A stretch of DNA of 64,000 bases from Nocardia brasiliensis (lineage in GTDB: Bacteria > Actinomycetota > Actinomycetes > Mycobacteriales > Mycobacteriaceae): contig NZ_CP046171.1 in assembly GCF_011801125.1 (NCBI RefSeq), forward strand, positions 3,658,001-3,722,000. The letters are read 5' to 3'. Below, piece after piece: positions 1-64,000 of the stretch (position 1 is the stretch's first letter; each line of letters starts with the position of its first letter). Below the pieces are notes generated by a model that saw nothing but the letters and a program-made list of their open reading frames with translations, searched no databases and had not been told where the DNA came from. A program made the position numbers and the translations under genes.

Positions 1-69
1 CTGGCGATATGGACCGTCCTGGCGCTCGCGCTGACCCGCAAGAGCTTCCGGTGGGACGATCGCGGGTGA
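1..69 (+). CDS. C-terminal end of an ABC-type permease (partial)
   Basis: The first 22 codons read as a hydrophobic helix ending in a short basic/acidic tail (LAIWTVLALALTRKSFRWDD then RG) and stop with TGA at 67-69. The gene enters from the left edge. The stop overlaps the GTG start of the histidine kinase gene by three bases, so the two are translationally coupled. ABC-2-type export permeases often precede DesK/NarL-type two-component pairs in actinobacteria. The assignment as a permease rests on this context and on the single visible membrane segment, not on any diagnostic motif. Confidence 0.5.
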   Translation: MAIWTVLALALTRKSFRWDDRG

Positions 70-1208
70 ACCGCCTGACCACCTGGTGGCACGAGCTGTC
101 CGAACCCGCCAAGTTCCGGGTTTACACCCGGCTCGTGCTCCAGGTCGGTGCCGCGGCGGTGGTCGTGGTGATGGCGTTCTCCGTCGGCGCGCCGTGGGCG
201 GCGGCCGGGGTGCTGGCCGCCGGTGTCACCGCACTGCTCGCGTTGGAGGTGCAGCCGGAGTTCGCCGGGTCGGTGGGGTGGCTCTCGCGCCGGTGGGTAC
301 TGCCGATCGCGATCGTGGTGCCGACCGGGATATTGCTGGCGTTCGCGGTGATCGCGCGCGGTGCCGCGGACGAGGAGGTGCGCGAGCGAGCGGCGGTGAC
401 CGGGGTCTACACCGCCATCCTCATCATCTACGCGCTGGTGTCGTTCATGCGGCACAAATGGTGGGCGACATTGGCGATCGCGGTCGCCACCGGACTGCTC
501 TACGGGTCGTCGCCGCTGGCGGTGCTCGGCATCGGGGGCGGGACCTATTTCGCCGGAATCGCGCTCGTGGGAACGATATTGCTCACGGTGTGGGGCCTGC
601 GGATGGTGGAGGAGCTGGACCGGGCCAAGCGGGTCGAGGCCGAATTACGGGTCGCCGAAGAGCGTTTGCGCTTCTCGCGGGACCTGCACGACGTGGTCGG
701 GCGCAGCTTCTCCGCGATCGCGGTGAAAAGTGAACTCGCCGCGGTACTTGCCCGCTCCGGTCAGGCCGAGCCCGCGGCCGTCGAGATGGACGAGGTCAGG
801 ACGATCGCCGTCGAATCCATGGACCAGATGCGCAAATTGGTGCGCGGCTACCGCGACATCGATCTGCTGAACGAGGTGGCGGGGGCGCGGTCGCTGCTCT
901 CGGCGGCCGGGTGCCGGTTGGCGGTGGAGGGCGACCCGGCGAAGGTGCCCGCACGCTGCCACGAGGTCGCGGCCTGGGTGGTGCGGGAGGGCACCACGAA
1001 TATCGTGGAACACTCGACGGCGACCTCGGCGGTGCTCACCTTCGGTGCCGCCGGGATGTCGTTGCGCAACGACCGCCCGCACGGCACGCCGGGGGAGCGT
1101 TCCGGGCTGCGCGGGGTGGCCGAGCGGCTCGCGACCGTCGGCGCCACGCTCGACGCGTTCGTCGCCGATGGCCATTTCGTCCTCGAGATCCGTTGGGAGA
1201 GCGAATGA
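66..1208 (+). CDS. DesK-type sensor histidine kinase
   Basis: A 380-residue membrane sensor kinase. The N-terminal half holds about five to six hydrophobic segments. Then follow a HisKA_3 dimerisation helix with the phospho-acceptor His at about residue 208 (SRDLHDVVG) and a HATPase_c domain with an N-box-like stretch (REGTTNIVEH) and a G-box (SGLRGVAERL). I chose the GTG at 66 because it overlaps the upstream stop; a frame-consistent ATG exists at 9 but would lie inside the upstream gene. The 3' end overlaps the response regulator by four bases (ATGA), giving a kinase/regulator operon that probably controls the upstream ABC exporter. The signal is not predictable from sequence. Confidence 0.9.
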   Translation: MNRLTTWWHELSEPAKFRVYTRLVLQVGAAAVVVVMAFSVGAPWAAAGVLAAGVTALLALEVQPEFAGSVGWLSRRWVLPIAIVVPTGILLAFAVIARGAADEEVRERAAVTGVYTAILIIYALVSFMRHKWWATLAIAVATGLLYGSSPLAVLGIGGGTYFAGIALVGTILLTVWGLRMVEELDRAKRVEAELRVAEERLRFSRDLHDVVGRSFSAIAVKSELAAVLARSGQAEPAAVEMDEVRTIAVESMDQMRKLVRGYRDIDLLNEVAGARSLLSAAGCRLAVEGDPAKVPARCHEVAAWVVREGTTNIVEHSTATSAVLTFGAAGMSLRNDRPHGTPGERSGLRGVAERLATVGATLDAFVADGHFVLEIRWESE

Positions 1209-1825
1209 TCCCGGTATTCCTCGCCGACGACGAAACCCTCGTCCGGGCCGCGCTGGCCACCATGCTCGGCCTAGAGGCCGACATCGAGGTGCTCGACCAT
1301 GTCGGTTCCGGCGAGGAACTCCTCGTGCTGTGGCAGCGGCGCACCGAGTCGGGCGCGCCGGTCGCGGTCGCGGTGATCGATCTGCAGATGCCCGGCATCG
1401 ACGGCATCGAGACCGCGATCGAACTGCAACGGCTCACCCCCGGCGCGGCCACGCTGATCGTGACGAGCCACGGCAGGCCCGGCTACCTGAAGCGCGCGCT
1501 CGCCGCGGGCGTGCGTGGCTTTCTGCCGAAGACGGCCTCGGCCGCGACCTTGGCCGCGGTGATCCGCACCGTGCACGGCGGCGGCCGCTACGTGGACCCG
1601 GAACTGGCCGCGGAGGCGATCAGCGCGGGCGACTCCCTGCTCACCGCGCGCGAAGCGGACGTGCTCGAGTACGCGATCGACGGTGCGTCCGTCGAGGACA
1701 TCGCGCGTCGCGCGCATCTGTCACCGGGCACCACCCGCAATTACCTGTCCTCGGCGATGGCCAAGCTCGGCGTCGCCAACCGCTACGAGGCCGCACTCAA
1801 AGCCCGGGAAAAGGGCTGGATCTAG
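1205..1825 (+). CDS. NarL/LuxR-type response regulator
   Basis: A 206-residue two-domain response regulator. The receiver domain has the acidic pair D8/D9, the phospho-acceptor D59 (VIDLQMPG) and the conserved Lys K109 (FLPK). The C-terminal LuxR-type HTH begins at about residue 140 (LTAREADVLEYAIDG, then SVEDIARRAHLSPGTTRNYLSS in two parts). It overlaps the sensor kinase gene by four bases and is its obvious partner. DesR-like regulators of this size usually act on a neighbouring ABC exporter operon; that target is an inference. A strong hairpin follows the gene. Confidence 0.93.
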   Translation: MIPVFLADDETLVRAALATMLGLEADIEVLDHVGSGEELLVLWQRRTESGAPVAVAVIDLQMPGIDGIETAIELQRLTPGAATLIVTSHGRPGYLKRALAAGVRGFLPKTASAATLAAVIRTVHGGGRYVDPELAAEAISAGDSLLTAREADVLEYAIDGASVEDIARRAHLSPGTTRNYLSSAMAKLGVANRYEAALKAREKGWI

Positions 1826-2180
1826 GGCAGGGTGAGCTAGGGGCGGGTACGGAAGACCCGCCCAGCAGTACTACTGGGCGGGTCACTTCCCCGTGCGCCG
1901 TGTGGACGCCGCCACGCCTCACGGCACCACTCAGCATATGGCGAATCGGCGTCTAAGCCGTGGTCCCACGCGGCCGTGTCGCCGATCGGTCGGCCGGGCG
2001 ACGGTCCGAGCGGAGGTGGAGGGTGGGAAAACCGGCCAACTGTCCGCTGCCACCCCTCCCGGCTGTGGCGACACGGTGACGGGTTCGCTGTTCACTCGAG
2101 CATCGGCCGGAGCGGAAGGCGCCCGCGTGGCGCGCGTGCTGTCGCAGGCCCTCACTACGATTTACTCGAGGAGGTGCCGC
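1826..2180. other. Intergenic stretch, terminator plus upstream region of the PPOX-type gene
   Basis: 355 bases without a convincing gene. They hold the 1855-1884 hairpin and the leader of the flavin-binding protein gene. The open frame running in from 1893 lacks an actinobacterial-looking protein until the ATG at 2181. Confidence 0.5.
1855..1884 (+). terminator. Intrinsic terminator-like hairpin after the two-component pair
   Basis: Perfect 11-bp inverted repeat: GACCCGCCCAG at 1855-1865 and CTGGGCGGGTC at 1874-1884 around an 8-nt loop, 29 bases after the response regulator stop. There is no long T-run, which is usual for terminators in G+C-rich actinobacteria. Confidence 0.75.
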
Positions 2181-2666
2181 ATGGCAGAAACATTCGAGGC
2201 GATCGAGGCCGATTTCGTTCGGTTCACGCAGGAGATCGTCTGGTGCACAGTCACTTCGGTGGACGGCAAGGGGCGCCCGCGTTCGCGGATCCTGCACCCG
2301 CTGTGGGAGGTGCGCGACGGCAGGCCGATCGGCTGGGTGGCGACGGGCAAGACGCCGGTGAAGGTACGGCACCTGGCGGTCAATCCGGTTGTGGCATTTT
2401 CCTATTGGAGCCCGGCCCAGCATGTCGTGCAGGGTGAGGCCGTGGCCACCTGGGTCGACGAGGTGGCACAGAAACGCCGTGTCTGGGATCTGTTCCTGAC
2501 GACCCCGCCGCCGGTCGGCTACGACCTGAGCATGTTCGCGCCGGACGGTCCCGAGAGCCCGAACTTCACGCTGCTGCGACTGGACCCGGAGCGGATTCAG
2601 GTGCTCGACGGTGCGGGGTTCCCGGCGAACTTCACGCCGCGCATCGCGGTGCTCGGCAAGTCCTAA
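2181..2666 (+). CDS. Pyridoxamine 5'-phosphate oxidase-fold (PPOX) flavin/F420-binding protein
   Basis: A 161-residue split-barrel protein. Recognisable features are the early strand pair (VWCTVTSVDGKGRPRSRI), the WVATGKTPVKVRHLAVNP stretch that in this fold contacts the flavin phosphate (K/R and N-P turn), and a C-terminal LLRLDPERIQVLDG strand typical of PPOX-class proteins. The start is the ATG at 2181, preceded by a clear GAGGAGG ribosome site at 2168-2174. It stands alone. Homologues bind FMN or F420 and reduce small substrates; none can be named here. Confidence 0.8.
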   Translation: MAETFEAIEADFVRFTQEIVWCTVTSVDGKGRPRSRILHPLWEVRDGRPIGWVATGKTPVKVRHLAVNPVVAFSYWSPAQHVVQGEAVATWVDEVAQKRRVWDLFLTTPPPVGYDLSMFAPDGPESPNFTLLRLDPERIQVLDGAGFPANFTPRIAVLGKS

Positions 2667-2832
2667 CAGTCCGGCTCACCTTGCGGCGCAGGTGATTACC
2701 CCACCGTCTGCGTCTTGCTGAGGTGACAACGGCGTGGAGATGGCTCCCGGTGCCGGTCTCCGGTGTCGGCTCGAACCGAGTCATCCGACGGGGCGTGCGG
2801 GTATACGGATCTCCGAAGATGAACGCGCTCGT

Positions 2833-2869
2833 CCGCGTGTGCTCGACGCCCGGCGTCGGGCACACGCGG
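2833..2869. terminator. Very long hairpin, possible bidirectional terminator or structured RNA
   Basis: CCGCGTGTGCTCGACGC (2833-2849) and GCGTCGGGCACACGCGG (2853-2869) can pair over 17 positions with only one G-U pair and a 3-nt loop. It lies 166 bases after the PPOX-type gene, further than a normal terminator, and has no T-run. Confidence 0.55.
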
Positions 2870-3008
2870 GGTGTTCGGCGCCGGGCATCGTTGTGCGACA
2901 AGAGGACTTTGGTCCTGCGGATCGATTGCCGTAGTCCCTGTCCGTGATGCCGTGCGCGGTTTGATTCCGATTCGCTATGAAATCCGCGCGTGAAATCGGC
3001 TGTGGTTG

Positions 3009-3040
3009 AAGGTAATACCTTCCTTGGTGACCTCAGTCAC
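3009..3040. promoter_or_regulatory. Paired palindromes upstream of the EspR-like regulator
   Basis: AAGGT-AAT-ACCTT (3009-3021) is followed six bases later by GTGAC-CTCA-GTCAC (3027-3040). Both are perfect inverted repeats and sit about 105-135 bases before the ATG at 3143, so they could be autoregulatory operators. The function is inferred. Confidence 0.4.
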
Positions 3041-3142
3041 ATTGGTAGCTGAATGATTGCGAGATCATGTCCGCGTCTGCTGTTGTTGGAGCAGTTACGT
3101 GCACGGTTGGGATCGCTCTCTTGTGGGGTGGGTGAACTGGTG

Positions 3143-3607
3143 ATGACGATTTCGGGAGGGCAGGCGGCTCCGCCGACGACCAGCGACGGCGTGCCCGACG
3201 CATTGGCCACGCGGCTCGATGCGCTGTTCCATACGGTGCGTGATCCGTTCGGCAGGCCATACACCTATGGACAGGTGGCGGCCGCGCTGCAAACGGCGGG
3301 ATGCCCGGTATCGAACTCCTATCTGTCGCAACTGCGCTCCGGGGTTCGCAGCAATCCGTCGGAGGCTTTGCTGGCCGCACTGTCGGCATTCTTCGGTGTT
3401 CCGGTCGACTATTTCTATGGCGGCACCGAGCCGGTCGCCGCCGCCGGTGACCGTCCGCTGCTCACCGGCTTGTGTAATGAGAGCCTGCGCAAGCTGCTCG
3501 ACCGCGCCGCGGATCTGTCCGACGAATCGCAGGAATTGCTCACCGCACTGGCCGAACGCTTACGCATGAGCGAAGAGCACGCACCCATGGTGTCCGAGCT
3601 CGGTTGA
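3143..3607 (+). CDS. EspR-like helix-turn-helix regulator
   Basis: A 154-residue protein with an N-terminal XRE-like HTH at about residues 20-80. The segment PYTYGQVAAALQTAGCPVSN followed by SYLSQLRSGVRSNPSEALLAALSAFFGVP closely follows the layout of mycobacterial EspR, a nucleoid-associated regulator of the ESX-1 substrate operon espACD; the YLSQLRSG recognition-helix motif is shared. The C-terminal half is a helical region that in EspR mediates dimerisation. The ATG at 3143 fits the EspR N-terminus; an in-frame ATG at 3053 would add 30 unlike residues. No ESX genes are in the window, so the target is unknown. Confidence 0.82.
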   Translation: MTISGGQAAPPTTSDGVPDALATRLDALFHTVRDPFGRPYTYGQVAAALQTAGCPVSNSYLSQLRSGVRSNPSEALLAALSAFFGVPVDYFYGGTEPVAAAGDRPLLTGLCNESLRKLLDRAADLSDESQELLTALAERLRMSEEHAPMVSELG

Positions 3608-3767
3608 GTGCGTGCCGGCGATTTCGGGGCGTGTGACGGTTATTGTCCCCAAGGGCGTTATGGGCCGCATTTGCCCTGTACCCAGGTGTTTCCGGCGTAT
3701 CATGATGATCCGCTGAGCACTCGGCGCAGGCGAATCCATTACGTCGTTCGACTGGGGATATTGGCTT

Positions 3768-4778
3768 ATGTGGTGGAATCCGGTCGATGCGGAATCGGAA
3801 ACGCTGCGACGGAATGTCGACACGCTGAGCGCGCGTTTTCGCGATCATCTCGGCGCCGTGGAGAATGGACGAACGTCGCAGCTCGTTTGGGGAGTCGGTA
3901 GTGCACCGGACCCGAGCGGCCGCTGGAACAGCGAACTGGTGCTCGTCGAATGCGCGGCACTCGGCCCGGACAGCGGAATCACCGTAGGCCGATATACCGC
4001 GTTCGATCTGCTGCGGCGGGTCGACCCACGCGCGCAGCGCAGATTCGCCGACGCGCCCGCGCTGCAGCTGCTGATCGACTGGCGGATCGGGCCGACGACG
4101 CTCATCGATGTCACCACGCGGCCGCTCCCCACCGCGGCGCAGGTGCAGTTGCGCGACCTGGTCCGGGAGAACGCGGTGCCGAACCGGACCGCCACCGTGG
4201 GTCTGTCCTGCACCCTCGCCGCGACGAAAAGTCCCGCGATCCTCACCGCGGGCCATCTCGTGACGGGGGTCGGTGATCGGGTGCAGCTCTACGCGTCCGG
4301 GCAGCAGACCCCGGTGTGGGTGGACGGCGTGGTCGTGCACTGGTCCGATCCGGCGGTCACCGGCACCGCGGGCTATGACTATGCGGTGGTCGAGCTGCTG
4401 GACCAGCGCAATCAGATCCTCAGCGTGTTCCACACCGGCCCGGCCGGGCCGCCGCGGCCGCCGTACGCCCCGATCGATGTCGCCGCCTACGGTGCCACCT
4501 CGGGCACGCGCACCGGCCAGATCAGCGGTGCGCTCACACAACTCGGCGACGCCACCCGGCAGTGGTGCGAGTGCTGGCAGATCGGCCCGTCCTATCTGCT
4601 CGCACCCGGTGACTCGGGCGGGCTCGTGCTCGGCACCAGCGGCGCGCACAGCGGAAAGGTGCTCGGCCACTTCGTCGGTGGCTCGTACTGGCCGAACCAG
4701 CCTGGCCTGGTTCATCAATACGTGCAGGACATGGCGTCCTGCCTCAATTCCGGTCTCGGCCGGTACATCTCGCTGTGA
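3768..4778 (+). CDS. Trypsin-like serine protease domain protein
   Basis: A 336-residue protein without an evident signal peptide. The last 200 residues carry a chymotrypsin-fold triad in the correct order: His in ILTAGHLV, Asp in GYDYAVVEL and Ser in APGDSGGLVLG. The first about 125 residues form a separate domain I do not recognise. The protein therefore looks like a cytoplasmic or membrane-associated trypsin-like peptidase rather than a secreted digestive one. The next gene starts 15 bases downstream and encodes a membrane protein, so the two are probably co-transcribed. The substrate is unknown. Confidence is high for the protease fold, low for role. Confidence 0.8.
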   Translation: MWWNPVDAESETLRRNVDTLSARFRDHLGAVENGRTSQLVWGVGSAPDPSGRWNSELVLVECAALGPDSGITVGRYTAFDLLRRVDPRAQRRFADAPALQLLIDWRIGPTTLIDVTTRPLPTAAQVQLRDLVRENAVPNRTATVGLSCTLAATKSPAILTAGHLVTGVGDRVQLYASGQQTPVWVDGVVVHWSDPAVTGTAGYDYAVVELLDQRNQILSVFHTGPAGPPRPPYAPIDVAAYGATSGTRTGQISGALTQLGDATRQWCECWQIGPSYLLAPGDSGGLVLGTSGAHSGKVLGHFVGGSYWPNQPGLVHQYVQDMASCLNSGLGRYISL

Positions 4779-4793
4779 ACCAGAGGACCGACC

Positions 4794-5468
4794 ATGACCA
4801 TTTCCTCGATCGCCCAGCTCGCCGTCGATCGGCACGCGCCGTCGCGCACCAGGCAACCCAAGGGCGCGGCGGTGACCGCCGCGTCGGCCGCGGGCGGGGC
4901 GGATCGGTCGAGCGAGAACGGGACCGCCGTGCTCGCCCGCGCGGTGCCGACCGACATCATCGTCTTCTACACCGCGCTGGTCGGGCTGCTCGAGGGAATC
5001 CAGAAGGACAGCAACGATTCCTACTATCCGCTGCGCTGGTTCATCTACGCGTTCGCGTTGCTCGCGACGCTCGTCGCGGTCACGGTCGCTACCCGGCTCC
5101 GCACCGGCAAGACGCAGGCCACCGACCCGCCGTTGCCGGTGGGTGATCCGATCGCACAGCCGACACCGCAGGCGCCGAATCAGCAGCCCGAGCCGAATCA
5201 GCAGCCTGTGCCGAATCAGCAGCCACCGAATCGCGCGCGTCAGCGCCTGTCCGAGTGGTGGCAGCGGTGGAGCCCGCCGCCCGCCGAAACCATCACCGCC
5301 ACCTTCGCTTTCGCGGTCTGGGGCCTGATCACGCCCGGCTCGCCGCTCTACGTCGCCTTGGACTCCCCGGTGCTGCCGATCGTGGTCGGCATACTGACCG
5401 CGGGTGGCGCCCTGGTGATGACGGTGGTGATCTCGCCGATTCTGGGGCGCGCCGCCGATCGCCCGTAG
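4794..5468 (+). CDS. Membrane protein with proline/glutamine linker
   Basis: A 224-residue protein of unknown family. Two hydrophobic segments lie in the first half (around VPTDIIVFYTALVGLLEG and IYAFALLATLVAVTV). A low-complexity linker with three near-repeats of PNQQPEP/PNQQPVP/PNQQPPN follows, and then two more hydrophobic segments. It starts 15 bases after the trypsin-like protease gene behind a GAGGACC site. The pairing suggests the membrane protein anchors, regulates or is cut by the protease, but nothing in the sequence proves it. The linker repeats are coding, not a nucleic-acid repeat element. Confidence 0.7.
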   Translation: MTISSIAQLAVDRHAPSRTRQPKGAAVTAASAAGGADRSSENGTAVLARAVPTDIIVFYTALVGLLEGIQKDSNDSYYPLRWFIYAFALLATLVAVTVATRLRTGKTQATDPPLPVGDPIAQPTPQAPNQQPEPNQQPVPNQQPPNRARQRLSEWWQRWSPPPAETITATFAFAVWGLITPGSPLYVALDSPVLPIVVGILTAGGALVMTVVISPILGRAADRP

Positions 5469-5571
5469 TTCTCTTGGCGTGACGTTATCTTGCGTCCCCG
5501 GAACACTTCTGGCAGGTTCAAGGGTGCCTGCGCGCGCCGGAACGAGCCGGTGACGGCGATTGGAGGACACC

Positions 5572-6474
5572 ATGGACTCTCCACTCATCTCGGTGGGCCT
5601 GCCCCTGGTGCTGATCGTGATCATGTTCGGGCTCGGGCTCTCGCTCACGGTGGCGGACTTCACGCGAATCGCCAAGAACCCCAAGGTGGTCAGCATCGCG
5701 CTGGGCTGTCAGCTGCTGGTGCTGCCCTCGATCGCGTTCGGTCTGGTGCACCTGTTCGACCCGTCCCCGAATCTGGCGGTCGGGGTGATGTTGCTCGCCG
5801 CCTCGCCGGGCGGCACGGCGGCGAATCTGTTCAGCCACCTGTTCCACGGCGACGTCGCGCTGAATGTGTCACTCACGGCGGTAAATTCGGTGCTCGCGGT
5901 GGTCACCGTCCCATTGGTGACGAACTTCGCGCTCGGCTATTTCGACCCGGGTGAGTCCGGCACGGTCGGATTGCAGTTCGGCAAGACCGTGCAGGTATTC
6001 GCGATCGTGCTGGTGCCGGTCATGCTCGGCATGCTGGTGCGCCGGTTCTCGCCCGGCTTCGCCGATCGCATGGACAAGCCCGTCCGGATCGGTTCTGCCC
6101 TCACGCTGACGCTGGTGATCACCGCGACGATCATCGACCAGCGCGGGGACGTCGTCGACTACGTCCGGGCGATCGGCGTCGCCATGATCCTGTTCTGCCT
6201 GATCAGTTTGACCGTGGGCTATCTCGTGCCACGGGTACTCGGGATCGAGGATCGCCAGGCCATCGCCAGCTCGATGGAGGTCGGCATCCACAACGGCGTC
6301 ATCGCCATCACCATCGCGATCAGCGTGCTGGGCAGCACCGAGATGGCCATCCCCGCCGCCGTGTACGGCGTGGCCATCTTCCCGCTGGCCGCCGGCTTCG
6401 GCTGGCTGGTCACCCGCAACCACCCCGAGCGCACCGGCAGCGCCGAGGCCGACCGCGCGCGGACCGCCCGCTGA
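5572..6474 (+). CDS. Bile acid:sodium symporter (BASS) family transporter
   Basis: A 300-residue integral membrane protein with about nine to ten hydrophobic helices. The LLAASPGGTAANLFSHL segment matches the conserved crossover helix of the SBF/BASS family (typically SPGGxxSN/AN), where sodium and substrate bind, and the GIHNGVIAITIA segment near the end is the second conserved block (EVGIHN). The start is the ATG at 5572 after GGAGGA; a TTG at 5560 is in frame but would place that site inside the gene. Family members import bile acids, pantoate, pyruvate or other organic anions. The substrate here is undetermined and the gene appears monocistronic. Confidence 0.88.
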   Translation: MDSPLISVGLPLVLIVIMFGLGLSLTVADFTRIAKNPKVVSIALGCQLLVLPSIAFGLVHLFDPSPNLAVGVMLLAASPGGTAANLFSHLFHGDVALNVSLTAVNSVLAVVTVPLVTNFALGYFDPGESGTVGLQFGKTVQVFAIVLVPVMLGMLVRRFSPGFADRMDKPVRIGSALTLTLVITATIIDQRGDVVDYVRAIGVAMILFCLISLTVGYLVPRVLGIEDRQAIASSMEVGIHNGVIAITIAISVLGSTEMAIPAAVYGVAIFPLAAGFGWLVTRNHPERTGSAEADRARTAR

Positions 6475-6605
6475 TCCCGCGCCGCGCGTCGCTGTTTGCG
6501 CGGCCTCGACTGGGCTAACCCGAAGCTGAGCGGTGCCGGCCGAGGGTTCGAGGATGGGACGGGTTCATGCGGGACGATGCGCGACGCGCTGGGGAAAGTA
6601 AGACG

Positions 6606-6986
6606 ATGCCGTCCGACGTGCGGGGGAAGTTGACGATCTTCGATCGTTTCGCGACCGGGGCCGCCGCACTCACCGCGAAGGCGGGATTCTTCGTGTTCTG
6701 CGTGCTGCTCGTGCTGGTGTGGGCGCCGACGTTCCTGGTGCTGCCGAGCATCGACACCTGGCAGCTGGTGATCAACACCGCCACAACGATCATCACGTTC
6801 CTGCTGGTGGCGCTGCTGCAGAACACGCAATCGCGCTCCGATGAGGCCGTGCAGCAGAAGCTGAACGCCATCGCCGACGCGCTGGCCGATCTCATGGGCG
6901 AGTTCAACGACGATCACCCTGAGCTCGACCGCCATCGCCGTGAACTGGCCGACGCGGTCGGCCTCGAGCAGCGCGAATCGACGTGA
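6606..6986 (+). CDS. Iron_permease (low-affinity iron permease) family membrane protein
   Basis: A 126-residue protein with two transmembrane helices (FFVFCVLLVLVWAPTFLVL and WQLVINTATTIITFLLVALL). They are followed by the family hallmark QNTQSRSDEAVQQKLNAIAD and an acidic C-terminal helix, the layout of PF04120 proteins. Despite the name, most bacterial members have not been shown to move iron. I chose the ATG at 6606, after GGGGAAAG, over the in-frame ATG at 6567, because the shorter form begins where family members usually do. Confidence 0.82.
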   Translation: MPSDVRGKLTIFDRFATGAAALTAKAGFFVFCVLLVLVWAPTFLVLPSIDTWQLVINTATTIITFLLVALLQNTQSRSDEAVQQKLNAIADALADLMGEFNDDHPELDRHRRELADAVGLEQREST

Positions 6987-7008
6987 CCGCCGCGTGCGGC
7001 CCGCGGGT

Positions 7009-7734
7009 TCAGGTGCGGGCGACGAAGCGGAAGCGATCGCCGCGATAGATCGAGCGGGTCCACTCGATGGGACGGCCCGTGGGATCGCAGGCGAGGCGTT
7101 GGATCAGCAGCGTGGGGGACCCGACGGCGACATCGAGCAGGGCGGCTTCGGCCGGGGTGGTGAGCGCGGTTTCGACGGTGTCCTCCACCGCGGCCACCTC
7201 GATGCCGTAGCAGTCGCGCAGCGTCGCATAGAGCGAGCCCTTGTCGGTGAGGCGCCGGCGCAGGTCCGGCAGCCGGTCGGCGAGATGGGCGGTCTCGAGC
7301 GCGAGGGGTTCGCCGTCGACCGCGCGCAGGCGTTCGAGCCGGTGGATCCGGGTGCCCGCCGCGATCGCGAGCCGACCGGCCACCACTTCGTCGGCGGCCA
7401 CCTTCGTCAGCTCCAGGATGCGTGAACTGACTTGCAGCCCTTGCACATCGAGGTCATCGGTCAACGACGTCAACTGCTGTAGGTGCACCACCTTCGGTGG
7501 CGCGACGAACGTTCCGCTGCCCTGGACCCGCCGCAGCAGGCCCTCGGCAGCGAGTTCGGCAAGGGCCTTGCGCAGTGTCGTCCGCGAGGTGGCGAGCTGT
7601 TCGGCGAGCACGCGCTCCGGCGGCAGCGCGGTCGACGATTCCAGCGTGCTGATGAGCTGACGCAGTGCCAATTTTGTGCCGTAGTAGCGCGGCTGCTGCG
7701 CGGTCTCGGCAGCGGTCCCGGCGGTGTTACCCAT
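7009..7734 (-). CDS. GntR/HutC-family repressor with UTRA sensor domain (amino-sugar regulator)
   Basis: A 241-residue regulator. The winged HTH spans about residues 15-80 (LPPERVLAEQLATSRTTLRKAL, GLLRRVQGSGTFV) and the UTRA ligand-binding domain follows (IHRLERLRAVDGEPLALETA; near the end PIEWTRSIYRGDRFRFV). This is the DasR/NagR-type layout, whose effectors are phosphorylated amino sugars. The start is the ATG at 7734; upstream codons on the same frame run through the operator region and are unlikely to be translated. It is divergent from the sugar-transport operon and should repress both units through the palindromes at 7775-7822. Confidence 0.92.
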   Translation of the reverse strand: MGNTAGTAAETAQQPRYYGTKLALRQLISTLESSTALPPERVLAEQLATSRTTLRKALAELAAEGLLRRVQGSGTFVAPPKVVHLQQLTSLTDDLDVQGLQVSSRILELTKVAADEVVAGRLAIAAGTRIHRLERLRAVDGEPLALETAHLADRLPDLRRRLTDKGSLYATLRDCYGIEVAAVEDTVETALTTPAEAALLDVAVGSPTLLIQRLACDPTGRPIEWTRSIYRGDRFRFVART

Positions 7735-7774
7735 GCCGCCGAACCTACCGCGCCTGCCCCGGAGTTGACGCCGG

Positions 7775-7822
7775 AATTGGTGTATGCCAATCTCGTCACC
7801 GGCAAATTGGTGTATACCAATT
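7775..7822. promoter_or_regulatory. Two GntR/HutC-type operators between repressor and transporter
   Basis: AATTGGTGTATGCCAATC (7775-7792) and AATTGGTGTATACCAATT (7805-7822) are near-identical palindromes whose core fits GGT-N-TA-N-ACC, the half-site pattern of HutC-subfamily GntR regulators such as DasR. Their centres are 30 bp apart, close to three helical turns, so two dimers could bind the same face. Site 2 fits better; site 1 has one core change (GCC). Confidence 0.82.
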
Positions 7823-7855
7823 ACTTCCCTGATCAACGGTGAGAGGCGAAGAAAC

Positions 7856-9271
7856 ATGGGGTTCGTGGCCGAGCTGCGGGCGTCGTCCCGTTTGGGGGTG
7901 CTGGTCGGCGTGGCCGCCGCCAGTGTCGGGGTGATCTACGGCTACGACCTGTCCAATATCGCGGGCGCGTTGCTGTTCATCACCGACGAGTTCGGTCTGA
8001 CCACGCGACAGCAGGAACTGCTCACCACCGCGGTGGTGATCGGCGAGATCGCGGGCGCGATCGGCGGCGGCGTGCTGGCGAATCGGATCGGTCGCAAGCG
8101 GTCGATGGTGCTCGTCGCCGCGACCTACGGCGCGTTCGCGCTGCTGGCCGCGTGCTCGACGGCGCTGCCGATGCTGATGGCCGCGCGCCTCGCGCTCGGC
8201 ATCACGATCGGTATCTCGGTGGTCGTGGTGCCGGTGTTCGTCGCGGAGTCCGCGCCGACCCGGGTGCGCGGGGCGCTGCTGGTGGCCTACCAGGTAGCCA
8301 CGGTGCTCGGCATCATCATCGGGTACCTCGCCGCGTACCTGCTGGCGGGCACGCAGAGCTGGCGCTGGATGCTCGGCCTTGCCGCGATACCCGCCGTGCT
8401 CACCACCGTGCTGCTGCTGCGGCTGCCCGACACCGCGCGCTGGTATGTGATGAAGGGCCGGATGGACCAGGCTCGGCAGGTGCTGCGGCGGGTCGAGCCC
8501 GACCTCGACGCCGATGCCCAGCTCGCCGAGATCGAACACGGGCTGCGCGAGGAATCCGGTGGCGCGCTGCGGGAGATGCTGCGCAAGCCGTACCTGCGGG
8601 CCACGGTGTTCGTGGTCGGGCTCGGCTTCTTCATCCAGATCACCGGCATCAACGCGATCGTCTACTACAGCCCCCGGCTGTTGGAGGCGATGGGTTTCCG
8701 CGGACATTTCGCGCTGCTCGTGCTGCCCGCGCTGGTGCAGGTGGCCGCGCTGGCCGCGGTGCTGGTCGCGCTGGTTCTGGTCGATCGGCTCGGCCGCAGG
8801 CCGATTCTGTTGTCCGGCATCGGCATGATGATCGCGGCGAACGCCTTGCTCATCGCGGTGTTCCTGGCCGGCTCCGATTTCGGCGGTGTGCTGACGGTGC
8901 TCGGGTTCGTCGGCGTGCTGTTGTTCACCGTCGGGTTCACCTTCGGCTTCGGCGCGCTGGTCTGGGTGTACGCGGGGGAGAGCTTCCCGGCGCGGCTGCG
9001 TTCCACCGGCTCCAGTGCCATGCTCACCTCTGACCTGGTCGCGAACGCGATCGTGGCGGGCGCCTTCCTGACCATGCTCGAATCACTCGGCGGCGCGGGC
9101 ACTTTCGCGGTGTTCGGGGCGCTGGCGATCGTCGGCTTCGGCTTCGTGTACCGGCTGGCGCCGGAGACCAAGGGCCGCCAGCTCGAGGAGATCCAGTACT
9201 ACTGGGCCAACGGCGGACGCTGGCCCGCGGGCGAGCACGCCGCGCCGCGCGATCAGGATGTGCGCGCATGA
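7856..9271 (+). CDS. MFS sugar porter
   Basis: A 471-residue twelve-helix transporter of the sugar porter family. Visible signatures are the GYDLSNIAGAL stretch in helix 1, the RIGRKR motif between helices 2 and 3, PDTARWYV in the central loop, and PETKGRQLEEIQ at the C-terminus. It starts at the ATG at 7856, 34 bases after the second operator, and overlaps the kinase gene by four bases. With a sugar kinase and a sugar-phosphate isomerase downstream, the likely cargo is a hexosamine such as N-acetylglucosamine or glucosamine, or a related sugar. Confidence 0.92.
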   Translation: MGFVAELRASSRLGVLVGVAAASVGVIYGYDLSNIAGALLFITDEFGLTTRQQELLTTAVVIGEIAGAIGGGVLANRIGRKRSMVLVAATYGAFALLAACSTALPMLMAARLALGITIGISVVVVPVFVAESAPTRVRGALLVAYQVATVLGIIIGYLAAYLLAGTQSWRWMLGLAAIPAVLTTVLLLRLPDTARWYVMKGRMDQARQVLRRVEPDLDADAQLAEIEHGLREESGGALREMLRKPYLRATVFVVGLGFFIQITGINAIVYYSPRLLEAMGFRGHFALLVLPALVQVAALAAVLVALVLVDRLGRRPILLSGIGMMIAANALLIAVFLAGSDFGGVLTVLGFVGVLLFTVGFTFGFGALVWVYAGESFPARLRSTGSSAMLTSDLVANAIVAGAFLTMLESLGGAGTFAVFGALAIVGFGFVYRLAPETKGRQLEEIQYYWANGGRWPAGEHAAPRDQDVRA

Positions 9272-10170
9272 CCGCGGTGCTCGGCTTGGACATCGGCGGC
9301 TCGAAGACGATGGCGGTGCGGGCCGAGGACGGCGTCGTCGTCGCGCAGGCGCGGGCGGGCAGCGCCAACGTCGCCTCGGTCGGCGCGGACGCGGCGGGCG
9401 CGCAACTCGATCTGATCCTCGAGCGGGTCGGTGGCGACGGCGTGCGCGCGGTGTGCGCGGGCGCGGCGGGCGCCGACACCCCCGAGGGACGCGCGCGGGT
9501 GCAGGATCTGCTCGCACAGCGGTTGCCCGATGCGATGATTCGAGTGGTGCACGACAGCGAGCTGGTCCTGGCGGCCGCCGGTCTCGACGAGGGCATCGCG
9601 CTTATCTCGGGCACCGGCTCGGTGGCATGGGGCAGGCACGCGGGCCGGTCCGCACGCGCGGGCGGCTGGGGCTATCTGCTCGGCGATCAGGGCAGCGGCT
9701 ATTGGGTGGCGCGCGAGGCGGTCTGCCGTGCGCTGGCCGCGGTGGACCGGGGTGCGCCCGCCGACGCGCTCGGTCTGGCGCTGGCCGCCGAATGCGGGCT
9801 GCGTTCGACCGAACAACTGCTCGACCACTTCTACGACCACACCGACCGCAGATACTGGGCGCGCCGCGCCCGCGTGGTCATCGAGGCGGCGCAGCGCGGC
9901 GACCGGGCGGGCCGGGAGATCCTCGCGACGGCCGTCGCGGATCTGGCCGAACTGGTCGGCACCGTCGCCGACCGGCTGCGCTATGCCGGCCCGGTGATCG
10001 TGGCGGGTGGGCTCGCGGTACATCAGCCCTTGCTGCAAGACGAATTGCGGCGCACGCTCGCCGGGCGCGGACTCGACGACATGCGTGTGCTCGAACTCGA
10101 CCCGGTGCACGGCGCGGTGCGACTCGCGGGACAGTTGCCGGGCCGCGGCGCGGCGGCCCTGCCCGGATAA
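9268..10170 (+). CDS. BadF/BcrA-type sugar kinase, probably N-acetylglucosamine kinase
   Basis: A 300-residue actin-fold ATPase. The phosphate-1 loop is LGLDIGGSKTMAV at the N-terminus, a second motif is LISGTGSVAWGR with GGWGYLLGDQGSGYW, and the adenosine motif is VIVAGGLAVHQPLL. This is the BadF/BadG/BcrA/BcrD class that includes eukaryotic-type GlcNAc kinases, and GDQGSG is typical of that kinase group. It should phosphorylate the sugar imported by the preceding porter. Its ATG overlaps the porter stop (ATGA). Substrate identity is inferred from the operon. Confidence 0.87.
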   Translation: MTAVLGLDIGGSKTMAVRAEDGVVVAQARAGSANVASVGADAAGAQLDLILERVGGDGVRAVCAGAAGADTPEGRARVQDLLAQRLPDAMIRVVHDSELVLAAAGLDEGIALISGTGSVAWGRHAGRSARAGGWGYLLGDQGSGYWVAREAVCRALAAVDRGAPADALGLALAAECGLRSTEQLLDHFYDHTDRRYWARRARVVIEAAQRGDRAGREILATAVADLAELVGTVADRLRYAGPVIVAGGLAVHQPLLQDELRRTLAGRGLDDMRVLELDPVHGAVRLAGQLPGRGAAALPG

Positions 10171-10191
10171 GCCTTCAACTCGAGGAGTGAC

Positions 10192-11241
10192 ATGACCGAC
10201 CAGGACAATCCCGGCGCTTTGATGGCGAGCGAGATTGCCGAACAGCCCGCGGCGTGGCAGCGGCTGCTCACCGAGGGCACCGACGCCATCCGGCGCGCGG
10301 CTGCCCGAATCGCGGAGTACCAGCCACGATTCGTGCTCTTCGTCGCGCGCGGCACAAGCGATCACGCCGCGCTGTACGGCAAGTACCTGGTGGAGATCCA
10401 CCACGCGCTGCCCGCCGGTCTGGTCTCGCCGTCCACCATGACGATCTACGACAGCGCCCCCGACCTGCGTGATGTGCTGTTCGTCGCGGTGAGTCAGTCC
10501 GGCGGCTCGCCCGACCTGGTGCAGTCGGTGGAGGTGGCGCGGCGGCAGGGCGCTCTGACCGTCGCGCTCACCAACAACCCGGAGTCGGCGCTGGCGGCGG
10601 CCGCCGAGATCCACGTCGACGTGCTGGCCGGGCCGGAACGCGCGGTCGCGGCGACCAAGTCCTACACCGCCGAGCTGCTCGCGCTGTACCTCATGCTCGA
10701 CTACGCCAGGGGCGGCGACGGTGCGGGCGCCGCGGAGCTGCCGAGCCTCGGCAGCCGGGTGTTGGACTCGGGCGCGGCCCTGGCCGGTGTCGCCCAGCGC
10801 TATCGGTTCGCGCAGCGGCTCATCACGTCCGCGCGCGGCTACTCCTATCCGACCGCCCGCGAGGCGGCGTTGAAACTCATGGAGACGTCGTATCTTTCGG
10901 CGCAGGCCTTCTCCGGCGCGGACCTGCTGCACGGCCCGCTGGCCACCGTCGACCCGTCGGTGCCGGTGCTGGCGATCGTGCCGGACGGCGCGGGTGGCCG
11001 GGCGATGCTGCCGGTGCTCGCGCGGCTGGCCGAGCTGCGTGCCGACGTATTCGGCGTCGGCACGGCCGCGGCGATCGCGGGACTGTCCGGCGGTGTGACT
11101 CTGCCGACCGGCATCCCCGAGCCACTGTCCCCGCTCGTGGAAATCCTTCCGCTGCAACAACTCGCACTGCATCTCGCCATCGCCCGCGGCGGCGATCCGG
11201 ATCGCCCGCGCGGGCTGAAGAAGGTGACAGAGACGCTCTGA
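10192..11241 (+). CDS. Double-SIS sugar isomerase/deaminase (NagB-II or AgaS-like)
   Basis: A 349-residue protein with two SIS domains. The first begins near FVLFVARGTSDHAALYGKYL with the SQSGGSPDLVQ phosphosugar loop; the second has GYSYPTAREAALKLMETSY and FSGADLLHGP, as in the isomerase half of glucosamine-6-phosphate synthase. The glutaminase half is absent. Stand-alone proteins of this kind (NagB-II, AgaS) convert glucosamine-6-phosphate or galactosamine-6-phosphate to the ketohexose phosphate and ammonia, which fits a catabolic operon with a porter and kinase. A GAGGAG site lies just before the ATG. Confidence 0.9.
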   Translation: MTDQDNPGALMASEIAEQPAAWQRLLTEGTDAIRRAAARIAEYQPRFVLFVARGTSDHAALYGKYLVEIHHALPAGLVSPSTMTIYDSAPDLRDVLFVAVSQSGGSPDLVQSVEVARRQGALTVALTNNPESALAAAAEIHVDVLAGPERAVAATKSYTAELLALYLMLDYARGGDGAGAAELPSLGSRVLDSGAALAGVAQRYRFAQRLITSARGYSYPTAREAALKLMETSYLSAQAFSGADLLHGPLATVDPSVPVLAIVPDGAGGRAMLPVLARLAELRADVFGVGTAAAIAGLSGGVTLPTGIPEPLSPLVEILPLQQLALHLAIARGGDPDRPRGLKKVTETL

Positions 11242-11244
11242 CCC

Positions 11245-11267
11245 GCTCACCCGCGCCGCGGGTGAGC
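11245..11267. terminator. Terminator hairpin between convergent genes
   Basis: GCTCACCCGC (11245-11254) pairs perfectly with GCGGGTGAGC (11258-11267) around a 3-nt loop, directly after the amino-sugar operon and before the convergent secreted-protein gene. It can serve both strands. Confidence 0.8.
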
Positions 11268-11281
11268 GATCAGCTCGGCTG

Positions 11282-11728
11282 TCAGACGGCGTGCTGGTCC
11301 ATGACGGCTCGCACGTGGGCGGCGATGGTCTGTTCGATCTTGGTAAGACAGTCGTAGCCCTGCTGGGTGCCGGAGATCCAGGCCGCCGTCATGCCGCCGA
11401 GGATGTCTCGCGGCGCCGGGGGTTCGGGTTCGGCCGGGGGCGGCGCCGCGGGCGGCGTCCACGGTGCGGGGGATGCGGTCGGTGCGATATCGACGGGTGG
11501 GGGATCGTAGGTCGGCAGCTCGGGAACGATGTCGGGTCCACGGGCCGGAGGTGGAAGGAACTGGCGGGTGGCCAGGCCGGAGGCGGTGTGGTCCTCGTTC
11601 GAGGCGGGACGACCGGACAGCGGTCCGTCGCGGTGCGTGCAGACCAGCGCGGTGAGCACCGCGGCGGTCGAGACCACGGCGAACTGCATCGTGACTTCGG
11701 ACTTTCGTGGTGCGCTGTGTTTACCCAT
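11282..11728 (-). CDS. Proline-rich secreted or anchored protein of unknown function
   Basis: A 148-residue protein. A basic N-terminus (GKHSAPRKSE) precedes one hydrophobic stretch (MQFAVVSTAAVLTALVC), which fits an uncleaved signal anchor or a signal peptide. A proline-rich middle region of about 60 residues follows (PPPARGPDIVPELPTYDPPPV, then PAAPPPAEPEPPAP). The C-terminal 40 residues are a conserved-looking helical part with one cysteine (GYDCLTKIEQTIAAHVRAVM). The family is not recognised. It probably extends into the cell wall. It is monocistronic and convergent with the amino-sugar operon. Confidence 0.65.
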   Translation of the reverse strand: MGKHSAPRKSEVTMQFAVVSTAAVLTALVCTHRDGPLSGRPASNEDHTASGLATRQFLPPPARGPDIVPELPTYDPPPVDIAPTASPAPWTPPAAPPPAEPEPPAPRDILGGMTAAWISGTQQGYDCLTKIEQTIAAHVRAVMDQHAV

Positions 11729-12077
11729 CGACTGCTTTCCCTCGAATACCGTCGGGTCTGAGAGTTTATGGCGCGCAATCGATTCGGGCCAACGATGTTA
11801 GCGGTTCTGTAAACGAGTTAAGCGCGACCGGCACCGCCCGCGCGGGGTGGTTCCGTCCTTCGATGGCCGGCGACCTGCGGCTTCGATGCCGAGACCCCGA
11901 CCGGATCGCATTCCCGCCGCATATCTCGGCATTCTGCACAGAAATTCCGATGCGGGATTGGATTCGATGCGGCGGGGTAGAACGAAGGGGTCTTGACGCC
12001 GGACTCGATGATTCTCCACAACTGCTGTTTGTCTCGATGTACGCAACATCCGTGGCAATTCGCGAAGGAGGAAACCC
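11729..12077. other. Divergent intergenic region
   Basis: 349 bases between the divergent proline-rich and glycine-rich protein genes. No convincing gene. A strong AAGGAGGA ribosome site at 12064-12071 belongs to the downstream gene. Confidence 0.5.
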
Positions 12078-12338
12078 ATGGAATGGCTTCTCGGATTATT
12101 GGGCGGGGTGGTCGGTGGCGGGGTCGGCGGTGCGAAGAACCCGCTCGGACCCCTGGTGAACGGTGCGGCGGGTGCGGTCGGTGGTGGCATCACCGGCGGG
12201 ATCATCCAGGCCGCGACGGGTAGCGGGCTCGACTTCGGACAGATTCTCGCCCAGGTCGCCGGTGGCGGCGTGGTGGGTGCCGTGCTGTCGGCGATCGTCG
12301 GATTCGCCACCAGACCGAAGGTCGGCGACGTGCGCTGA
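12078..12338 (+). CDS. Small glycine-rich membrane protein
   Basis: An 86-residue protein, about one quarter glycine, with alternating glycine-zipper-like hydrophobic segments (LLGLLGGVVGGGVGG; AAGAVGGGITGGII; GGGVVGAVLSAIVGFA). Similar glycine-zipper proteins pack tightly in membranes. The AAGGAGGA site seven bases before the ATG is the best ribosome site in this part of the window, so it is likely translated efficiently. It sits 59 bases before the LGFP-repeat protein gene, probably in one transcript. No function can be assigned. Confidence 0.7.
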   Translation: MEWLLGLLGGVVGGGVGGAKNPLGPLVNGAAGAVGGGITGGIIQAATGSGLDFGQILAQVAGGGVVGAVLSAIVGFATRPKVGDVR

Positions 12339-12397
12339 CCGCGACTTCGAGCTGCCTGCAAGTGCCAGCCCTATCGCCCCTTGTAAGGAGTCTTTCG

Positions 12398-13369
12398 ATG
12401 AAGAGCTTGAAGAAATCTCTGTCCGCCGTCGCCTTCGCCGGTGGGTTGATCGCGACGTTCGGTGCCGGTGTGCTGCTGAGCCCGGGTGCGGGCGCGCAAC
12501 CGGCCGACGCGGACGCGGCGATCACCGCGCACTACGAGGAGAAAGGCGGCGCGTCCACGCCGCTCGGTGAAAAGGTCGGCGCCGTCTACGCTTTCGGACC
12601 GGACGGGGCCGCGCAGGACTACCGCGGCGGCAAGATCGTCTACTCGCCCGAGACCGGCGCGAAGGTGATGTACGGCGCGATCCTGGACAAATACCTCGCC
12701 CTCGGCGGCGCGAGCACCGATATCGGCTACCCGGTGAACGACGAGTCCGACGCACCGGTCGCGGGCACGGCGCGCTACAGCGAGTTCTCCGCCGCGGACG
12801 GCGCGACCATCCAGTGGAGCCCGCAGAACGGCGCGTGGCTGGTGCGCGGGCCGATCCGCACCGCGTGGTCGCACCTGAAGGCGACCGACGGTCCGCTGGG
12901 CAATCCGACCTCCGACACCACCGTGGCCGATGGCGTCTACAGTCAGACCTTCAGCGGCCAGCACGGTAACCCGGTGCAGGTGCGCTGGAGCGAGGCCGAC
13001 GGCTTCGCGACCGTCCCGCCGGAGATCGCGGGTGAACTGCGCGGGCTGGATGTGTCGGCGCCCGGTGCGGCCCCCGGTTCCGTGGTGACCGGCGGTGATC
13101 CGGAGCCCGCCACGCAGGCCGCGCCCGACGGCGATTCGGGGTCGAGTTCGAACGCGAAGTGGTGGGCGCTGCCGATCGGTCTGGTGATCGCGGCCGTCGC
13201 CGGTCTGCTCGCGGCCATGGTCGGGCGTGGCCGCGGTGAACACGGCGCGTCCGGCCGGGGCACGCCGGTGCCGGCGGGCAGCGCCGGCACGGCTCAGCCG
13301 CGCGGCGGATCGCACGTCGCCACCCCGCAGCAGGTGCACACCGACACGGGCACGACACGTAATCTCTGA
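12398..13369 (+). CDS. LGFP-repeat cell-wall protein with C-terminal membrane anchor
   Basis: A 323-residue exported protein. A signal peptide spans about the first 33 residues (SLKKSLSAVAFAGG ... GAGAQ). Three to four LGFP-type repeats follow (GGASTPLGEK, GGASTDIGYPVND, DGPLGNPTSD), the units thought to bind arabinogalactan/mycolate layers in corynebacteria and relatives. After a low-complexity linker, a transmembrane helix (WWALPIGLVIAAVAGLLAAMVG) is followed by a Gly/Pro/Thr-rich tail. The ATG at 12398 follows AAGGAG; the upstream in-frame ATG at 12362 would precede the signal peptide with unlike residues. It is likely a structural envelope protein. Confidence 0.87.
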   Translation: MKSLKKSLSAVAFAGGLIATFGAGVLLSPGAGAQPADADAAITAHYEEKGGASTPLGEKVGAVYAFGPDGAAQDYRGGKIVYSPETGAKVMYGAILDKYLALGGASTDIGYPVNDESDAPVAGTARYSEFSAADGATIQWSPQNGAWLVRGPIRTAWSHLKATDGPLGNPTSDTTVADGVYSQTFSGQHGNPVQVRWSEADGFATVPPEIAGELRGLDVSAPGAAPGSVVTGGDPEPATQAAPDGDSGSSSNAKWWALPIGLVIAAVAGLLAAMVGRGRGEHGASGRGTPVPAGSAGTAQPRGGSHVATPQQVHTDTGTTRNL

Positions 13370-13384
13370 GCACACCAGGAGGTG

Positions 13385-13417
13385 CGGGCTCCCGGGGGCG
13401 AAATCCCCGGGAGCCCG
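13385..13417. terminator. Strong terminator between convergent genes
   Basis: CGGGCTCCCGGGG (13385-13397) and CCCCGGGAGCCCG (13405-13417) pair perfectly over 13 bp around a 7-nt loop containing GAAAT. It sits between the LGFP-repeat gene and the convergent flavoprotein gene and can act on both. Confidence 0.88.
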
Positions 13418-13427
13418 AACAAATTCG

Positions 13428-14936
13428 CTACACGGGTGTGTGCACGTCGGCGTGACCCGCGGTGGAGAGCACGAATGCCTCCGGCTTGGGCTTGCGCGTC
13501 GCGAACCAATAGCTCGTGCCGGTGCCCGCCCAGGACTGCCGATTGTGGCCGGTGTGGTCGAGGAACCAGCTGTGGCAACCACCGGAGACCCACACGGACC
13601 GATCGAGCTTGCCGTGCAGCCAGGTGTTGAACTCGCGTTGCTTGTCCGCGCTCACCTCGATCCGGGTGGCGTTCCGATTCGCCATCAGGCGCAGGCATTG
13701 TGCGATGTAGCGCACCTGCGCCTCGATCAGGAACACGATCGACTGGGCGCCACCGCCGGAGTTCGGGCCCATGATCATGAAGAAGTTCGGGAATCCCGCC
13801 ACGGTCATCCCGAGGTAGGCTTGCATGCCGTCGCGCCACGCGTCCTGGATGGTGAGCCCGTCGCGCCCGACGATGTGTTCGGTCGCGCACCGGTTGTCGG
13901 TGGCGAATCCGGTGCCGAGCACGATCACATCCGCTTCGTGCAGCACCCCGTCGTCGGTGCGGATCCCCGTCTCGGTGAACTCCTCGATGCCCGCGGTCAC
14001 CAGGCTGACGTCGGGGCGCTGCAGGGCCGGGAAGAAGTCGCTGGAGAACAGGATTCGCTTGCAGCCGAAGGTGTGCGTCGGCGTGAGCTCGGCGCGCAGC
14101 TCCGGGTCGGGCACCTGCTTACGCAGGTGATGCAGTGCGACGAACTTCAGCAGGAAGTTCCAGCGCGGGTGGAAGTAGCCGTAGACCGGCGCCTCGTGCA
14201 GCCAGAAGGCGAAGTTGCGGTAGATCTTCATCAGACCGGGGAAGGCCTTGAACATGCGCTGTTCGAGCCTGCTCACCGGGCGGTCCATCTTCGGCATCAC
14301 CCAGTGCGCGGAGCGCTGGAACACCGAGACATGCGCCGCGGTGCCCGCGAGCTGGGGCGCCACCTGCACCCCGCTGGAGCCGGTGCCGATCACCGCGACC
14401 CGCTTACCGGTCAGGTCCACCGAGTGGTCCCACTGCGCGGAATGGAAGACCGGGCCGGTGAACTTCTCCCGCCCCTTGAATGCCGGAATGTTCGGCACGT
14501 GCAGCGCGCCGTGCGCGGCGACGACGGCCCGCGGCCGATATTCCTCGCCGTCGGCGGTGCGGACCACCCAGCGGTCGTCGGTGGCATCGAACTCGTAGGA
14601 CACCGCCTCGGAGCGGAACCGGATGTACGGCTCGATCCCGTACTCCTTGACGACCCGCTTGATGTAGTCGAGTATTTCCGGCTGCGGCGCGTACATCCTG
14701 GTCCAACCGGTGTGCGGCGCAAAGGAATACGAGTACATCATCGACATGATGTCGCAGCCGCAGCCCGGATAGGTGTTCTCCCGCCAGACGCCGCCGACCT
14801 CGTCGGCCTTCTCCAGGATGACGATATCGCGCTCGCCCGCCGCCAGCAGTTCGATAGCCATCGCGACGCCGGCGAATCCGGTGCCGACGATGAGAACATT
14901 CGGGGATGCCGTGCTCAGCTGATCGTTGGATGCCAT
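13428..14936 (-). CDS. Flavin-binding monooxygenase of the Baeyer-Villiger type
   Basis: A 502-residue two-dinucleotide-domain flavoprotein. The FAD Rossmann motif is VGTGFAG (residues 16-22) and the NADPH motif is IGTGSSG (around residue 183). Between them lies the BVMO fingerprint FTGPVFHSAQWD, fitting FxGxxxHxxxW[P/D]. The size and the ENTYPGCGCD segment also match type I BVMOs and related mycobacterial EthA-like enzymes. It is expected to insert oxygen next to a ketone or oxidise a heteroatom using NADPH and O2. It starts with ATG behind GAAGGTGA. The neighbours give no substrate hint. Confidence 0.9.
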   Translation of the reverse strand: MASNDQLSTASPNVLIVGTGFAGVAMAIELLAAGERDIVILEKADEVGGVWRENTYPGCGCDIMSMMYSYSFAPHTGWTRMYAPQPEILDYIKRVVKEYGIEPYIRFRSEAVSYEFDATDDRWVVRTADGEEYRPRAVVAAHGALHVPNIPAFKGREKFTGPVFHSAQWDHSVDLTGKRVAVIGTGSSGVQVAPQLAGTAAHVSVFQRSAHWVMPKMDRPVSRLEQRMFKAFPGLMKIYRNFAFWLHEAPVYGYFHPRWNFLLKFVALHHLRKQVPDPELRAELTPTHTFGCKRILFSSDFFPALQRPDVSLVTAGIEEFTETGIRTDDGVLHEADVIVLGTGFATDNRCATEHIVGRDGLTIQDAWRDGMQAYLGMTVAGFPNFFMIMGPNSGGGAQSIVFLIEAQVRYIAQCLRLMANRNATRIEVSADKQREFNTWLHGKLDRSVWVSGGCHSWFLDHTGHNRQSWAGTGTSYWFATRKPKPEAFVLSTAGHADVHTPV

Positions 14937-15138
14937 GGTTCACCTTCACTTGACTGGTGCCGCGTCCGGGTACGGGAATTCGCGGACGACTGTGCCGACG
15001 GTGGGCCGACTCTCGGAATGCGCACTGCCGGAGAATGATTCGGCGGCGGGAATCGACCGATTACACCACAGCCCGCCGCCCGCCGCACGTCGAATCGCGT
15101 GCGGCGCACCGAGCCGCGTGCGGCGTGGCCGTCCCGAA

Positions 15139-16350
15139 TCATGGTGTGCCGACGGGTGTTCGGATCGTGGTGGTGAGGTCCGTCGCGTGCAGCAGGATTT
15201 TCGCGTGCTGCCACAGCCGGACCAGGGTCTGTTCGTCGGGCACGTCGGCCCCGCGCGTGGTCGGCTGCGCGGAGCCCTGGCCGCCGTCAGTGAGCCTGCG
15301 GGCCGCCAGCACCAGCTCGGCGACCATGCGGATGTGCTCCTGCTCGTCCTCGACGACGGTGTTCTCGATGAGTTCGTCGACCGGCGTCGGCAGGGGCAAC
15401 ACGTACCTGGCGACGATCTCGGCCGCGTCGTGGATCTCCATGCGCCTGCGGTGCAACCGTTCCTGCGGGGAGACATTCCAACTGTCGGCGCGCTTGAGCC
15501 GGAAGACGACCTGTGGCGCGGCGGCGGTGAGATCGCGCCAGATCGGATACACCCGGCGCGCGGCGCGCGATTCCCGGTCCAGGCGCAGCAACTGCACGAT
15601 CGCCTGTGCCGAGGACGGCACGTACACCATGACCAGGGCGGCGAAGACGAACAGTCCTGGCTCGCCCGAGGTGATGCCGTCAGCGACCAGATCGAAGACA
15701 TTGTGCGTGAACGCGTTCCCGACGCCGAGCGCGTCCGCTCCGGCGGCGAGCGCCATCAGGAAGACCGGCAGTGAGCTGGCGATGCCGAAGCAGACGAGGG
15801 CGGCGACGGTGAAGCGTTCCCACAGCGTGGTCGTCCGCCAGACCGTGCCACGCACCTTCAGCACGTAGTAGTAGCCGGAAACGATCACCGGCAGCGCCGA
15901 ATACAACCCGATGTAGACGCCGAAGCGCCAGCCGCCGTACTCGGCGATGGACGACAGGCCCTGGGCGCGGGCAGGCGCGCTGAGCACGAGGAAGAGCAGG
16001 CCGATCGCGCCGGAGAGCCCGAGCACGACCTTGAACTGGGTGCGGTAGCGGACCGGGCCGTTCTCGTGCAGCAGCGCCATCCCGAGCCCGAAGGCCCATG
16101 CGGTCACCGTCAGCCAGTGCCAGGCGTCGAAAACGGTAGGCAGGCCGCCGGGTACGACCTTGGACACCTGCCGGGCGACGACCGGTTCACGCAGCAGCGC
16201 TGCCGCGGCGTCGAAGCCGAGCAGGGTGTTGATCAAACGGCCGAACAGCGTCGTGTGCAGGGTCGACGCGAGTCGAATCAGAGTGATGGCAACGATGAAC
16301 ACCGTTGCCGAGATAGTGATCCAGGGCGACAGCTCGGTGTTCGGCCACAT
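15139..16350 (-). CDS. MAB_1171c-family multi-helix membrane protein
   Basis: A 403-residue protein. The first about 240 residues carry seven hydrophobic segments, including LSPWITISATVFIVAITLIRL at the N-terminus and GEPGLFVFAALVMVYVPSS at the end. A cytoplasmic region of about 160 residues follows, containing YPIWRDLTAAAPQVV, DSWNVSPQERLHRRRMEIHDA and a helical tail. This is the layout of the actinobacterial proteins annotated as MAB_1171c-family putative transporters, whose function is unproven. It starts three bases after the stop of the ImmA/IrrE-type gene, so the two are one unit. As I recall, such pairs recur with an HTH regulator in actinobacterial genomes. Confidence 0.8.
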   Translation of the reverse strand: MWPNTELSPWITISATVFIVAITLIRLASTLHTTLFGRLINTLLGFDAAAALLREPVVARQVSKVVPGGLPTVFDAWHWLTVTAWAFGLGMALLHENGPVRYRTQFKVVLGLSGAIGLLFLVLSAPARAQGLSSIAEYGGWRFGVYIGLYSALPVIVSGYYYVLKVRGTVWRTTTLWERFTVAALVCFGIASSLPVFLMALAAGADALGVGNAFTHNVFDLVADGITSGEPGLFVFAALVMVYVPSSAQAIVQLLRLDRESRAARRVYPIWRDLTAAAPQVVFRLKRADSWNVSPQERLHRRRMEIHDAAEIVARYVLPLPTPVDELIENTVVEDEQEHIRMVAELVLAARRLTDGGQGSAQPTTRGADVPDEQTLVRLWQHAKILLHATDLTTTIRTPVGTP

Positions 16351-16353
16351 GCG

Positions 16354-16896
16354 TCAGAGCTCTCTCAACATCGGGTCGCGGCGCGGTCCGACGGTGCGCG
16401 CGCGGAAGCTGATCAGGGTTGCCAATAGCTCGGCTTCGTACTCTTCGACCGAGGCGTAACTCGAGGCGCCGCGGGCGGCGCGCACCATCGACAGGTCGAT
16501 GGCGTCGTTCAGCGCGACCTCGTTGGTCAGCGTGCGCCATTCCACCGAGGACAGCGAGGTGTCCTGCCCGTGGCCGAGCAGCATGTGACTGACCTCGTGC
16601 AGGGCGACGTGCAGTTCCACCGCCGGGTCCGATGACTGCCTGAGGAAGATCACGTCGTAGTCCTTGCAGGCCAACCACAATCCGCACAGTCCGACCGGAG
16701 CCGTTGGTGGCAACAGCAGTCGTACGATGCGGCGCCCACGCGTGCGTTCGACGCACGCGATGAACTCCTCGATGGTCCAGTCCGTCGGCAATTCGAGACT
16801 GTCGACCAGCGCTTGCAGGCGAGCCCGCGTGGAGGTCTTGCCACGGGAGGGCTTCCACAGGAGAGCGGAGACCTTGCGCCGGAACAGTTTCAACAT
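16354..16896 (-). CDS. ImmA/IrrE-type zinc metalloprotease-like protein
   Basis: A 180-residue protein with the zinc-protease motif HEVSHMLLGH (HExxH plus downstream His) at about residues 99-108. A predicted substrate strand precedes it (YDVIFLRQSSDPAVELHVAL) and a helical C-terminus follows. ImmA/IrrE proteases cut partner repressors, typically XRE proteins, to switch on mobile-element or stress genes. Here an HTH regulator is encoded about 750 bases upstream on the same strand and a multi-helix membrane protein directly downstream. An RBS-like GAGGCAGG precedes the ATG. Proteolytic activity is inferred from the intact motif. Confidence 0.82.
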   Translation of the reverse strand: MLKLFRRKVSALLWKPSRGKTSTRARLQALVDSLELPTDWTIEEFIACVERTRGRRIVRLLLPPTAPVGLCGLWLACKDYDVIFLRQSSDPAVELHVALHEVSHMLLGHGQDTSLSSVEWRTLTNEVALNDAIDLSMVRAARGASSYASVEEYEAELLATLISFRARTVGPRRDPMLREL

Positions 16897-17640
16897 GTCA
16901 CCTGCCTCCTCGTTCGAGTGAGGCGATCCGCGTCAGTGAGGTCCGACCCTTCGGCATTACCGCTGGTAAGAGCTGCTGCGTCGAGGCCGGTGGAATGCAG
17001 ATCGTATGCGTTCACGATTTCCTCCCCCGAGCACCTGGAGATCCCACCTTGTTATCGCGCACGACAGCGGCATCGTTGCCACCGGCGCAATATTGTTCGT
17101 CGAAGGCGTCCGTTGCAACAGGAGCGCGACGTCCATTGCCCCGGAAGCCTTCAGCGGACCGGCATGTCGACACACATCGACTCACCATCGTCGACTTGCC
17201 GGGCTGGCATATACCCTACCTGTCACCCGGGCTTCGCGTAGCTGTAATTCCTTGGTCACAAGTTGCAGATTGTCACTTTGACCTGGGCTGATATGGGTGA
17301 AGAGTGAGGCAAGATTCGGAATCGCGGACGTGGTCGCGACGCGATCGGTCCAGGTGGCGCGGCCGCGGGTGAGCCGGCCGTGGGTGGTGGGGGAGTGCGC
17401 GCGGCGGCGCGAAACATCGCGGAGGTGAATGTCTTTCGAGCGCGCCCGCGCGGGACGGTCCGGCGCGCGAGCGGGCGTCGGTGCCGGTCGGGTCGGCGGC
17501 AGGCGGTCGTTCGAACCGCCGAGCCGCCGAAACAGCTTGTGTATCAATCGTGGTCGCGTATGGACGGCCCCGTGCCCGCATCCTCGGTTCGCCCGGCATG
17601 TGTCGAGGGTGCGCACGTCCATGACCCGCTTCCTCGCAGG
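16897..17640. other. 744-base stretch without a convincing gene
   Basis: Short open frames exist on both strands, but none has a believable start, ribosome site or protein composition; the longest (17182-17622, minus) is Arg/Pro/Thr-rich in the way expected of a shadow frame. The G+C content dips around 17030-17290, consistent with a promoter or leader region of the minus-strand ImmA/IrrE operon. Confidence 0.5.
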
Positions 17641-18264
17641 TTAGGTCTGCGGATGGTCGTCTCGGTCGGACTCGCGCCCGGGGTGTGCGGGTTCGGCCGT
17701 GTTCTGCAATGCCTGTAGCAGACGATCGATCGCGGTCTTCGGGAACACCAGCTGGTAGCCCTCGGTGTGGCTGCGCGCGCGCTTCAACTCGATGCCGAGG
17801 CGGTCGAGCTCGGTGACGAGGTCGACCACCGACCGGTGTTTGCGGGCCAGGTTCTGCAGCGCGTCCACGCCGCTTTCCACGTCGTCGGGCACGACCGGCT
17901 CGGCGGGCTCGTCAACCGGGGGAGCGCCGAGGGTGGCGCCGTGATGCAGTGCCGCCGTGGCACTTCCGGCCGCCAGCCCGAGCGCCTCGAGCGCTCGGTT
18001 GTACTTCGCCTCCGTGGTGGCGCTTATCGTGTCTACCTGCCCGCTTTCGATTCGGGACTGAACATTTCGTGTCGGACCCCCGAGGTCGTGGATGTGCTGG
18101 TGCGTGATCAGCTCATCGGGAAGATTTCGCTGCCGGAACGCCTTCAGCTGCCGTCCGAACCGCTGTCCAGCCGACTCGACTCGTGTGCGGTTGACGGTCT
18201 CGCTGGCGCCCAACTCGTCGCCCATGGCAAGCACCATACCACTTGGCTGTGCAGAGCTGGTCAT
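17641..18264 (-). CDS. XRE-like helix-turn-helix regulator
   Basis: About 207 residues if the ATG at 18264 is used; ATGs at 18237 and 18225 are also possible, and the open frame extends further back without a good start. The N-terminal part holds an HTH-like segment (RFGRQLKAFRQRNLP, ELITHQHIHDLGGPTRNVQSRIESGQ). The C-terminal half is helical (VDALQNLARKHRSVVDLVTELDRLGIELKR), suited to oligomerisation or to being cut by a protease. It lies upstream of the ImmA/IrrE gene on the same strand, the usual arrangement for a protease-controlled repressor. Palindromes at 18363-18409 lie upstream and may be its operators. Confidence 0.68.
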   Translation of the reverse strand: MTSSAQPSGMVLAMGDELGASETVNRTRVESAGQRFGRQLKAFRQRNLPDELITHQHIHDLGGPTRNVQSRIESGQVDTISATTEAKYNRALEALGLAAGSATAALHHGATLGAPPVDEPAEPVVPDDVESGVDALQNLARKHRSVVDLVTELDRLGIELKRARSHTEGYQLVFPKTAIDRLLQALQNTAEPAHPGRESDRDDHPQT

Positions 18265-18362
18265 CATGCGCGCGCATGTCCTCTCATGTCCGGTCGCGAA
18301 GGAGCACCATAGCAAGATCATTCGCCGACGGCGCGCGGGGGGTGGAGTTACACTGCACGAGC

Positions 18363-18409
18363 GTGTGCATAGCGGGGATCTTGAATGCACACGAATGCAC
18401 ATCGATGTG
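18363..18409. promoter_or_regulatory. Dense operator-like repeats upstream of the XRE-like gene and facing the PKS
   Basis: Inverted arms GTGTGCAT (18363-18370) and ATGCACAC (18385-18392), a direct repeat GAATGCACA at 18383-18391 and 18393-18401 (10-bp period, one helical turn), and a perfect 12-bp palindrome CACATCGATGTG (18398-18409) directly abutting a -35 box at 18410. This layout is typical of a repressor site in a divergent promoter. Confidence 0.6.
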
Positions 18410-18438
18410 TTGACATGACTGCTTGTGGTCGATAAATT
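18410..18438 (+). promoter_or_regulatory. Sigma-A-type promoter facing the polyketide synthase gene
   Basis: TTGACA (18410-18415), a 17-bp spacer and TAAATT (18433-18438) form a near-consensus housekeeping promoter, rare in this G+C-rich window. Transcription would run toward the PKS gene at 18954 with a leader of about 500 bases. The operator-like palindrome at 18398-18409 touches the -35 box. Confidence 0.65.
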
Positions 18439-18732
18439 CTGACCATGGGTGCGGATCTGGGCACCGGGCGTGAGGTGGGCACAAATCATGTGGACGTTCA
18501 GCACGATCAGCGCGACTCCCGATGATGTGCAGCCCTGTGCCACTCTGCTCAACCGCCTCAGTCTCGATGAATCGCCGGCTGCCCGGCGTGCGAGCGGCTC
18601 GGTCCGACCGCCGAGGCCTCGTTCCGGGGTGGCAGACGCCGGCCGGGAGTGCTATGCCGTCCGGCAATCCGCCGAAAAGTGCTCTGCGGGTGGCTATTTC
18701 GTAAGTGCGGTCATGGTCCTCGAGGGGGGAAC

Positions 18733-18876
18733 ATGACCGCGGGCCCGATGGTGGCAAGTGACGGTCGAAAACTCGACGATCACATCAGCCTGCCCGAGAT
18801 CGTCGCGCACTCGCGATCGACGGCATGGTGGGGCGCTTCGCGCAGGCGAAGCGCGAATGGTCGATACGGATCCTGA
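18733..18876 (+). CDS. Possible 47-codon leader ORF before the PKS gene
   Basis: An ATG at 18733 follows an unusually strong ribosome site (GAGGGGGGAAC) and opens a 47-codon frame ending at 18876 (MTAGPMVASDGRKLDDHISL at its start). The peptide resembles nothing I know. It lies between the promoter at 18410 and the PKS ATG at 18954, so it may be a translated leader or a chance frame. I favour neither strongly. Confidence 0.25.
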   Translation: MTAGPMVASDGRKLDDHISLPEIVAHSRSTAWWGASRRRSANGRYGS

Positions 18877-18953
18877 TCGGCTGGGCGAGAACAACACTCA
18901 GCGGTTGTTCGGCCTGGTCGATAGACGTGTGGTTACAAAACGAAGGTAATGCG

Positions 18954-21900
18954 ATGGATTCTGTGCACAGCTCATCGATCGAGACCGAGTCGACCGCTCA
19001 CGAGGGCATAGCCGTCGTGGGAATCGGTTGCCGGTTCCCCGGACGGGTTTCCGATGTCGATGATTTCTGGCAACTGCTGCTCGACGAGCAGGATGCCGTT
19101 CGTGAGGTCCCGGAGAACCGGTGGTCCGGCGCGGCCTTCTACGATCGCGATGCGGCGCGGCCTGGCCATCTGCGTACCAGGGCCGGTGGCTACCTCGAGG
19201 ACGTGACGTCCTTCGATGCGCACTTCTTCGGCATCACACCGCACGAGGCGGCGCGGATCGATCCGCAACAGCGCCTGTTCCTGGAGACCACCTGGGAGGC
19301 ATTGCAGGACGCGGGAATCGTGCCCGAGAGCATCGCGGGCACGAAAACCGCCGTGTACGCGGGTGTTTCGGGACATGACTACGGCATCATCCAGCTCAAC
19401 CCCGAGAACCGCTACCTCATCGGTGGCCACACGATGACCGGTGTCACGAACTGTATTGTGGCCAACCGCGTTTCCTATCTGCTCGACCTGCGCGGCCCGA
19501 GCATGACGGTCGACACCGCGTGCTCGTCGTCGTTGATCGCGATTCACCTGGCGTGCCGCAGCATTCGCTCGGGCGAGGCATCGATGGCGATCGTCGGTGG
19601 CGTGAGCACCCTGCTCATCCCCGAGGCGACCATCGGCTTCAGCCAGGGCACCTTCCTCTCGCCCGAAGGCCGGTCGAAGTCGTTCAGTGAATCCGCCGAC
19701 GGCTATGTGCGCAGCGAGGGTTCGGGCACGATCATCCTCAAGCCGTTGTCCGCGGCGCTGGCCGACGGCGATCGCGTCTACGCGGTGATCCGGGGCAGCG
19801 CGACCAATCAGGACGGGCGCACCAACGGCATCTCCGTGCCGAGCGAGGAAGCCCAGGCGCAGATGATCGCCGACGCCTGCCGCGACGCCGGCGTGCTGCC
19901 CGCCGACATCGGCTATGTCGAGGCGCACGGGACGGGCACCTCGGTCGGTGACCCGATCGAGGCGCGCGCACTCGGAAAGGCGTTGGCGCAGGGGCGTAAC
20001 GGGCACGGCCCCTGCATCGTCGGCGCCGTGAAGTCGAACCTGGGCCACCTGGAGTCGGCCGCGGGCATCGCCGGTGTCATCAAGGCGTGCCTGGTGCTGA
20101 CCAAGGGCGAGATTCCCGCGAATCTGCACGCGGAAGTGCCGAATTCGACCATCCCGTTCGACGAACTCGGCCTGCGGCTGGCGCAGTCGCGCCAGCCGTG
20201 GCCCGACAACCGGCCCCGCCTGGCGGGTGTGAACTCCTTCGGCTTCGGCGGCTCCAACGCCCACGTGATCCTCGAGGGTCCGCCGGAGGAGGCCGGAAAC
20301 GCGTTGCCGGACAAGGCGAATGAAGCAGACAACGCGGTCGAGACGCAGGAGCCGGTGGTTTTCGCGCTGAGCGCGAAGACCAAGGACGCCCTGCGTGCCT
20401 ACGCCGAGAGCTACGCGGACTACCTGGAGGAGCCGCCTGCGGCGGCGAGCCTGCCGGTCATCGCGGCCACCCAGGCCCAGGCCCGTGCGCACTACGACCA
20501 TCGCCTCGCCATGGTGTGCGCCTGCACCGACGAACTGCGCGACGCACTGCGCGAGGTCGCACGCGGTTCGGCGCCGGAATCGGTGCGCACCGGCGTGAAA
20601 GCGCCCGCCGCACAGCAGATCGCGTTTGTGTTCTCCGGCCAGGGCCCGCAGTGGTGGGGCATGGCGCGCGAGTTGCTCGCGCAGAACGAGGTCTTCCGGC
20701 AGACCGTGCAGCGCGTCGACGCGGAGCTGAGCAAGTACGCCGACTGGACCGTGTCCGAGGAACTCGGGCGCGACGAAGCCGACAGCCGGATCGGCGAGAC
20801 CTTCATCGCCCAGCCCGCGGTGTTCGCGGTACAGGTCGGTCTGGCGGCGCTCTGGCAGAGCTGGGGCATCGTGCCCGCCGCGGTGGTCGGCCACAGCATC
20901 GGCGAGGTCGCCGCGGCCTACGTCTCGGGCGGACTGTCGTTCGAGGACGCGGTGCGGGTCATCTTCCACCGCAGCCGGGTACAGCAGCAGGCCTCGGGCA
21001 AGGGCAAGATGCTCGCGGTCGGTCTGCCACTGAGCGAGGTGGAGCAGCGGGTCGCGGGGTATCGCGGCCGGGTCGCCATCGCCGCGCTCAACGGACCGCA
21101 GTCGGTGGCGCTGGCCGGCGATCCCGACGCGCTCGAGGAGATCGAGCGCGCGCTCGGCGCCGAGAAGATCTTCGCCAGGATGCTGCAGGTCAGCGTGGCC
21201 TTCCACAGCCATCACATGGATCCGCTGCACGACGAGCTGCTCTCCTCGCTCGAGGGCCTCACCTCGGGCCCGGCCACGGTGCCGATGTATTCCACGGTCA
21301 CCTCCGAGATCGTGCCGACCGGCGGGCTCGACGCCGAATACTGGTGGCAGAACGTGCGCGAGCCCGTGCGCTTCGCGCCGACCATCGATCGCCTGATCGA
21401 GGATCAGCACCTGGCGTTCGTGGAACTCGGCCCGCACCCGATCCACGCGACGGCCATCGGCGAGCTGCTCGAACAGCGGCACGTCGAGGGGATCGCGGTC
21501 CCGTCGCTGCATCGCAAACAGAGCGATCGCGCCACCCTGCTGTCCTCTCTCGCGGCGCTCTACGCCGCCGGTTTCGACCCGTCGTGGGCGGGGCTGTTCG
21601 ACGGGGTGGCCGGCCGCGTGCAGGTGCCGTTCTACCCGTGGCAGCGCGAAACCTATTGGCTGGAAACACCGTCCGCGCGTGAACGGCGCTTCCCCGCGCT
21701 GAACCACCCGCTCGTCGGCGAGGTCGGCCGGGTCGCGGACGAGCCGGACAAGCACGTCTGGGAGATCGTGCTCGATCCGGACCGGTTCCCGTGGCTCGAC
21801 GACCACCGGGTGCAGGGCCCCATCGTGTTCCCCGGCGCCGCGTACCTGGACATGGTGCTCGGCTGCGCCGAGGACGTGTTCGGCGCAGGCCGGTACTCCC

Positions 21901-24900
21901 TGGAGAACGTCGAGTTCCGGCGCGCGCTGTTCGTCTTCGACGATCGTCCCGCGCCCGTCGTCCAGGTGGTGCTGACGCCGTCGCTGGACTACTCGGTGTA
22001 CAGCAGGCAGGACGGCGACAAAGACTGGACCCTGCACTCGGTCGGCACGGTGCGCCGCGGCGCACCCGACACCGAGCTGCCGGTGCCCTTCGCCGACCTC
22101 GAGGCCGAATGCCCGCTGGAGATCGAACCGGCCAAGGTCTTCGCCAAGCTCCGCAACAACGGCCTGATGCTCGGCCCGACCTTCAAGGCGATCACCAAAC
22201 TCGGCTACGCCGAGCTGAAGTCGCTCGGCCGGATCGACACCCCGGCCGCGCTCGCGGACGAGGCGCCGCGCCACGCGATTCATCCGGCGGTGCTCGACTC
22301 GTGCTTCCAGTCGCTGTCGATCTCGATGGGCAACGATCCGAACAACGAGGACAAGACCCTGTACCTGCCGGTCGAGGTGCAGCGGCTCAGCTTCTACGCG
22401 AAGGCGAGCGGCCGGGTCTACTGCTACGGACGCGCGCAGGTCAGCGAGGACATCAACTATTGCTTCGGTGATCTGTGGATCGTCAACGAGGACGGCACGC
22501 TCGTCGCCGAACTCGAGGGCTTCCGCGGCAAGTCGATCACCACGACCGCCGAGGACAGCGACGCACTGTTGCAGTGGCTCTATGAGTTCCGCTGGCACGA
22601 GGCGCCGGTGCGCACCAAGACCCGCATGCCCGCCGCGCTCGCCACGCCCGCGGCGCTCGACGCCGCGGTCGATCCGCTGGTCGAGGAGTTGCAGAACTGG
22701 TCGGTCAACCGGGAGTACCACGCGGGCACCGAGTCGGTGATGGACGCGCTGTGCATCGCGTTCGTGACCGAGGCGTTCTACCTGCTCGGCATGGAGTTCG
22801 CGGCGGGGCGTCGCTGCACCGTCGACGAACTCGCGGCCGAGATGCGGGTGCACGACAAGCATCGGCGCTACCTGGCCCGGTTGCTGGAACTGCTTGCCCG
22901 GCACGGGATCACCGAGCCGGACGGCGACGCGTGGCGGCTGCGTACCGTGCCCGAGCGGGTGGACACCCGCGCGGAGCTGGCCAGGCTGCAGGAACTGCAC
23001 CCGGAGTGCGAGCCCGAACTGGCGGTGCTCGGTCGCTGTGGCACCGAGTTGACCGCCGTGCTGCGCGACGACGTGAACCCCATCGAGCTGATCTTCCCCG
23101 AGGACGAATTCCAGTCGGTCGCAGACCTTTACGGCCCCTCGTTCTCGTTCGGCAAGGCCAACCGCATCGTGAGCAAGATCGTCGGTGAGTGCGTGCGCGC
23201 GCTGCCGGCCGACCGGCCGATCCGGGTGCTCGAGATCGGTGCGGGCACCGGCGGCACCACCGGGTACGTGCTGCCCGAGCTGCCCGCGGACCGGGCCGAG
23301 TACGTGTATTCCGATGTCACACAGCTGTTCCTGGGCAAGGCGCGGCATCGGTTCGCCGAATTCGAGTTCGTCGACTATCGCGTGCTCGACATCGAGCAGG
23401 ACATCGAGGCGCAGGGCTTCGACGCGCACTACTACGACATCGTCGTGGCCTCGAACGTCGTGCACGCCACGGCGAGCCTGAGCGCCACCCTCGCCAACGT
23501 GCAGCGCCTGCTGACCGCGCAGGGCATGCTGCTGGTCGTCGAGGCGACGGTGCCGCCGCACTGGGTCGACCTGACCTTCGGCATGACCGAGGGCTGGTGG
23601 GCGTTCAGTGATCACGAGGTACGGCCCGACTACCCGCTGATGGCGGAGTCGAGGTGGCGGGAGTTCTTGCCCTCCATCGGTTTCGAGGACGTGCAGATCT
23701 TCTCCGACATGGCGACACCGGAGCAGACCGGCAACTCGGTGATCCTGGCGCGCACGCCCGCGATCGATCTCGAACCGCACCAGCCGCGCATCGAGCAGGG
23801 TTCGTGGGTGGTGCTCGCGGACGCCGACGGCGTCGGCGATCGCTACGTCGGACTGCTCACCGAGGGCGGTGCGGCCGGCGTGGTGGTCACCCGCGGCACC
23901 GAGTTCGAGGAGATCGACGCCAACACCTTCCGGGTGCGGCCGAACAGCAGCGAAGACCTGCAGCGGGTGCTCGAGCAGGTGCGGGCGCGGGCAGGCGAGA
24001 TCGCCGGCGTGCTGCATCTGTGGAACCTGGACTACGCGGGCACCGAGCTGAGCACCGAACTGCTGCCCGCCGTCGAGACCGAGGGCGCCTACAGCGTGAT
24101 CGCGCTGGCACAGGCGGTCGAGGAACTGGAGTGGGACCAGGCGCCCCGATTGTGGATCGCGACCTCCGGTGCGCAGGTGCTCGATCGGGCCGAGCGGGTC
24201 GCGCTCACCCAGGTGCCCAGCTGGGGCATCCTGCGTGTGCTGTTGAGCGAGCACAGCAGCCTGCGGGCGAAGATCTTCGACTTCGACCCGGCGGCGGGCG
24301 CGGCCCAGCGTGCGGCGCAGCTGTTCCAGGAGCTGTTGCACGTGGACACGGCGGACGAGGAGATCGCCTTCCGCGGCGAGACCCGGTTCATCGACCGGCT
24401 CGAACACGTCTCGCTCGCCGAGTTCGAGGCCTCGGTCGCGACCCCGGCCCGCGTCTCGGATCCGACGCCGTTCGCGCTGTCGGTGCCCGCCGATCCCGAG
24501 ATCGAGCAGCTGCGCTACGAACGGCAGCCGGTGCCGGTGCTCGGTGCGGGGGAGGCGGCCATCCGGCCGCTCGCCACCGGCCTGAACTTCCGCGACATCA
24601 TGCTCTCGCTCGGCATGCTCTCCGACGGCGCGACCTTCGGCGGCTTCTACGAGAAGAACCTCGGCGTCGAGTGCGCCGGTGTGATCACCGAGGTCGGACC
24701 GGGGGTGGACGGCTTCGCACCGGGTGACCGGGTGATCGGCTTCGCCCGTGGCTGCTTCGGTTCCCTGGTCGTCGCCGACGTGCGTCGGGTCTACCAGGCG
24801 CCGGCCCGCCTGTCCGACGCCGAGGCGGCGACGCTGCCGATGGCGTACCTGACCGCGTGGTACGCGCTGGTCGAGGTGGGCAGGCTGCGCAAGGGACAAC

Positions 24901-27410
24901 GGGTGCTGGTGCATGCGGCCGCGGGCGGCGTCGGCCTGGCCGCGGTGCACATCGCCCGCTCGCTCGGCGCGACCGTGCTGGCCACCGCGGGCAGCGAGGA
25001 GAAGCGGGAGTACCTGCGGGCACTCGGCATCGAGGCGGTCTTCGACTCGCGCTCGCTCGCGTTCGCGGACGAGATCAGGCAGCGCTACGACGGTGTCGAC
25101 GTGGTGCTGAATTCCCTGCAGGGCGAGACGATTCCGAAGAGCCTCGAGCTGCTGCGCCCGCGTGGACGGTTCCTGGAAATCGGTAAGAAGGACATCTACG
25201 ACAACTACAAGCTCGGCCTGAAGCCGTTCGGCAACAACCTGAGCTATGCCGCGATCGATATCGACCGGCTGCTGCTCGAGGATCCCGAACTGTGCCGCGA
25301 GGCGATGGTGGAGGTGTTGCAGCGCATCGGCGATCAGACGCTGCCCGCCCTGCCGCACACCGCCTTCGGTGCGGTCGAGGTCGCCTCCGCGTTCCGGTTC
25401 ATGGCCTCGGCCAAGCAGATCGGCAAGGTCGTCGTCGAATTCGACGACGACACCGAGGTGCTCGTGCATCCGACGGTGACCGGGGAGCAGGCGTTCGACG
25501 GCGACGGGACCTACCTGATCACCGGCGGCTACTCCGGTTTCGGTCTGCGCACCGCGCAGTGGCTGGTCGACAACGGCGCGCGCACGGTGGTGCTGGTCGG
25601 GCGCCGGGCCCAGATCGACGAGGAGAACGAGGCGCCGATCGAGCAGATGCGCGCCAAGGGCGTCGAGGTGGTCCTGGAACGGGCCGACGTGTCGATCGAG
25701 TCCGATGTGGTCGGCCTGCTGGAACGGATCGCGGAACTGCCGCCGCTGCGCGGGATCTACCACGCGGCGATGGTGCTCGCGGACGGTCCGCTGGCCGGCA
25801 TGACCGAGGAACAGTTCCTGCGGACCGTGCAGCCCAAGGTCGACGGCGCCTGGCACCTGCACAACCACACCCGCGATCTGGACCTCGACTCGTTCGTCAT
25901 GTTCTCGTCGATGAGCTGGAACGTGGGTACCCCCGGCCAAGCGAACTACGCTGCCGCCAACGGGTTCCTGGAGGCGCTCGCCAAGCATCGGCGGGAACTC
26001 GGCCTGCCCGCCCTGACGGTCAACTGGGGCGCACTGGCCGAGGTCGGGTTCGTCGCGCGCACCAAGCTCGACACCCTGGCCCGGCTCGGCTGGACGCCGA
26101 TCATCCCGGACCACGCGCTCGACTTCATCGGTCGGTGCCTGGCCCAGGGCGTCACGAGCACCAGCGTGTTCGGCGTGAACTGGTCGAAGATGAACCAGGT
26201 CATGCCGATCATCCGCAGCTCGCCGCGGCTGGCGCATCTGGCGCTCGCCGAGAGCGCGGGTACGGCGGCGACCGGCGGCACCGAGGGCCTGCGTGCCGAA
26301 CTGCTCGAGCTCGACGAGCCCGCGCGGCAGCCGCGGCTGATCGAGGCACTGTCGCAACAGATCTCGCGGATCTTCGACATGCCGATCGACCGGCTCGCCC
26401 ACGACGTGGCCCTGACCGACCTCGGCATGGACTCGCTGATGGCCGGGCAGATCCGCAACGCGCTGGCCAAGCATCTCGACATCGACTTCCCGACCATGGG
26501 GTTGATGCGGGGCCCGACGCTGGTCGAACTCACCGACGAGGTGCTGGCGCAGGTGTTCGGCGAGGCCAACGGTGTGCTGCCGGTCGCGTCGGAGAACGCG
26601 GGCACGCAACGCTGGATCCATACGGTGAAGGGACGCTCGAGCACCGCGTCGCTGCGCGTGTTCGCGCTGCCGTTCGTCGGTGGTGGCGCCTCGGTGTTCA
26701 CGCCGTGGCCGAACTTCCTGCCGGACACGGTGGAAGTGGTGGGCATTCAGTATCCGGGTCGCGAAGATCGGGTCAACGAGGTCCCGTTCGACTCCATGCC
26801 CGCCTTCATCGAGGAGCTCGCCGACGCGATGCTGCCGCACCTGGATCGCACCTTCGCGATCTACGGGCACAGCATGGGCAGCCTGCTCGCCTACGAGCTC
26901 ACCAAGTATCTGGAGCAGCAGTACGCGGAAGTGCCGCTGAAACTGATCATCGGCGGCTGGCCGTCGCCGGCGCTGGTCGAAAGCTATGTGCGCAACCTCA
27001 AGCACATTCGCGACGGCTTCGACATGGACCGCGAGACCGACAGCCGGGTGCTCGAGGTGTTGCGCGACAACGACCTGCTGAACATTCCGGTCGAGGACGA
27101 GGCCTCGGTGAAGCCGATGATGCCCGCGGTGCGGGCGGATCTGAAGATGCTCGGCGACTACCGATTCGAGCACGGCGTGGTGCTGCGGGCCCCGATCACG
27201 GTGCTGCGCGGCGCCGAGGACCCGCTGTTCGAGGTCGACCAACTGCAGGGCTGGGAAAAGCTGACCAGCGGCAGGTTCTCGCTCGAAACGGTCCCGGGTG
27301 GTCACCTGTTCATCCAGAACCCCAGCGCGCAGGTGATGCGGACGATCGCCGACGAACTGTCCGCCGAGGACCACTACCCGAGCTTCACCAGTCTCATGGA
27401 TGGGCACTGA
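18954..27410 (+). CDS. Highly reducing iterative-type polyketide synthase KS-AT-DH-cMT-ER-KR-ACP-TE
   Basis: A single-module PKS of 2818 residues. KS: triad C190 (VDTACSSS), H325 (EAHGTGT), H365 (NLGHLES). AT: S648 (GHSIGE) with VAFH at 748-751, the malonyl-type variant of HAFH. DH: H951 (DDHRVQGPIVFPG) and D1115 (HPAVLDSC). cMT: SAM loop LEIGAGTGG at 1426-1434. A structural psiKR follows (about 1610-1830). ER: LVHAAAGGVGLAAV at 1985-1998. KR: TGGYSGFG near 2190 with S2319, Y2332, N2336. ACP: S2494 (LGMDSL). TE: S2640 (GHSMG), D2756, H2784, of GrsT-like type. All catalytic residues are present. The start is the ATG at 18954 after CGAAGG. Every domain for alpha-methylated, fully reduced chains is present once, implying iterative use. 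The product is probably released by the built-in TE. Confidence 0.95.
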   Translation: MDSVHSSSIETESTAHEGIAVVGIGCRFPGRVSDVDDFWQLLLDEQDAVREVPENRWSGAAFYDRDAARPGHLRTRAGGYLEDVTSFDAHFFGITPHEAARIDPQQRLFLETTWEALQDAGIVPESIAGTKTAVYAGVSGHDYGIIQLNPENRYLIGGHTMTGVTNCIVANRVSYLLDLRGPSMTVDTACSSSLIAIHLACRSIRSGEASMAIVGGVSTLLIPEATIGFSQGTFLSPEGRSKSFSESADGYVRSEGSGTIILKPLSAALADGDRVYAVIRGSATNQDGRTNGISVPSEEAQAQMIADACRDAGVLPADIGYVEAHGTGTSVGDPIEARALGKALAQGRNGHGPCIVGAVKSNLGHLESAAGIAGVIKACLVLTKGEIPANLHAEVPNSTIPFDELGLRLAQSRQPWPDNRPRLAGVNSFGFGGSNAHVILEGPPEEAGNALPDKANEADNAVETQEPVVFALSAKTKDALRAYAESYADYLEEPPAAASLPVIAATQAQARAHYDHRLAMVCACTDELRDALREVARGSAPESVRTGVKAPAAQQIAFVFSGQGPQWWGMARELLAQNEVFRQTVQRVDAELSKYADWTVSEELGRDEADSRIGETFIAQPAVFAVQVGLAALWQSWGIVPAAVVGHSIGEVAAAYVSGGLSFEDAVRVIFHRSRVQQQASGKGKMLAVGLPLSEVEQRVAGYRGRVAIAALNGPQSVALAGDPDALEEIERALGAEKIFARMLQVSVAFHSHHMDPLHDELLSSLEGLTSGPATVPMYSTVTSEIVPTGGLDAEYWWQNVREPVRFAPTIDRLIEDQHLAFVELGPHPIHATAIGELLEQRHVEGIAVPSLHRKQSDRATLLSSLAALYAAGFDPSWAGLFDGVAGRVQVPFYPWQRETYWLETPSARERRFPALNHPLVGEVGRVADEPDKHVWEIVLDPDRFPWLDDHRVQGPIVFPGAAYLDMVLGCAEDVFGAGRYSLENVEFRRALFVFDDRPAPVVQVVLTPSLDYSVYSRQDGDKDWTLHSVGTVRRGAPDTELPVPFADLEAECPLEIEPAKVFAKLRNNGLMLGPTFKAITKLGYAELKSLGRIDTPAALADEAPRHAIHPAVLDSCFQSLSISMGNDPNNEDKTLYLPVEVQRLSFYAKASGRVYCYGRAQVSEDINYCFGDLWIVNEDGTLVAELEGFRGKSITTTAEDSDALLQWLYEFRWHEAPVRTKTRMPAALATPAALDAAVDPLVEELQNWSVNREYHAGTESVMDALCIAFVTEAFYLLGMEFAAGRRCTVDELAAEMRVHDKHRRYLARLLELLARHGITEPDGDAWRLRTVPERVDTRAELARLQELHPECEPELAVLGRCGTELTAVLRDDVNPIELIFPEDEFQSVADLYGPSFSFGKANRIVSKIVGECVRALPADRPIRVLEIGAGTGGTTGYVLPELPADRAEYVYSDVTQLFLGKARHRFAEFEFVDYRVLDIEQDIEAQGFDAHYYDIVVASNVVHATASLSATLANVQRLLTAQGMLLVVEATVPPHWVDLTFGMTEGWWAFSDHEVRPDYPLMAESRWREFLPSIGFEDVQIFSDMATPEQTGNSVILARTPAIDLEPHQPRIEQGSWVVLADADGVGDRYVGLLTEGGAAGVVVTRGTEFEEIDANTFRVRPNSSEDLQRVLEQVRARAGEIAGVLHLWNLDYAGTELSTELLPAVETEGAYSVIALAQAVEELEWDQAPRLWIATSGAQVLDRAERVALTQVPSWGILRVLLSEHSSLRAKIFDFDPAAGAAQRAAQLFQELLHVDTADEEIAFRGETRFIDRLEHVSLAEFEASVATPARVSDPTPFALSVPADPEIEQLRYERQPVPVLGAGEAAIRPLATGLNFRDIMLSLGMLSDGATFGGFYEKNLGVECAGVITEVGPGVDGFAPGDRVIGFARGCFGSLVVADVRRVYQAPARLSDAEAATLPMAYLTAWYALVEVGRLRKGQRVLVHAAAGGVGLAAVHIARSLGATVLATAGSEEKREYLRALGIEAVFDSRSLAFADEIRQRYDGVDVVLNSLQGETIPKSLELLRPRGRFLEIGKKDIYDNYKLGLKPFGNNLSYAAIDIDRLLLEDPELCREAMVEVLQRIGDQTLPALPHTAFGAVEVASAFRFMASAKQIGKVVVEFDDDTEVLVHPTVTGEQAFDGDGTYLITGGYSGFGLRTAQWLVDNGARTVVLVGRRAQIDEENEAPIEQMRAKGVEVVLERADVSIESDVVGLLERIAELPPLRGIYHAAMVLADGPLAGMTEEQFLRTVQPKVDGAWHLHNHTRDLDLDSFVMFSSMSWNVGTPGQANYAAANGFLEALAKHRRELGLPALTVNWGALAEVGFVARTKLDTLARLGWTPIIPDHALDFIGRCLAQGVTSTSVFGVNWSKMNQVMPIIRSSPRLAHLALAESAGTAATGGTEGLRAELLELDEPARQPRLIEALSQQISRIFDMPIDRLAHDVALTDLGMDSLMAGQIRNALAKHLDIDFPTMGLMRGPTLVELTDEVLAQVFGEANGVLPVASENAGTQRWIHTVKGRSSTASLRVFALPFVGGGASVFTPWPNFLPDTVEVVGIQYPGREDRVNEVPFDSMPAFIEELADAMLPHLDRTFAIYGHSMGSLLAYELTKYLEQQYAEVPLKLIIGGWPSPALVESYVRNLKHIRDGFDMDRETDSRVLEVLRDNDLLNIPVEDEASVKPMMPAVRADLKMLGDYRFEHGVVLRAPITVLRGAEDPLFEVDQLQGWEKLTSGRFSLETVPGGHLFIQNPSAQVMRTIADELSAEDHYPSFTSLMDGH

Positions 27411-27436
27411 GCGGCTGCTCGGAACGGAGAGAGGCA

Positions 27437-29014
27437 ATGAAACCGATGCAACGATACGACGTCGTGATCTGTGGCGGCGGGCTCGCCGGGTTGACCCTGT
27501 CGAGGCAGCTCAAGCGGACCATGCCCGAACTCTCGGTGCTGGTGCTCGAGCGCACCGGCGGTGACATCCCCGACGGCGCGTACAAGGTGGGGGAGGCGAC
27601 CGTCGAAGGCGGCGCGCACTACTTCACCGAACAGCTCGGCCTCACCGGCTATTTCAACAAGCACCACCTGCACAAGCTCGGCCTGCGCCTGTTCTTCGGC
27701 GACCAGCACGGTCCGTTCGAGGCGCGGCCGGAGATCGGCGCGCGGCGCTTCGCCAGGGTGCCGTCCTATCAGATCGACCGCGGCATCTTCGAGCGTGACC
27801 TGCGCAGGGGCGCAAAGGATCTCGGCATCGATCTGATCGAGCAGGCCAAGGTCGTCGACGTCGATCTCGCGGCCGGCGACGACGATCACGTCATCACCTA
27901 CGAGGTCGCGGGCGGCGAGCAGCGCTCGGTCCGGGCCCGCTTCGTCGCCGACGCCTCCGGGCGCGGCAAGCTGATCCAGCGCAAGCTCGGGCTCGGCGCG
28001 CCGAGCCCGCACAAGATCAACGCGGCCTGGTGGCGGTTGCGCGGCGAGTACGACGTCGAGGAGATGGCGGGGCCGACCAGCCCCACCTGGCGGCCGAAAA
28101 CCCAAGAGCGCCGGTGGTTCTCGACCAACCACCTGATGGGCACCGGCTATTGGGTGTGGATGATCCCGCTGTCGTCGGGCAACACCAGCATCGGCATCGT
28201 CGCCGACGATCGCTACCACCCCTTCCGTACCTACTCGACGGAAACGAAGGCGCGGCAGTGGATCGCCGAGCACGAGCCGACGCTGGCGAAGTTCACCGAG
28301 CAGGCCGAATTGCTCGACTTCCTGGTGCTGCGCAACGCGAGTTACAGCTCCACGCAGGTGTTCTCGCACAATCGGTGGGCTTGTGTCGGTGAGGCCGCGG
28401 TCTTCCTGGACGCGTTCTACAGCCCGGGATCGGACTACATCGCCTACACCAACACGATCACGACCCGGCTGATCGAGCTCGACCGCAAGGGCAGGCTGAC
28501 CGAAGACGTCGCCCAGTCCTACAACCGGCTGCTGCTCGAGGACCTGTGGCCGAACTATCTGCAGATGTATCACGACAACTACAGCATCTTCGGCCACGCG
28601 CCCGCCATGTTCACCAAGGTGATGTGGGATACCTCGTTCTACTGGGCGCTGCCCTCGCAGATGCTCTTCCGGGGTTTGCTCACCAGCCCGGACGCGGCGG
28701 CGGAGTTCCATCCGATCGCCTCGCGGTTCTTCGGCATACAGTCGCGCATGCAGGCCAACTTCCGTGCCTTCGCCGCGCAGGCGCCGCAGCCGGAGAAGTA
28801 TCTGTTCGTCGAGTACAGCAAGGTGCCGATCTGCGCACAGCTGCATCTGGACCTGCTGACCGACAAGACCGCGACGCAGACCTTCGCCGACATGCGCCGC
28901 AATGTCGATCGCCTCGAGGCGTGGGCGGATTCGTTCGAACAGGAGATCGCCACCAGGATCGACCTGCCGCAGCGAGATCCGGCCGAGTCGGCATTGCAGG
29001 CGACGGCGCAGTAG
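27437..29014 (+). CDS. Flavin-dependent halogenase-like enzyme
   Basis: A 525-residue FAD protein starting 26 bases after the PKS. The FAD loop is CGGGLAG (residues 12-18). VGEATVEGG matches the halogenase GEST/GEAT block. A lysine at residue 80 (LHKLGLRLFFGD) sits where halogenases keep the catalytic Lys, and WVWMIP at 239-244 is the WxWxIP signature. The second FAD block is GEAAVFLDAFYSPGSDYI. WxWxIP and Lys argue for a reduced-flavin halogenase acting on a free or carrier-bound polyketide. Some close relatives are annotated only as oxidoreductases, so hydroxylation or desaturation remains possible. A separate flavin reductase is not seen nearby. Confidence 0.8.
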   Translation: MKPMQRYDVVICGGGLAGLTLSRQLKRTMPELSVLVLERTGGDIPDGAYKVGEATVEGGAHYFTEQLGLTGYFNKHHLHKLGLRLFFGDQHGPFEARPEIGARRFARVPSYQIDRGIFERDLRRGAKDLGIDLIEQAKVVDVDLAAGDDDHVITYEVAGGEQRSVRARFVADASGRGKLIQRKLGLGAPSPHKINAAWWRLRGEYDVEEMAGPTSPTWRPKTQERRWFSTNHLMGTGYWVWMIPLSSGNTSIGIVADDRYHPFRTYSTETKARQWIAEHEPTLAKFTEQAELLDFLVLRNASYSSTQVFSHNRWACVGEAAVFLDAFYSPGSDYIAYTNTITTRLIELDRKGRLTEDVAQSYNRLLLEDLWPNYLQMYHDNYSIFGHAPAMFTKVMWDTSFYWALPSQMLFRGLLTSPDAAAEFHPIASRFFGIQSRMQANFRAFAAQAPQPEKYLFVEYSKVPICAQLHLDLLTDKTATQTFADMRRNVDRLEAWADSFEQEIATRIDLPQRDPAESALQATAQ

Positions 29015-29031
29015 CGAGGAGAGTGGCGAAC

Positions 29032-29949
29032 TTGACCGAATTCGAAGGCCGGGTAGCGATCATCACCGGCGGCAGTCGCGGTATCGGTAAGGCGTTGGCC
29101 TTGGCGCTGGCGCGGCGGGGCACGGCCGTCGTCATCGCGGCGAAGACGATGGAAAGCGGTGGCCGGCTACCCGGCAGCGTGCCCGACACCGTCCGGGAGA
29201 TCGAGGCATTGGGCGCGCGAGCGCTCGGATTGCGCTGCGATGTGCGCGACGACGACGATCTGAAGAACGTCGTCGAGCGCACGGTGGCCGAATTCGGTCG
29301 AGTCGACTTTCTGGTGAACAACGCGGGCGCGATGTGGATTCAGGCGGTCGAGGCGACCCCGCAGAAGCGCTACGACCTCGTGATGAGCATCAACTCCCGC
29401 GCGCCGTTCCTGCTCGCGAACTACTGCATTCCGCATATGCGGCAACGCAAGTGGGGACACATCATCAATCTGAGCCCGCCGCTGGACCCCGACGTGCTCG
29501 AGCACGTCGGCGGGAAGGTCGCCTACATGGCGTCCAAGCTGAACGCGACTCTGCTCGCGTTCGGCTTGGCCCAGGAGCTTGCGGGTGAGGGGATCGCGTG
29601 CAACGCGATCTGGACGCGCACCTTGATCGGCACGCTGGCGACGCAGAATCTCGGGCTCGGCAGTCCACAGGACTGGCGGACCGAGGACATCGTGGTCGAC
29701 GCCATCTTGGCGGTGCTGGAACAGGATCCGGCGAAGTTCACCGGCAACGCGCTGGTGGACGACGAGATCCTGGCGCGGTTCAAGGGCATCGAGGATCTGT
29801 CCCGCTACCGGATGGTGCCCGAGCACGAGCCGACGCCGATGACCTGGGAGCGCTGGGACCGGCTCGCCGACGAAGCGCGCCAGAAGTATTTCGCCGCGGT
29901 GCTCGCCGCCGATCCGGCCGCCGCCGCGAAACTGTCGGGAGGCGCGTAG
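29032..29949 (+). CDS. Short-chain dehydrogenase/reductase (HSDL2-like)
   Basis: A 305-residue SDR. The cofactor loop is TGGSRGIG near residue 12, then NNAGA, a serine in IINLSPPL and the catalytic AYMASK (YxxxK). An extra about 50-residue C-terminal part, with EHEPTPMTWERWDRL, is longer than classical SDRs and reminiscent of HSDL2-type dehydrogenases. The TTG at 29032 lies 10 bases after AGGAG, which favours it over the in-frame GTG at 29023 that nearly touches the site. It likely reduces or oxidises a keto/hydroxy group on the polyketide. It is operonic with the PKS and the acyl-CoA synthetase. Confidence 0.85.
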   Translation: MTEFEGRVAIITGGSRGIGKALALALARRGTAVVIAAKTMESGGRLPGSVPDTVREIEALGARALGLRCDVRDDDDLKNVVERTVAEFGRVDFLVNNAGAMWIQAVEATPQKRYDLVMSINSRAPFLLANYCIPHMRQRKWGHIINLSPPLDPDVLEHVGGKVAYMASKLNATLLAFGLAQELAGEGIACNAIWTRTLIGTLATQNLGLGSPQDWRTEDIVVDAILAVLEQDPAKFTGNALVDDEILARFKGIEDLSRYRMVPEHEPTPMTWERWDRLADEARQKYFAAVLAADPAAAAKLSGGA

Positions 29950-29950
29950 C

Positions 29951-31741
29951 GTGTCGTTGACCCATCGCATCCGGTCCTACGGGGTCCTCGCTCGGGGCAT
30001 GCTCGAGGGCGCGGGTTCCCATCGCACCCTGGCGTTCGAATTCGAACGCCGCAGTGGGCGACCCGAGCACGCGGCGCAACCGTTCCTGCTCTACGCCGAC
30101 GAGCGTTTCGACTACGCGGAGGCCAACCGCCGGGTCAACCGGATCGCCCACGCGTACCGCGAGGAAGGCCTGGGCAAGGGCGACGTGCTCGCCCTGCTGA
30201 TGGAGAATCGGCCCGAGTTCATCTGGCACTACCTGGCGGCGGGCAAGCTCGGGATCGTCGTGGCCTTCATCAACACCCAGACCAGGGGTGAGGGGTTGGT
30301 GCACGCGCTCTCGGCGTGCGGTGCGAAACAACTGACCGTCGGTTCGGAATGCCTGCCCGCGTTCCTGTCCGTGCGCGAGCGCGTGCCCGCCGATCTGGTC
30401 GAGCGCTGCCGCGTGGTCAAGGACGAAAAGGCCTCCGCCGTGGGCGATGTCGGCGGACTCGTGCGGTTCGTGCCCAGCGCGAACAGCGCCGATCCGCCCG
30501 AGACGGCCCAGCATTCGCTCGCCGACACGGGCGCCTACATCTTCACCAGCGGCACGACCGGCCTGCCCAAGGCCGCGGTGATGAGCTATCAGCGGTTGAC
30601 CTCCGTCGGCCGGGTGACCGGTGCGTTGGCCTGGCGGCTGGAACCGGGCGACGTGATCTACAACTGTCTTCCGCTGTTCCACACCAACGCGCTGGTGATC
30701 GCGCTGTCGAGCGTGATCGCGCACGGCTGCACGCTTGCCTTGGCGCGCAAGTTTTCCGCGAGTGCGTTCTGGCACGACATGCATCGTTACGAGGCGACCG
30801 GGTTCAACTACATCGGCGAGATGTGCCGTTACCTGGTCAACACCGCGCCGACCGAACACGATGTGGGACATCGCATTCGGGTGATCGTCGGCCAGGGTCT
30901 GCAAGCCGATGTCTGGGCGACGCTGCAGGCGCGCTTCGAGATACCCCGGATCGTCGAGCTGTACGCCTCGACCGAGGGCAACATCGCCACGCTCAATCTC
31001 TCCGGCGAGGTCGGCTCGGTCGGCAAGCTGCGCCTGGGCGGCAGGCTGGCGAAGTGGGATTTCGACCGCGACGACTTCGCTCGTGCCGACGGCCGCCTGA
31101 TCGATTGCCGGCCTGGCGAAGTCGGCGTGCTGCTCGGGCCGATTCGCAAGCGCACGCCGTTCGGCGGCTACCGCGACGAACACGCCACGCGCGCGAAGGT
31201 GATCACCGACGCCTTCCGCGAGGGCGACGCCCTGTTCAACACCGGCGACATGTTCCGCATCGACGCGCAGAAGAACCTGTTCTTCGTCGACCGGCTCGGC
31301 GATACCTTCCGCTACAAGGGCGAGAACGTCTCGACCACGGAGGTGCAGGAGCAGCTCGTGCGCTGGCCCGGCATCGCCGCGGCGAACGTCTACGGGGTGC
31401 GGGTGCCGGGCCGGGAAGGCCGCGCGGGCATGGCGGCCATCGTGCTGGCTCGCGGTTCGCGCTTCGACGGTGTGGAACTCGCGTCGTATCTCGACGCGGT
31501 GCTGCCTCCGTACGCGCGGCCGGTGTTCATCCGAGTGTGCGCGTCACTGGAAACCACGGCGACGCTGAAACTGGCCAAACTCGCGCTGCAGCGCGACGGT
31601 TTCACGCCACGGGACGGGGAGCCCATCTATATCCGCGATGCGGGCGAGGCCGCCTACACCGAGCTGACGCCGCAGCGATACGCGGCGCTCATGCGCGACG
31701 AGCGAGCCACCCTGACCCTGGAAAGAACTGAGGGCCAATGA
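29951..31741 (+). CDS. FATP/FadD6-type very-long-chain acyl-CoA synthetase
   Basis: A 596-residue ANL-superfamily enzyme. Core motifs are YIFTSGTTGLPKAAVMS (P-loop), LYASTEGNIA, and NTGDMFRID with FVDRLGDTFRYKGENVSTTEV (adenylate-binding and hinge). The FATP subgroup is indicated by the N-terminal FLLYADERFDYAEANRRVNR and the GENVSTTEV form. These enzymes activate fatty or bile-type carboxylic acids to acyl-CoA. In this operon it could prime the PKS starter or reactivate the TE-released acid for transfer. It starts with GTG one base after the preceding stop, with GGAGG nine bases upstream, and overlaps the hydrolase by four bases. Confidence 0.88.
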   Translation: MSLTHRIRSYGVLARGMLEGAGSHRTLAFEFERRSGRPEHAAQPFLLYADERFDYAEANRRVNRIAHAYREEGLGKGDVLALLMENRPEFIWHYLAAGKLGIVVAFINTQTRGEGLVHALSACGAKQLTVGSECLPAFLSVRERVPADLVERCRVVKDEKASAVGDVGGLVRFVPSANSADPPETAQHSLADTGAYIFTSGTTGLPKAAVMSYQRLTSVGRVTGALAWRLEPGDVIYNCLPLFHTNALVIALSSVIAHGCTLALARKFSASAFWHDMHRYEATGFNYIGEMCRYLVNTAPTEHDVGHRIRVIVGQGLQADVWATLQARFEIPRIVELYASTEGNIATLNLSGEVGSVGKLRLGGRLAKWDFDRDDFARADGRLIDCRPGEVGVLLGPIRKRTPFGGYRDEHATRAKVITDAFREGDALFNTGDMFRIDAQKNLFFVDRLGDTFRYKGENVSTTEVQEQLVRWPGIAAANVYGVRVPGREGRAGMAAIVLARGSRFDGVELASYLDAVLPPYARPVFIRVCASLETTATLKLAKLALQRDGFTPRDGEPIYIRDAGEAAYTELTPQRYAALMRDERATLTLERTEGQ

Positions 31742-32538
31742 CACTCGAAGAATCCTACGATCCGGCCGACGCACCGCTCGCGATCGAGCGCTCGGGTACC
31801 GGACCGCCGCTCGTGCTGGTGCACGGCGGCATGCCCGCGTCGTTGACCTGGGCGGCGCAGCAGGAACTCGGGCAACGCTGGTCGCTGCTGGTGCCGAGCC
31901 GGCGCGGTTTTCCGCCGAGCCCGCCCGCGCGGTGGCAGGACTTCCTCGCCGACGCGGACGATTTGGCCGAGCTCCTCGCCGAGGTGCCAGGGGGCGCGCA
32001 CCTCGTCGGCTTCTCCTACGGCGGCATCGGCGCGGTGCTCGTGGCCGAGCGGCTGCCGCACCTCGTGCGGTCGCTGACCGTGATCGAGGCACCGCTGTGG
32101 CATGCCGCCCAGGACGACGAGTACGTGCGTGAATTGGCCGATCTCTCCGACCAATACGCGGCGAACCCCGACGACGCGGAGGCCGAGCGGAAGTTCTTCG
32201 CGGTGGCCGGTGTGGATCCGTCGATGCTCGCCGACCTGGGCGAAGACATCAGGCACGCCCTGGAATTCGGCAGGCGGCTGCGTTCGCCCCGCGAGGCCAA
32301 GCCCCGGTTCGAGACGATCGCCGAGGCGGGTGTGCCGGTGCTGATCTGCTCGGGCGAGCACAATCGCGCGCTCGATCGGGTATGCGATGCCGTTGCCGCG
32401 CAACTCGACGCGCAGCGGGTGCGGCTGCCCGGTGCGGGTCATGCCGTGCAACACGCCCCCGGATTCAACGCGATGCTGGAAACATTTCTGACAGCCGCGC
32501 AACAGCGCCGCGGCAATGGACGAGGAGGCACCAAATGA
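31738..32538 (+). CDS. Alpha/beta-hydrolase
   Basis: A 266-residue alpha/beta-hydrolase. The oxyanion strand is LVLVHGGMPAS, the nucleophile elbow is GFSYGG, a probable acid lies in the ICSGEHNRALDR loop, and the triad His is in GAGHAVQHAPG. No signal peptide. Both ends overlap neighbours by four bases (ATGA), so it is tightly co-translated with the acyl-CoA synthetase and the thioesterase. Possible jobs are editing of the PKS, ester or lactone hydrolysis, or acyl transfer. The sequence does not decide among them. Confidence 0.85.
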   Translation: MTLEESYDPADAPLAIERSGTGPPLVLVHGGMPASLTWAAQQELGQRWSLLVPSRRGFPPSPPARWQDFLADADDLAELLAEVPGGAHLVGFSYGGIGAVLVAERLPHLVRSLTVIEAPLWHAAQDDEYVRELADLSDQYAANPDDAEAERKFFAVAGVDPSMLADLGEDIRHALEFGRRLRSPREAKPRFETIAEAGVPVLICSGEHNRALDRVCDAVAAQLDAQRVRLPGAGHAVQHAPGFNAMLETFLTAAQQRRGNGRGGTK

Positions 32539-33011
32539 GTGATGACGCAACGATTCACGGCCACGAGAAGGTGCTCGAGTACACGGTCGAGCTCTTTCGC
32601 AGCTTCACCCCGCCCGGGGTGAGCCTGCAGCTTCCGCCGCCCTCGGCGAAGGAAATGGACATGCAGTTCGAGGAATACGTGCCGGGCACGTCGCTGACCG
32701 CGACCGTGGCCGCGCCGCCGAGCTACGCCAACGCGGTCGGGCTGGTGCAGGGCGGATTCCTCTCGGCGATGTTCGACAACCTCATCGGCCCGCTCAGCTA
32801 CCTGACCGCGCGCGGCCCGACGACGACGCTGGAGCTGACGACGCACTTCATGCGCCAGACGTTCCCCGGGCAGCGGCTGCGGCTGACCGCGGTGGTGCGC
32901 AAGGCAGGCCGCACGGCGATCTACCTAGCCGCGGAAGCACATAGCGAGGACGGCAAGTTGGTGGCGACAGCGGTGTCCACCGTTCAGGTTCTGTCGATGC
33001 CGACTCCGTAG
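32535..33011 (+). CDS. PaaI-type hotdog thioesterase
   Basis: A 158-residue single-hotdog protein. The hallmark helix is NAVGLVQGGFLSAMFDNLIG (the PaaI/4HBT HGG-like turn, here QGG), followed by ELTTHFMRQTFPGQRLRLTA and a C-terminal strand. PaaI-type enzymes hydrolyse acyl-CoA or acyl-carrier thioesters. With the PKS-borne TE, the alpha/beta-hydrolase and the acyl-CoA synthetase, this is the third possible release or proofreading enzyme in one operon. The ATG at 32535 overlaps the hydrolase stop; GAGGAGG lies nine bases before it. A strong hairpin ends the transcript right after. Confidence 0.86.
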   Translation: MSDDATIHGHEKVLEYTVELFRSFTPPGVSLQLPPPSAKEMDMQFEEYVPGTSLTATVAAPPSYANAVGLVQGGFLSAMFDNLIGPLSYLTARGPTTTLELTTHFMRQTFPGQRLRLTAVVRKAGRTAIYLAAEAHSEDGKLVATAVSTVQVLSMPTP

Positions 33012-33017
33012 TCGACG

Positions 33018-33045
33018 GTCCACCTCCGCCACGGCGGAGGTGGAC
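33018..33045 (+). terminator. Terminator at the end of the PKS operon
   Basis: GTCCACCTCCGCC (33018-33030) and GGCGGAGGTGGAC (33033-33045) are a perfect 13-bp inverted repeat with a minimal loop, seven bases after the thioesterase stop. It separates the PKS operon from the antiporter gene. Confidence 0.85.
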
Positions 33046-33067
33046 ATCCTCTCTCAGCGAGGTTTGT

Positions 33068-34483
33068 ATGCCCTCATTGCTCGAAGTCACAACACATTTC
33101 TTTCTGCAGGTCGCGGTCATCCTGGTGACCTGTCGCCTGCTCTGGCCGCTGTTCCAGCGGCTCGGCCAGGTTCAGGTGGTGGCGATCATGGCCGCCGGCT
33201 TCGTGCTGGGGCCCTCGGTGTTCGGCATGATCTGGCCGACGGGGCAGGAGTGGCTGTTCCCCACCACGCTGGACGTGGGCGGGTCCTCGATCACCCATCC
33301 GAATCTCTCCGCCATCTACGTGGTCGGCCAGCTCGGGCTGGTGCTGTACATGTTCCTGGTCGGCGCCTCGTTCAAGCTGGACATCCTGCGCTCGCATCTG
33401 GGCAAGGCCGGGGCGACCTCGCTGGCGGGCATCTCGGTGCCGCTGCTGCTCGGCGGGTTGGTCGGCGTCTGGATGGTGAGTAAGGGCGAATACTTCACCG
33501 AGAAGGTCGGCGCCTGGCAGGGCGGGCTGTTCGTCGCCTCCGCGGTGGCCATCACGGCGTTCCCGATGCTCGCCTGGATCATTCATGCGTCGGGCCTGCT
33601 GAACACCCGGCTCGGCACGATGTCGCTGTCGTGTGCGGCCGTCGACGACGCATGCGCCTGGGTCCTGCTGGCGACCGTGGTCGCGACGACGAAGGACAGC
33701 ATGTCGGGCGCGGTGCTCGCGATCGGCGGCGGCCTCGGCTACCTGGTGTTCATGGTGGTCGTGGTGCGTCCGATCCTGAAGCGGCTGGAAGGCTGGACGC
33801 CGAGCAGCGGGGATTCCGAGCGCAGCGGCGGCATTCCGATCGTCCCGCTCACCGTCGTGCTGCTGGTTGTGCTGCTGGCCGCATGGTTCACCGACTTCGT
33901 CGGAATCTATTCGGTGTTCGGCGCTTTCGTGGCGGGTACCGTGATGCCGCGCGGCAAGTTGCTCGACGTGATTCGCGACCGGTTCGAGCCGCTCGTCGCC
34001 TACCTGCTGCTGCCCGCCTTCTTCATCTACTCGGGCCTCAACACCAAGCTCAGCTTGATCTTCGAGCCGAAGGTGCTGCTGGTCGCGGTCATCGTGATGA
34101 TCGTGTCGTTCGCGAGCAAGTTCGGTGCGATCGGCCTGGTGGCCCGCTGGCAGGGGATGAGCTGGCGGGAGGCGGGCGCGATGGGGGCGCTCGCCAACGC
34201 GAGGGGTCTGATGGAACTGATCCTGCTCAACATCGGTCTCACCGCGGGGCTGATCTCGGGCCAGCTCTACACCGTCCTCGCGCTGATGACGATCGTGACG
34301 ACCTTCGTCGCCACCCCGGTGATGCGGTTGTTCGAGCGCAGTGGCTGGAAACAGGGTGTCGTGTTCGGTCCCTCGGGCGAGGAGCTGCGCGAACCCGAGC
34401 AGGAGCACACGCCCGAGCCGGCGCGAATACCCGAGCAGCTCGCGCGCAATCTCCGGGTCGACGCCACCGATGGTTCGCCATGA
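33068..34483 (+). CDS. CPA2-family cation/proton antiporter
   Basis: A 471-residue membrane protein with about twelve helices. Diagnostic stretches are AAGFVLGPSVFG (helix 2), GLVLYMFLVGASFKLDIL and the unwound-helix region SLSCAAVDDACAWVLLA with the paired Asp typical of electrogenic CPA2 antiporters. NARGLMELILLNIGL follows near the end. The C-terminal about 60 residues are hydrophilic. Family members exchange Na+ or K+ for H+. In natural-product clusters such antiporters are sometimes linked to self-protection or export, but a role here is speculative. It overlaps the regulator gene by four bases. Confidence 0.88.
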   Translation: MPSLLEVTTHFFLQVAVILVTCRLLWPLFQRLGQVQVVAIMAAGFVLGPSVFGMIWPTGQEWLFPTTLDVGGSSITHPNLSAIYVVGQLGLVLYMFLVGASFKLDILRSHLGKAGATSLAGISVPLLLGGLVGVWMVSKGEYFTEKVGAWQGGLFVASAVAITAFPMLAWIIHASGLLNTRLGTMSLSCAAVDDACAWVLLATVVATTKDSMSGAVLAIGGGLGYLVFMVVVVRPILKRLEGWTPSSGDSERSGGIPIVPLTVVLLVVLLAAWFTDFVGIYSVFGAFVAGTVMPRGKLLDVIRDRFEPLVAYLLLPAFFIYSGLNTKLSLIFEPKVLLVAVIVMIVSFASKFGAIGLVARWQGMSWREAGAMGALANARGLMELILLNIGLTAGLISGQLYTVLALMTIVTTFVATPVMRLFERSGWKQGVVFGPSGEELREPEQEHTPEPARIPEQLARNLRVDATDGSP

Positions 34484-35202
34484 CCGTTGGATTCGGCTCG
34501 GATCAGGAGACCCAGGTGCGTATCGGCCGTCGTCGCCCGGTCGAGTGGTGCGGTTCCACCGTGGTGTCGCGGCGCAGTCTGCTCGTCGCCTCCGACTTCT
34601 CTTTCGCCCGAGCGGATTTCGAACGGGCGGTGGCCGGGCACGGCGGGTTCGCGTTGGCGGGCACGTGTTCCTGGCGTGAGGTGGTGGATCGGGCCGCGCG
34701 CTTGCGGCCCGACGTGATCGTGCTCGACGCCTCGGTGGCGCGTCTCGACGGGCTCGCCGCGACCGTTGCGCGGCTGCGGGATTCGGATCATTCGCCGATG
34801 ATCACGCTGCTGGTGGAGCGCGGCGCCGCCAATGCCGATATCGCACAGGTCGACGCCGTGCTGGCCAAGGATCGCGGCGTGGAGGCGGTGCTCGAGGTGC
34901 TGGAGGTGCTGAGCTCGGGTGCGGTGCTGGCGATGGCGCCGCAGCCGAGCCGGATGCACAGCGGGCTGGCGCTGGACTACAAGGCGCGTCAGCGCCTTTC
35001 GACGCTGACCAAACGAGAACGGGAGATCCTGCGGCTGGTCGTGGACGGGCTGTCCAACCGAGAGGTCGGCTCTCGGTTGTTCATCAGCCCGGACACGGTG
35101 AAGGAGTATGTCAGCCGCATTCTCGCCAAACTCGAGGTGACCAGCCGGATCGAGGCCGCGGTCGCCGCCGTCCGCGCGGAGTACGACAGTGGCGATTGGT
35201 AG
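34480..35202 (+). CDS. LuxR-family regulator with atypical receiver-like domain
   Basis: A 240-residue regulator. The C-terminal HTH is classic NarL/LuxR type (LTKREREILRLVVDGLSNREV, then FISPDTVKEYVSRILAKLEV). The N-terminal half folds like a receiver: RPDVIVLDASVARLDG offers the phospho-Asp position and VLAKDRG the Lys. The usual acidic pair after strand 1 is replaced by VASDFSF, so phosphorylation is uncertain and no kinase gene is adjacent. It may be a ligand- or redox-controlled orphan regulator. It is translationally coupled to the antiporter and convergent with the P1-family hydrolase gene; a plausible pathway-specific regulator of the region. Confidence 0.85.
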   Translation: MTVGFGSDQETQVRIGRRRPVEWCGSTVVSRRSLLVASDFSFARADFERAVAGHGGFALAGTCSWREVVDRAARLRPDVIVLDASVARLDGLAATVARLRDSDHSPMITLLVERGAANADIAQVDAVLAKDRGVEAVLEVLEVLSSGAVLAMAPQPSRMHSGLALDYKARQRLSTLTKREREILRLVVDGLSNREVGSRLFISPDTVKEYVSRILAKLEVTSRIEAAVAAVRAEYDSGDW

Positions 35203-35218
35203 CCGGCTGGTATCGGCC

Positions 35219-36094
35219 CTACTGGGGCGCGGCCGCGACCGAGCGGATCGCGTCGGTCACTGCGGCCAGCGCCATCAGCCGCACCAGGTCGACGTCGGCG
35301 TCGACGGATCCCGTTGCCGCGGCGATGAATCCGTCGCCGTCGAACCGGCCGTGCGGTGGCGTCAGCGCGCGCGACAAACCGTCGTGCGCGCCCTGCGCGA
35401 CGATGTGGCAGCCGACCTTGTCGAGCTTGGCGTTGGTGATCACGGCGCCGATGGTGGTGTGCATGCGCGCCGCCGACGCCGCGGAGATGACCAGATTCAA
35501 CTGCGTGACCGAGTCCAGTGCGATCTCGGCGACGCCGTCATCGATGTCGCCGAACGCGTTGACCACGCAGAGCGCGCCGACCACCAGGTCGTTCCACCGG
35601 CGTTCGATGTAGGCGAGACCGCCCGGCGTGCGTGCGCCGGGTCCACGCCAGTGTCCGGTGTACGCGCCGGTGCCCGCCCCGACACGACCGGCGAGCACCT
35701 GCTCGCCGGTGCTGGCGTGGGCAGCCGCGTAGCCGCGTTCGGCCGTCGGCCGCGCCTTGGGATCGCCTGCGCTCAAATCGAACAGGGCAAGGGCGGGCAC
35801 GATCGGCACCTTGCCGCCGGGCGTCTGCACGCCGCGGTCGTGCTCCTCGAGATAACGCATCACGCCGTCCGCGGCGGCGAGTCCGAACGCGGAACCACCG
35901 GTGAGCACGACCGCGTCGATGAACGGCACGGTCTTGTCCGGTGCGAGCACCTCCAGCTCGCGGCTGGCCGGCGCACCGCCGCGGACCTCACAGGACGCGA
36001 CGGTGCCCTCCGGCAGCAGCAGCACCGTACACCCGGTTTCCCCGTGCGGATCGGACCAGTGCCCGACCCGTACACCCGGAATGCCAATCGTCAT
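35219..36094 (-). CDS. P1/DmpA-family (S58) self-processing beta-aminopeptidase-like hydrolase
   Basis: A 291-residue protein of the DmpA/BapA fold. Recognisable blocks are VRVGHWSDPHGETGCTV at the N-terminus, DAVVLTGGSAFGLAAADGVM, RVGAGTGAYTG and the processing site ARMHTTIGAVITNAKL, where the second Thr (about T214) should become the N-terminal nucleophile after self-cleavage. Characterised members remove N-terminal beta-amino acids such as beta-alanine, or act as D- or L-aminopeptidases. The ATG at 36094 follows GAGGTG; a GTG at 36100 is also in frame. It is the last gene of a three-gene operon with an Ntn hydrolase and a PanC homologue, and PanC itself uses beta-alanine. Confidence 0.87.
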   Translation of the reverse strand: MTIGIPGVRVGHWSDPHGETGCTVLLLPEGTVASCEVRGGAPASRELEVLAPDKTVPFIDAVVLTGGSAFGLAAADGVMRYLEEHDRGVQTPGGKVPIVPALALFDLSAGDPKARPTAERGYAAAHASTGEQVLAGRVGAGTGAYTGHWRGPGARTPGGLAYIERRWNDLVVGALCVVNAFGDIDDGVAEIALDSVTQLNLVISAASAARMHTTIGAVITNAKLDKVGCHIVAQGAHDGLSRALTPPHGRFDGDGFIAAATGSVDADVDLVRLMALAAVTDAIRSVAAAPQ

Positions 36095-36106
36095 ACCCAC
36101 CTCGGT

Positions 36107-37138
36107 TCAAGAGTTCGTGTTCGCTGTCACGACGAAGAAGTCATCGGGGGTCGTGGGGAAGCCCATTCGACCTACATCGGCAGGCACCGGCTGGTACTCG
36201 AACAGTTGCCGCTCGTTGTACGCGAACAACTCCGCCCCCGTCTGTCCGGCCGAGTATATCGACACACTCTTCGTCCACGCTATCCGTCGCGGATCGGAAG
36301 TCGGGAAAAGAGTGGCGTTCTTGTACCGGAACTCGTCGGCGGTGTCGCGATAGGGCGGACGTATGGCCGAATACCGCTCGGCGGTCCAGTTTTGGTCCGC
36401 GTAATCGGGTGCACCCGGTTCGGTGGCGGTGAAAACGGAGAGCCACGGTGCCCACGAGGTCAATTTCTCCGTGGGTGCCTCGACACCCTGCGCGCGCTCG
36501 GCGAGACGACGACCGAATTCGTCCGCCCCCGCCGGATCCGCGGCGGTCAGCACATGCGGACGGTCGTCGGTGAACGGGGTCGCGGTCACGGTATCGCGAC
36601 CGTCGAACGAGACGACGAACGCGTTGTGCGGATCGGCGAGTACCAGATGAAATGCGAACAATTTTCCGGAATCACCCACAGCGGGCAGCAGCCGGGTGCG
36701 CAGGAGTTCGACGGCCTGCTCGGCGGACGGCGCGGTCGCGCAATCGAAGCTCAGCCCGCCGGGTGCGAGCAATTCGACCCCGGGTGCGCCCGACACCGCA
36801 TCGCCGGTCGCGTCGGCGCGGCCGTGTTCGTCCCACTCCGGTGTGAAGATCCGGCAATAGACACCGGTGCGGCGATGGAAGGCCAGCCACGATCCGCCTT
36901 CGATATCCAGCCCGCTCACGACCTCGGCCAATTCGGGGCTTTCCGCCGCCTGTACGGTCCACACCTTTTTGCGGAGATCCGAATTCTCGTGCCAGTGCGC
37001 CCCGTACGAGAAGGGTTGTGTCAGTCCGAGCCGGCGAGCCGCCTCGAAACCGTGCGGCCGATAAATGGAATTGTCCCTGGCCTCGATGGCGACGAAACGT
37101 TCGTTCGCGCGGTCCAGGAGAAACATACAGGTGCACAT
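36107..37138 (-). CDS. Putative N-terminal-cysteine Ntn hydrolase / acyltransferase
   Basis: A 343-residue protein beginning MCTC, so that removal of Met exposes Cys2 as nucleophile, as in choloylglycine hydrolase/penicillin V acylase and related amide hydrolases. ERFVAIEARDNS follows at the place where those enzymes have their Arg-Asn/Asp substrate block, and FAFHLVLADPHNAFVVSFDG is a strand pair typical of the fold. Length fits the family. Assignment to a precise subfamily is not secure. It probably cleaves or forms a linear amide. It lies 12 bases after the PanC gene and 12 bases before the P1-family gene, clearly in one operon. Confidence 0.62.
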   Translation of the reverse strand: MCTCMFLLDRANERFVAIEARDNSIYRPHGFEAARRLGLTQPFSYGAHWHENSDLRKKVWTVQAAESPELAEVVSGLDIEGGSWLAFHRRTGVYCRIFTPEWDEHGRADATGDAVSGAPGVELLAPGGLSFDCATAPSAEQAVELLRTRLLPAVGDSGKLFAFHLVLADPHNAFVVSFDGRDTVTATPFTDDRPHVLTAADPAGADEFGRRLAERAQGVEAPTEKLTSWAPWLSVFTATEPGAPDYADQNWTAERYSAIRPPYRDTADEFRYKNATLFPTSDPRRIAWTKSVSIYSAGQTGAELFAYNERQLFEYQPVPADVGRMGFPTTPDDFFVVTANTNS

Positions 37139-37150
37139 GGTGTTTCCGTT

Positions 37151-38038
37151 TCACATTTCCCGAAGGTCGGACAGGGTCAACGAGATGTTGTCGATCAGCC
37201 TGGTCTTGCCGATATGCGCGGCGACCAGCAGCCGGGCCGGGCCTGCCGCGGGTGCGGGCCCGAGATCGGGCGCCCGCAATTCGAGATATTCGACCTCGAC
37301 CCCGGCTGCGGCGTCGAGTACCGCGCGGGCGGCGTCGAGTACCGCGGCGGCTCCCGCGCCGCTCGCGCGCGCCCCCGCGCGCAGCGCCGTCGGTATCGCC
37401 GTCGCCGAGCTCCGCTCGGCCGCGTCGAGGTAGCGGTTGCGTGAGGACAGCGCCAAGCCGTCGGGTTCACGCACGGTCGCGACCCCGACGATCCGGATGT
37501 CGAAGTTCAGATCGTGCACCATCTGCTGAATCAAAATCAGCTGCTGGTAGTCCTTTTCACCGAAGTAGGCGGCGTGCGGCCGGGTGATCTGCAGTAGCTT
37601 GGCCACCACGGTGAGCATGCCGCCGAAGAGCACCGGCCGGGTCGCGCCGCAGAGTTCGGTACCGAGCGGGCCCGGCGTGACGGTGGTCCGCCTGCCGTTC
37701 GGATACATGTCTGCCATGGTGGGCGTGAAGACCGTTCGCACGCCCGCCGCGCGCAGCCGGTCGAGGTCGGTCGCCAGCGTGCGCGGATAGCGGTCGAGAT
37801 CCTCCGAGGCCCCGAATTGTAATGGGTTGACGAAGATCGAGACAATGCACTCGGAATCGTTTTCCTGCGCCTGTTCGACCAATGCGAGATGGCCGTCGTG
37901 TAAGGCGCCCATGGTGGGCACGAAGGTGACCGTGCGGCCCTGTGCCCGCAGCTTCGCGGAAATGTCGGAGATTACCGCGGGATCGTGCTGAACGATCAAT
38001 GCTTCTTGTGCATAATTGGTGGCATCCGGTGGCTTCAA
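37151..38038 (-). CDS. panC: Pantothenate synthetase homologue (pantoate-beta-alanine ligase)
   Basis: A 295-residue enzyme of the PanC family. [18 protein letters not shown] carries the HxGH nucleotide-binding motif, then [33 protein letters not shown] and LSSRNRYL (the KMSKS-like loop). The pantoate and ATP residues thus look intact. The reaction is ATP-dependent amide formation between pantoate and beta-alanine. I chose the TTG at 38038, nine bases after GGAGGGGAG; the frame extends upstream but without PanC-like sequence. In a biosynthetic cluster it may boost CoA/ACP supply or make another beta-alanine-type amide, which the two amide-active partners downstream make worth considering. Confidence 0.9.
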
Positions 38039-38230
38039 CGATTCTCCCCTCCGGTTGGCTCCGAACGCGCTTCGGCAGCCGGAACGGGCGTATGGATAGA
38101 TCACTTCGACGGTACCCGAACAGCGCCCGCAACGCAGCTGTTGACGTAATCGAGATCGGTTGCGGATCAACGATGTTGGTTTCGCTGGACGTCCGCCGAA
38201 ACGTTGCCGATCGTGCGCGCACCGTGATAT

Positions 38231-38246
38231 TGTTCCTTCCGGAACA
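38231..38246. promoter_or_regulatory. Perfect palindrome in the divergent panC/NTF2 intergenic region
   Basis: TGTTCC-TTCC-GGAACA (38231-38246) is a perfect 6-bp inverted repeat with a 4-nt spacer, embedded in an A+T-rich patch (ATAT before, TAAATTAT after) midway between the two divergent operons. It is a natural place for a shared operator; the regulator is unknown. Confidence 0.5.
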
Positions 38247-38318
38247 TAAATTATCGACGGCCCTGGGGAGGGCGCCGGCGATCTGGCATTCTCCGCTTGG
38301 GAATCAGACGGGTACTCA

Positions 38319-38756
38319 ATGGTCATGCATGCGTCAGAAAACACCGGTAACCCGGTTGACGGGAATCCGGCCGATCCGAGTCCGACCGAAATCGAATTTT
38401 TGCAGTGGCGCGCGCTGAGCGCGGGCGACGGCGCTGAATTCTACGATCACGCGACCGCGTCGGACGCCGTGTTCGCGGTGCCCTCTCCACATGCGTCGCT
38501 GTCCCGGCGGATCATGTTGAACGCGGTCGGCGAAGCGCCCCCGATCGAGGCCTATCAGATACTTGAGTTCCACGAGCGATCGCTGGGCCCCGACGCGCAT
38601 ATCGTGTTTTACGAGATGTATCAGAAACGGGTGGGGTTGGACGGTATATACGCTGCTATTTCTACGGTGTATATACGTCGCGACAATCGCTGGCTCATGC
38701 AATATCATCAGCAAACTCCATTGCGTCGGGGATCGGCCGAGGGAGTTTCGCGGTGA
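38319..38756 (+). CDS. NTF2-like/DUF4440-type small protein
   Basis: A 145-residue protein with a cone-shaped NTF2-like fold. An N-terminal helix ([19 protein letters not shown]) is followed by alternating strands ([42 protein letters not shown]). The conserved [16 protein letters not shown] ending is typical of DUF4440/SnoaL-like proteins. These serve as small-molecule binding proteins, isomerases or cyclases in polyketide pathways. The ATG at 38319 or 38325 may be used. The stop overlaps the GTG of the halogenase-like gene, so the two are translationally coupled; perhaps it presents or isomerises that enzyme's substrate. Confidence 0.72.
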
Positions 38757-40345
38757 GTGCCGATTACGATGTGCTGATCCTGGGCTCCGGCCTTTCCGGA
38801 AGCACGCTGTCGCTCTGTTTACAAGCGTCCGGGCTGCGTACCTGCATGGTCGACCCGAAGACCCATCCCCGGTTCGCGATCGGTGAATCGACGATCCCGA
38901 ACACCTCGAAGCTCTACAAGCTGATGAGCATCAAGTACGGGGTGCCCGAGCTGGCCGCGCTCTCGTCGTTCGACAATCTCATCGGGTCGGTCGGCACCTG
39001 CGGCATGAAGAACAACTTCGGCTTCGTCTATCACGAGCCGGGCGCGACGGCGCGGCGCGCCCATCAGTTCCCGCTCTCGGAGATCGTGGAGACCGAGTCG
39101 CATCTGTTCCGGGCCGACGTCGATCACTGGCTCGCGCTGCGCGCCCGCGACTACGGTGCGGTCCTGCTGGAGGGGGTCGGCACCCGGCGACTGGACATCA
39201 CCGAGGCCGGGGTGCTCTTCGAAGGCGATGAGGGAACACGGATTTCGGCCGAATACGTGGTCGATGCCGGTGGGCGGAGCTCGCCGGTCGCCGCGGCGCT
39301 CGGACTGCGCACCACCGAGGGCCTGCGCACCACCTCGAAGTCGGTGTTCACCCATATGACCGGCGTGACGCCGTTCGACGAGATCACCTCGGTGCATGGG
39401 CCGCGCGAATGGCACACGGGGACACTGCATCACGTCTTCGACGGCGGCTGGATGTGGGTGATCCCGTTCGACAACAGCGAGAAATCGGCCAATCCGCTGT
39501 GCAGTGTCGGCATTGTCTGGCGCATCGACGACGGTGACGAGGCGCCACTGGCGAATCCCGAGCGGGCATTCGCCGATTTCCTGGCGACCTATCCGGAAAT
39601 CGGCAAGCAATTCGTGCACGCGCGCACCGCGAGATCGTGGATCAGCGCGGGCAGGCTGCAATACTCCTCGACCCGCACCGTCGGTGATCGGTGGTGTCTG
39701 ACGTCGAACGCGGCCGGGTTCATCGATCCGCTGTTCTCCCGCGGTATGCAGAACACCGCGGTGGTGGTGGATCGGCTGGCCGAACGGTTGATCGATCGCT
39801 TCCGCGGCGGTTTCACGCCGGAGACCTTCGACGACATCGAACACATGCAGTCGAGCCTGATCGAAGAGAACGATTTCCTTGTCGGGAACGCCTTCCGTTC
39901 GTTCACCGACTATGAACTCTGGAACGCGTGGTTCCGGGTGTGGCAGGTCAATCAGGTGACCGGCACCATGCGCACCGAGAAGCGGTTGCGGCAGGTCACC
40001 GCGCTCGCCGCCGCGCGGGCCGCGGGCAAAGCGCCGGCGCAGCAGCCCGATCCGGCGCCCGGCACCGGGCTCGACGGTTTCATCGACGCGTTCTATCAGA
40101 AGTCGGATCAGATCATGGAGTCCTACTGGCACCGGCGGACGAGCCGCGACAGCGCGGTCGCCGAGTTCGCGAAGTTGTTCGCGGAGGTCGATTTCGTGCC
40201 GCCGTCCTTCGGTCTGACCGACATGTCCCAGCCCTACTTCGATATCGACATGGACAAGGTGGCCGCCGCGGTCGCGTGGGCGCGCCAGGCCAGGCCCGGA
40301 ATTCGTGAGCTCTACCTCGGCGGGCTGCCCGCATCGGAGAGTTAG
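38753..40345 (+). CDS. Second flavin-dependent halogenase-like enzyme
   Basis: A 530-residue protein with the FAD loop LGSGLSG (residues 10-16), the GESTIPN block (44-50), a candidate catalytic lysine at 86 (GMKNNFGFVYH) and WMWVIP at 233-238 (WxWxIP). The FAD/halide block is AAGFIDPLFSRGMQNT, the GFIDPxFSxG form found in halogenases acting on carrier-bound substrates. It is only distantly related to the enzyme at 27437, so the two should act on different substrates or steps. The GTG start overlaps the NTF2-like gene. No flavin reductase is seen, so FADH2 must come from elsewhere. Confidence 0.84.
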   Translation: MSADYDVLILGSGLSGSTLSLCLQASGLRTCMVDPKTHPRFAIGESTIPNTSKLYKLMSIKYGVPELAALSSFDNLIGSVGTCGMKNNFGFVYHEPGATARRAHQFPLSEIVETESHLFRADVDHWLALRARDYGAVLLEGVGTRRLDITEAGVLFEGDEGTRISAEYVVDAGGRSSPVAAALGLRTTEGLRTTSKSVFTHMTGVTPFDEITSVHGPREWHTGTLHHVFDGGWMWVIPFDNSEKSANPLCSVGIVWRIDDGDEAPLANPERAFADFLATYPEIGKQFVHARTARSWISAGRLQYSSTRTVGDRWCLTSNAAGFIDPLFSRGMQNTAVVVDRLAERLIDRFRGGFTPETFDDIEHMQSSLIEENDFLVGNAFRSFTDYELWNAWFRVWQVNQVTGTMRTEKRLRQVTALAAARAAGKAPAQQPDPAPGTGLDGFIDAFYQKSDQIMESYWHRRTSRDSAVAEFAKLFAEVDFVPPSFGLTDMSQPYFDIDMDKVAAAVAWARQARPGIRELYLGGLPASES

Positions 40346-41629
40346 GTGCAGATGAACCCAGTAGATCTCTCGGCATACGACGACCGCGTCTCGGCCGCGG
40401 TTTCCGGCTCGCTGAACGGGCTGCTCAGATTCGATCGCACCATGGTGACGTCGCTGGACGAGCTGGACCACGACGACGCCGAGCAGCCCGTCATCGTGAT
40501 GCTGCGCGCGTACCTGTATCTACTCGGGGGTGTGCGCCCACCGGCGGAAGTCGTTGCGGCCCTGCGCGATATCGATCAGGGCGCGATCACCGCGCTGGAA
40601 TCGGGCCACCTGGACGCGATCCGGCAGCTGCTGCGCGGCGATTTCGGCGCCGCGGGCACCACGCTGCTGGAGATATCGTGGCAATTCCCCTCGGACGCAC
40701 TGGCTTTGGCTGCCGGGCATCAGGTGGATTTCCTGACCGGCGCCACCGGAACGCTGCTCGCGCGCTTGACCGCGAGCCCGCTGCTGACCGAGGGTGCGAC
40801 CGAGGCGTATCCGTACCTGCTGGCGATGCTGGCGTTCGCGCTCGGGGAGAACCATCGCTTCGACGAGGCATATGCGGCGGGTAGCCGGGCGCTCGAACTC
40901 GCCCCCGACGACAATCCGTGGGCGGTGCACGCGTGCGCGCACGCGCTGTTCGAGACCAGGGATCACGGTGCGGTCGGGGAGTTGCTGTCATCGACGCGGT
41001 CCCGGTGGAACGCCGAAAGTTGCCTGCTGCGTACGCATCTGAGCTGGCATCACGCGCTGAACTCGATGGCGGGTTCCGACCATGACGCGCTGGTCGGGCT
41101 CACCGGCGAGGTCACCGGTGTGCTCGGGGCCGAATGCTCGGCCATGCAATTCTGTGACGCGGTCTCGCTGCTGTGGCGCCTGCGGTTGGCGGGGCGGGCC
41201 GGGCCGGAGGAGTTCACTGCCGTCGCGGACAAGGCGTCGGAGATCCGTGCGGCCTCGAATTCGGCGTTCGTGGATCTGCACGTGCTGCTGGCCATCATCG
41301 GCGCCGACCGGCACGAACTCGCCAAGCAGGTGGCCAACGAAATCGGTGCGGAGGCAACCGATATCGCCGCGCATCTGATCGGCACCCGGCGCACCGCGGT
41401 GGGCGTCGCGGAGAGCTTTCTCTACTACTGCCAGTCCAATCCCGAACAGGCGGTGCGGCAGTTGATCTCGGTGCTGCCTGCCGTGGTCGGCGTCGGCGGC
41501 AGCATGGTGCAACGCGATCTTGCCTTGGAACTGCTGGTCAGCTGCGACTACGGGCGCCGCCCCGACCTGACGATTCCCGCGGGCGTCGGCATCGACAAAC
41601 GCCCGCTCGTGACCAATCTCCGTTTGTGA
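40346..41629 (+). CDS. TTC38-like alpha-helical repeat protein
   Basis: A 427-residue all-helical protein starting at GTG 40346 or ATG 40352. Segments such as HRFDEAYAAGSRALELAPDD, WAVHACAHALFETRDHG and HLSWHHALNSMAGSDHDA follow the pattern of tetratricopeptide-repeat protein 38 relatives (HLxWHxALxxLExGD), in which conserved histidines line the solenoid. These proteins have no assigned chemistry. Being between a halogenase-like and a dioxygenase gene, with zero spacing to the former, it is probably an accessory or scaffold protein, or an unrecognised enzyme of the pathway. Confidence 0.7.
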   Translation: MQMNPVDLSAYDDRVSAAVSGSLNGLLRFDRTMVTSLDELDHDDAEQPVIVMLRAYLYLLGGVRPPAEVVAALRDIDQGAITALESGHLDAIRQLLRGDFGAAGTTLLEISWQFPSDALALAAGHQVDFLTGATGTLLARLTASPLLTEGATEAYPYLLAMLAFALGENHRFDEAYAAGSRALELAPDDNPWAVHACAHALFETRDHGAVGELLSSTRSRWNAESCLLRTHLSWHHALNSMAGSDHDALVGLTGEVTGVLGAECSAMQFCDAVSLLWRLRLAGRAGPEEFTAVADKASEIRAASNSAFVDLHVLLAIIGADRHELAKQVANEIGAEATDIAAHLIGTRRTAVGVAESFLYYCQSNPEQAVRQLISVLPAVVGVGGSMVQRDLALELLVSCDYGRRPDLTIPAGVGIDKRPLVTNLRL

Positions 41630-41633
41630 AGGA

Positions 41634-42662
41634 ATGAGCGAACGAATGACGCACGCAACCCTACCCATCTGCACCCGCACCATCACCGGACCGTCCGCGT
41701 GGCGCAGCAGCGACTACACCGATCCCGATCAATGGACCACCCCGCTGACCACCGACGACGTCGGCGAATTGTTCGCCGCGCTGCAGCACTGCCGGCGTAC
41801 CGGCAAAGAACTCGGTGAGATCACCCGTGCGGACTTTCCGCTCGACGGGCTGGCGCGCAAGCTCGCCGCGGTATCGGAGACCCTCGTCTCCGGACGGGGG
41901 TTCGCCGTGCTCAGCGGCTTTCCCATCACGGCCGATATCCCGCGCTCCGACATCGAACTCATGTATTGGGGTGTCGGCGCGCACCTGGGGCCGGCCGTGA
42001 CGCAGAACGCCCGTGGCGACCTGCTGGTGCCGGTCAAGAACTACGGCAACGGCGGTCTGCTGAACGCGGCCACCCGCGGCTATCAGACCAACGAGGCGTT
42101 GCCGTTCCACACCGACAGCTCCGACATCGTCGGGCTGCTCTGTCTGCATTCGGCGGGCGAGGGCGGCTACAGCAGCCTCACCAGTTCGGTGACCATCCAC
42201 AACGACCTGCTGCGCGAGCATCGGGAACTGCTCGGCCTGTACTACGCCGGTTTCTATTACGACCGGCGCGACGAAGAGGTCGACGGTGAGCGGCCGTACT
42301 ACCGCAACTCCGTGTACGCCTGGCACGAGGGCAGGCTCAGTTGCCGCTACTACCTGCGGCAGTTCGTCGAGTCCGCGCACGAGCGCTTCGATTTGGACCT
42401 TTCCCCGGTGGAGCGGTACGCCCTGGACACGTTCGAGGCCATCGCAGCCCGCCCGGAGAACAAGATCACCATGCGGATTCGCCCCGGCGATATCCAGTTC
42501 CTCAACAACAACGTGGTCGTGCACGCCCGCACCGCGTTCATCGACACCGACCAGATCGCCCGTGAGCTACTGCGGCTCTGGCTCAATCCGTTCGATGCGC
42601 CGACGCCGCCGCCTGGGCACGCGGCGTTCCGTGAAGGTATGCCACTGAAACAAATTCGCTGA
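41634..42662 (+). CDS. TauD/clavaminate synthase-like Fe(II)/2-oxoglutarate oxygenase
   Basis: A 342-residue jelly-roll oxygenase. FHTDSSDIVGLLCL carries the HxD iron ligands, NNVVVHARTAF holds the distal His, and RELLRLWLN has the Arg that binds the 2-oxoglutarate carboxylate. Full metal and cosubstrate sites argue for activity: hydroxylation, desaturation or ring formation of a pathway intermediate. It belongs to the clavaminate synthase/TfdA-like branch by length and motif spacing. An alternative ATG at 41646 would shorten it by four residues. It is the last gene of the NTF2-halogenase-TTC38 operon. Confidence 0.88.
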   Translation: MSERMTHATLPICTRTITGPSAWRSSDYTDPDQWTTPLTTDDVGELFAALQHCRRTGKELGEITRADFPLDGLARKLAAVSETLVSGRGFAVLSGFPITADIPRSDIELMYWGVGAHLGPAVTQNARGDLLVPVKNYGNGGLLNAATRGYQTNEALPFHTDSSDIVGLLCLHSAGEGGYSSLTSSVTIHNDLLREHRELLGLYYAGFYYDRRDEEVDGERPYYRNSVYAWHEGRLSCRYYLRQFVESAHERFDLDLSPVERYALDTFEAIAARPENKITMRIRPGDIQFLNNNVVVHARTAFIDTDQIARELLRLWLNPFDAPTPPPGHAAFREGMPLKQIR

Positions 42663-42770
42663 TCGGGGATATCGTGTCATGGGTGTCTGGCTCGATCGGC
42701 GTCGAAACGAGGTCAGGAGTGCTGAATTGCAGTCTCGGATAATGACGGATCACACCCTCGGGGGCGTCCG

Positions 42771-44333
42771 TTGAGGCGCGCTCGTCCGGTCGCCGTGGTC
42801 GCGCTGGCCTTCGCGGTCTGGTTGACGAGCGTGGCCTGCGGTACCGGCGGCGACGTGCCCGACGGGGCCGACTCGAGCAAGGCGACCCAGTCCGCGACAC
42901 CGCCCGACGACCAGCTGAACCTCGATGCGACGGCGAACGTCCGCTTCGCGCTGGAGCCGGTCAGTCTGAACACCTTCACCACCGCGGGAGTCGCGCTCGA
43001 TCAGGCCTTGCTCGACAACGTCTACCAGGGCCTGGTCACGGTGGACGCCGACGCGCAGGACAAGATAGTGCCCGGCCTGGCGACCTCGTGGGAGCAGTCG
43101 CCGGACGGGTTGAGCTACACCTTCCACCTCGTCCAGAACGCGAAGTTTCACGACGGTTCACCGCTGAGCTCCGCCGATGTGGTGTGGTCGTTGCAGCAGC
43201 AGATCGCGCCGGGCTCCAAGTCGCTGCGCGCGGCCGACCTCGCCTCGATCGCGGCGGTGACGGCGGCGGACCCGGCCACCGTGACAATCCAGCTGAAACA
43301 GCGCGATACCAACCTGCTGTGGAACCTGACCCAGCGCGGCGGCATCGTCTACAAGGCGGGCACCGACTTCGCCGCGCTCGACGGCGCGGAGAACGGGTCG
43401 GGGCCGTTCCGGCTGGCGCAGTGGAATCGCGGCTCGACCCTCACCCTCGCCCGCTGGGACGACTACTGGGGGCCGAAGCCCAAGGTCGCGAAGGTGGTGT
43501 TCCACTACATCATCGACGCCAACACCGCGAACAACGCCGAACTGACCGGACAGATCGACGTGCAGACCGCGACGGATCCCACACTGCTGCAACCGTTCAC
43601 CGGTGCCGGTGACAAGTTCAGCGTGCTGCGCGGCACCAGCACCGACGAATACACCCTGGCCTTCAACGAAGCCAATCCGGTCTTGGCGAATCCCGATGTG
43701 CGCCACGCTATTCGGCAGGCGCTGGACAAGAAGGCGATCATCAAGGCGGTGGGCGCCGGTATCCAGATCGGCAGCCCCGTGCCGCCGCAGGATCCCTGGT
43801 ACGAGGACCTGACCTCGCTCGACGAATACAACCCCGAGAACGCGAAGAAGCTGCTGGAGAAGGCCGGCTACGGCAACGGCCTCACCCTCTCGGTGGAGTA
43901 TCCGAACCACTACGTCACGGCGCTGAGCGACATTCTGGTCTCCAACCTCAAGGACGTCGGCATCACGCTCAACGTTCGGGTGGTCGAGTTCCAGACCTGG
44001 CTGTCGAAGGTGTACAAGAACCACGATTACGAACTGAGCGTGGTCAATCACGCCGAGGCGCGCGACGTCGGCAACTACGCGCGCGCCGACTACTACTTCG
44101 GCTACGACAACAAACAGGTACAGCAGTGGTATCAGGAGGCGCGTACCGCGGACAGCGAAGACGCGCGTAATGCGCTGCTGCGCAAGATGACCCGGCAGAT
44201 CGCCGAGGACGCGCCGTGTGACTGGCTGTTCCTCGTCGAGCTGAACACGGTGGTGCGCAAGGGGGTTTACGGTGTGCCGCAGCACGAGACCAATAACCGG
44301 TTCCCGCTGACCGAGCTGGCGGTCGCCAAGTGA
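42771..44333 (+). CDS. Peptide ABC transporter substrate-binding lipoprotein
   Basis: A 520-residue SBP_bac_5-family protein. The signal peptide ends in a lipobox (VWLTSVAC, Cys at about 24), so the protein is anchored outside the membrane. Family blocks include PGLATSWEQSPDGLSYTFHL, AKFHDGSPLSSADVVWSLQQ and FNEANPVLANPDVRHAIRQA. It starts with TTG after GGGGG. Four further genes encode two permeases and two ATPases, a complete DppABCDF-like importer of oligopeptides or related ligands. Substrate is undetermined. Its place between two biosynthetic regions may be chance or may serve precursor uptake. Confidence 0.88.
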   Translation: MRRARPVAVVALAFAVWLTSVACGTGGDVPDGADSSKATQSATPPDDQLNLDATANVRFALEPVSLNTFTTAGVALDQALLDNVYQGLVTVDADAQDKIVPGLATSWEQSPDGLSYTFHLVQNAKFHDGSPLSSADVVWSLQQQIAPGSKSLRAADLASIAAVTAADPATVTIQLKQRDTNLLWNLTQRGGIVYKAGTDFAALDGAENGSGPFRLAQWNRGSTLTLARWDDYWGPKPKVAKVVFHYIIDANTANNAELTGQIDVQTATDPTLLQPFTGAGDKFSVLRGTSTDEYTLAFNEANPVLANPDVRHAIRQALDKKAIIKAVGAGIQIGSPVPPQDPWYEDLTSLDEYNPENAKKLLEKAGYGNGLTLSVEYPNHYVTALSDILVSNLKDVGITLNVRVVEFQTWLSKVYKNHDYELSVVNHAEARDVGNYARADYYFGYDNKQVQQWYQEARTADSEDARNALLRKMTRQIAEDAPCDWLFLVELNTVVRKGVYGVPQHETNNRFPLTELAVAK

Positions 44334-44343
44334 CGGAGGCCTT

Positions 44344-45294
44344 TTGCTCTGGTATGTGATCCAGCGAGTCGGGCTGCTCCTGGTGTCCCTCGCGGTGGCC
44401 AGCGTGCTCGTCTTCGGCCTGCTGCGGTTGCTGCCCGGCGATGTCGCGGCCACCGTCGCGGGCCTGCAGGCGACACCGGAGCAGATCGCCGCCATCCGCA
44501 CCGATCTCGGACTGGATCGCTCGCTGCCGGAGCAGTACCTGTCCTGGATCGGCGGCGTCTTCCACGGCGACTTCGGTCACTCCCAGCTCAACGGGACCTC
44601 GGTGGGGGCGGAACTGCGGCAGAAGCTGGCCGTCACCGGCCCGCTCATCGCCGGATCGCTGGTGATCGCCCTGGGTTTGGCGGTGCCGCTGGGGACGTGG
44701 GCCGCGATCCGGCATCGCAGCAGGACCGGCGAGGCGGCGAACGCGCTGTCCCAGCTCGGCATCGCGGTGCCGGGGCTGTGGCTGGCGATGCTGCTCATCC
44801 TGGTGTTCGCGGTGGAACTGAAAATACTGCCGGCGCAGGGGTTTCCGGCGGATCGCTGGGCGGAGCCGGGTGAGGCGATGCGCAGCCTGATCCTGCCGTG
44901 CGTGACCCTCGGTCTCTCCGAGGGCGCGGTGCTGTTCCGGTTCGTGCGCTCGGCGATCCTCGGGGTGCTGTATTCGGAGTATCTGCGGACCGCGCGAGCC
45001 AAGGGGCTGACCCGGACACAGGCGTTGGTGCGGCACGGTTTTCGCAACGCGGCGCCGCCGGTGGTGTCCATCCTCGGGTTGCAGTTCGCGGTGCTGATCG
45101 TGGGCGCGGTGGTGATCGAGCGGGTGTTCACCCTGCCCGGCGTCGGCAGCATGCTGCTGTCCGATGTCGCGAACCGCGACCTGGTCAAAGTGCAGGGCGA
45201 GGTGCTGCTGATCGTCAGTGCGGTGCTGGTGATCGGCTTCGCCGTCGACATCGTGCACCGCCTCATCGACCCGCGGGTGGAGGCCACACTGTGA
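44344..45294 (+). CDS. Peptide ABC transporter permease (DppB-like)
   Basis: A 316-residue membrane protein with six helices. It begins with the typical WYVIQRVGLLLVSLAVASVLVF helix and carries the EAA-type coupling loop (EYLRTARAKGLTRTQALVRHGFRNA) before VIVGAVVIERVFTLPGVG, both standard for DppB/OppB. The start is a TTG at 44344 with GGAGG eight bases upstream. The stop overlaps the GTG of the second permease. Confidence 0.92.
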   Translation: MLWYVIQRVGLLLVSLAVASVLVFGLLRLLPGDVAATVAGLQATPEQIAAIRTDLGLDRSLPEQYLSWIGGVFHGDFGHSQLNGTSVGAELRQKLAVTGPLIAGSLVIALGLAVPLGTWAAIRHRSRTGEAANALSQLGIAVPGLWLAMLLILVFAVELKILPAQGFPADRWAEPGEAMRSLILPCVTLGLSEGAVLFRFVRSAILGVLYSEYLRTARAKGLTRTQALVRHGFRNAAPPVVSILGLQFAVLIVGAVVIERVFTLPGVGSMLLSDVANRDLVKVQGEVLLIVSAVLVIGFAVDIVHRLIDPRVEATL

Positions 45295-46187
45295 TTCGAG
45301 CCGTGCAGCGACCCAAGTGGCGGCGCAGGCGTCGCGCCGTGCAGGTCGTGCTGGCCGCCCTGATCCGAAAGCCCAGTGGCGCTTTCGGGTTGGTGATGGT
45401 CGGCACCCTGATCGGCGCGAGCCTGGTGTCGCTGTGGTGGACGCCTTACGACCCGCAGGCCACCGATACGAGCCGAGCGTGGTTGCTGCCGTTGCGCGAG
45501 GGCCATCTGCTCGGCACCGACCGGGTCGGCCACGATGTGTTCAGTCAGGTGCTGGCCGGTGCGTGGCAGACGCTCGCGGTGGCGCTGGTGGTCGCGGCGA
45601 TCGCGGGCACGCTCGGGCTGACGCTGGCCATGGCCGCGCAATTGTTCCCGCACCCGGTCGGCTCGGTGGTGGTGCAGCTGATCGACATCATGATCGCGTT
45701 CCCCGCCCTATTGCTGGCGATGGTGCTGGCGGCGGTCTACGGCGGGTCGATGCTGACGGTGGCGGTGGCCATCGGGATCAGCTCCGGCGTGGCGGTCGCC
45801 AGAGTGGCGCGTGCCGAGGTGGCGCGCGTGCTGACCAGCGATTTCGTGCTCGCGGCGCGGGCCGCCGGTGCGTCGACGGGCCGCGTCGTGGTCAAACACC
45901 TGCTGCCCGCCATCGCGCCCACCCTGATCGTGCAGCTGTCCTGGGTGATGGCGCTGGCCGTGCTCGCCGAGGCGGCACTGACCTACCTCGGCTACGGCAG
46001 TTCGCCCTCGGCACCGTCCTGGGGCGGCATCCTGCGCGCGCAGCAGGACTACATCAAGGTGCGGCCGCTGCTGGTGGTGTGGCCGGGCCTGGCGGTCGCG
46101 CTGACGGTGCTCGGGTTCAATCTGCTCGGTGACGCGCTGCGCAGCGTCACCGATCCCCGGCTGCGCAAAGGAGTGCCGACCCGATGA
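45291..46187 (+). CDS. Peptide ABC transporter permease (DppC-like)
   Basis: A 298-residue permease. The N-terminal basic stretch (RPKWRRRRRAVQ) is cytoplasmic, followed by the HLLGTDRVGHDVFSQVLAGA block diagnostic of DppC/OppC and the coupling loop DFVLAARAAGASTGRVVVKHLLP. It starts with GTG overlapping the DppB-like stop (GTGA) and ends overlapping the first ATPase gene (ATGA). It forms the heteromeric channel with the preceding permease. Confidence 0.92.
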   Translation: MIRAVQRPKWRRRRRAVQVVLAALIRKPSGAFGLVMVGTLIGASLVSLWWTPYDPQATDTSRAWLLPLREGHLLGTDRVGHDVFSQVLAGAWQTLAVALVVAAIAGTLGLTLAMAAQLFPHPVGSVVVQLIDIMIAFPALLLAMVLAAVYGGSMLTVAVAIGISSGVAVARVARAEVARVLTSDFVLAARAAGASTGRVVVKHLLPAIAPTLIVQLSWVMALAVLAEAALTYLGYGSSPSAPSWGGILRAQQDYIKVRPLLVVWPGLAVALTVLGFNLLGDALRSVTDPRLRKGVPTR

Positions 46188-47011
46188 CACTGCTGAAGGT
46201 GACCGGGCTGACCGTCGAGATCGGCGATCGGGTCCTGCTCGACGCGGTCGACTTCGAGGTGGCGGCGGGCGGCCGGCTCGGTCTGATCGGCGTCTCCGGA
46301 TCGGGGAAATCCCTACTCGCCCTGGCGATCATGGGATTGCTGCCGGAGGAGGCACGGGTGCGCGGCAGCATCACCCTCGACGGGATGGAGCTGCTCGGGC
46401 GGGCCGACCGCGAGCTGTCGAAGATCCGGGGCCGCCGGATGGCGATGGTGTTCCAGGAACCGCTGTCCGCGCTGAATCCGTTGATGCGCGTCGGCAAGCA
46501 GATCGCCGAACCGCTGCGGCTGCACCGGCAGATGGGCAGGCGCGCCGCCGACGCCGCGACCATCGAACTGGCGGCCCGGGTCGGCTTGCCGGACCCGGCG
46601 CACATCATGCGCGCCTTTCCCCATCAGCTCTCCGGCGGTCAGCGACAGCGCGTCGGCATCGCGATGGCGCTGGCGGCCCGGCCCGCCCTGTTGATCGCCG
46701 ACGAGCCGACGACGGCCCTCGACGTCACGGTGCAGGCCGAAATCTTGGCGCTGCTCGAGGATTTGGTGTCGGAGGAGGGGACGGCGCTGCTGTTCATCAC
46801 GCACGATCTGGCGGTACTGGCGCAGGTGACGCAGCGGGTGCTGGTCATGGGGGAGGGACGGGTGCTGGCGGACGGAGACCTGGCGCAGACTCTGCGACAG
46901 TCGCAACATCCTTACCTGCGAACGCTATTGACGCAGGCGCGCGCATCGTCGTTCCGTCGGGACCCGGCGCGCTCGGGCGCCTGCGGTGGGCCTGCGGAGG
47001 TGGTGTCGTGA
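46184..47011 (+). CDS. Peptide ABC transporter ATPase (DppD-like)
   Basis: A 275-residue ATPase. Walker A is GVSGSGKS, the Q-loop region is MVFQEPLSALNP, the ABC signature is LSGGQRQRV, Walker B is LLIADEPTTALDV and the switch His is in FITHDLAVLA. The C-terminal extension typical of oligopeptide-family ATPases is short, and I see no cysteine cluster for the iron-sulfur site found in some DppD proteins. It overlaps the next ATPase gene by one base (TGATG). Confidence 0.92.
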   Translation: MTLLKVTGLTVEIGDRVLLDAVDFEVAAGGRLGLIGVSGSGKSLLALAIMGLLPEEARVRGSITLDGMELLGRADRELSKIRGRRMAMVFQEPLSALNPLMRVGKQIAEPLRLHRQMGRRAADAATIELAARVGLPDPAHIMRAFPHQLSGGQRQRVGIAMALAARPALLIADEPTTALDVTVQAEILALLEDLVSEEGTALLFITHDLAVLAQVTQRVLVMGEGRVLADGDLAQTLRQSQHPYLRTLLTQARASSFRRDPARSGACGGPAEVVS

Positions 47012-47781
47012 TGCTGCTGGAGGCCACGGACTTGAGCCGGTCGTTCCGGTTGCCGCGCACCAGTCCGCTGCGCCGCGCGCCGCGGCGGCACGCGGTGCGT
47101 TCGGTGAGCCTGTCGCTGGCCGAGGGCAGCCACCTGGGGATCGTCGGCGAATCCGGTTCCGGGAAGTCGACCTTGCTGCGCTTGCTGCTCGCCCTCGATC
47201 GTCCCGACGCGGGCGAGGTGCGGTACCAGGGCAAACCGGTACGCGGCCGCGACCTGGCCTGGTTTCGCCGGGAAGTCCAAGTGGTGCTGCAGGATCCGCT
47301 GAGTTCGCTGGACCCGCGCATGATCGTCGGCGACTCGATCGCCGAACCGCTGGAATGCCTGCGCATTCCGGGCAACCACGACTATCGGGTCGCGGAACTG
47401 CTCGTCGCGGTGGGCCTGGAACCCGATGCCGCGGCCCGCTATCCGCACGAGTTCTCCGGCGGTCAACGCCAGCGCATCGCGATCGCGCGCGCCTTGGCCC
47501 CCAACCCGAAGGTGCTCGTCGGCGACGAACCGTTCTCCGCCCTGGACGCCCCCACCCGCGCCCAGATCATCGAACTATTGCGTGATCTGGTCGAGCAATT
47601 CGGCCTCTCGCTGATCCTCGTGTCCCACGACGTCGGCGTCGTCCAGCAGCTGTGCGACCAACTGCTGGTTCTGAAGGACGGCGAGATCGTCGAGCGCGGT
47701 CTCGCGGACGAGGTGCTGGCGCACCCCGCGCACCCGTACACCCGGGCTCTCCTCGACGCCGTGCCCATGCTGCCGTTCTGA
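47011..47781 (+). CDS. Peptide ABC transporter ATPase (DppF-like)
   Basis: A 256-residue ATPase. Walker A is GESGSGKST, then VVLQDPLSSLDPRM, the signature FSGGQRQRI, Walker B VLVGDEPFSALDA and LVSHDVGVV. ATG 47011 shares its A with the preceding TGA; a GTG at 47008 is also possible. It completes the five-gene importer. Confidence 0.92.
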   Translation: MLLEATDLSRSFRLPRTSPLRRAPRRHAVRSVSLSLAEGSHLGIVGESGSGKSTLLRLLLALDRPDAGEVRYQGKPVRGRDLAWFRREVQVVLQDPLSSLDPRMIVGDSIAEPLECLRIPGNHDYRVAELLVAVGLEPDAAARYPHEFSGGQRQRIAIARALAPNPKVLVGDEPFSALDAPTRAQIIELLRDLVEQFGLSLILVSHDVGVVQQLCDQLLVLKDGEIVERGLADEVLAHPAHPYTRALLDAVPMLPF

Positions 47782-47803
47782 GCCGCCGCCGGTTCGGGGC
47801 GGG

Positions 47804-48232
47804 TCAGCGGGGGCCGTCGGGGTGCGCGAGATCGTATGCGCGGGCGAGCTTCTGCGGGACGACCAGGCGCCAGGCATCCACCACCAGCTCGCGGGCCTCG
47901 CGGGGGTCCAGCGCGGCGAGGTCAGCGTGGACCCAGTTGAAGCGCATGTCCGAGCTCGACGGGAGCTGGAATTTGTGCGGTTCGCTCGCGACGAGCGCCG
48001 CGCGCTCCTCCTTCGGGAAGCCGAAGCCCATCACCGTCTCGTCGAGCGAGAACGCCACGTAGACGATCTGCTTGACGCGGAACTTCAGCCTGCCGCGCAC
48101 GTAGACCTGGTACGAGCGTTCCAACTCGTTCCCCAGCGCGCTGACGTCCTCGATCACCGCCACGGCCGGTCGCCTTCGCTCCGGCCCGAAGCCGTCATCG
48201 GGAGTCCATTGCCGCGTATCGGCGTTCGCCAT
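47804..48232 (-). CDS. MmcQ/YjbR-family protein
   Basis: A 142-residue protein with the YjbR/MmcQ fold: ELERSYQVYVRGRLKFRVKQIVYVAF (CyaY-like strands), then ETVMGFGFPKEERAAL and NWVHADLAALDPREARELVVDAWRLVVPQ. Such proteins have been labelled DNA-binding, but their role is unknown. The ATG at 48232 gives a compact family-like N-terminus; an ATG at 48268 would add 12 basic residues. It lies between the importer and the P450 operon and is probably unrelated to either. Confidence 0.78.
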   Translation of the reverse strand: MANADTRQWTPDDGFGPERRRPAVAVIEDVSALGNELERSYQVYVRGRLKFRVKQIVYVAFSLDETVMGFGFPKEERAALVASEPHKFQLPSSSDMRFNWVHADLAALDPREARELVVDAWRLVVPQKLARAYDLAHPDGPR

Positions 48233-48386
48233 GGCAGCGGTTCGCTCATGTCTTCGCTCCAGTCTCACGACCCCTGTGCAGATACCGACGAGAAACCGGC
48301 CCGGAATTCATCGGCGCCGCCGAGATCAGCCGGCGTGTGCGCGATGTCGCCGACTGGCGCACGCGGCGACCCAGGAAATCGACTCG

Positions 48387-49700
48387 CTATCTGTCGGTGA
48401 CCGGGGTCAGGATCAGGCGGGCACCGCGGGCGGGGACGTTGGTGATGTTGCGGACGCGGCCGGGTTCGGGGGTGCCGGGGAGTTCGAGGCGGTAGCGGCT
48501 GAGCACGGTGCGGAGCACGACCGCGCCCTCCATGAGGGCGAATCCCGCGCCGAGGCACCGGCGCACCCCGCCGCCGAACGGCAGCCAGGTCTGGGGCGTC
48601 ACGTCGCCGTCGAGGAAGCGTTCCGGACGGAATCGCGCCGGCTCAGCGTGATTGGCGGGGTTCTGGTGGGCGAGGGCGATCGAGGTGGAGACGCGGGTGC
48701 CGCGGGGGAGGGCGACGCCGCCGATGGTCAGGTCGCGGGTGAGCTGGCGTTGCACGCGCCCGATCACCATGCGGTGGCGCAGTGCCTCTTTCATCACTGC
48801 TTCGAGGTATTTATCGTCGCCGTCGCGGGCGGCCTGGCGGGCGCGGTCCTGCACCTCGGGCGCGGCAGCCAGTTCGTGGCAGGCCCAGGACAGCGCGGAC
48901 GCGGTGGTCTCGTGCCCGGCGAGCAGCAGCGTGACGAGCTGATCGCGCAGTTCGGCGTCGCTGAGCGGTTCGGTCGAGGGATCGTCACCGGAGCCGACCG
49001 CGAGCAGCCGGGACAGCACATCGGCGTACTGGTCGATGTCGGGATGGCTACGGCGGCGGGCGATCTCGGCGTAGAGCAGCTCATCGATCGCGGTGAGCGT
49101 GTCGGCGAACCGGCGCCACGGCCCGAAACGGCGCAGCCACGGCCATTTCCAGCCGAGCAGCACGACGGGGCTGACCGCGGTGATGCGGCGCAGCTGCGGC
49201 GTCAATTCGGCTCTGCGCTGTTCGTCGGCGACGCCGAACACCACCTGGGTGATCACGTCCAGCGTCAGATCCTCCATGCGCGCGAGGATGCGCTCGGTGC
49301 CGGCGTCCCACCGCTCCACCTGGGTCTTGGTGATGTCCTCGACCAGGGCGCGGTAGCCGCTGAGAGCCGCGCCGGTGAACGCGGGCATGAGCAGCCTGCG
49401 CGCGCGGGCATGTTCGCGACCGTCGGTGAGCAGCACCGAATGCTCGCCCATGATCATCGCCAGTTCCCGATACGCCTCGCCGGCATGCAGATCCGCGGGC
49501 GCGGCGGCGAAGATCTCCTTGATGTGCTCGGCCCGGGAGAACACCACGATGCGGTCCGGGTAGGGCGGCAGCAGCCGCACGGTGAACACGTCGCCGAAGC
49601 GGCGGGCCTGCGCGGTGAGGAATTGCGCGTGCCGCTTGGTGTGCAGCACCGTCTGGAGTAGTCGAGGTAGTCGGGGTGCCGGTGGGTACGCGCCGGTCAT
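48387..49700 (-). CDS. Cytochrome P450 (first)
   Basis: A 437-residue P450 in the CYP110/CYP102-like style with an N-terminal PPAPRLPRLLQTVLH lead. The I-helix is LLAGHETTASAL (AGxET), the K-helix EALRHR (ExxR) and the heme loop PFGGGVRRCLGAGFA with the ligand C382. All three signatures are canonical, so it should be an active mono-oxygenase. It is the last gene of the arginine-type operon and starts in a four-base overlap with the MFS gene. The GGGVRRC form is frequent in P450s that hydroxylate fatty or polyketide chains, but the substrate is not predictable. Confidence 0.92.
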   Translation of the reverse strand: MTGAYPPAPRLPRLLQTVLHTKRHAQFLTAQARRFGDVFTVRLLPPYPDRIVVFSRAEHIKEIFAAAPADLHAGEAYRELAMIMGEHSVLLTDGREHARARRLLMPAFTGAALSGYRALVEDITKTQVERWDAGTERILARMEDLTLDVITQVVFGVADEQRRAELTPQLRRITAVSPVVLLGWKWPWLRRFGPWRRFADTLTAIDELLYAEIARRRSHPDIDQYADVLSRLLAVGSGDDPSTEPLSDAELRDQLVTLLLAGHETTASALSWACHELAAAPEVQDRARQAARDGDDKYLEAVMKEALRHRMVIGRVQRQLTRDLTIGGVALPRGTRVSTSIALAHQNPANHAEPARFRPERFLDGDVTPQTWLPFGGGVRRCLGAGFALMEGAVVLRTVLSRYRLELPGTPEPGRVRNITNVPARGARLILTPVTDR

Positions 49701-50896
49701 CAGGTGGTCCTTTCCGCCGAGTCGGGCTGAGGCCGCCCCGCCGCGCCCGCGCGCCGCGCATAGCCCTCGATGACGACGAAGGCGACCGCGCTGAGCGCTG
49801 CGGCCGCGATCGGCAGGGCGAAGGGACTGAACAACGAGAGGGTGATGCCACCGGCGATGCTGCCGAGGGTGACGCCCAGATAGGTCGACGACGAGTTGAG
49901 GGCCAGCACCTGGGTCGCCGAGTCCGGCGCGGAATCGAGCAGCATGGTCTGCATGGCGGGTGCGTTCCAGTAGAGCGACAGCGACCACACGAGGGTCAGC
50001 AGCACGAGAACCGCCAGCGGGATGGGCGCGAACGCGGTGAGCACGGAGAAGATGACCATCGTGCCGAGGAACAGGCCGAAGCCGATGCGCAGCGCCGCCG
50101 ACGGCCCCTTCTTGTCCACGTAGATGCCGCCGGCGACCGAACCGACCAGACCGGCGACGCCGGCCACCGCGAAGAGCAGACCGCGTTGGCGCAGTGACGA
50201 ATTCGAGAAGTCGGCGGCGAACGGGCCGAAATAGGTGAACATCATCAGCGCGCCGCCGAGCAGAATGGTGTTGCCCAGCAGCACAGTCACCACCGGACGA
50301 CTGGACAACGCCGTGAGATGTGTTCGCGCCGACACCAATTCGCCGGGCTTGTTGAGGTGCGCCCGCACCCCGAACAGCAGCGCCGTCGACAGCACGCTCA
50401 ATCCGGCGAAGACGACGAAGTTGCCGCGCCAGCCGAACACGCTGGCGCACAGCGTGCCGAAGGGCACCCCCACCGCGAGTGCCCCGACGATGCCGGTGGA
50501 CACGATGCCGATGTAGGCACTGCGCTTCTCCGGCGGCGCCAGCATGGGGGCCAGCGCGAACATCGCGGGCAGGCACGCGGCGGCGGCGCCGGCGGCGAGG
50601 ATGCGCAGCACGATCAACTGCCAGAATGAATCGGCCAGGGCGGCCAGCAGATTCGCCACGATGAAGACCGCGGCCGCGCCGACGAAGACGCTGAACCTGC
50701 TGCGCCTGGCGGAGGCGAACGCGATCAGCGGCGCGCCGAGCACCAGTACCAGCGAATAGGTCGAAACGAGCTGTCCTGCCGCGGATTCCGAGATGCCGAG
50801 GTCGGCGGCCAGCTCGGGCAGTACCCCGGCGATCATGTAGTCGTCGGTGTAGAAGACGAACACGGCGAAGGTGATCGCGATCAACCAGAACGGCAT
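49700..50896 (-). CDS. MFS transporter, DHA1-type, probable exporter
   Basis: A 398-residue twelve-helix transporter. DDYMIAGVLPELAADLGISES in helix 1 and loop, RILAAGAAAACLPAMFALAP in helix 4-5, and GIVGALAVGVPFGTLC resemble the DHA1 drug:H+ antiporter group. It is encoded inside the biosynthetic operon between a dehydrogenase and a P450 gene, so export of the product and self-resistance are likely. ATG start 23 bases after the dehydrogenase stop; four-base overlap with the P450 gene. Confidence 0.88.
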   Translation of the reverse strand: MPFWLIAITFAVFVFYTDDYMIAGVLPELAADLGISESAAGQLVSTYSLVLVLGAPLIAFASARRSRFSVFVGAAAVFIVANLLAALADSFWQLIVLRILAAGAAAACLPAMFALAPMLAPPEKRSAYIGIVSTGIVGALAVGVPFGTLCASVFGWRGNFVVFAGLSVLSTALLFGVRAHLNKPGELVSARTHLTALSSRPVVTVLLGNTILLGGALMMFTYFGPFAADFSNSSLRQRGLLFAVAGVAGLVGSVAGGIYVDKKGPSAALRIGFGLFLGTMVIFSVLTAFAPIPLAVLVLLTLVWSLSLYWNAPAMQTMLLDSAPDSATQVLALNSSSTYLGVTLGSIAGGITLSLFSPFALPIAAAALSAVAFVVIEGYARRAGAAGRPQPDSAERTT

Positions 50897-50919
50897 CGGG
50901 CCTCCAATGGCACGGATGG

Positions 50920-51876
50920 TCAGGGGATGAGCAGGTCCGGGGCGATCGCGGCGGGGTCGATGCGCAGCGACCGCTCGCTCATTGTCGATCGATCCGGGGT
51001 TCCCGTGGCGAAGATCACCGTCCAGTCCCGGTGATACAGCGGATCACCGTCCCAGGGCCGCCACGCGATGTGCGGGGTCAGCGTGACCCGGCCCTTATCG
51101 ATCCACGGTCGCAACAGTTCGGCCCGCTCGGCGGTTTCGACGTCGCTGGTGAGCCGTCCGGTCCCGGCCGAGAGCCAGCGCAGCAGTGCGTCGGGGTCGA
51201 CCGGGGCGCAGCGCGCCGGATTGATCAGGTGCCCGTCGTCGCGCAGCAGGGCGAAGAGGGTGTCGTCGAGGAAGTTCACCAGCTCGGGCAATCCGGGCAG
51301 CGCGACGACCATCAGGTGCGCGTCGCGGCGGGGGAGCCGATCCAGCGGCATCGCCGTCGCCGCGTCGTCGAGCGGGTGCGCGGTCGCCGACCGCGGGCGG
51401 ATCACGGTGACCTGTGCGCCGAGCCCGGCCAGCGTGTGCGCGACGGTGCGTCCGAACGCGCCGTAACCCACCACCAGCGTGGTACGCCGGTGAAACGGCT
51501 TCGGCATGTCCGCGAATGTGTCCGCGGCGCAATGCAAGACCTGCTGGGTGACGACGTACTCCGCCAGCGAGGGAGCGTAGGCCCGCGCACTGCGGGTGAC
51601 CAGATTGTCGCGCGCGAGCTCGTCGACATGCGGATATCCGGGTGCGGAGGAGACGAGATGCACCCAGCATTCCCTTGTCGCGGCGGCGGTTTCGGCCAGC
51701 TCAGCGGCGGAGAGGTCGTGGGCGGCGAGGGCGAGCATCTTGCGGGTGAGCGGGGTGCCGGGCCGCACCGGTTCGATGCCGACCCGCTGCCGGCGCAGCG
51801 CGCCGGCGACGGCGGCCGGGTCGGTGGACGCTCCCAGACAGTACAGCGTCGATCGATCCACCGTGACGGCGCGCAT
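50920..51876 (-). CDS. D-isomer-specific 2-hydroxyacid dehydrogenase-like protein
   Basis: A 318-residue protein. The NAD Rossmann motif is VVGYGAFGRTVAHTLAGLG at mid-length, then a conserved NPARCAPVDPDALL segment (normally N-xx-R-G-xx-V-D-xx-AL) and a C-terminal TLTPHIAW with the catalytic-type His. The N-terminal lid domain is shortened and divergent. Such enzymes interconvert 2-oxo and 2-hydroxy acids; a 2-oxo acid is exactly what the PLP oxidase of this operon should make from arginine. ATG at 51876 overlaps the P450 stop by three to four bases. Confidence 0.78.
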   Translation of the reverse strand: MRAVTVDRSTLYCLGASTDPAAVAGALRRQRVGIEPVRPGTPLTRKMLALAAHDLSAAELAETAAATRECWVHLVSSAPGYPHVDELARDNLVTRSARAYAPSLAEYVVTQQVLHCAADTFADMPKPFHRRTTLVVGYGAFGRTVAHTLAGLGAQVTVIRPRSATAHPLDDAATAMPLDRLPRRDAHLMVVALPGLPELVNFLDDTLFALLRDDGHLINPARCAPVDPDALLRWLSAGTGRLTSDVETAERAELLRPWIDKGRVTLTPHIAWRPWDGDPLYHRDWTVIFATGTPDRSTMSERSLRIDPAAIAPDLLIP

Positions 51877-53186
51877 CAGCGTCCGTCGGTCAACGCCAGT
51901 GGCACGCGGATATGGCCGTGCAGCACCACCGAGTCCCGCCATTGCCTGCCGGGCAGCAGCCGGGCATCAGGATAGGCGGTGAGGAAGCTGCCGACCGCCA
52001 CCTGCCCCTGCACCTTCGCCAAAGACGCGCCGAGACAACGGTGTACGCCGGTGGAGAAGCTCATGCTGGTGCGTGCCGCCACGTTGGCGACATCGAGACG
52101 ACCCGGGTCCGGATAGGCGCGCGCGTCGTAGTTGACCGCGCCGACCCAGATCAGCGCGCCGGTGCCGGGCGCGACCACCCGGTCACCGATCTTGGTCTCG
52201 ACCCGCGCGGTGCGGTGCGTCAGCTGGATGGGGGAGTCATAGCGCAGCAACTCCTCGAACCACGGGTCACTCAACCGGCCCTGGTCGAGCACCTGGTCGC
52301 CGAGACCGTGTTCGAGCACGGTGACAATGGAATTCGCGATGAAGCTGACCGTGGTCTCGAACCCGGCCGCGAAGACGAAGCCGACCAGGGTGAGCAGTTC
52401 CGGGAAGGTCAGCTCGCCTGCCAGGTGCATGTGCACGCAGTCCTTGAGAAACCCGTCGCGCAACTGGTCCGGGTCGGTGCGGCAGTCCAGCACGAAGTCG
52501 GTGAACTTGCGCGCCACCGTCATGCCGCGCCGATAGTCCGGATAGGTGATCCCGACATCGAGCAGTTTGGCGCCGTGCCCGCCGAGCGCGTCGAGCATGT
52601 CCTCGCCGAGATCGGGGATGCCGAGGAAGTCCGAGATCACTCGGATGGGGATCTTGCGGGCGAAATCCGCTACCAGGTCGATGCTTTCGCGGCCATCGAG
52701 TTCGGCGAGCACCGCTTCGGTGTGGCCGGTGATCACGTCGATCGACGCGGTGACCGCGCGATGGGTGAACATCGGGAACACCAGTTTGCGTAACCGGGTG
52801 TGCTCGGGCGGGTCCATGAACACCAGGGCGGGCGCGTCGAGGGCGATCGGCACCGACCGGCGGGTGAGCCAGCGGTAGAGCCCCGCGGCGGGCGGAATCG
52901 CCACCGGCTGGTCGGCGGACCAGTCGTTGCTGCGCAGGATCTCTTCGCTCTCCTCGTAGCCGGTGACCACCAGCCCCGCGGCGCTGTCGTGCACGCCGGC
53001 GTCGGCACCGACCTTGGTCAGCAGTGTCCGGTACGGGTCGCCCTTTTCCGGCGGTCGCAGGAACAGCCTGCCCACATCGTTGCCGTCGCCGAGCATCGAG
53101 TCGGGCAGCAACCGCAGCGGCCCGTGTAGGAGAAACCAGCGAATCGGATCAGTGACCACCGAGCTCACGGAGGACAACGTCGACAC
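51876..53186 (-). CDS. Cytochrome P450 (second)
   Basis: A 436-residue bacterial class I-type P450. I-helix FAAGFETTVSF, K-helix EELLRYDS (ExxR), PPEHTRLRKLV C-helix and the heme loop SFSTGVHRCLGASLA with Cys at about 384. The loop reads FSTGVHRC where most have FGxGxHxC; the first Gly is replaced by Ser. It resembles CYP105/107-style tailoring enzymes. The start is uncertain: GTG at 53186 overlaps the GNAT gene by 38 bases, and a TTG at 53177 or GTG at 53168 are alternatives. It probably hydroxylates or desaturates the operon product. Confidence 0.9.
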   Translation of the reverse strand: MSTLSSVSSVVTDPIRWFLLHGPLRLLPDSMLGDGNDVGRLFLRPPEKGDPYRTLLTKVGADAGVHDSAAGLVVTGYEESEEILRSNDWSADQPVAIPPAAGLYRWLTRRSVPIALDAPALVFMDPPEHTRLRKLVFPMFTHRAVTASIDVITGHTEAVLAELDGRESIDLVADFARKIPIRVISDFLGIPDLGEDMLDALGGHGAKLLDVGITYPDYRRGMTVARKFTDFVLDCRTDPDQLRDGFLKDCVHMHLAGELTFPELLTLVGFVFAAGFETTVSFIANSIVTVLEHGLGDQVLDQGRLSDPWFEELLRYDSPIQLTHRTARVETKIGDRVVAPGTGALIWVGAVNYDARAYPDPGRLDVANVAARTSMSFSTGVHRCLGASLAKVQGQVAVGSFLTAYPDARLLPGRQWRDSVVLHGHIRVPLALTDGR

Positions 53187-53826
53187 CCCCTTGTCGTTTC
53201 ATTGCGGCATAGAAGTTTTCGCGTTCGAAGCGGAACAGCGCGGCCTGCTTGTGCGGCAGGTCGATCTCGCCCAGTTCGTGGCCGTCCACCACGGTGCAGA
53301 CGCTGCGGTCCAGCGCGCGCACCAGTTGATTGGCCGCCGACGGGTCCGAGATCACGCCCGTGCACTCGGGATAGGTCTCGAAGACACCGGCGATTAGCGC
53401 CACCCAGAACGGCAGCGCGTATCCGAAGTAGTCGGGTTCGCCGATGCAGCCGTGCATGCCCATATCGCGATCCGGGGTGTCGTAGTAGTCGGCGACGACA
53501 TCGAGCGCGACGCGATAGAGCTCGACGTATCCGCCGTGCCGGCCGCCCTGCCCGACGAGGAAGGGCCGGGTCTTGTTGTCGGAGAACTGGAATTCGATCT
53601 CGGTCTGCCAGCCGTCGCGATCCCAGTCTTTGTGCATCGCGAACTGTACGTGCGGCCGCGCCATCCACTCGACCACCTGGTCGATCTCGGCGGCGGTGCT
53701 CGGTGTCACCGGGGTGAGCTCCCACGGCCGCGGCAGCGTCGGCACCTGCCATTCCTGAAAGGCAAAGTCGGTCAGCGGTGTTCCGCGCCGTCGGGATCGG
53801 TCGATGGGTACTCGCCTGCTTGCCAC
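53149..53826 (-). CDS. GNAT-fold acyltransferase of the IucB/MbtK siderophore type
   Basis: A 225-residue protein of the Acetyltransf_8 family. Family blocks are IDQVVEWMARPHVQFAMHKDW, YVELYRVALDVVADYYDTP, DMGMHGCIGEPDYFGYALPF and ISDPSAANQLVRALDRS, ending HELGEIDLPHKQAALFRFERE. Known members acylate the side-chain amine or hydroxylamine of lysine-type siderophore precursors (aerobactin, mycobactin). The CoA-binding turn, usually G-x-G-like after GEP, is degenerate here (FGYALPFW). No siderophore synthetase is nearby, so acylation of an arginine/ornithine-derived amine is more likely. GTG start four bases after the ATP-grasp stop. Confidence 0.75.
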   Translation of the reverse strand: MASRRVPIDRSRRRGTPLTDFAFQEWQVPTLPRPWELTPVTPSTAAEIDQVVEWMARPHVQFAMHKDWDRDGWQTEIEFQFSDNKTRPFLVGQGGRHGGYVELYRVALDVVADYYDTPDRDMGMHGCIGEPDYFGYALPFWVALIAGVFETYPECTGVISDPSAANQLVRALDRSVCTVVDGHELGEIDLPHKQAALFRFERENFYAAMKRQGGVDVVLRELGGH

Positions 53827-53829
53827 TGC

Positions 53830-54969
53830 TCACCCCGCATTCGCGACTGCCAGGAGTTCGAGCGCGGTCAGGACGGCCTCGGTGCGGCCGCTGAGCCGGG
53901 CCCGCCCGCCGAGGCGGATGTGATCGAATGTCGCGTCGACGGGCAGGTGCGCGATCCGGTCGGCGCCCTCGATCGCTCTGCCGACGCGCCACAGCCAGCC
54001 GCCGGATGCCTCGTGATCCACCTTCGGCTCGGACCAGTCGAGCCCGGCCTGGATCCGGAGATTGAGCAGCTCGAGATCGGTGCCGGTGATGATTCTGGAC
54101 TGGAACGGCACCTCGCCGCCGGAGGCCCGCGCGCACACCTCGCTGACCACCACATCGGCGAAGGCCGGTCCGCTGGAGAGGTATTCCACGTGCGCGGTGA
54201 ACGTGCCGTCGAGCCCAAGCGCGGTGCAGGTGCGGATCGCCAGGTCGGCCAGCTCAGCCTCCAGCTCGGGTGCGACCCTGGCCGAGCCGGAGGGCCCGCC
54301 GGTGGTCAGATCCAGCAGTGAGCGGATGTAGAGACCCGAGAACAGATGCGTCACCGTGCCGTTCACCACGAGCACTTCCGAATGGTACTGCGGGCCTTCG
54401 AGCAGTCGCTCGATCAGGCCGTCGCCGAGCGCGGCCGGATCGACCGCGGCGAACTTCTCGATCCGGATGCCGCGCAGATTGGCCTCCGCGGCGGGTTTGA
54501 CGATGACGAGCTCGTCGTCGCCGAAGCCGGGATGACCAGCGGTCGACTCGACCGCGCCCGCGGTGACGATCAGCGACTCGGGCACCGGGATGGCGGCCGC
54601 CTCCAGCGCGCGCCGCATCCGCCCCTTGTGCCGGTAGTTCTCCAGCGAGCCGGGCACCGGACTCGCCAGCCCGCGCTCGCGGCACAGCTGTGCCGCGAGG
54701 CCGAGCAGGTATTCGTCGTTGGTCACGATCGCGGTCGTGCCCGCCGGGATCAGGGCCTGCCATGCGGCGAGCTCGGCGATGTGCTGGTCGCCGAGGTCGT
54801 CGAGGGTCACTTCGGCATCTCGGACCAGCGGTACCTCGCCGGTGCGCAGAATCCGCAGTTCGGCGCCCGCCGCCGCCACGGCCGCGCCGAACTCGGCGAG
54901 CCCCTCGCTGCCGAGCGACTGCTTTGCCTGGAGCAGGACCACCGTCGCGCGCTCACCTGATGACAACAC
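53830..54969 (-). CDS. ATP-grasp carboxylate-amine/thiol ligase
   Basis: A 379-residue ATP-grasp protein. A pre-ATP-grasp N-terminal domain (about 1-110) is followed by SLENYRHKGRMRRALEAAAIPVPES (entry helix), ELVIVKPAAEANLRGIRIEK (ATP-binding Lys and glycine loop), QYHSEVLVVNGTVTHLF (metal/ATP strand) and FTAHVEYLSSGPAFADVVVSEVCARASGGEVPF (Glu/Asn metal ligands). This resembles the BtrJ/carnosine synthase-like group that activates an acid as acyl phosphate and joins it to an amine or a carrier thiol. Its partner could be the N-terminal ACP of the divergent PKS. GTG start inside the aminotransferase gene. Confidence 0.82.
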   Translation of the reverse strand: MLSSGERATVVLLQAKQSLGSEGLAEFGAAVAAAGAELRILRTGEVPLVRDAEVTLDDLGDQHIAELAAWQALIPAGTTAIVTNDEYLLGLAAQLCRERGLASPVPGSLENYRHKGRMRRALEAAAIPVPESLIVTAGAVESTAGHPGFGDDELVIVKPAAEANLRGIRIEKFAAVDPAALGDGLIERLLEGPQYHSEVLVVNGTVTHLFSGLYIRSLLDLTTGGPSGSARVAPELEAELADLAIRTCTALGLDGTFTAHVEYLSSGPAFADVVVSEVCARASGGEVPFQSRIITGTDLELLNLRIQAGLDWSEPKVDHEASGGWLWRVGRAIEGADRIAHLPVDATFDHIRLGGRARLSGRTEAVLTALELLAVANAG

Positions 54970-56071
54970 GCCTCCATGCCTCTAGGTGCTGGTCGACGCG
55001 CTGGCAGCCCGTGACGACGGCTTCCGGATCGCGTGCCAGCGATATTCGGATCAGGTCGGTGCCGAGATTCGGCTGCTCCCAGTAGAACAGCTCGCCGGGC
55101 AGGACGTGTACCCCGGTCTTGCCTAGCTCGGTGTACAGCGCGTTGGCCGTGACACCGTCGGGCAGCCGGAAGGTGTCGACCGAGATCCGCGAGTCCGGAT
55201 AGGCCGGGGGCAGTTTGATGTTGTCGCGGGCGAGTGTCCGGTTGCGCCGGATGTCCTCGCGCAGTTGGTCGTAGCCGCCGTGCCTGCCGTCCTCGGCGAA
55301 CAGCTCGATGACGCGCAAGATGAACGGCGACGCCGAGAGCATGTGGTCGGAATACATCCGCGCCAGCGCGAGCGGGTTGGTCGCGTTCCAGTTGAGGAAG
55401 CCCGCCTTGAGTTCCTGCAGGGGCCAGAGCTTTCCGGTGTCCTCGATGATCACCCAGTCCAGGTCGTGGCGGCCGAGCACCGCGTACATGTCGTACTGCG
55501 CGCGCGGATCCTGTGCCCGGAAGCACGAGTCGATGACCAGGACCGTGCCGCGCTCGGCACACGCCGTCGCGATCTCGTGCAGCCGGTCCGCGTCGAGCAC
55601 GGTGCCGGTCGGGTTGTTCGGCGAGACGATGAACAACACCCCGTTCGGCGGGGGTATCCCGTCGAGTGGCCCACGCACCAGGGCGGTTTCGGCCACCGAG
55701 CGGATGCGCAGGCCGTGCCCGGCCAGCAGGTCGTGCAGGTTGTCGAAGGTGGGCTCGACCATGGCCACGGGGCGACCGGCGAGCCGGATCGCCTTGCCGA
55801 TCATGTCGATCGCGGTGGAGGAGGAGTAGCAACTGCGAAAGCTGACCTCCTCGGCGAGGCCGCTGTGCTGGCCGATCGAGGAGAGGAACGCGGCCCGCGC
55901 GCTCTTCTCGACCACGTCCACCGGCAGCTTGCGGGTGTGCGCGAAGACCTCGGGGAAGGCCGCGACGATCTCGGATTGAGTGGTGGACAGCGACATTCGC
56001 GGATGCCCGTCGGACAGGTTGACCCCGTCGACGAGCGCCCTGACCTCGAGGTCGGTGATGTTGTCACGCAT
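54953..56071 (-). CDS. MppP/RohP-like PLP-dependent L-arginine oxidase/hydroxylase
   Basis: A 372-residue fold-type I PLP enzyme that looks like an aminotransferase but matches the oxygen-using arginine enzymes MppP (enduracididine) and RohP (azomycin). The N-terminal helix NITDLE keeps the Thr and Glu (T6, E9) needed in MppP, followed by SDGH, whose His is also part of the MppP site. FRSCYSSSTAIDM and VEPTFDNLHDLL match the PLP and substrate pocket. IEDTGKLWPLQELKAG carries the Schiff-base lysine K214 with the adjacent Asp (D211) required for hydroxylation. Expected products are 4-hydroxy-2-ketoarginine and 2-ketoarginine. A longer start at 56083 is possible. Confidence 0.85.
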   Translation of the reverse strand: MRDNITDLEVRALVDGVNLSDGHPRMSLSTTQSEIVAAFPEVFAHTRKLPVDVVEKSARAAFLSSIGQHSGLAEEVSFRSCYSSSTAIDMIGKAIRLAGRPVAMVEPTFDNLHDLLAGHGLRIRSVAETALVRGPLDGIPPPNGVLFIVSPNNPTGTVLDADRLHEIATACAERGTVLVIDSCFRAQDPRAQYDMYAVLGRHDLDWVIIEDTGKLWPLQELKAGFLNWNATNPLALARMYSDHMLSASPFILRVIELFAEDGRHGGYDQLREDIRRNRTLARDNIKLPPAYPDSRISVDTFRLPDGVTANALYTELGKTGVHVLPGELFYWEQPNLGTDLIRISLARDPEAVVTGCQRVDQHLEAWRRVVIR

Positions 56072-57044
56072 GCAGACGACCATCCTGTTGTATCCGGGTC
56101 CGCCGGGCGGCCGCGGCGAGCGCCATGATCTCGAAGATCACCGCGACGCCGAGATGCGCCGTGATGTCGGCGGAGTCGTACGGCGGCGAGATCTCGACCA
56201 GCGAGACCGTCTTGATGTTCGGCAGGTCGAGCTCGCGCAGCAGGCGCAGGGCGAAGGCCGATGACGGCCCGCCGACCTCGGGGGTGCCGGTGCCCGGCGC
56301 GCACGACGGATCGACGAAGTCGATGTCGAAGGTGAGCGCGACCGGGTTCGCGCCGACCTTGTCCCGCGCGATCCGCCCGAGTTCGGCGCAGCCGAGCGAG
56401 AGTGCCTCGTCGCTGTGGATCACGGTGAATCCCATGCCGTCCGGGGCGAGATCCTCGCGCGGCACGCTGCCGCGCATGCCGATCTGCACGCTGGTGGCCG
56501 GGTCGATCAGACCTTCGTCGACCGCCCGGCGATAGACCGTGCCGTGGAAGTGCTCGACCCCGAAATAGTTGTCGAGCACATCCCGATGCGCGTCCAGCTG
56601 GACCAGCGAGAGCGGCCCGTGATGGCGTGCGGCCGTGCGTAATTCGGCGATGGCGAGGCTGTGGTCGCCGCCGACCAGGATCGGCAGCGCGCCGATCCGG
56701 TGCACCGCGTCGACGCCCTGTTCGATCAGGTCGAGGGTCTGTAGGTGATAGCCGGGGATGATGTGCACGTCACCGCCGTCGACCACCGAGAGCAGGTCGG
56801 TGATCACCAGGTCGCGTTCGCGGCTGCCCAGCCGGGCGAGCGTGCTCGCGGCGCGCACCGCCTCGGGGCCGAAGCGGGCGCCGCTGCGATAGCCCGTCGC
56901 ACCGTCGATCGGCACCCCGAGAATGACGGCGTCGACGCCGTCGGCCTCGGTGAGCTCGCGCACGGGCCGATACGGGAGCCGGAAGAAGGTGCGCGGGCCC
57001 GAACTCAACCGGGAGACCGCTTGGCTGTCGGTGTAATCAGTCAT
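56064..57044 (-). CDS. Arginase/agmatinase-family amidinohydrolase
   Basis: A 326-residue ureohydrolase with a complete dimanganese site: LVGGDHS, VQLDAHRDVLD (DAHxD) and LTFDIDFVDPSCAPGTGTP (DxDxxDPxxxPGTGTP). The N-terminal GVPIDGATGYRSGARFGPEAVR is typical of agmatinase-like rather than arginase proteins. It should hydrolyse a guanidine to amine and urea. Next to an arginine oxidase and a ketoarginine methyltransferase, the substrate is likely a modified guanidino acid or a late guanidino intermediate, as with proclavaminate amidinohydrolase. It overlaps both neighbours by eight bases. Confidence 0.92.
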   Translation of the reverse strand: MTDYTDSQAVSRLSSGPRTFFRLPYRPVRELTEADGVDAVILGVPIDGATGYRSGARFGPEAVRAASTLARLGSRERDLVITDLLSVVDGGDVHIIPGYHLQTLDLIEQGVDAVHRIGALPILVGGDHSLAIAELRTAARHHGPLSLVQLDAHRDVLDNYFGVEHFHGTVYRRAVDEGLIDPATSVQIGMRGSVPREDLAPDGMGFTVIHSDEALSLGCAELGRIARDKVGANPVALTFDIDFVDPSCAPGTGTPEVGGPSSAFALRLLRELDLPNIKTVSLVEISPPYDSADITAHLGVAVIFEIMALAAAARRTRIQQDGRLHA

Positions 57045-58059
57045 CGTGGGAGTCCTTGGATCGCAACAGGATTGCCGTCACGATCCCGGTCTCGTCGAGG
57101 CCGGGCGTGTCCACGTCCTCGGCGACCACCTCGAGCCCCTCGCTGTCGAACAGATCGAGCCAGTACCGCTTGGTCGCCAGGCGCTGATCGGTGAACGGGT
57201 GCAGCAGGAAGTAGTGGTTGTAGTAGTTGGTCCGGTGCGGGTCCTTCATCAGTTCCGCGTCGTCCCAGCAGTAGTCGATATCGATGACGAGCAATTCCAG
57301 TCCGGGATTGTTGTCGAACAGGGTGCGCAGGAACTTGCGGACACCGGGTTCGCCCTCCTGCCCGAGGATCTCGTGGATGACGAAGCTGATGATGCCGAAG
57401 TCGTAGTGCGACTCGGTGTGCTCGAGGTGGCCGATCGCATCCGCGTTCACGATGTCGATGCGGTCCGCGTGCAGCGAACCAGTGACGAATTCCACTGCGG
57501 CCGCGGCCCCCTCGGGGCTCGGCTCGATGCCGGTGAGCCGCATCAGCGGATACTTCTCGGCCAGCGTGGTCAGAAAGATGCCGCTGCCGCAACCGAGGTC
57601 GATGCCGCTGCGGTAGGTCTTACCGCGTTGGTCGAGCACCCGGTACATCAATGGGATCGCGTCGTGCACGCTGATCGCGCAGCTGCCGACGCCGACCATG
57701 CGGCCGTCCCTCGGCACCGCGGCGGGGTCGGTGAAACCCTGGCCGATCTCGAGGAAGGTCCGGCCGTAGCCGCCGATCATCATCTGGTACCAGCCGCGGG
57801 CCTCCCAGATTCGCACCAGCTTGTCGGTGGCGTGATCGTCCTCGGTGTATCCCGCGGTGCGCAGGAACAAGCGCAGCGCCTCGACCCGTTCCGGCGTCGT
57901 CACGACCGACTCCAGCGCCTCGGTGGCCGAACTGCCGTTCACCACGATCTGTTCGAGTACCCCGTGTTCGATCAGGTTGTACAGCACTGCTGACTGGACG
58001 AATCCGCTGAACGGTTCCAGCGCTTCGATCAGGCGATTCCGGGTGAGCATGTCGTTCAT
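57037..58059 (-). CDS. 2-Ketoarginine-type alpha-keto acid C-methyltransferase (MrsA/MppJ-like)
   Basis: A 340-residue SAM methyltransferase with an N-terminal helical domain and a Rossmann core (GIDLGCGSGIFL). Its distinctive blocks are GGYGRTFLEIG, MVGVGSCAISVHDAIPL, GIEPSPEG, VIHEILGQEGEPGVRKFL and YYNHYFLLHPFTDQRL. They match the family containing MrsA (2-ketoarginine methyltransferase of 3-methylarginine biosynthesis) and MppJ (phenylpyruvate C-methyltransferase); the two His of HEILG and related positions bind iron in MppJ. Adjacent to an arginine oxidase, it probably methylates C3 of 2-ketoarginine or its hydroxy form. Confidence 0.85.
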   Translation of the reverse strand: MNDMLTRNRLIEALEPFSGFVQSAVLYNLIEHGVLEQIVVNGSSATEALESVVTTPERVEALRLFLRTAGYTEDDHATDKLVRIWEARGWYQMMIGGYGRTFLEIGQGFTDPAAVPRDGRMVGVGSCAISVHDAIPLMYRVLDQRGKTYRSGIDLGCGSGIFLTTLAEKYPLMRLTGIEPSPEGAAAAVEFVTGSLHADRIDIVNADAIGHLEHTESHYDFGIISFVIHEILGQEGEPGVRKFLRTLFDNNPGLELLVIDIDYCWDDAELMKDPHRTNYYNHYFLLHPFTDQRLATKRYWLDLFDSEGLEVVAEDVDTPGLDETGIVTAILLRSKDSHDD

Positions 58060-58086
58060 ACCTCTCTTGCGGTTGTTCTCCGCGGG

Positions 58087-59313
58087 TCAGCCAGCGGCGA
58101 GCCGATCGGGATCACCGACGAATGCGAGTTCGTATTTGGTCTGCCGATATCCGTATGCCCCCGAGGACAGGTTCGTGAACAGCGTCCAGTCGGAAAGCCG
58201 AGGTGCGACCGGCAGCAGGCCCCGCCCGCTCGTGCGACCGGGCTTCGGGCAGATGAGGTCCAGTCCGGCGATCTGGGACAGCAGCGTCGTCGCGCCCTCG
58301 ATGCGCTCGGTGAAGTTCCCGATGCCCTGCAGCAGCGTGGTGCGCTCGGCGGCCCAGAAGCCGTAGCGCTCATCGAAGCTCGCCGACTCCAGCGCGGCGG
58401 TGAAATCCCGCTCGGTACTGGTGGCGAAGCGGTGCAGCTTGGCAAGGAGCACCGCGGGTTCCTTCGCCGAGGTCGGCCCGCCGTCGAGGACCCGCTGCGC
58501 GAGTTCGTGATACATCCGCGCCTTCGCCGACATCCGCGCCAGCGCCTGCACCCAGGCCGGGTGGGTCATGCCGGTGCGGGCACGGAACATATTGCATCGC
58601 TCGACCGAACCGTCGATGAAGACCTGGGCGTTGGGCACGAACGCGTGGTCGAACTCGATGATCGCGTCCTGTTCGTCCAGCACATCGATCGACTCGTCCG
58701 CAAGCTCGTGTGCCCCACGGAAACCCGGGCGCGCGTGCACCGTCACGCCGTCGGCCTCCGGTGCGACGGCGACGCAGAGCGCGGTATCCGCCTCGGCCTG
58801 CGTCAGCATGCGATAGGGGTAGACGAGCAGCACGTCGGCGTAGGGCGCGAGGGTGGCCAGCTGCTTGAAACCGCTCAGATAGATGCCGTCGGAATCACGG
58901 TCCACGACCCTCAGCAGATGACGCTCGGAAATGCGCCCTCGTTCCGAGATATCGGAAATCGCATGAGTGAGGATCGAATTGGCGGCGCGGCAGGCGCGAT
59001 GGAACTCGCGCACCCGCTCGGCATTCTCGCCGAAATGCGTGGCATTCGCCGCCCAGGCGGAGACGATGCCCGCGAGGAAATCGGGGCTGCGGCCGAGGAG
59101 GCCGCCGCTGTGCGCGGCGAATCTGCGCAGTTGTCCGGCGTATTCGAGGAATTGATCTCTGGTCGCAGGCGGCGTCCAGATGCAGTCCCAGAACAATTTC
59201 AGTTCCGGATTGGTCCGCAACCCGTCCAAGGTCTTCGCAAACGGCGTGCGATCCGTCTCCGCGAGCGCGGCGGAAATGCTGTCGGTCGTGGAGGTGATCT
59301 GCTGAGTTTCCAA
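58087..59313 (-). CDS. HpaB-family FADH2-dependent monooxygenase
   Basis: A 408-residue acyl-CoA dehydrogenase-fold oxygenase of the 4-hydroxyphenylacetate 3-hydroxylase (HpaB) type. HSGGLLGRSPDFLAGIVSAW is the family signature near residue 70. FDHAFVPNAQVFIDG marks the central barrel and a four-helix C-terminal domain follows. At 408 residues it is shorter than typical HpaB (about 480-520). The family uses FADH2 from a separate reductase, absent here, to hydroxylate aromatic rings or, in some pathways, nitrogen. It is the first gene of the ten-gene operon. The HpaB assignment comes from the signature; the substrate is unknown. Confidence 0.8.
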   Translation of the reverse strand: METQQITSTTDSISAALAETDRTPFAKTLDGLRTNPELKLFWDCIWTPPATRDQFLEYAGQLRRFAAHSGGLLGRSPDFLAGIVSAWAANATHFGENAERVREFHRACRAANSILTHAISDISERGRISERHLLRVVDRDSDGIYLSGFKQLATLAPYADVLLVYPYRMLTQAEADTALCVAVAPEADGVTVHARPGFRGAHELADESIDVLDEQDAIIEFDHAFVPNAQVFIDGSVERCNMFRARTGMTHPAWVQALARMSAKARMYHELAQRVLDGGPTSAKEPAVLLAKLHRFATSTERDFTAALESASFDERYGFWAAERTTLLQGIGNFTERIEGATTLLSQIAGLDLICPKPGRTSGRGLLPVAPRLSDWTLFTNLSSGAYGYRQTKYELAFVGDPDRLAAG

Positions 59314-59480
59314 TGGATTTCCTTAGCCTGCAACCCGGATGCCTGCCGTTGACAGCGCTTCCGAGCGTATGAGTAACCTTGCGGCTATCGGTGTTGCGGC
59401 CCGAGCGGTGTGTATACCCCTATGAATCAGGTCGAATGCATGGAAACCCCCGCTCGCGAGATGGACAACCTGTAGCATGC

Positions 59481-59521
59481 CTCGCTCCCGCGAGCGATGA
59501 GAACCCCCTGATCGGGGGGTT
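59481..59521. promoter_or_regulatory. Two adjacent hairpins in the divergent region
   Basis: CTCGC-TCCC-GCGAG (59481-59494) and AACCCCC-TGATCG-GGGGGTT (59502-59521) are perfect 5-bp and 7-bp inverted repeats separated by seven bases. They sit midway between the divergent operons and could be operators, a transcript leader structure, or a weak terminator insulating the two units. Confidence 0.45.
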
Positions 59522-59632
59522 GTCATTCACGCCGAAATGGCGAGAATGCACCCCTTATCGATCGTGTAATAACAGTTGTCGCACCGCATCTCGTCGCATG
59601 CGGCACATGTCAGGAGTATGCGCTTCGCAGCG

Positions 59633-59661
59633 TTGCGGGGTAGGGGTGTCGGTGCTAGATT
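59633..59661 (+). promoter_or_regulatory. Candidate promoter for the second PKS gene
   Basis: TTGCGG (59633-59638), a 17-bp spacer and TAGATT (59656-59661) form a good sigma-A-like promoter about 120 bases before the PKS start codon. Confidence 0.55.
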
Positions 59662-59712
59662 CGGGCCACCGGGGGCTGAGCTTTCCCTGATTCGGGTGTA
59701 CGGAGAAAGCTC

Positions 59713-59781
59713 GTGACAAATTCGGCTCGTAACCGACGAGAAGCAGGCCGGGCCATGACCCCGATGGTTGAAGGGCGGTAG
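59713..59781 (+). CDS. Possible 22-codon leader ORF coupled to the PKS start
   Basis: GTG at 59713 follows GGAGAAAG at a good distance and opens a 22-codon frame ending in TAG at 59779-59781, whose last base is the first base of the PKS GTG (TAGTG). This looks like translational coupling, but the peptide (ending AMTPMVEGR) is not recognisable and the frame is short. Confidence 0.35.
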   Translation: MTNSARNRREAGRAMTPMVEGR

Positions 59782-62700
59782 TGGTGGAGACGAATCGGGT
59801 GGGGTCCGGTGCCGTCGATCGCGCGGCGATCGAAGAATGGCTGGCCGCGAAGATCGGTGCGATCGCGGGCGTCGATCCCGCGGCGATCGAGCCGACCACC
59901 ACCTTCGCCGCGTACGGGTTGACATCCGCTGACGCGGTGGGCCTTTCGGGTGAGCTCGAAGAATGGCTCGACCGCAAGCTGCCGGAGACTCTGCTCTACG
60001 AGTATCCGACGCTGGCGCAACTCGGTGCGGCATTGGCGGATACGAATCCTGGCGCCGCGAGCACCCCTGACCCGGTGGCGTCCGTCGCGGTGTCCGTCGA
60101 GCGGGACGTGATCTGTATCGCGGGCATGGCGTGCCGGTTTCCGGCCGGGGCGAACACGCCGCCGCTGTTCTGGCGCAATCTCGCCGACGGGGTCGACGCC
60201 GCGACCGAGGTCCCGCCCGCGCGCTGGGACGCCGAGCGCTACTTCGATCCCGATCCGTACGCGCCGGGCACGGCCTACACCACCCGCGGCGCGTTCGTCG
60301 ACGACCTGGCCGGATTCGACGCGCAGTTCTTCGGCATCTCGCCGCGCGAGGCCATGCGGATGGACCCGCAACAGCGAATGCTGCTCGAAACCGCCTGGGC
60401 GGCATTGGAAGACGCCGCCCTTCCCGCGGACCGGGTCCGGGCGAGCCGGACCGGGGTATTCGTCGGCATGATGGCCGACAGCCGCTACGCCCACCTGCTC
60501 GTCGACCGCGGCGGCCACGGCGAGCTCGACGATCCCTATGTCGGGCTCGGAAGCGCGACCAGCGTCGTGGCGGGGCGGTTGTCCTATCTGCTCGATCTGC
60601 GCGGGCCGAGCCTGGTGGTCGACACCGCGTGCTCGTCGTCGCTGGTCGCATTGCACCTGGCGGTCAACAGCATTCGCAACGGCGAGTGCGATCGGGCGGT
60701 GGTCGCGGGCGTCAGCGCGATCGTGCACCCCGATACCTATGTGCAGGCGTGCAAGATGCGCATGCTCGCCGCGGACGGGCGCTGCAAGACGTTCGACGCG
60801 CGCGCCGACGGGTTCCTGCTCGGCGAAGGCTGCGGTGCCGTCGTGGTCGAGCGGCTGAGCGATGCGCGCGCACGCGGGCATCAGCCGCTCGCGGTGGTGC
60901 GCGGGTCGGCGGTGAATCAGGACGGCACGAGCAACGGATTGACCGCGCCGAACCGCGCCGCGCAGGTCGCGGTCATCCGGGACGCGCATCGCGACGCCGG
61001 TATCGAGGCCGACAGCGTGGACTTCGTCGAGGCGCACGGCTCGGGTACCCAGCTCGGCGACGCGATCGAGATCGCCGCGCTCACCGAGGTTTTCGGCACC
61101 GAACGCGCCGGTGCGCGGCCGCTGTACGTCGGTGCGGTGAAGACGAATGTGGGCCACCTGACCGGTGCGGCGGGCATGGCGGGGCTGGTCAAAACCGTGC
61201 TCGCGCTGCGCCGCCGGACCATTCCGCGGAATCTGCATCTGCGCGAACCGAATCCGGCGATCGATTGGGCGGGCGGACCGGTCCGTTTGCCGCACGAGAA
61301 CCTGCCGTGGCCGGACGCCGACGAGCGCACCCCGACCGCGGGGGTCAGTTCGTTCGGCTGGTCGGGCACCAATGCCCACGTCGTCGTGTCGGCCCCGCCC
61401 GCGCGAGCGCGAATCGCCGCCGAATCCCGCAGGCACGTCCTGCCGTTGTCGGCCCGTTCGCCGCAGGCGGTGACCGCCGCCGCGCACGCGCTCGCCGAAC
61501 ACCTGCGCAGCAATCCACGGCTCGATCCGGCCGAGGTGGCGGCCACACTCCAGCGCGGGCGCACCGCGATGCCGCATCGAGCCGCTGTTCCCTTCGGCAC
61601 GCTGCTGGAAGCCGCCGAAGCACTCGACGAGGTGGGCAGGCGGATTCCGATCTCGGCGGCATCGAGCGGGCGGGCGCCCGCGGTGCGCTTCGTATTGCCC
61701 GGCACCGGTGATCAATTCGCGGGTATGGGTCGCGACCTCTACCGGTCCCAGTCGGCCTTTCGCGCCGCGCTCGACCACTGTGCCGAGATCGCGGCGCCTG
61801 TGCTCGGCATGGACCTGCGGACGGTCCTGTACCCGGACGCGGCGCCCGCGCAGGCGGACCCGTTCGCGGCCCTGCGCGGCCGAGACGCCACCGCGGCGGC
61901 CGGCGCGCTGGTTTCCCGGATCGATCTGGCGCACGCGGTGGTGTTCGCGCTGAGCTACGCCGCCGCGCGGCTCTGGCACGAACACGGCATAGAGCCGAGC
62001 GGCCTGCTCGGCTACAGCCTGGGGGAGTACACCGCCGCCTGCCTGGCCGGGGTGTTCGACGTCGAGGTCGCGCTGCCGCTGGTGGTGCGGCGCGCGCAAC
62101 TCGTCGCCGCCGCCGCACCGGGCGCCATGCTCACCGTCGCGATCGGGTCCGACCGGGTCGCGGACTACCTCGGGCCCGACCTGTCCTGTGCCGCGGTCAA
62201 CAGCCCGAACACGGTGGTGTTCGCCGGGACCGAGGCCGCGATCGCCGCGCTCGAGCAGCGTCTTTCGGCCGAGGAGATCGCGGCGCTGCGCGTGCCGACC
62301 ACCCGCGCCATGCATTCGCGACTGCTGGAACCGCTGCGTGCGGGATTGCTCGAGCTGTTCGACGGCGTCGAGTTGCGCGCACCGCGGATTCCGTTCGTGT
62401 CCAACCTGACCGGGACGTGGATCAGCGACGAACAGGCGTGCGACCCGCACTACTGGGCCGAGCACCTGTGCGCGACGGTCGCGTTCGAGGACGGGGTGCG
62501 GACGCTGGCCGGTGCGCAGCCGTGTGTTCTGGTCGACCTCGGTGCCGGTCAACTCGCCAGCTTGGCCGGTCAGACGTTGGCGCACACGGAAGGGGTCGTG
62601 GCGCTGCCGACGTTGCGCGCGGCGGCGCTGCGCGATCCGGACGAGCTGGTTGTTGCCCGCACGCTGGGCCGGTTGTGGGCGGCCGGGGTGGCGGTGGACT

Positions 62701-64000
62701 GGTCCCGCGCCGGGTCGTCGGGCGGGTCGGTTTCGTTGCCGACGTACGCCTTTCAACATCAGCAGTTCTGGCCGGAAGCGGGGGCGAGCGTGTCGGCCCG
62801 CGAGCGCGCGGAGACGAGCGTCGAAGCCATCGAGGCGTTCGAGCCGCAGTGGGTCACCGCGCCTGCGGCGCCATCGACCGACCGGCTCGGTCCCTACCTG
62901 GTATTCACCGACCCCGACACGTGCGGCGCCGAGCTGGCCCGTCACCTTGTCAAGGCGCTCGACGGCTCCGATGTCGTGACCGTCGCTCCCGGCACGGAAT
63001 TCGCCACGACCACCGCGGGCGGGTATCGGCTCAGGCCGGACGAACCGGCCGACCACGCCGCGTTGCTGCGGGCATTGAGCGAACGGAATCTGCTGCCCCG
63101 CACCGTGGTCCATCTCTGGTCGGTGCGGGGCCCGCACGCCGATCCGCTGTCGGCGGACGGCATCGGCGCGCACCGGCGGTTCGGCTACGACAGCCTGCTG
63201 GCCGCGGCCGGGCCGCTGGGCCGCCACTGCGTCGAGGGCTGCAGGATTCTGGTCGTCACCGACCACGCCCAAGCCTGCGACGCCGAAGACGAGCTGCATC
63301 CCGGCAAGGCGACCGTCACCGGCCCCGCGCTGACCATCGGGCAGGAGTATCCCGGCCTGGCCGTGCGCACCCTGGACGTGGTGACCCCGGCCGAAGACGC
63401 CCTCGGCTCGTGGAGCGAGCTCGCCGATGCGGTGGTGGCCGAATTGGCTTGGGCCGGAACAGACTCCAGCATCGCGCGGCGCGGGCGGCGCAGGCTGGCG
63501 CGGCGTTACCGTCCGCTCACGCTGGACGCGCCGGAGCCCTATGTGCGCGACGGCGGTGTCTACGTCATCACCGGCGGCACCGGGAGTATCGGCCTTCAGG
63601 TCGCCGCCCACCTGACCGCGGCGGCCTCCGGGATCGGACTCGTGCTGCTGGCACGGACGCCGCTGCCGGATCTGGACGACGCGGCCGCGCTCGCTCAGGC
63701 GAGTGACGCGGTGCGCGAGCGGGCCGAGGCGGTGCGCGGGCTGATCCGCGCCGGTGCCCGGGTGCTGGTGCGGGCCTGCGATATCGGGGATCCCGACGCG
63801 ACCGTGGCCGCGATCGCGCACGCCCGCGCGCGGTTCGGCGCGATCGACGGCGTCATCCACGCCGCGGGGGTGCTGTCGCCGGACGCGTTCACCACGATCG
63901 AGCAGACGACACCGCGGCTCAGCGCGGCGCACTTCCGGGCAAAGGTGGACGGCACCGTGGCGCTGGCCGCCGCGCTGCGCGACGAGCGACCCGACTTCGT
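59781..64000 (+). CDS. Modular polyketide synthase ACP-KS-AT-KR... (partial, runs off the right edge)
   Basis: At least 1406 residues from GTG 59781 (GTG 59784 also possible), after AAGGG. An N-terminal ACP carries S49 in GLTSADAV. KS has C284, H419 and H459 in standard context. AT has S746 in an unusual GYSLGE, with GTGDQ in place of GQGxQ and RAMHS in place of HAFHS. No DH lies between AT and KR. The KR structural part and a KR with TGGTGSIG at 1264-1271 follow and the frame is open at the edge. An ACP before the KS suggests that a starter is loaded in trans, as in Pks13-like synthases. The frame is uninterrupted. It is divergent from the arginine-type operon. Confidence 0.92.
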   Translation, partial: MVETNRVGSGAVDRAAIEEWLAAKIGAIAGVDPAAIEPTTTFAAYGLTSADAVGLSGELEEWLDRKLPETLLYEYPTLAQLGAALADTNPGAASTPDPVASVAVSVERDVICIAGMACRFPAGANTPPLFWRNLADGVDAATEVPPARWDAERYFDPDPYAPGTAYTTRGAFVDDLAGFDAQFFGISPREAMRMDPQQRMLLETAWAALEDAALPADRVRASRTGVFVGMMADSRYAHLLVDRGGHGELDDPYVGLGSATSVVAGRLSYLLDLRGPSLVVDTACSSSLVALHLAVNSIRNGECDRAVVAGVSAIVHPDTYVQACKMRMLAADGRCKTFDARADGFLLGEGCGAVVVERLSDARARGHQPLAVVRGSAVNQDGTSNGLTAPNRAAQVAVIRDAHRDAGIEADSVDFVEAHGSGTQLGDAIEIAALTEVFGTERAGARPLYVGAVKTNVGHLTGAAGMAGLVKTVLALRRRTIPRNLHLREPNPAIDWAGGPVRLPHENLPWPDADERTPTAGVSSFGWSGTNAHVVVSAPPARARIAAESRRHVLPLSARSPQAVTAAAHALAEHLRSNPRLDPAEVAATLQRGRTAMPHRAAVPFGTLLEAAEALDEVGRRIPISAASSGRAPAVRFVLPGTGDQFAGMGRDLYRSQSAFRAALDHCAEIAAPVLGMDLRTVLYPDAAPAQADPFAALRGRDATAAAGALVSRIDLAHAVVFALSYAAARLWHEHGIEPSGLLGYSLGEYTAACLAGVFDVEVALPLVVRRAQLVAAAAPGAMLTVAIGSDRVADYLGPDLSCAAVNSPNTVVFAGTEAAIAALEQRLSAEEIAALRVPTTRAMHSRLLEPLRAGLLELFDGVELRAPRIPFVSNLTGTWISDEQACDPHYWAEHLCATVAFEDGVRTLAGAQPCVLVDLGAGQLASLAGQTLAHTEGVVALPTLRAAALRDPDELVVARTLGRLWAAGVAVDWSRAGSSGGSVSLPTYAFQHQQFWPEAGASVSARERAETSVEAIEAFEPQWVTAPAAPSTDRLGPYLVFTDPDTCGAELARHLVKALDGSDVVTVAPGTEFATTTAGGYRLRPDEPADHAALLRALSERNLLPRTVVHLWSVRGPHADPLSADGIGAHRRFGYDSLLAAAGPLGRHCVEGCRILVVTDHAQACDAEDELHPGKATVTGPALTIGQEYPGLAVRTLDVVTPAEDALGSWSELADAVVAELAWAGTDSSIARRGRRRLARRYRPLTLDAPEPYVRDGGVYVITGGTGSIGLQVAAHLTAAASGIGLVLLARTPLPDLDDAAALAQASDAVRERAEAVRGLIRAGARVLVRACDIGDPDATVAAIAHARARFGAIDGVIHAAGVLSPDAFTTIEQTTPRLSAAHFRAKVDGTVALAAALRDERPDF

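What the first reader, a model, noticed from the sequence alone, without database searches (positions are those of the whole stretch)
50920..58059. Arginine-tailoring cassette: MppP/RohP-like oxidase, ketoarginine methyltransferase, amidinohydrolase and 2-hydroxyacid dehydrogenase in one operon
Seen: the aminotransferase-like protein keeps the N-terminal T and E (NITDLE), the SDGH His and the DTGK block that distinguish O2-using MppP/RohP enzymes; the methyltransferase has the GSCAIS...DAIPL, EPSPEG and HEILGQ blocks of MrsA/MppJ; the ureohydrolase metal site is complete. Known: MppP/RohP turn arginine into 4-hydroxy-2-ketoarginine, and MrsA methylates 2-ketoarginine at C3. Inference: the operon makes a methylated and/or hydroxylated 2-keto (then 2-hydroxy) acid, loses urea to give an amino acid that could cyclise to a pyrroline, and passes it to the ATP-grasp ligase and PKS. 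I know of no described cluster with this combination.
Basis: partly seen in the sequence, partly recalled or inferred. Interest (0 to 1): 0.88.

Follow-up and report, generated by a model that had tools for sequence, protein, structure and literature searches.

The report
Arginine-remodelling gene cassette in Nocardia
A block of genes in a Nocardia bacterium, also found as a six-gene unit in some Streptomyces, appears to oxidise, methylate and strip the guanidine group from the amino acid arginine to make an unusual building block for an unidentified natural product.

Summary
A tightly packed minus-strand operon encodes an MppP/RohP-family PLP oxidase, an MrsA-type keto-acid methyltransferase, a guanidino-acid ureohydrolase and a 2-hydroxyacid dehydrogenase-like protein; in these four every catalytic residue checked is kept.

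An ATP-grasp ligase and an HpaB-like flavin oxygenase belong to the unit: all six genes recur side by side in 3 of 392 sampled Streptomyces, at 30-51% identity, beside a differently built NRPS/PKS. In Nocardia, 10 of 118 genomes have the methyltransferase, and the same ten carry the close PLP orthologue about 1 kb away. The divergent cluster is syntenic in 9 of 9 Nocardia loci. Aminotransferase partners of the two nearest known pathways (MppQ, MrsB) are not found at the cassette.

Best reading: arginine becomes a C3-methylated, probably C4-hydroxylated, de-guanidinated keto or hydroxy acid, then joined by an amide bond. Order of steps, final structure and the HpaB substrate are not shown. Ten paper searches (one useless) listed no cluster with this set. 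New variant built from known enzyme families.

The parts
58087..59313 (-). HpaB-like flavin-dependent oxygenase (cassette member); first gene of the operon
   Evidence: HpaB_N 114 bits; motifs GRSPDF and LTHAISD kept; the residue aligned with Tyr104 of T. thermophilus HpaB is Phe in 13 of 13 cassette members
57037..58059 (-). MrsA-type alpha-keto-acid C-methyltransferase (cassette member)
   Evidence: TIGR04543 257 bits, below cut-off; 2-ketoarginine methyltransferase 8r4z 179 bits; H229 and H287, taken to be the metal histidines, kept in 13 of 13 cassette members and in MrsA
56064..57044 (-). Ureohydrolase (guanidinobutyrase/proclavaminate amidinohydrolase type; cassette member)
   Evidence: Pfam Arginase 249 bits; GbuA/PAH/GpuA 204-210 bits; six metal-ligand positions kept in 13 of 13
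54953..56083 (-). MppP/RohP-family PLP- and O2-dependent arginine oxidase (cassette member)
   Evidence: MppP 251 bits; T12, E15, D27, H29, D188, D218, K221, R352 (MppP numbering) kept in 13 of 13 cassette members; tree
53830..54969 (-). ATP-grasp ligase, fold closest to L-amino acid ligases (cassette member)
53149..53826 (-). GNAT N-acyltransferase, Acetyltransf_8, MbtK-like (in the Nocardia cluster; no match in the Streptomyces stretches read)
   Evidence: Acetyltransf_8 87 bits; Rv1347c/MbtK 75-80 bits
51876..53186 (-). Cytochrome P450 (a)
   Evidence: p450 55 bits
50920..51942 (-). 2-hydroxyacid dehydrogenase-like reductase (cassette member); likely start at the invariant Met23, coordinate 51876
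   Evidence: 2-Hacid_dh_C 73.5 bits; R244 and H291 invariant and an acidic residue at 272 in 9 of 9 aligned Nocardia proteins
49700..50896 (-). MFS-type exporter, named from the sequence by eye and not scanned against Pfam
   Evidence: ORF; syntenic in 8 of 8 Nocardia loci long enough to show it
48387..49700 (-). Cytochrome P450 (b)
   Evidence: p450 218 bits; 7 of 8 Nocardia loci long enough, one of them cut by the contig end; not found in L049
59781..63998 (+). Divergent PKS (ACP-KS-AT-KR-ACP), continuing past the window into L009 to position 5329; followed there by 3HCDH, ACP, acyl-CoA dehydrogenase, FkbH-like (by eye), thioesterase, phosphopantetheinyl transferase and FAAL-like ligase
   Evidence: Pfam; ORFs; PKS to FkbH-like syntenic in 9 of 9 Nocardia loci

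Best explanation
A six-gene arginine-remodelling cassette inside a PKS-type biosynthetic cluster. Proposed route, each step marked. (1) The MppP-family enzyme oxidises L-arginine with O2 to a 2-keto acid, most likely 4-hydroxy-2-ketoarginine (family and residues shown; activity inferred, about 0.7 for 4-hydroxylation). (2) The MrsA-type enzyme methylates C3 of that keto acid (family and histidine pair shown; substrate inferred, about 0.8 for an arginine-derived keto acid). (3) The ureohydrolase removes urea and frees the C5 amine (class shown; timing inferred, about 0.6 before assembly). (4) The 2-hydroxyacid dehydrogenase-like enzyme reduces the 2-keto group, holding the chain open as a 5-amino-2-hydroxy-3-methyl(-4-hydroxy)pentanoate (inferred, about 0.5). 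(5) The ATP-grasp enzyme, with an L-amino-acid-ligase-like fold, makes an amide bond with it (fold shown; reaction and partner inferred). (6) In Nocardia the MbtK-like GNAT puts an acyl chain, perhaps the PKS product, on the freed amine; in Streptomyces FemAB-like proteins may take that role (inferred). (7) The HpaB-like enzyme hydroxylates an unknown intermediate. The confidence below is for the general claim, that these enzymes together turn arginine into a methylated, oxidised, de-guanidinated building block; the exact structure would get about 0.35.
For: Family and residue evidence. Recurrence: all six genes contiguous and on one strand in three Streptomyces (G868, G754, G780; 3 of 392 sampled) at 30-51% identity, beside an NRPS/PKS scanned in G868. 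Syntenic in 9 of 9 Nocardia loci. In Nocardia the ten genomes with the methyltransferase (of 118) are the same ten handles with the close PLP orthologue (76-100% identity, of 116). Cassette-labelled PLP rows form one group apart from MppP/RohP/7n79 (1 change, SH-aLRT 81). Metal-bound enolisation of alpha-keto acids by a methyltransferase of this class (SgvM): PMC10502145 passages. MppP and RohP products: PMC7497351 and PMC10367076 passages. ATP-grasp fold. GNAT to MbtK; FemAB-like in G868 and G754.
Against: No metabolite or assay. Both equivalog models are missed by wide margins. PLP is 39% identical to MppP and the methyltransferase 33% to MrsA, far enough for a substrate change. The review passage gives MppP itself mixed products (2-ketoarginine and an unsaturated keto acid), so 4-hydroxylation is not assured. 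HpaB enzymes normally act on phenols, which the scheme does not explain, and the HpaB model was unusable (pLDDT 54). The PLP grouping has only 81 support; 59 of the 81 rows in that group were not labelled, and of the 22 labelled rows three are duplicates, five were labelled by shared contig length alone and most of the ten Nocardia ones by orthology. PurK-type ATP-grasp enzymes score nearly as well as the lower-ranked amino acid ligases. The DH could reduce something else.
Confidence: 0.74

Rival explanations
1. Cyclic route: after urea loss the C5 amine closes on the 2-keto group to a 3-methyl(-4-hydroxy)-1-pyrroline-2-carboxylate, which is reduced to a methylproline or loses water to a 3-methylpyrrole-2-carboxylate; the HpaB-like enzyme then hydroxylates the electron-rich ring or enamine.
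For: Gene set allows it: keto acid former, keto-acid methyltransferase, ureohydrolase and an HpaB-type oxygenase with the Arg and His of HpaB kept. The chemistry of ring closure and dehydration is recalled, not from a call.
Against: No dedicated ring reductase or aromatase recognised in the cassette; the cassette DH resembles open-chain 2-hydroxyacid dehydrogenases; GNAT or FemAB-like amine acyltransferases beside the cassette suggest that the amine stays free.
Confidence: 0.33
2. Protecting-group route: the guanidino group masks the amine during assembly, and the ureohydrolase removes urea only at the end, as DstH does in desertomycin.
For: Published precedent in a PKS pathway (PMC4737276, abstract and opening text); the ureohydrolase is close to guanidino-acid hydrolases, not arginase.
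Against: In the window, the nine Nocardia loci and the three Streptomyces the ureohydrolase gene lies between methyltransferase and PLP genes, fitting an early step, though order proves nothing; its nearest solved relatives are named for small guanidino acids. DstH itself was not compared.
Confidence: 0.25
3. A variant of a known pathway: 3-methylarginine (MrsA/MrsB) or enduracididine (MppP/Q/R).
For: Best matches are MppP and 2-ketoarginine methyltransferase. The cassette PLP itself misses the MppP cut-off, so a diverged MppQ or MrsB elsewhere in the genome could miss its cut-off too: sub-cut-off aminotransferase matches occur in 7 of 7 genomes and 14 of 14 controls.
Against: No MppQ (TIGR04461) or MrsB (TIGR04544) match over cut-off in 7 cassette genomes searched (of 13 known here), and none at the cassette except the PLP enzyme's own 21-28 bit match to the MrsB model. 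Both pathways keep the guanidino group, whereas the cassette carries a ureohydrolase with complete metal site in 13 of 13. MppR was not searched.
Confidence: 0.06
4. The methyltransferase and PLP enzyme have drifted to another substrate (for example a different alpha-keto acid), and the resemblance to arginine enzymes misleads.
For: Only 39% and 33% identity to MppP and MrsA; both miss the equivalog cut-offs.
Against: An arginine-type PLP site, a 2-ketoarginine-type methyltransferase and a guanidino hydrolase together, in two genera, point at one guanidino substrate.
Confidence: 0.15

Closest known systems
Mannopeptimycin enduracididine pathway (MppP, MppQ, MppR)
   Same: PLP oxidase closest to MppP (39% identity), all checked active-site residues kept
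   Different: No MppQ-family match at the cassette and none over cut-off in 7 genomes; methyltransferase and ureohydrolase present; guanidine would be lost, not cyclised
3-Methylarginine pathway of Pseudomonas syringae (MrsA, MrsB)
   Same: Methyltransferase closest to MrsA among solved structures (33% identity; histidine pair kept)
   Different: No MrsB over cut-off; the keto acid would come from an O2-dependent PLP oxidase; ureohydrolase follows
Azomycin RohP and mildiomycin MilM type arginine oxidases
   Same: Arginine to a 4-hydroxy-2-keto acid is the assumed first step (MilM as a putative arginine oxidase: PMC11784345 passages)
   Different: RohP is more distant (30%); those pathways have, as far as recalled, no C3 methyltransferase plus ureohydrolase
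Desertomycin amidinohydrolase DstH and clavulanic acid PAH
   Same: Ureohydrolase class in a secondary-metabolite cluster
   Different: No PLP arginine oxidase or keto-acid methyltransferase partner recalled for either; PAH acts on a beta-lactam precursor (recalled)
Pyrrolysine pathway (PylB/PylC/PylD)
   Different: PylB makes it from lysine by radical SAM chemistry (recalled); here carbon and methyl would come from arginine and SAM

Membership tests
MppP/RohP PLP-dependent arginine oxidases | Groups with MppP/RohP rather than ordinary aminotransferases | tested here: met
   (a single HisC-like outgroup row on a very long branch; the tree used the best 120 of 685 homologues)
MppP/RohP PLP-dependent arginine oxidases | N-terminal Thr and Glu, SDGH His, DTGK block, Schiff-base Lys, carboxylate Arg (roles recalled) | tested here: met
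   13 of 13 cassette members
MppP/RohP PLP-dependent arginine oxidases | O2-dependent turnover of L-arginine | not testable with these tools
   Needs purified enzyme
MppP sensu stricto (TIGR04462 equivalog) | Score over curated cut-off 450 bits | tested here: not met
   234.6 bits; cassette PLPs of 7 genomes 235-345 bits
Metal-dependent alpha-keto-acid C-methyltransferases (MrsA/SgvM/MppJ) | Two metal-binding histidines | tested here: inconclusive
   A histidine pair, H229 and H287, is kept in 13 of 13 and in MrsA. That it is the pair H244/H296 of SgvM (PMC10502145 passages) is by motif and recall; SgvM was not aligned
2-ketoarginine methyltransferase (TIGR04543 equivalog) | Score over curated cut-off 425 bits | tested here: not met
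   256.6 bits
Guanidino-acid ureohydrolases | Complete binuclear metal site (ligand roles recalled) | tested here: met
   Six ligand positions in 13 of 13 and GbuA
Guanidino-acid ureohydrolases | Substrate is a methylated guanidino keto or hydroxy acid | not testable with these tools
   No substrate-bound model made
D-2-hydroxyacid dehydrogenases | Arg/acid/His catalytic triad with NAD-binding domain | tested here: met
   R244, acidic 272 and H291 in 9 of 9 Nocardia proteins (positions assigned from recalled motifs); 2-Hacid_dh_C; the catalytic-domain model PF00389 did not match
L-amino acid ligases (ATP-grasp) | Structure closer to amino acid ligases than to other ATP-grasp enzymes | tested here: inconclusive
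Enduracididine pathway | MppQ partner gene at the cassette | tested here: not met
   0 of 7 genomes over cut-off; no listed match within 20 kb of the cassette (nearest, G754, 38 bits, about 22 kb from the PLP gene)
3-Methylarginine pathway | MrsB aminotransferase partner gene at the cassette | tested here: not met
   0 of 7 genomes over cut-off; the only matches at the cassette are the PLP enzyme itself at 21-28 bits
HpaB flavin monooxygenases | Phenol-binding Arg/Tyr/His (roles recalled) | tested here: inconclusive
   Arg and His kept, Tyr replaced by Phe in 13 of 13; model unusable

The most novel reading that the evidence does not exclude
A previously undescribed, portable route from arginine to a C-methylated pyrroline/pyrrole carboxylate or omega-amino hydroxy acid, independent of carrier-bound proline or lysine chemistry, shared as a six-gene module between differently built PKS/NRPS assembly lines in Nocardia (including the N. 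brasiliensis group) and Streptomyces.
Probability: 0.4. Interest if true: 0.78.

Novelty: new variant of a known kind. Interest (0 to 1): 0.62.

Why it matters
It would join three known arginine reactions (O2-dependent PLP oxidation, alpha-keto-acid C-methylation, guanidine hydrolysis) into one transferable module and predict a building block that no pathway known to me gives. It marks orphan clusters in Nocardia and Streptomyces that share a searchable six-gene signature, and each step can be tested with small enzymes.

Tried and rejected
Ordinary aminotransferase for the PLP enzyme: rejected. Enduracididine or 3-methylarginine as product: disfavoured, with the limits told under the rival. 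RNA element in the window: none over Rfam's thresholds. HpaB-like fold: model pLDDT 54, not searched. ATP-grasp sequence relatives beyond Nocardia: the homologue search gave 20 hits at E 1e-5 or better; every one with a species name is Nocardia; the Streptomyces ones came from neighbourhoods. Wider survey: the methyltransferase family model over 396 phylum genomes gave a strong match only in the window's own genome (256 bits, next 53.5; weak matches in 286 of 396 genomes and in 8 of 14 controls are general methyltransferases). The alignment A1 over 394 class genomes hit 3 including the window's own, over 392 Streptomyces 5; G659 and G830 and G566 lack the cassette in the 20-35 kb read. Five further PLP/MT pairs outside Nocardia (P0030/P0138, P0028/P0140, P0023/P0146, P0020/P0154, P0054/P0155) share a contig length; those contigs were not opened, so linkage there is inferred.

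Papers: ten searches. One search was useless (the term MRSA fetched staphylococcus papers). No title or abstract listed describes a cluster with this combination; one search listed 25 of 79 papers and 20 of 1,598, and most subscription-journal papers are not in the library, so absence is weak. Seen: passages of PMC7497351, PMC10502145, PMC11784345, PMC9309667, PMC10367076; abstract and opening text of PMC4737276; other papers only as listings.

NRPS adenylation code in Streptomyces (first A domain reads as serine-like) was judged by eye against recalled codes.


Full report
What is there. The window is bases 3658001-3722000 of a 7.95 Mb single-contig genome. The nearest named loci are Nocardia brasiliensis and N. 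vulneris, at 93-94% for the methyltransferase, so it is taken to be a Nocardia close to them. On the minus strand, ORFs from 59313 down to about 48387 follow one another with overlaps or gaps of at most 27 bases: HpaB-like, methyltransferase, ureohydrolase, PLP enzyme, ATP-grasp, GNAT, P450, 2-hydroxyacid dehydrogenase-like, MFS-type, P450 (the MFS name is by eye). On the plus strand a divergent operon starts at 59781 with a PKS and runs past the window into a 3HCDH, an ACP, an acyl-CoA dehydrogenase, an FkbH-like protein (named by eye), a thioesterase, a phosphopantetheinyl transferase and a FAAL-like ligase. The 3HCDH/ACP/acyl-CoA dehydrogenase/FkbH set resembles genes for hydroxymalonyl- or methoxymalonyl-ACP; that reading is recalled.

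PLP enzyme: MppP 251 bits, RohP entry 152, 7n79 122, then a gap to 31 bits or less for all other solved proteins. In a 128-row tree it sits among MppP-type proteins, far from the HisC-like outgroup (one outgroup row on a very long branch). Residues T12, E15, D27, H29, D188, D218, K221 and R352 are kept in 13 of 13 cassette members (window, nine Nocardia, three Streptomyces). Their roles are recalled; in the printed alignment one PDB entry of MppP differs at position 15. Methyltransferase: nearest solved relative is 2-ketoarginine methyltransferase. SgvM, of the same class, holds its metal with two histidines (PMC10502145 passages); a histidine pair, H229 and H287, is kept here in 13 of 13 and in MrsA, and I take it to be the same pair by motif and recall, since SgvM was not aligned. 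Ureohydrolase: nearest to guanidinobutyrase, proclavaminate amidinohydrolase and guanidinopropionase (204-210 bits), far from arginases (69 bits or less), metal-ligand positions complete in 13 of 13. Dehydrogenase: NAD-domain match and a conserved Arg, acid and His. Against this, the two equivalog models are hit well below their cut-offs, and identities to the characterised enzymes are 39% (MppP) and 33% (MrsA). They are relatives, and the substrates are inferred.

Is the set a unit? Yes, and larger than stated. In nine named Nocardia loci the gene order is the same: HpaB, methyltransferase, ureohydrolase, PLP and ATP-grasp in 9 of 9 (ATP-grasp cut by the contig end in L047); GNAT, P450a, DH and MFS in 8 of 8 loci long enough; P450b in 7 of 8 (cut in L041, not found in L049); PKS to FkbH-like in 9 of 9. 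Of 118 sampled Nocardia genomes 10 have the methyltransferase at E 1e-40. In a 116-genome sample the close PLP orthologue (76-100%) is in 10, and they are the same ten handles, about 1 kb from the methyltransferase; eleven more Nocardia have a 31-42% PLP relative and none of them has the methyltransferase at that threshold. Outside Nocardia, three Streptomyces (3 of 392 sampled; identical protein records name S. caelestis, S. hygroscopicus subsp. hygroscopicus and strain ISL-10) have six genes contiguous and in one direction: DH, ATP-grasp, HpaB, methyltransferase, ureohydrolase, PLP, at 30-51% identity. In G868 they lie beside an NRPS (A-T-C-A-T), a PKS, an ABC transporter and a FemAB-like gene by Pfam; a FemAB-like gene was also scanned in G754; in G754 and G780 the NRPS/PKS is seen by tblastn only. 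GNAT, P450a and the FkbH set gave no match in the 20-35 kb read. G659 and G830 (of the 392) and G566 (class sample) have a methyltransferase match without the cassette in the stretch read; in G830 and G566 an HisC-like aminotransferase is next to it or fused with it (by eye). So the recurring unit is six genes, with different assembly lines attached.

Which pathway? MppQ and MrsB families reach their cut-offs in 0 of 7 cassette genomes searched, no MppQ match lies within 20 kb of a cassette, and the cassette PLP is the only strong MppP-family hit in each. This is not proof of absence: the cassette PLP also misses its family's cut-off, and sub-cut-off aminotransferases ring in all seven genomes and all 14 controls. 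Still, with no such partner at the cassette, the keto acid most likely goes on as a keto or hydroxy acid. MppP and RohP form a hydroxylated keto acid, with 2-ketoarginine and an unsaturated keto acid also reported for MppP (PMC7497351 and PMC10367076 passages). A 2-keto acid has an acidic C3 for methylation. Urea loss then frees the C5 amine, which either closes to a pyrroline (rival 1) or is kept open by reduction of the ketone and acylation of the amine (main reading). The alternative that urea leaves last has a published precedent, DstH (PMC4737276 abstract). Sequence cannot decide among the three.

Novelty. Every enzyme family is known; the combination was not found in the paper searches listed under Tried and rejected, which cover only open-licence papers. 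I score it as a new variant of a known kind. Interest is fairly high because the cassette is conserved across genera, keeps its active sites, predicts an unusual unit and can be tested with a few enzymes; it is held down by the lack of any product.

Noticed in passing
SnoaL, TPR and ABC transporter names are by eye.
   Followed up: partly
window 37151-38344 (-): An extra pantothenate synthetase (PanC)-like gene; the genome has another at 544227-545069 (66% identity) and a match with three in-frame TGA at 3779815. A PanC-like (43%) and a TauD-like (41-46%) gene also lie some 12-16 kb from the cassette PLP gene in Streptomyces G754.
   Followed up: partly
L009 5113-11915 (genome, beyond the window): 3HCDH, ACP, acyl-CoA dehydrogenase and FkbH-like genes for a hydroxy- or methoxymalonyl-type extender unit, with no O-methyltransferase recognised among them, then thioesterase, PPTase and FAAL-like ligase.
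   Followed up: partly
PKS starting at window 59781 (+), full length in L009 482-5329: The acyltransferase domain has GYSLG where GHSxG is usual.
   Followed up: no
window 18825-31741 (+): A second, single-module PKS with dehydratase, C-methyltransferase, enoylreductase, ketoreductase and thioesterase domains, plus an AMP ligase at 29951-31741.
   Followed up: no
L068 3138-8738 (Streptomyces G868): NRPS A-T-C-A-T beside the cassette; the first A domain reads as serine-like against recalled codes.
   Followed up: partly
G659 and G830 methyltransferases (L066, L073): Relatives without the cassette have Gln at the position of H229, perhaps a different metal use.
   Followed up: no
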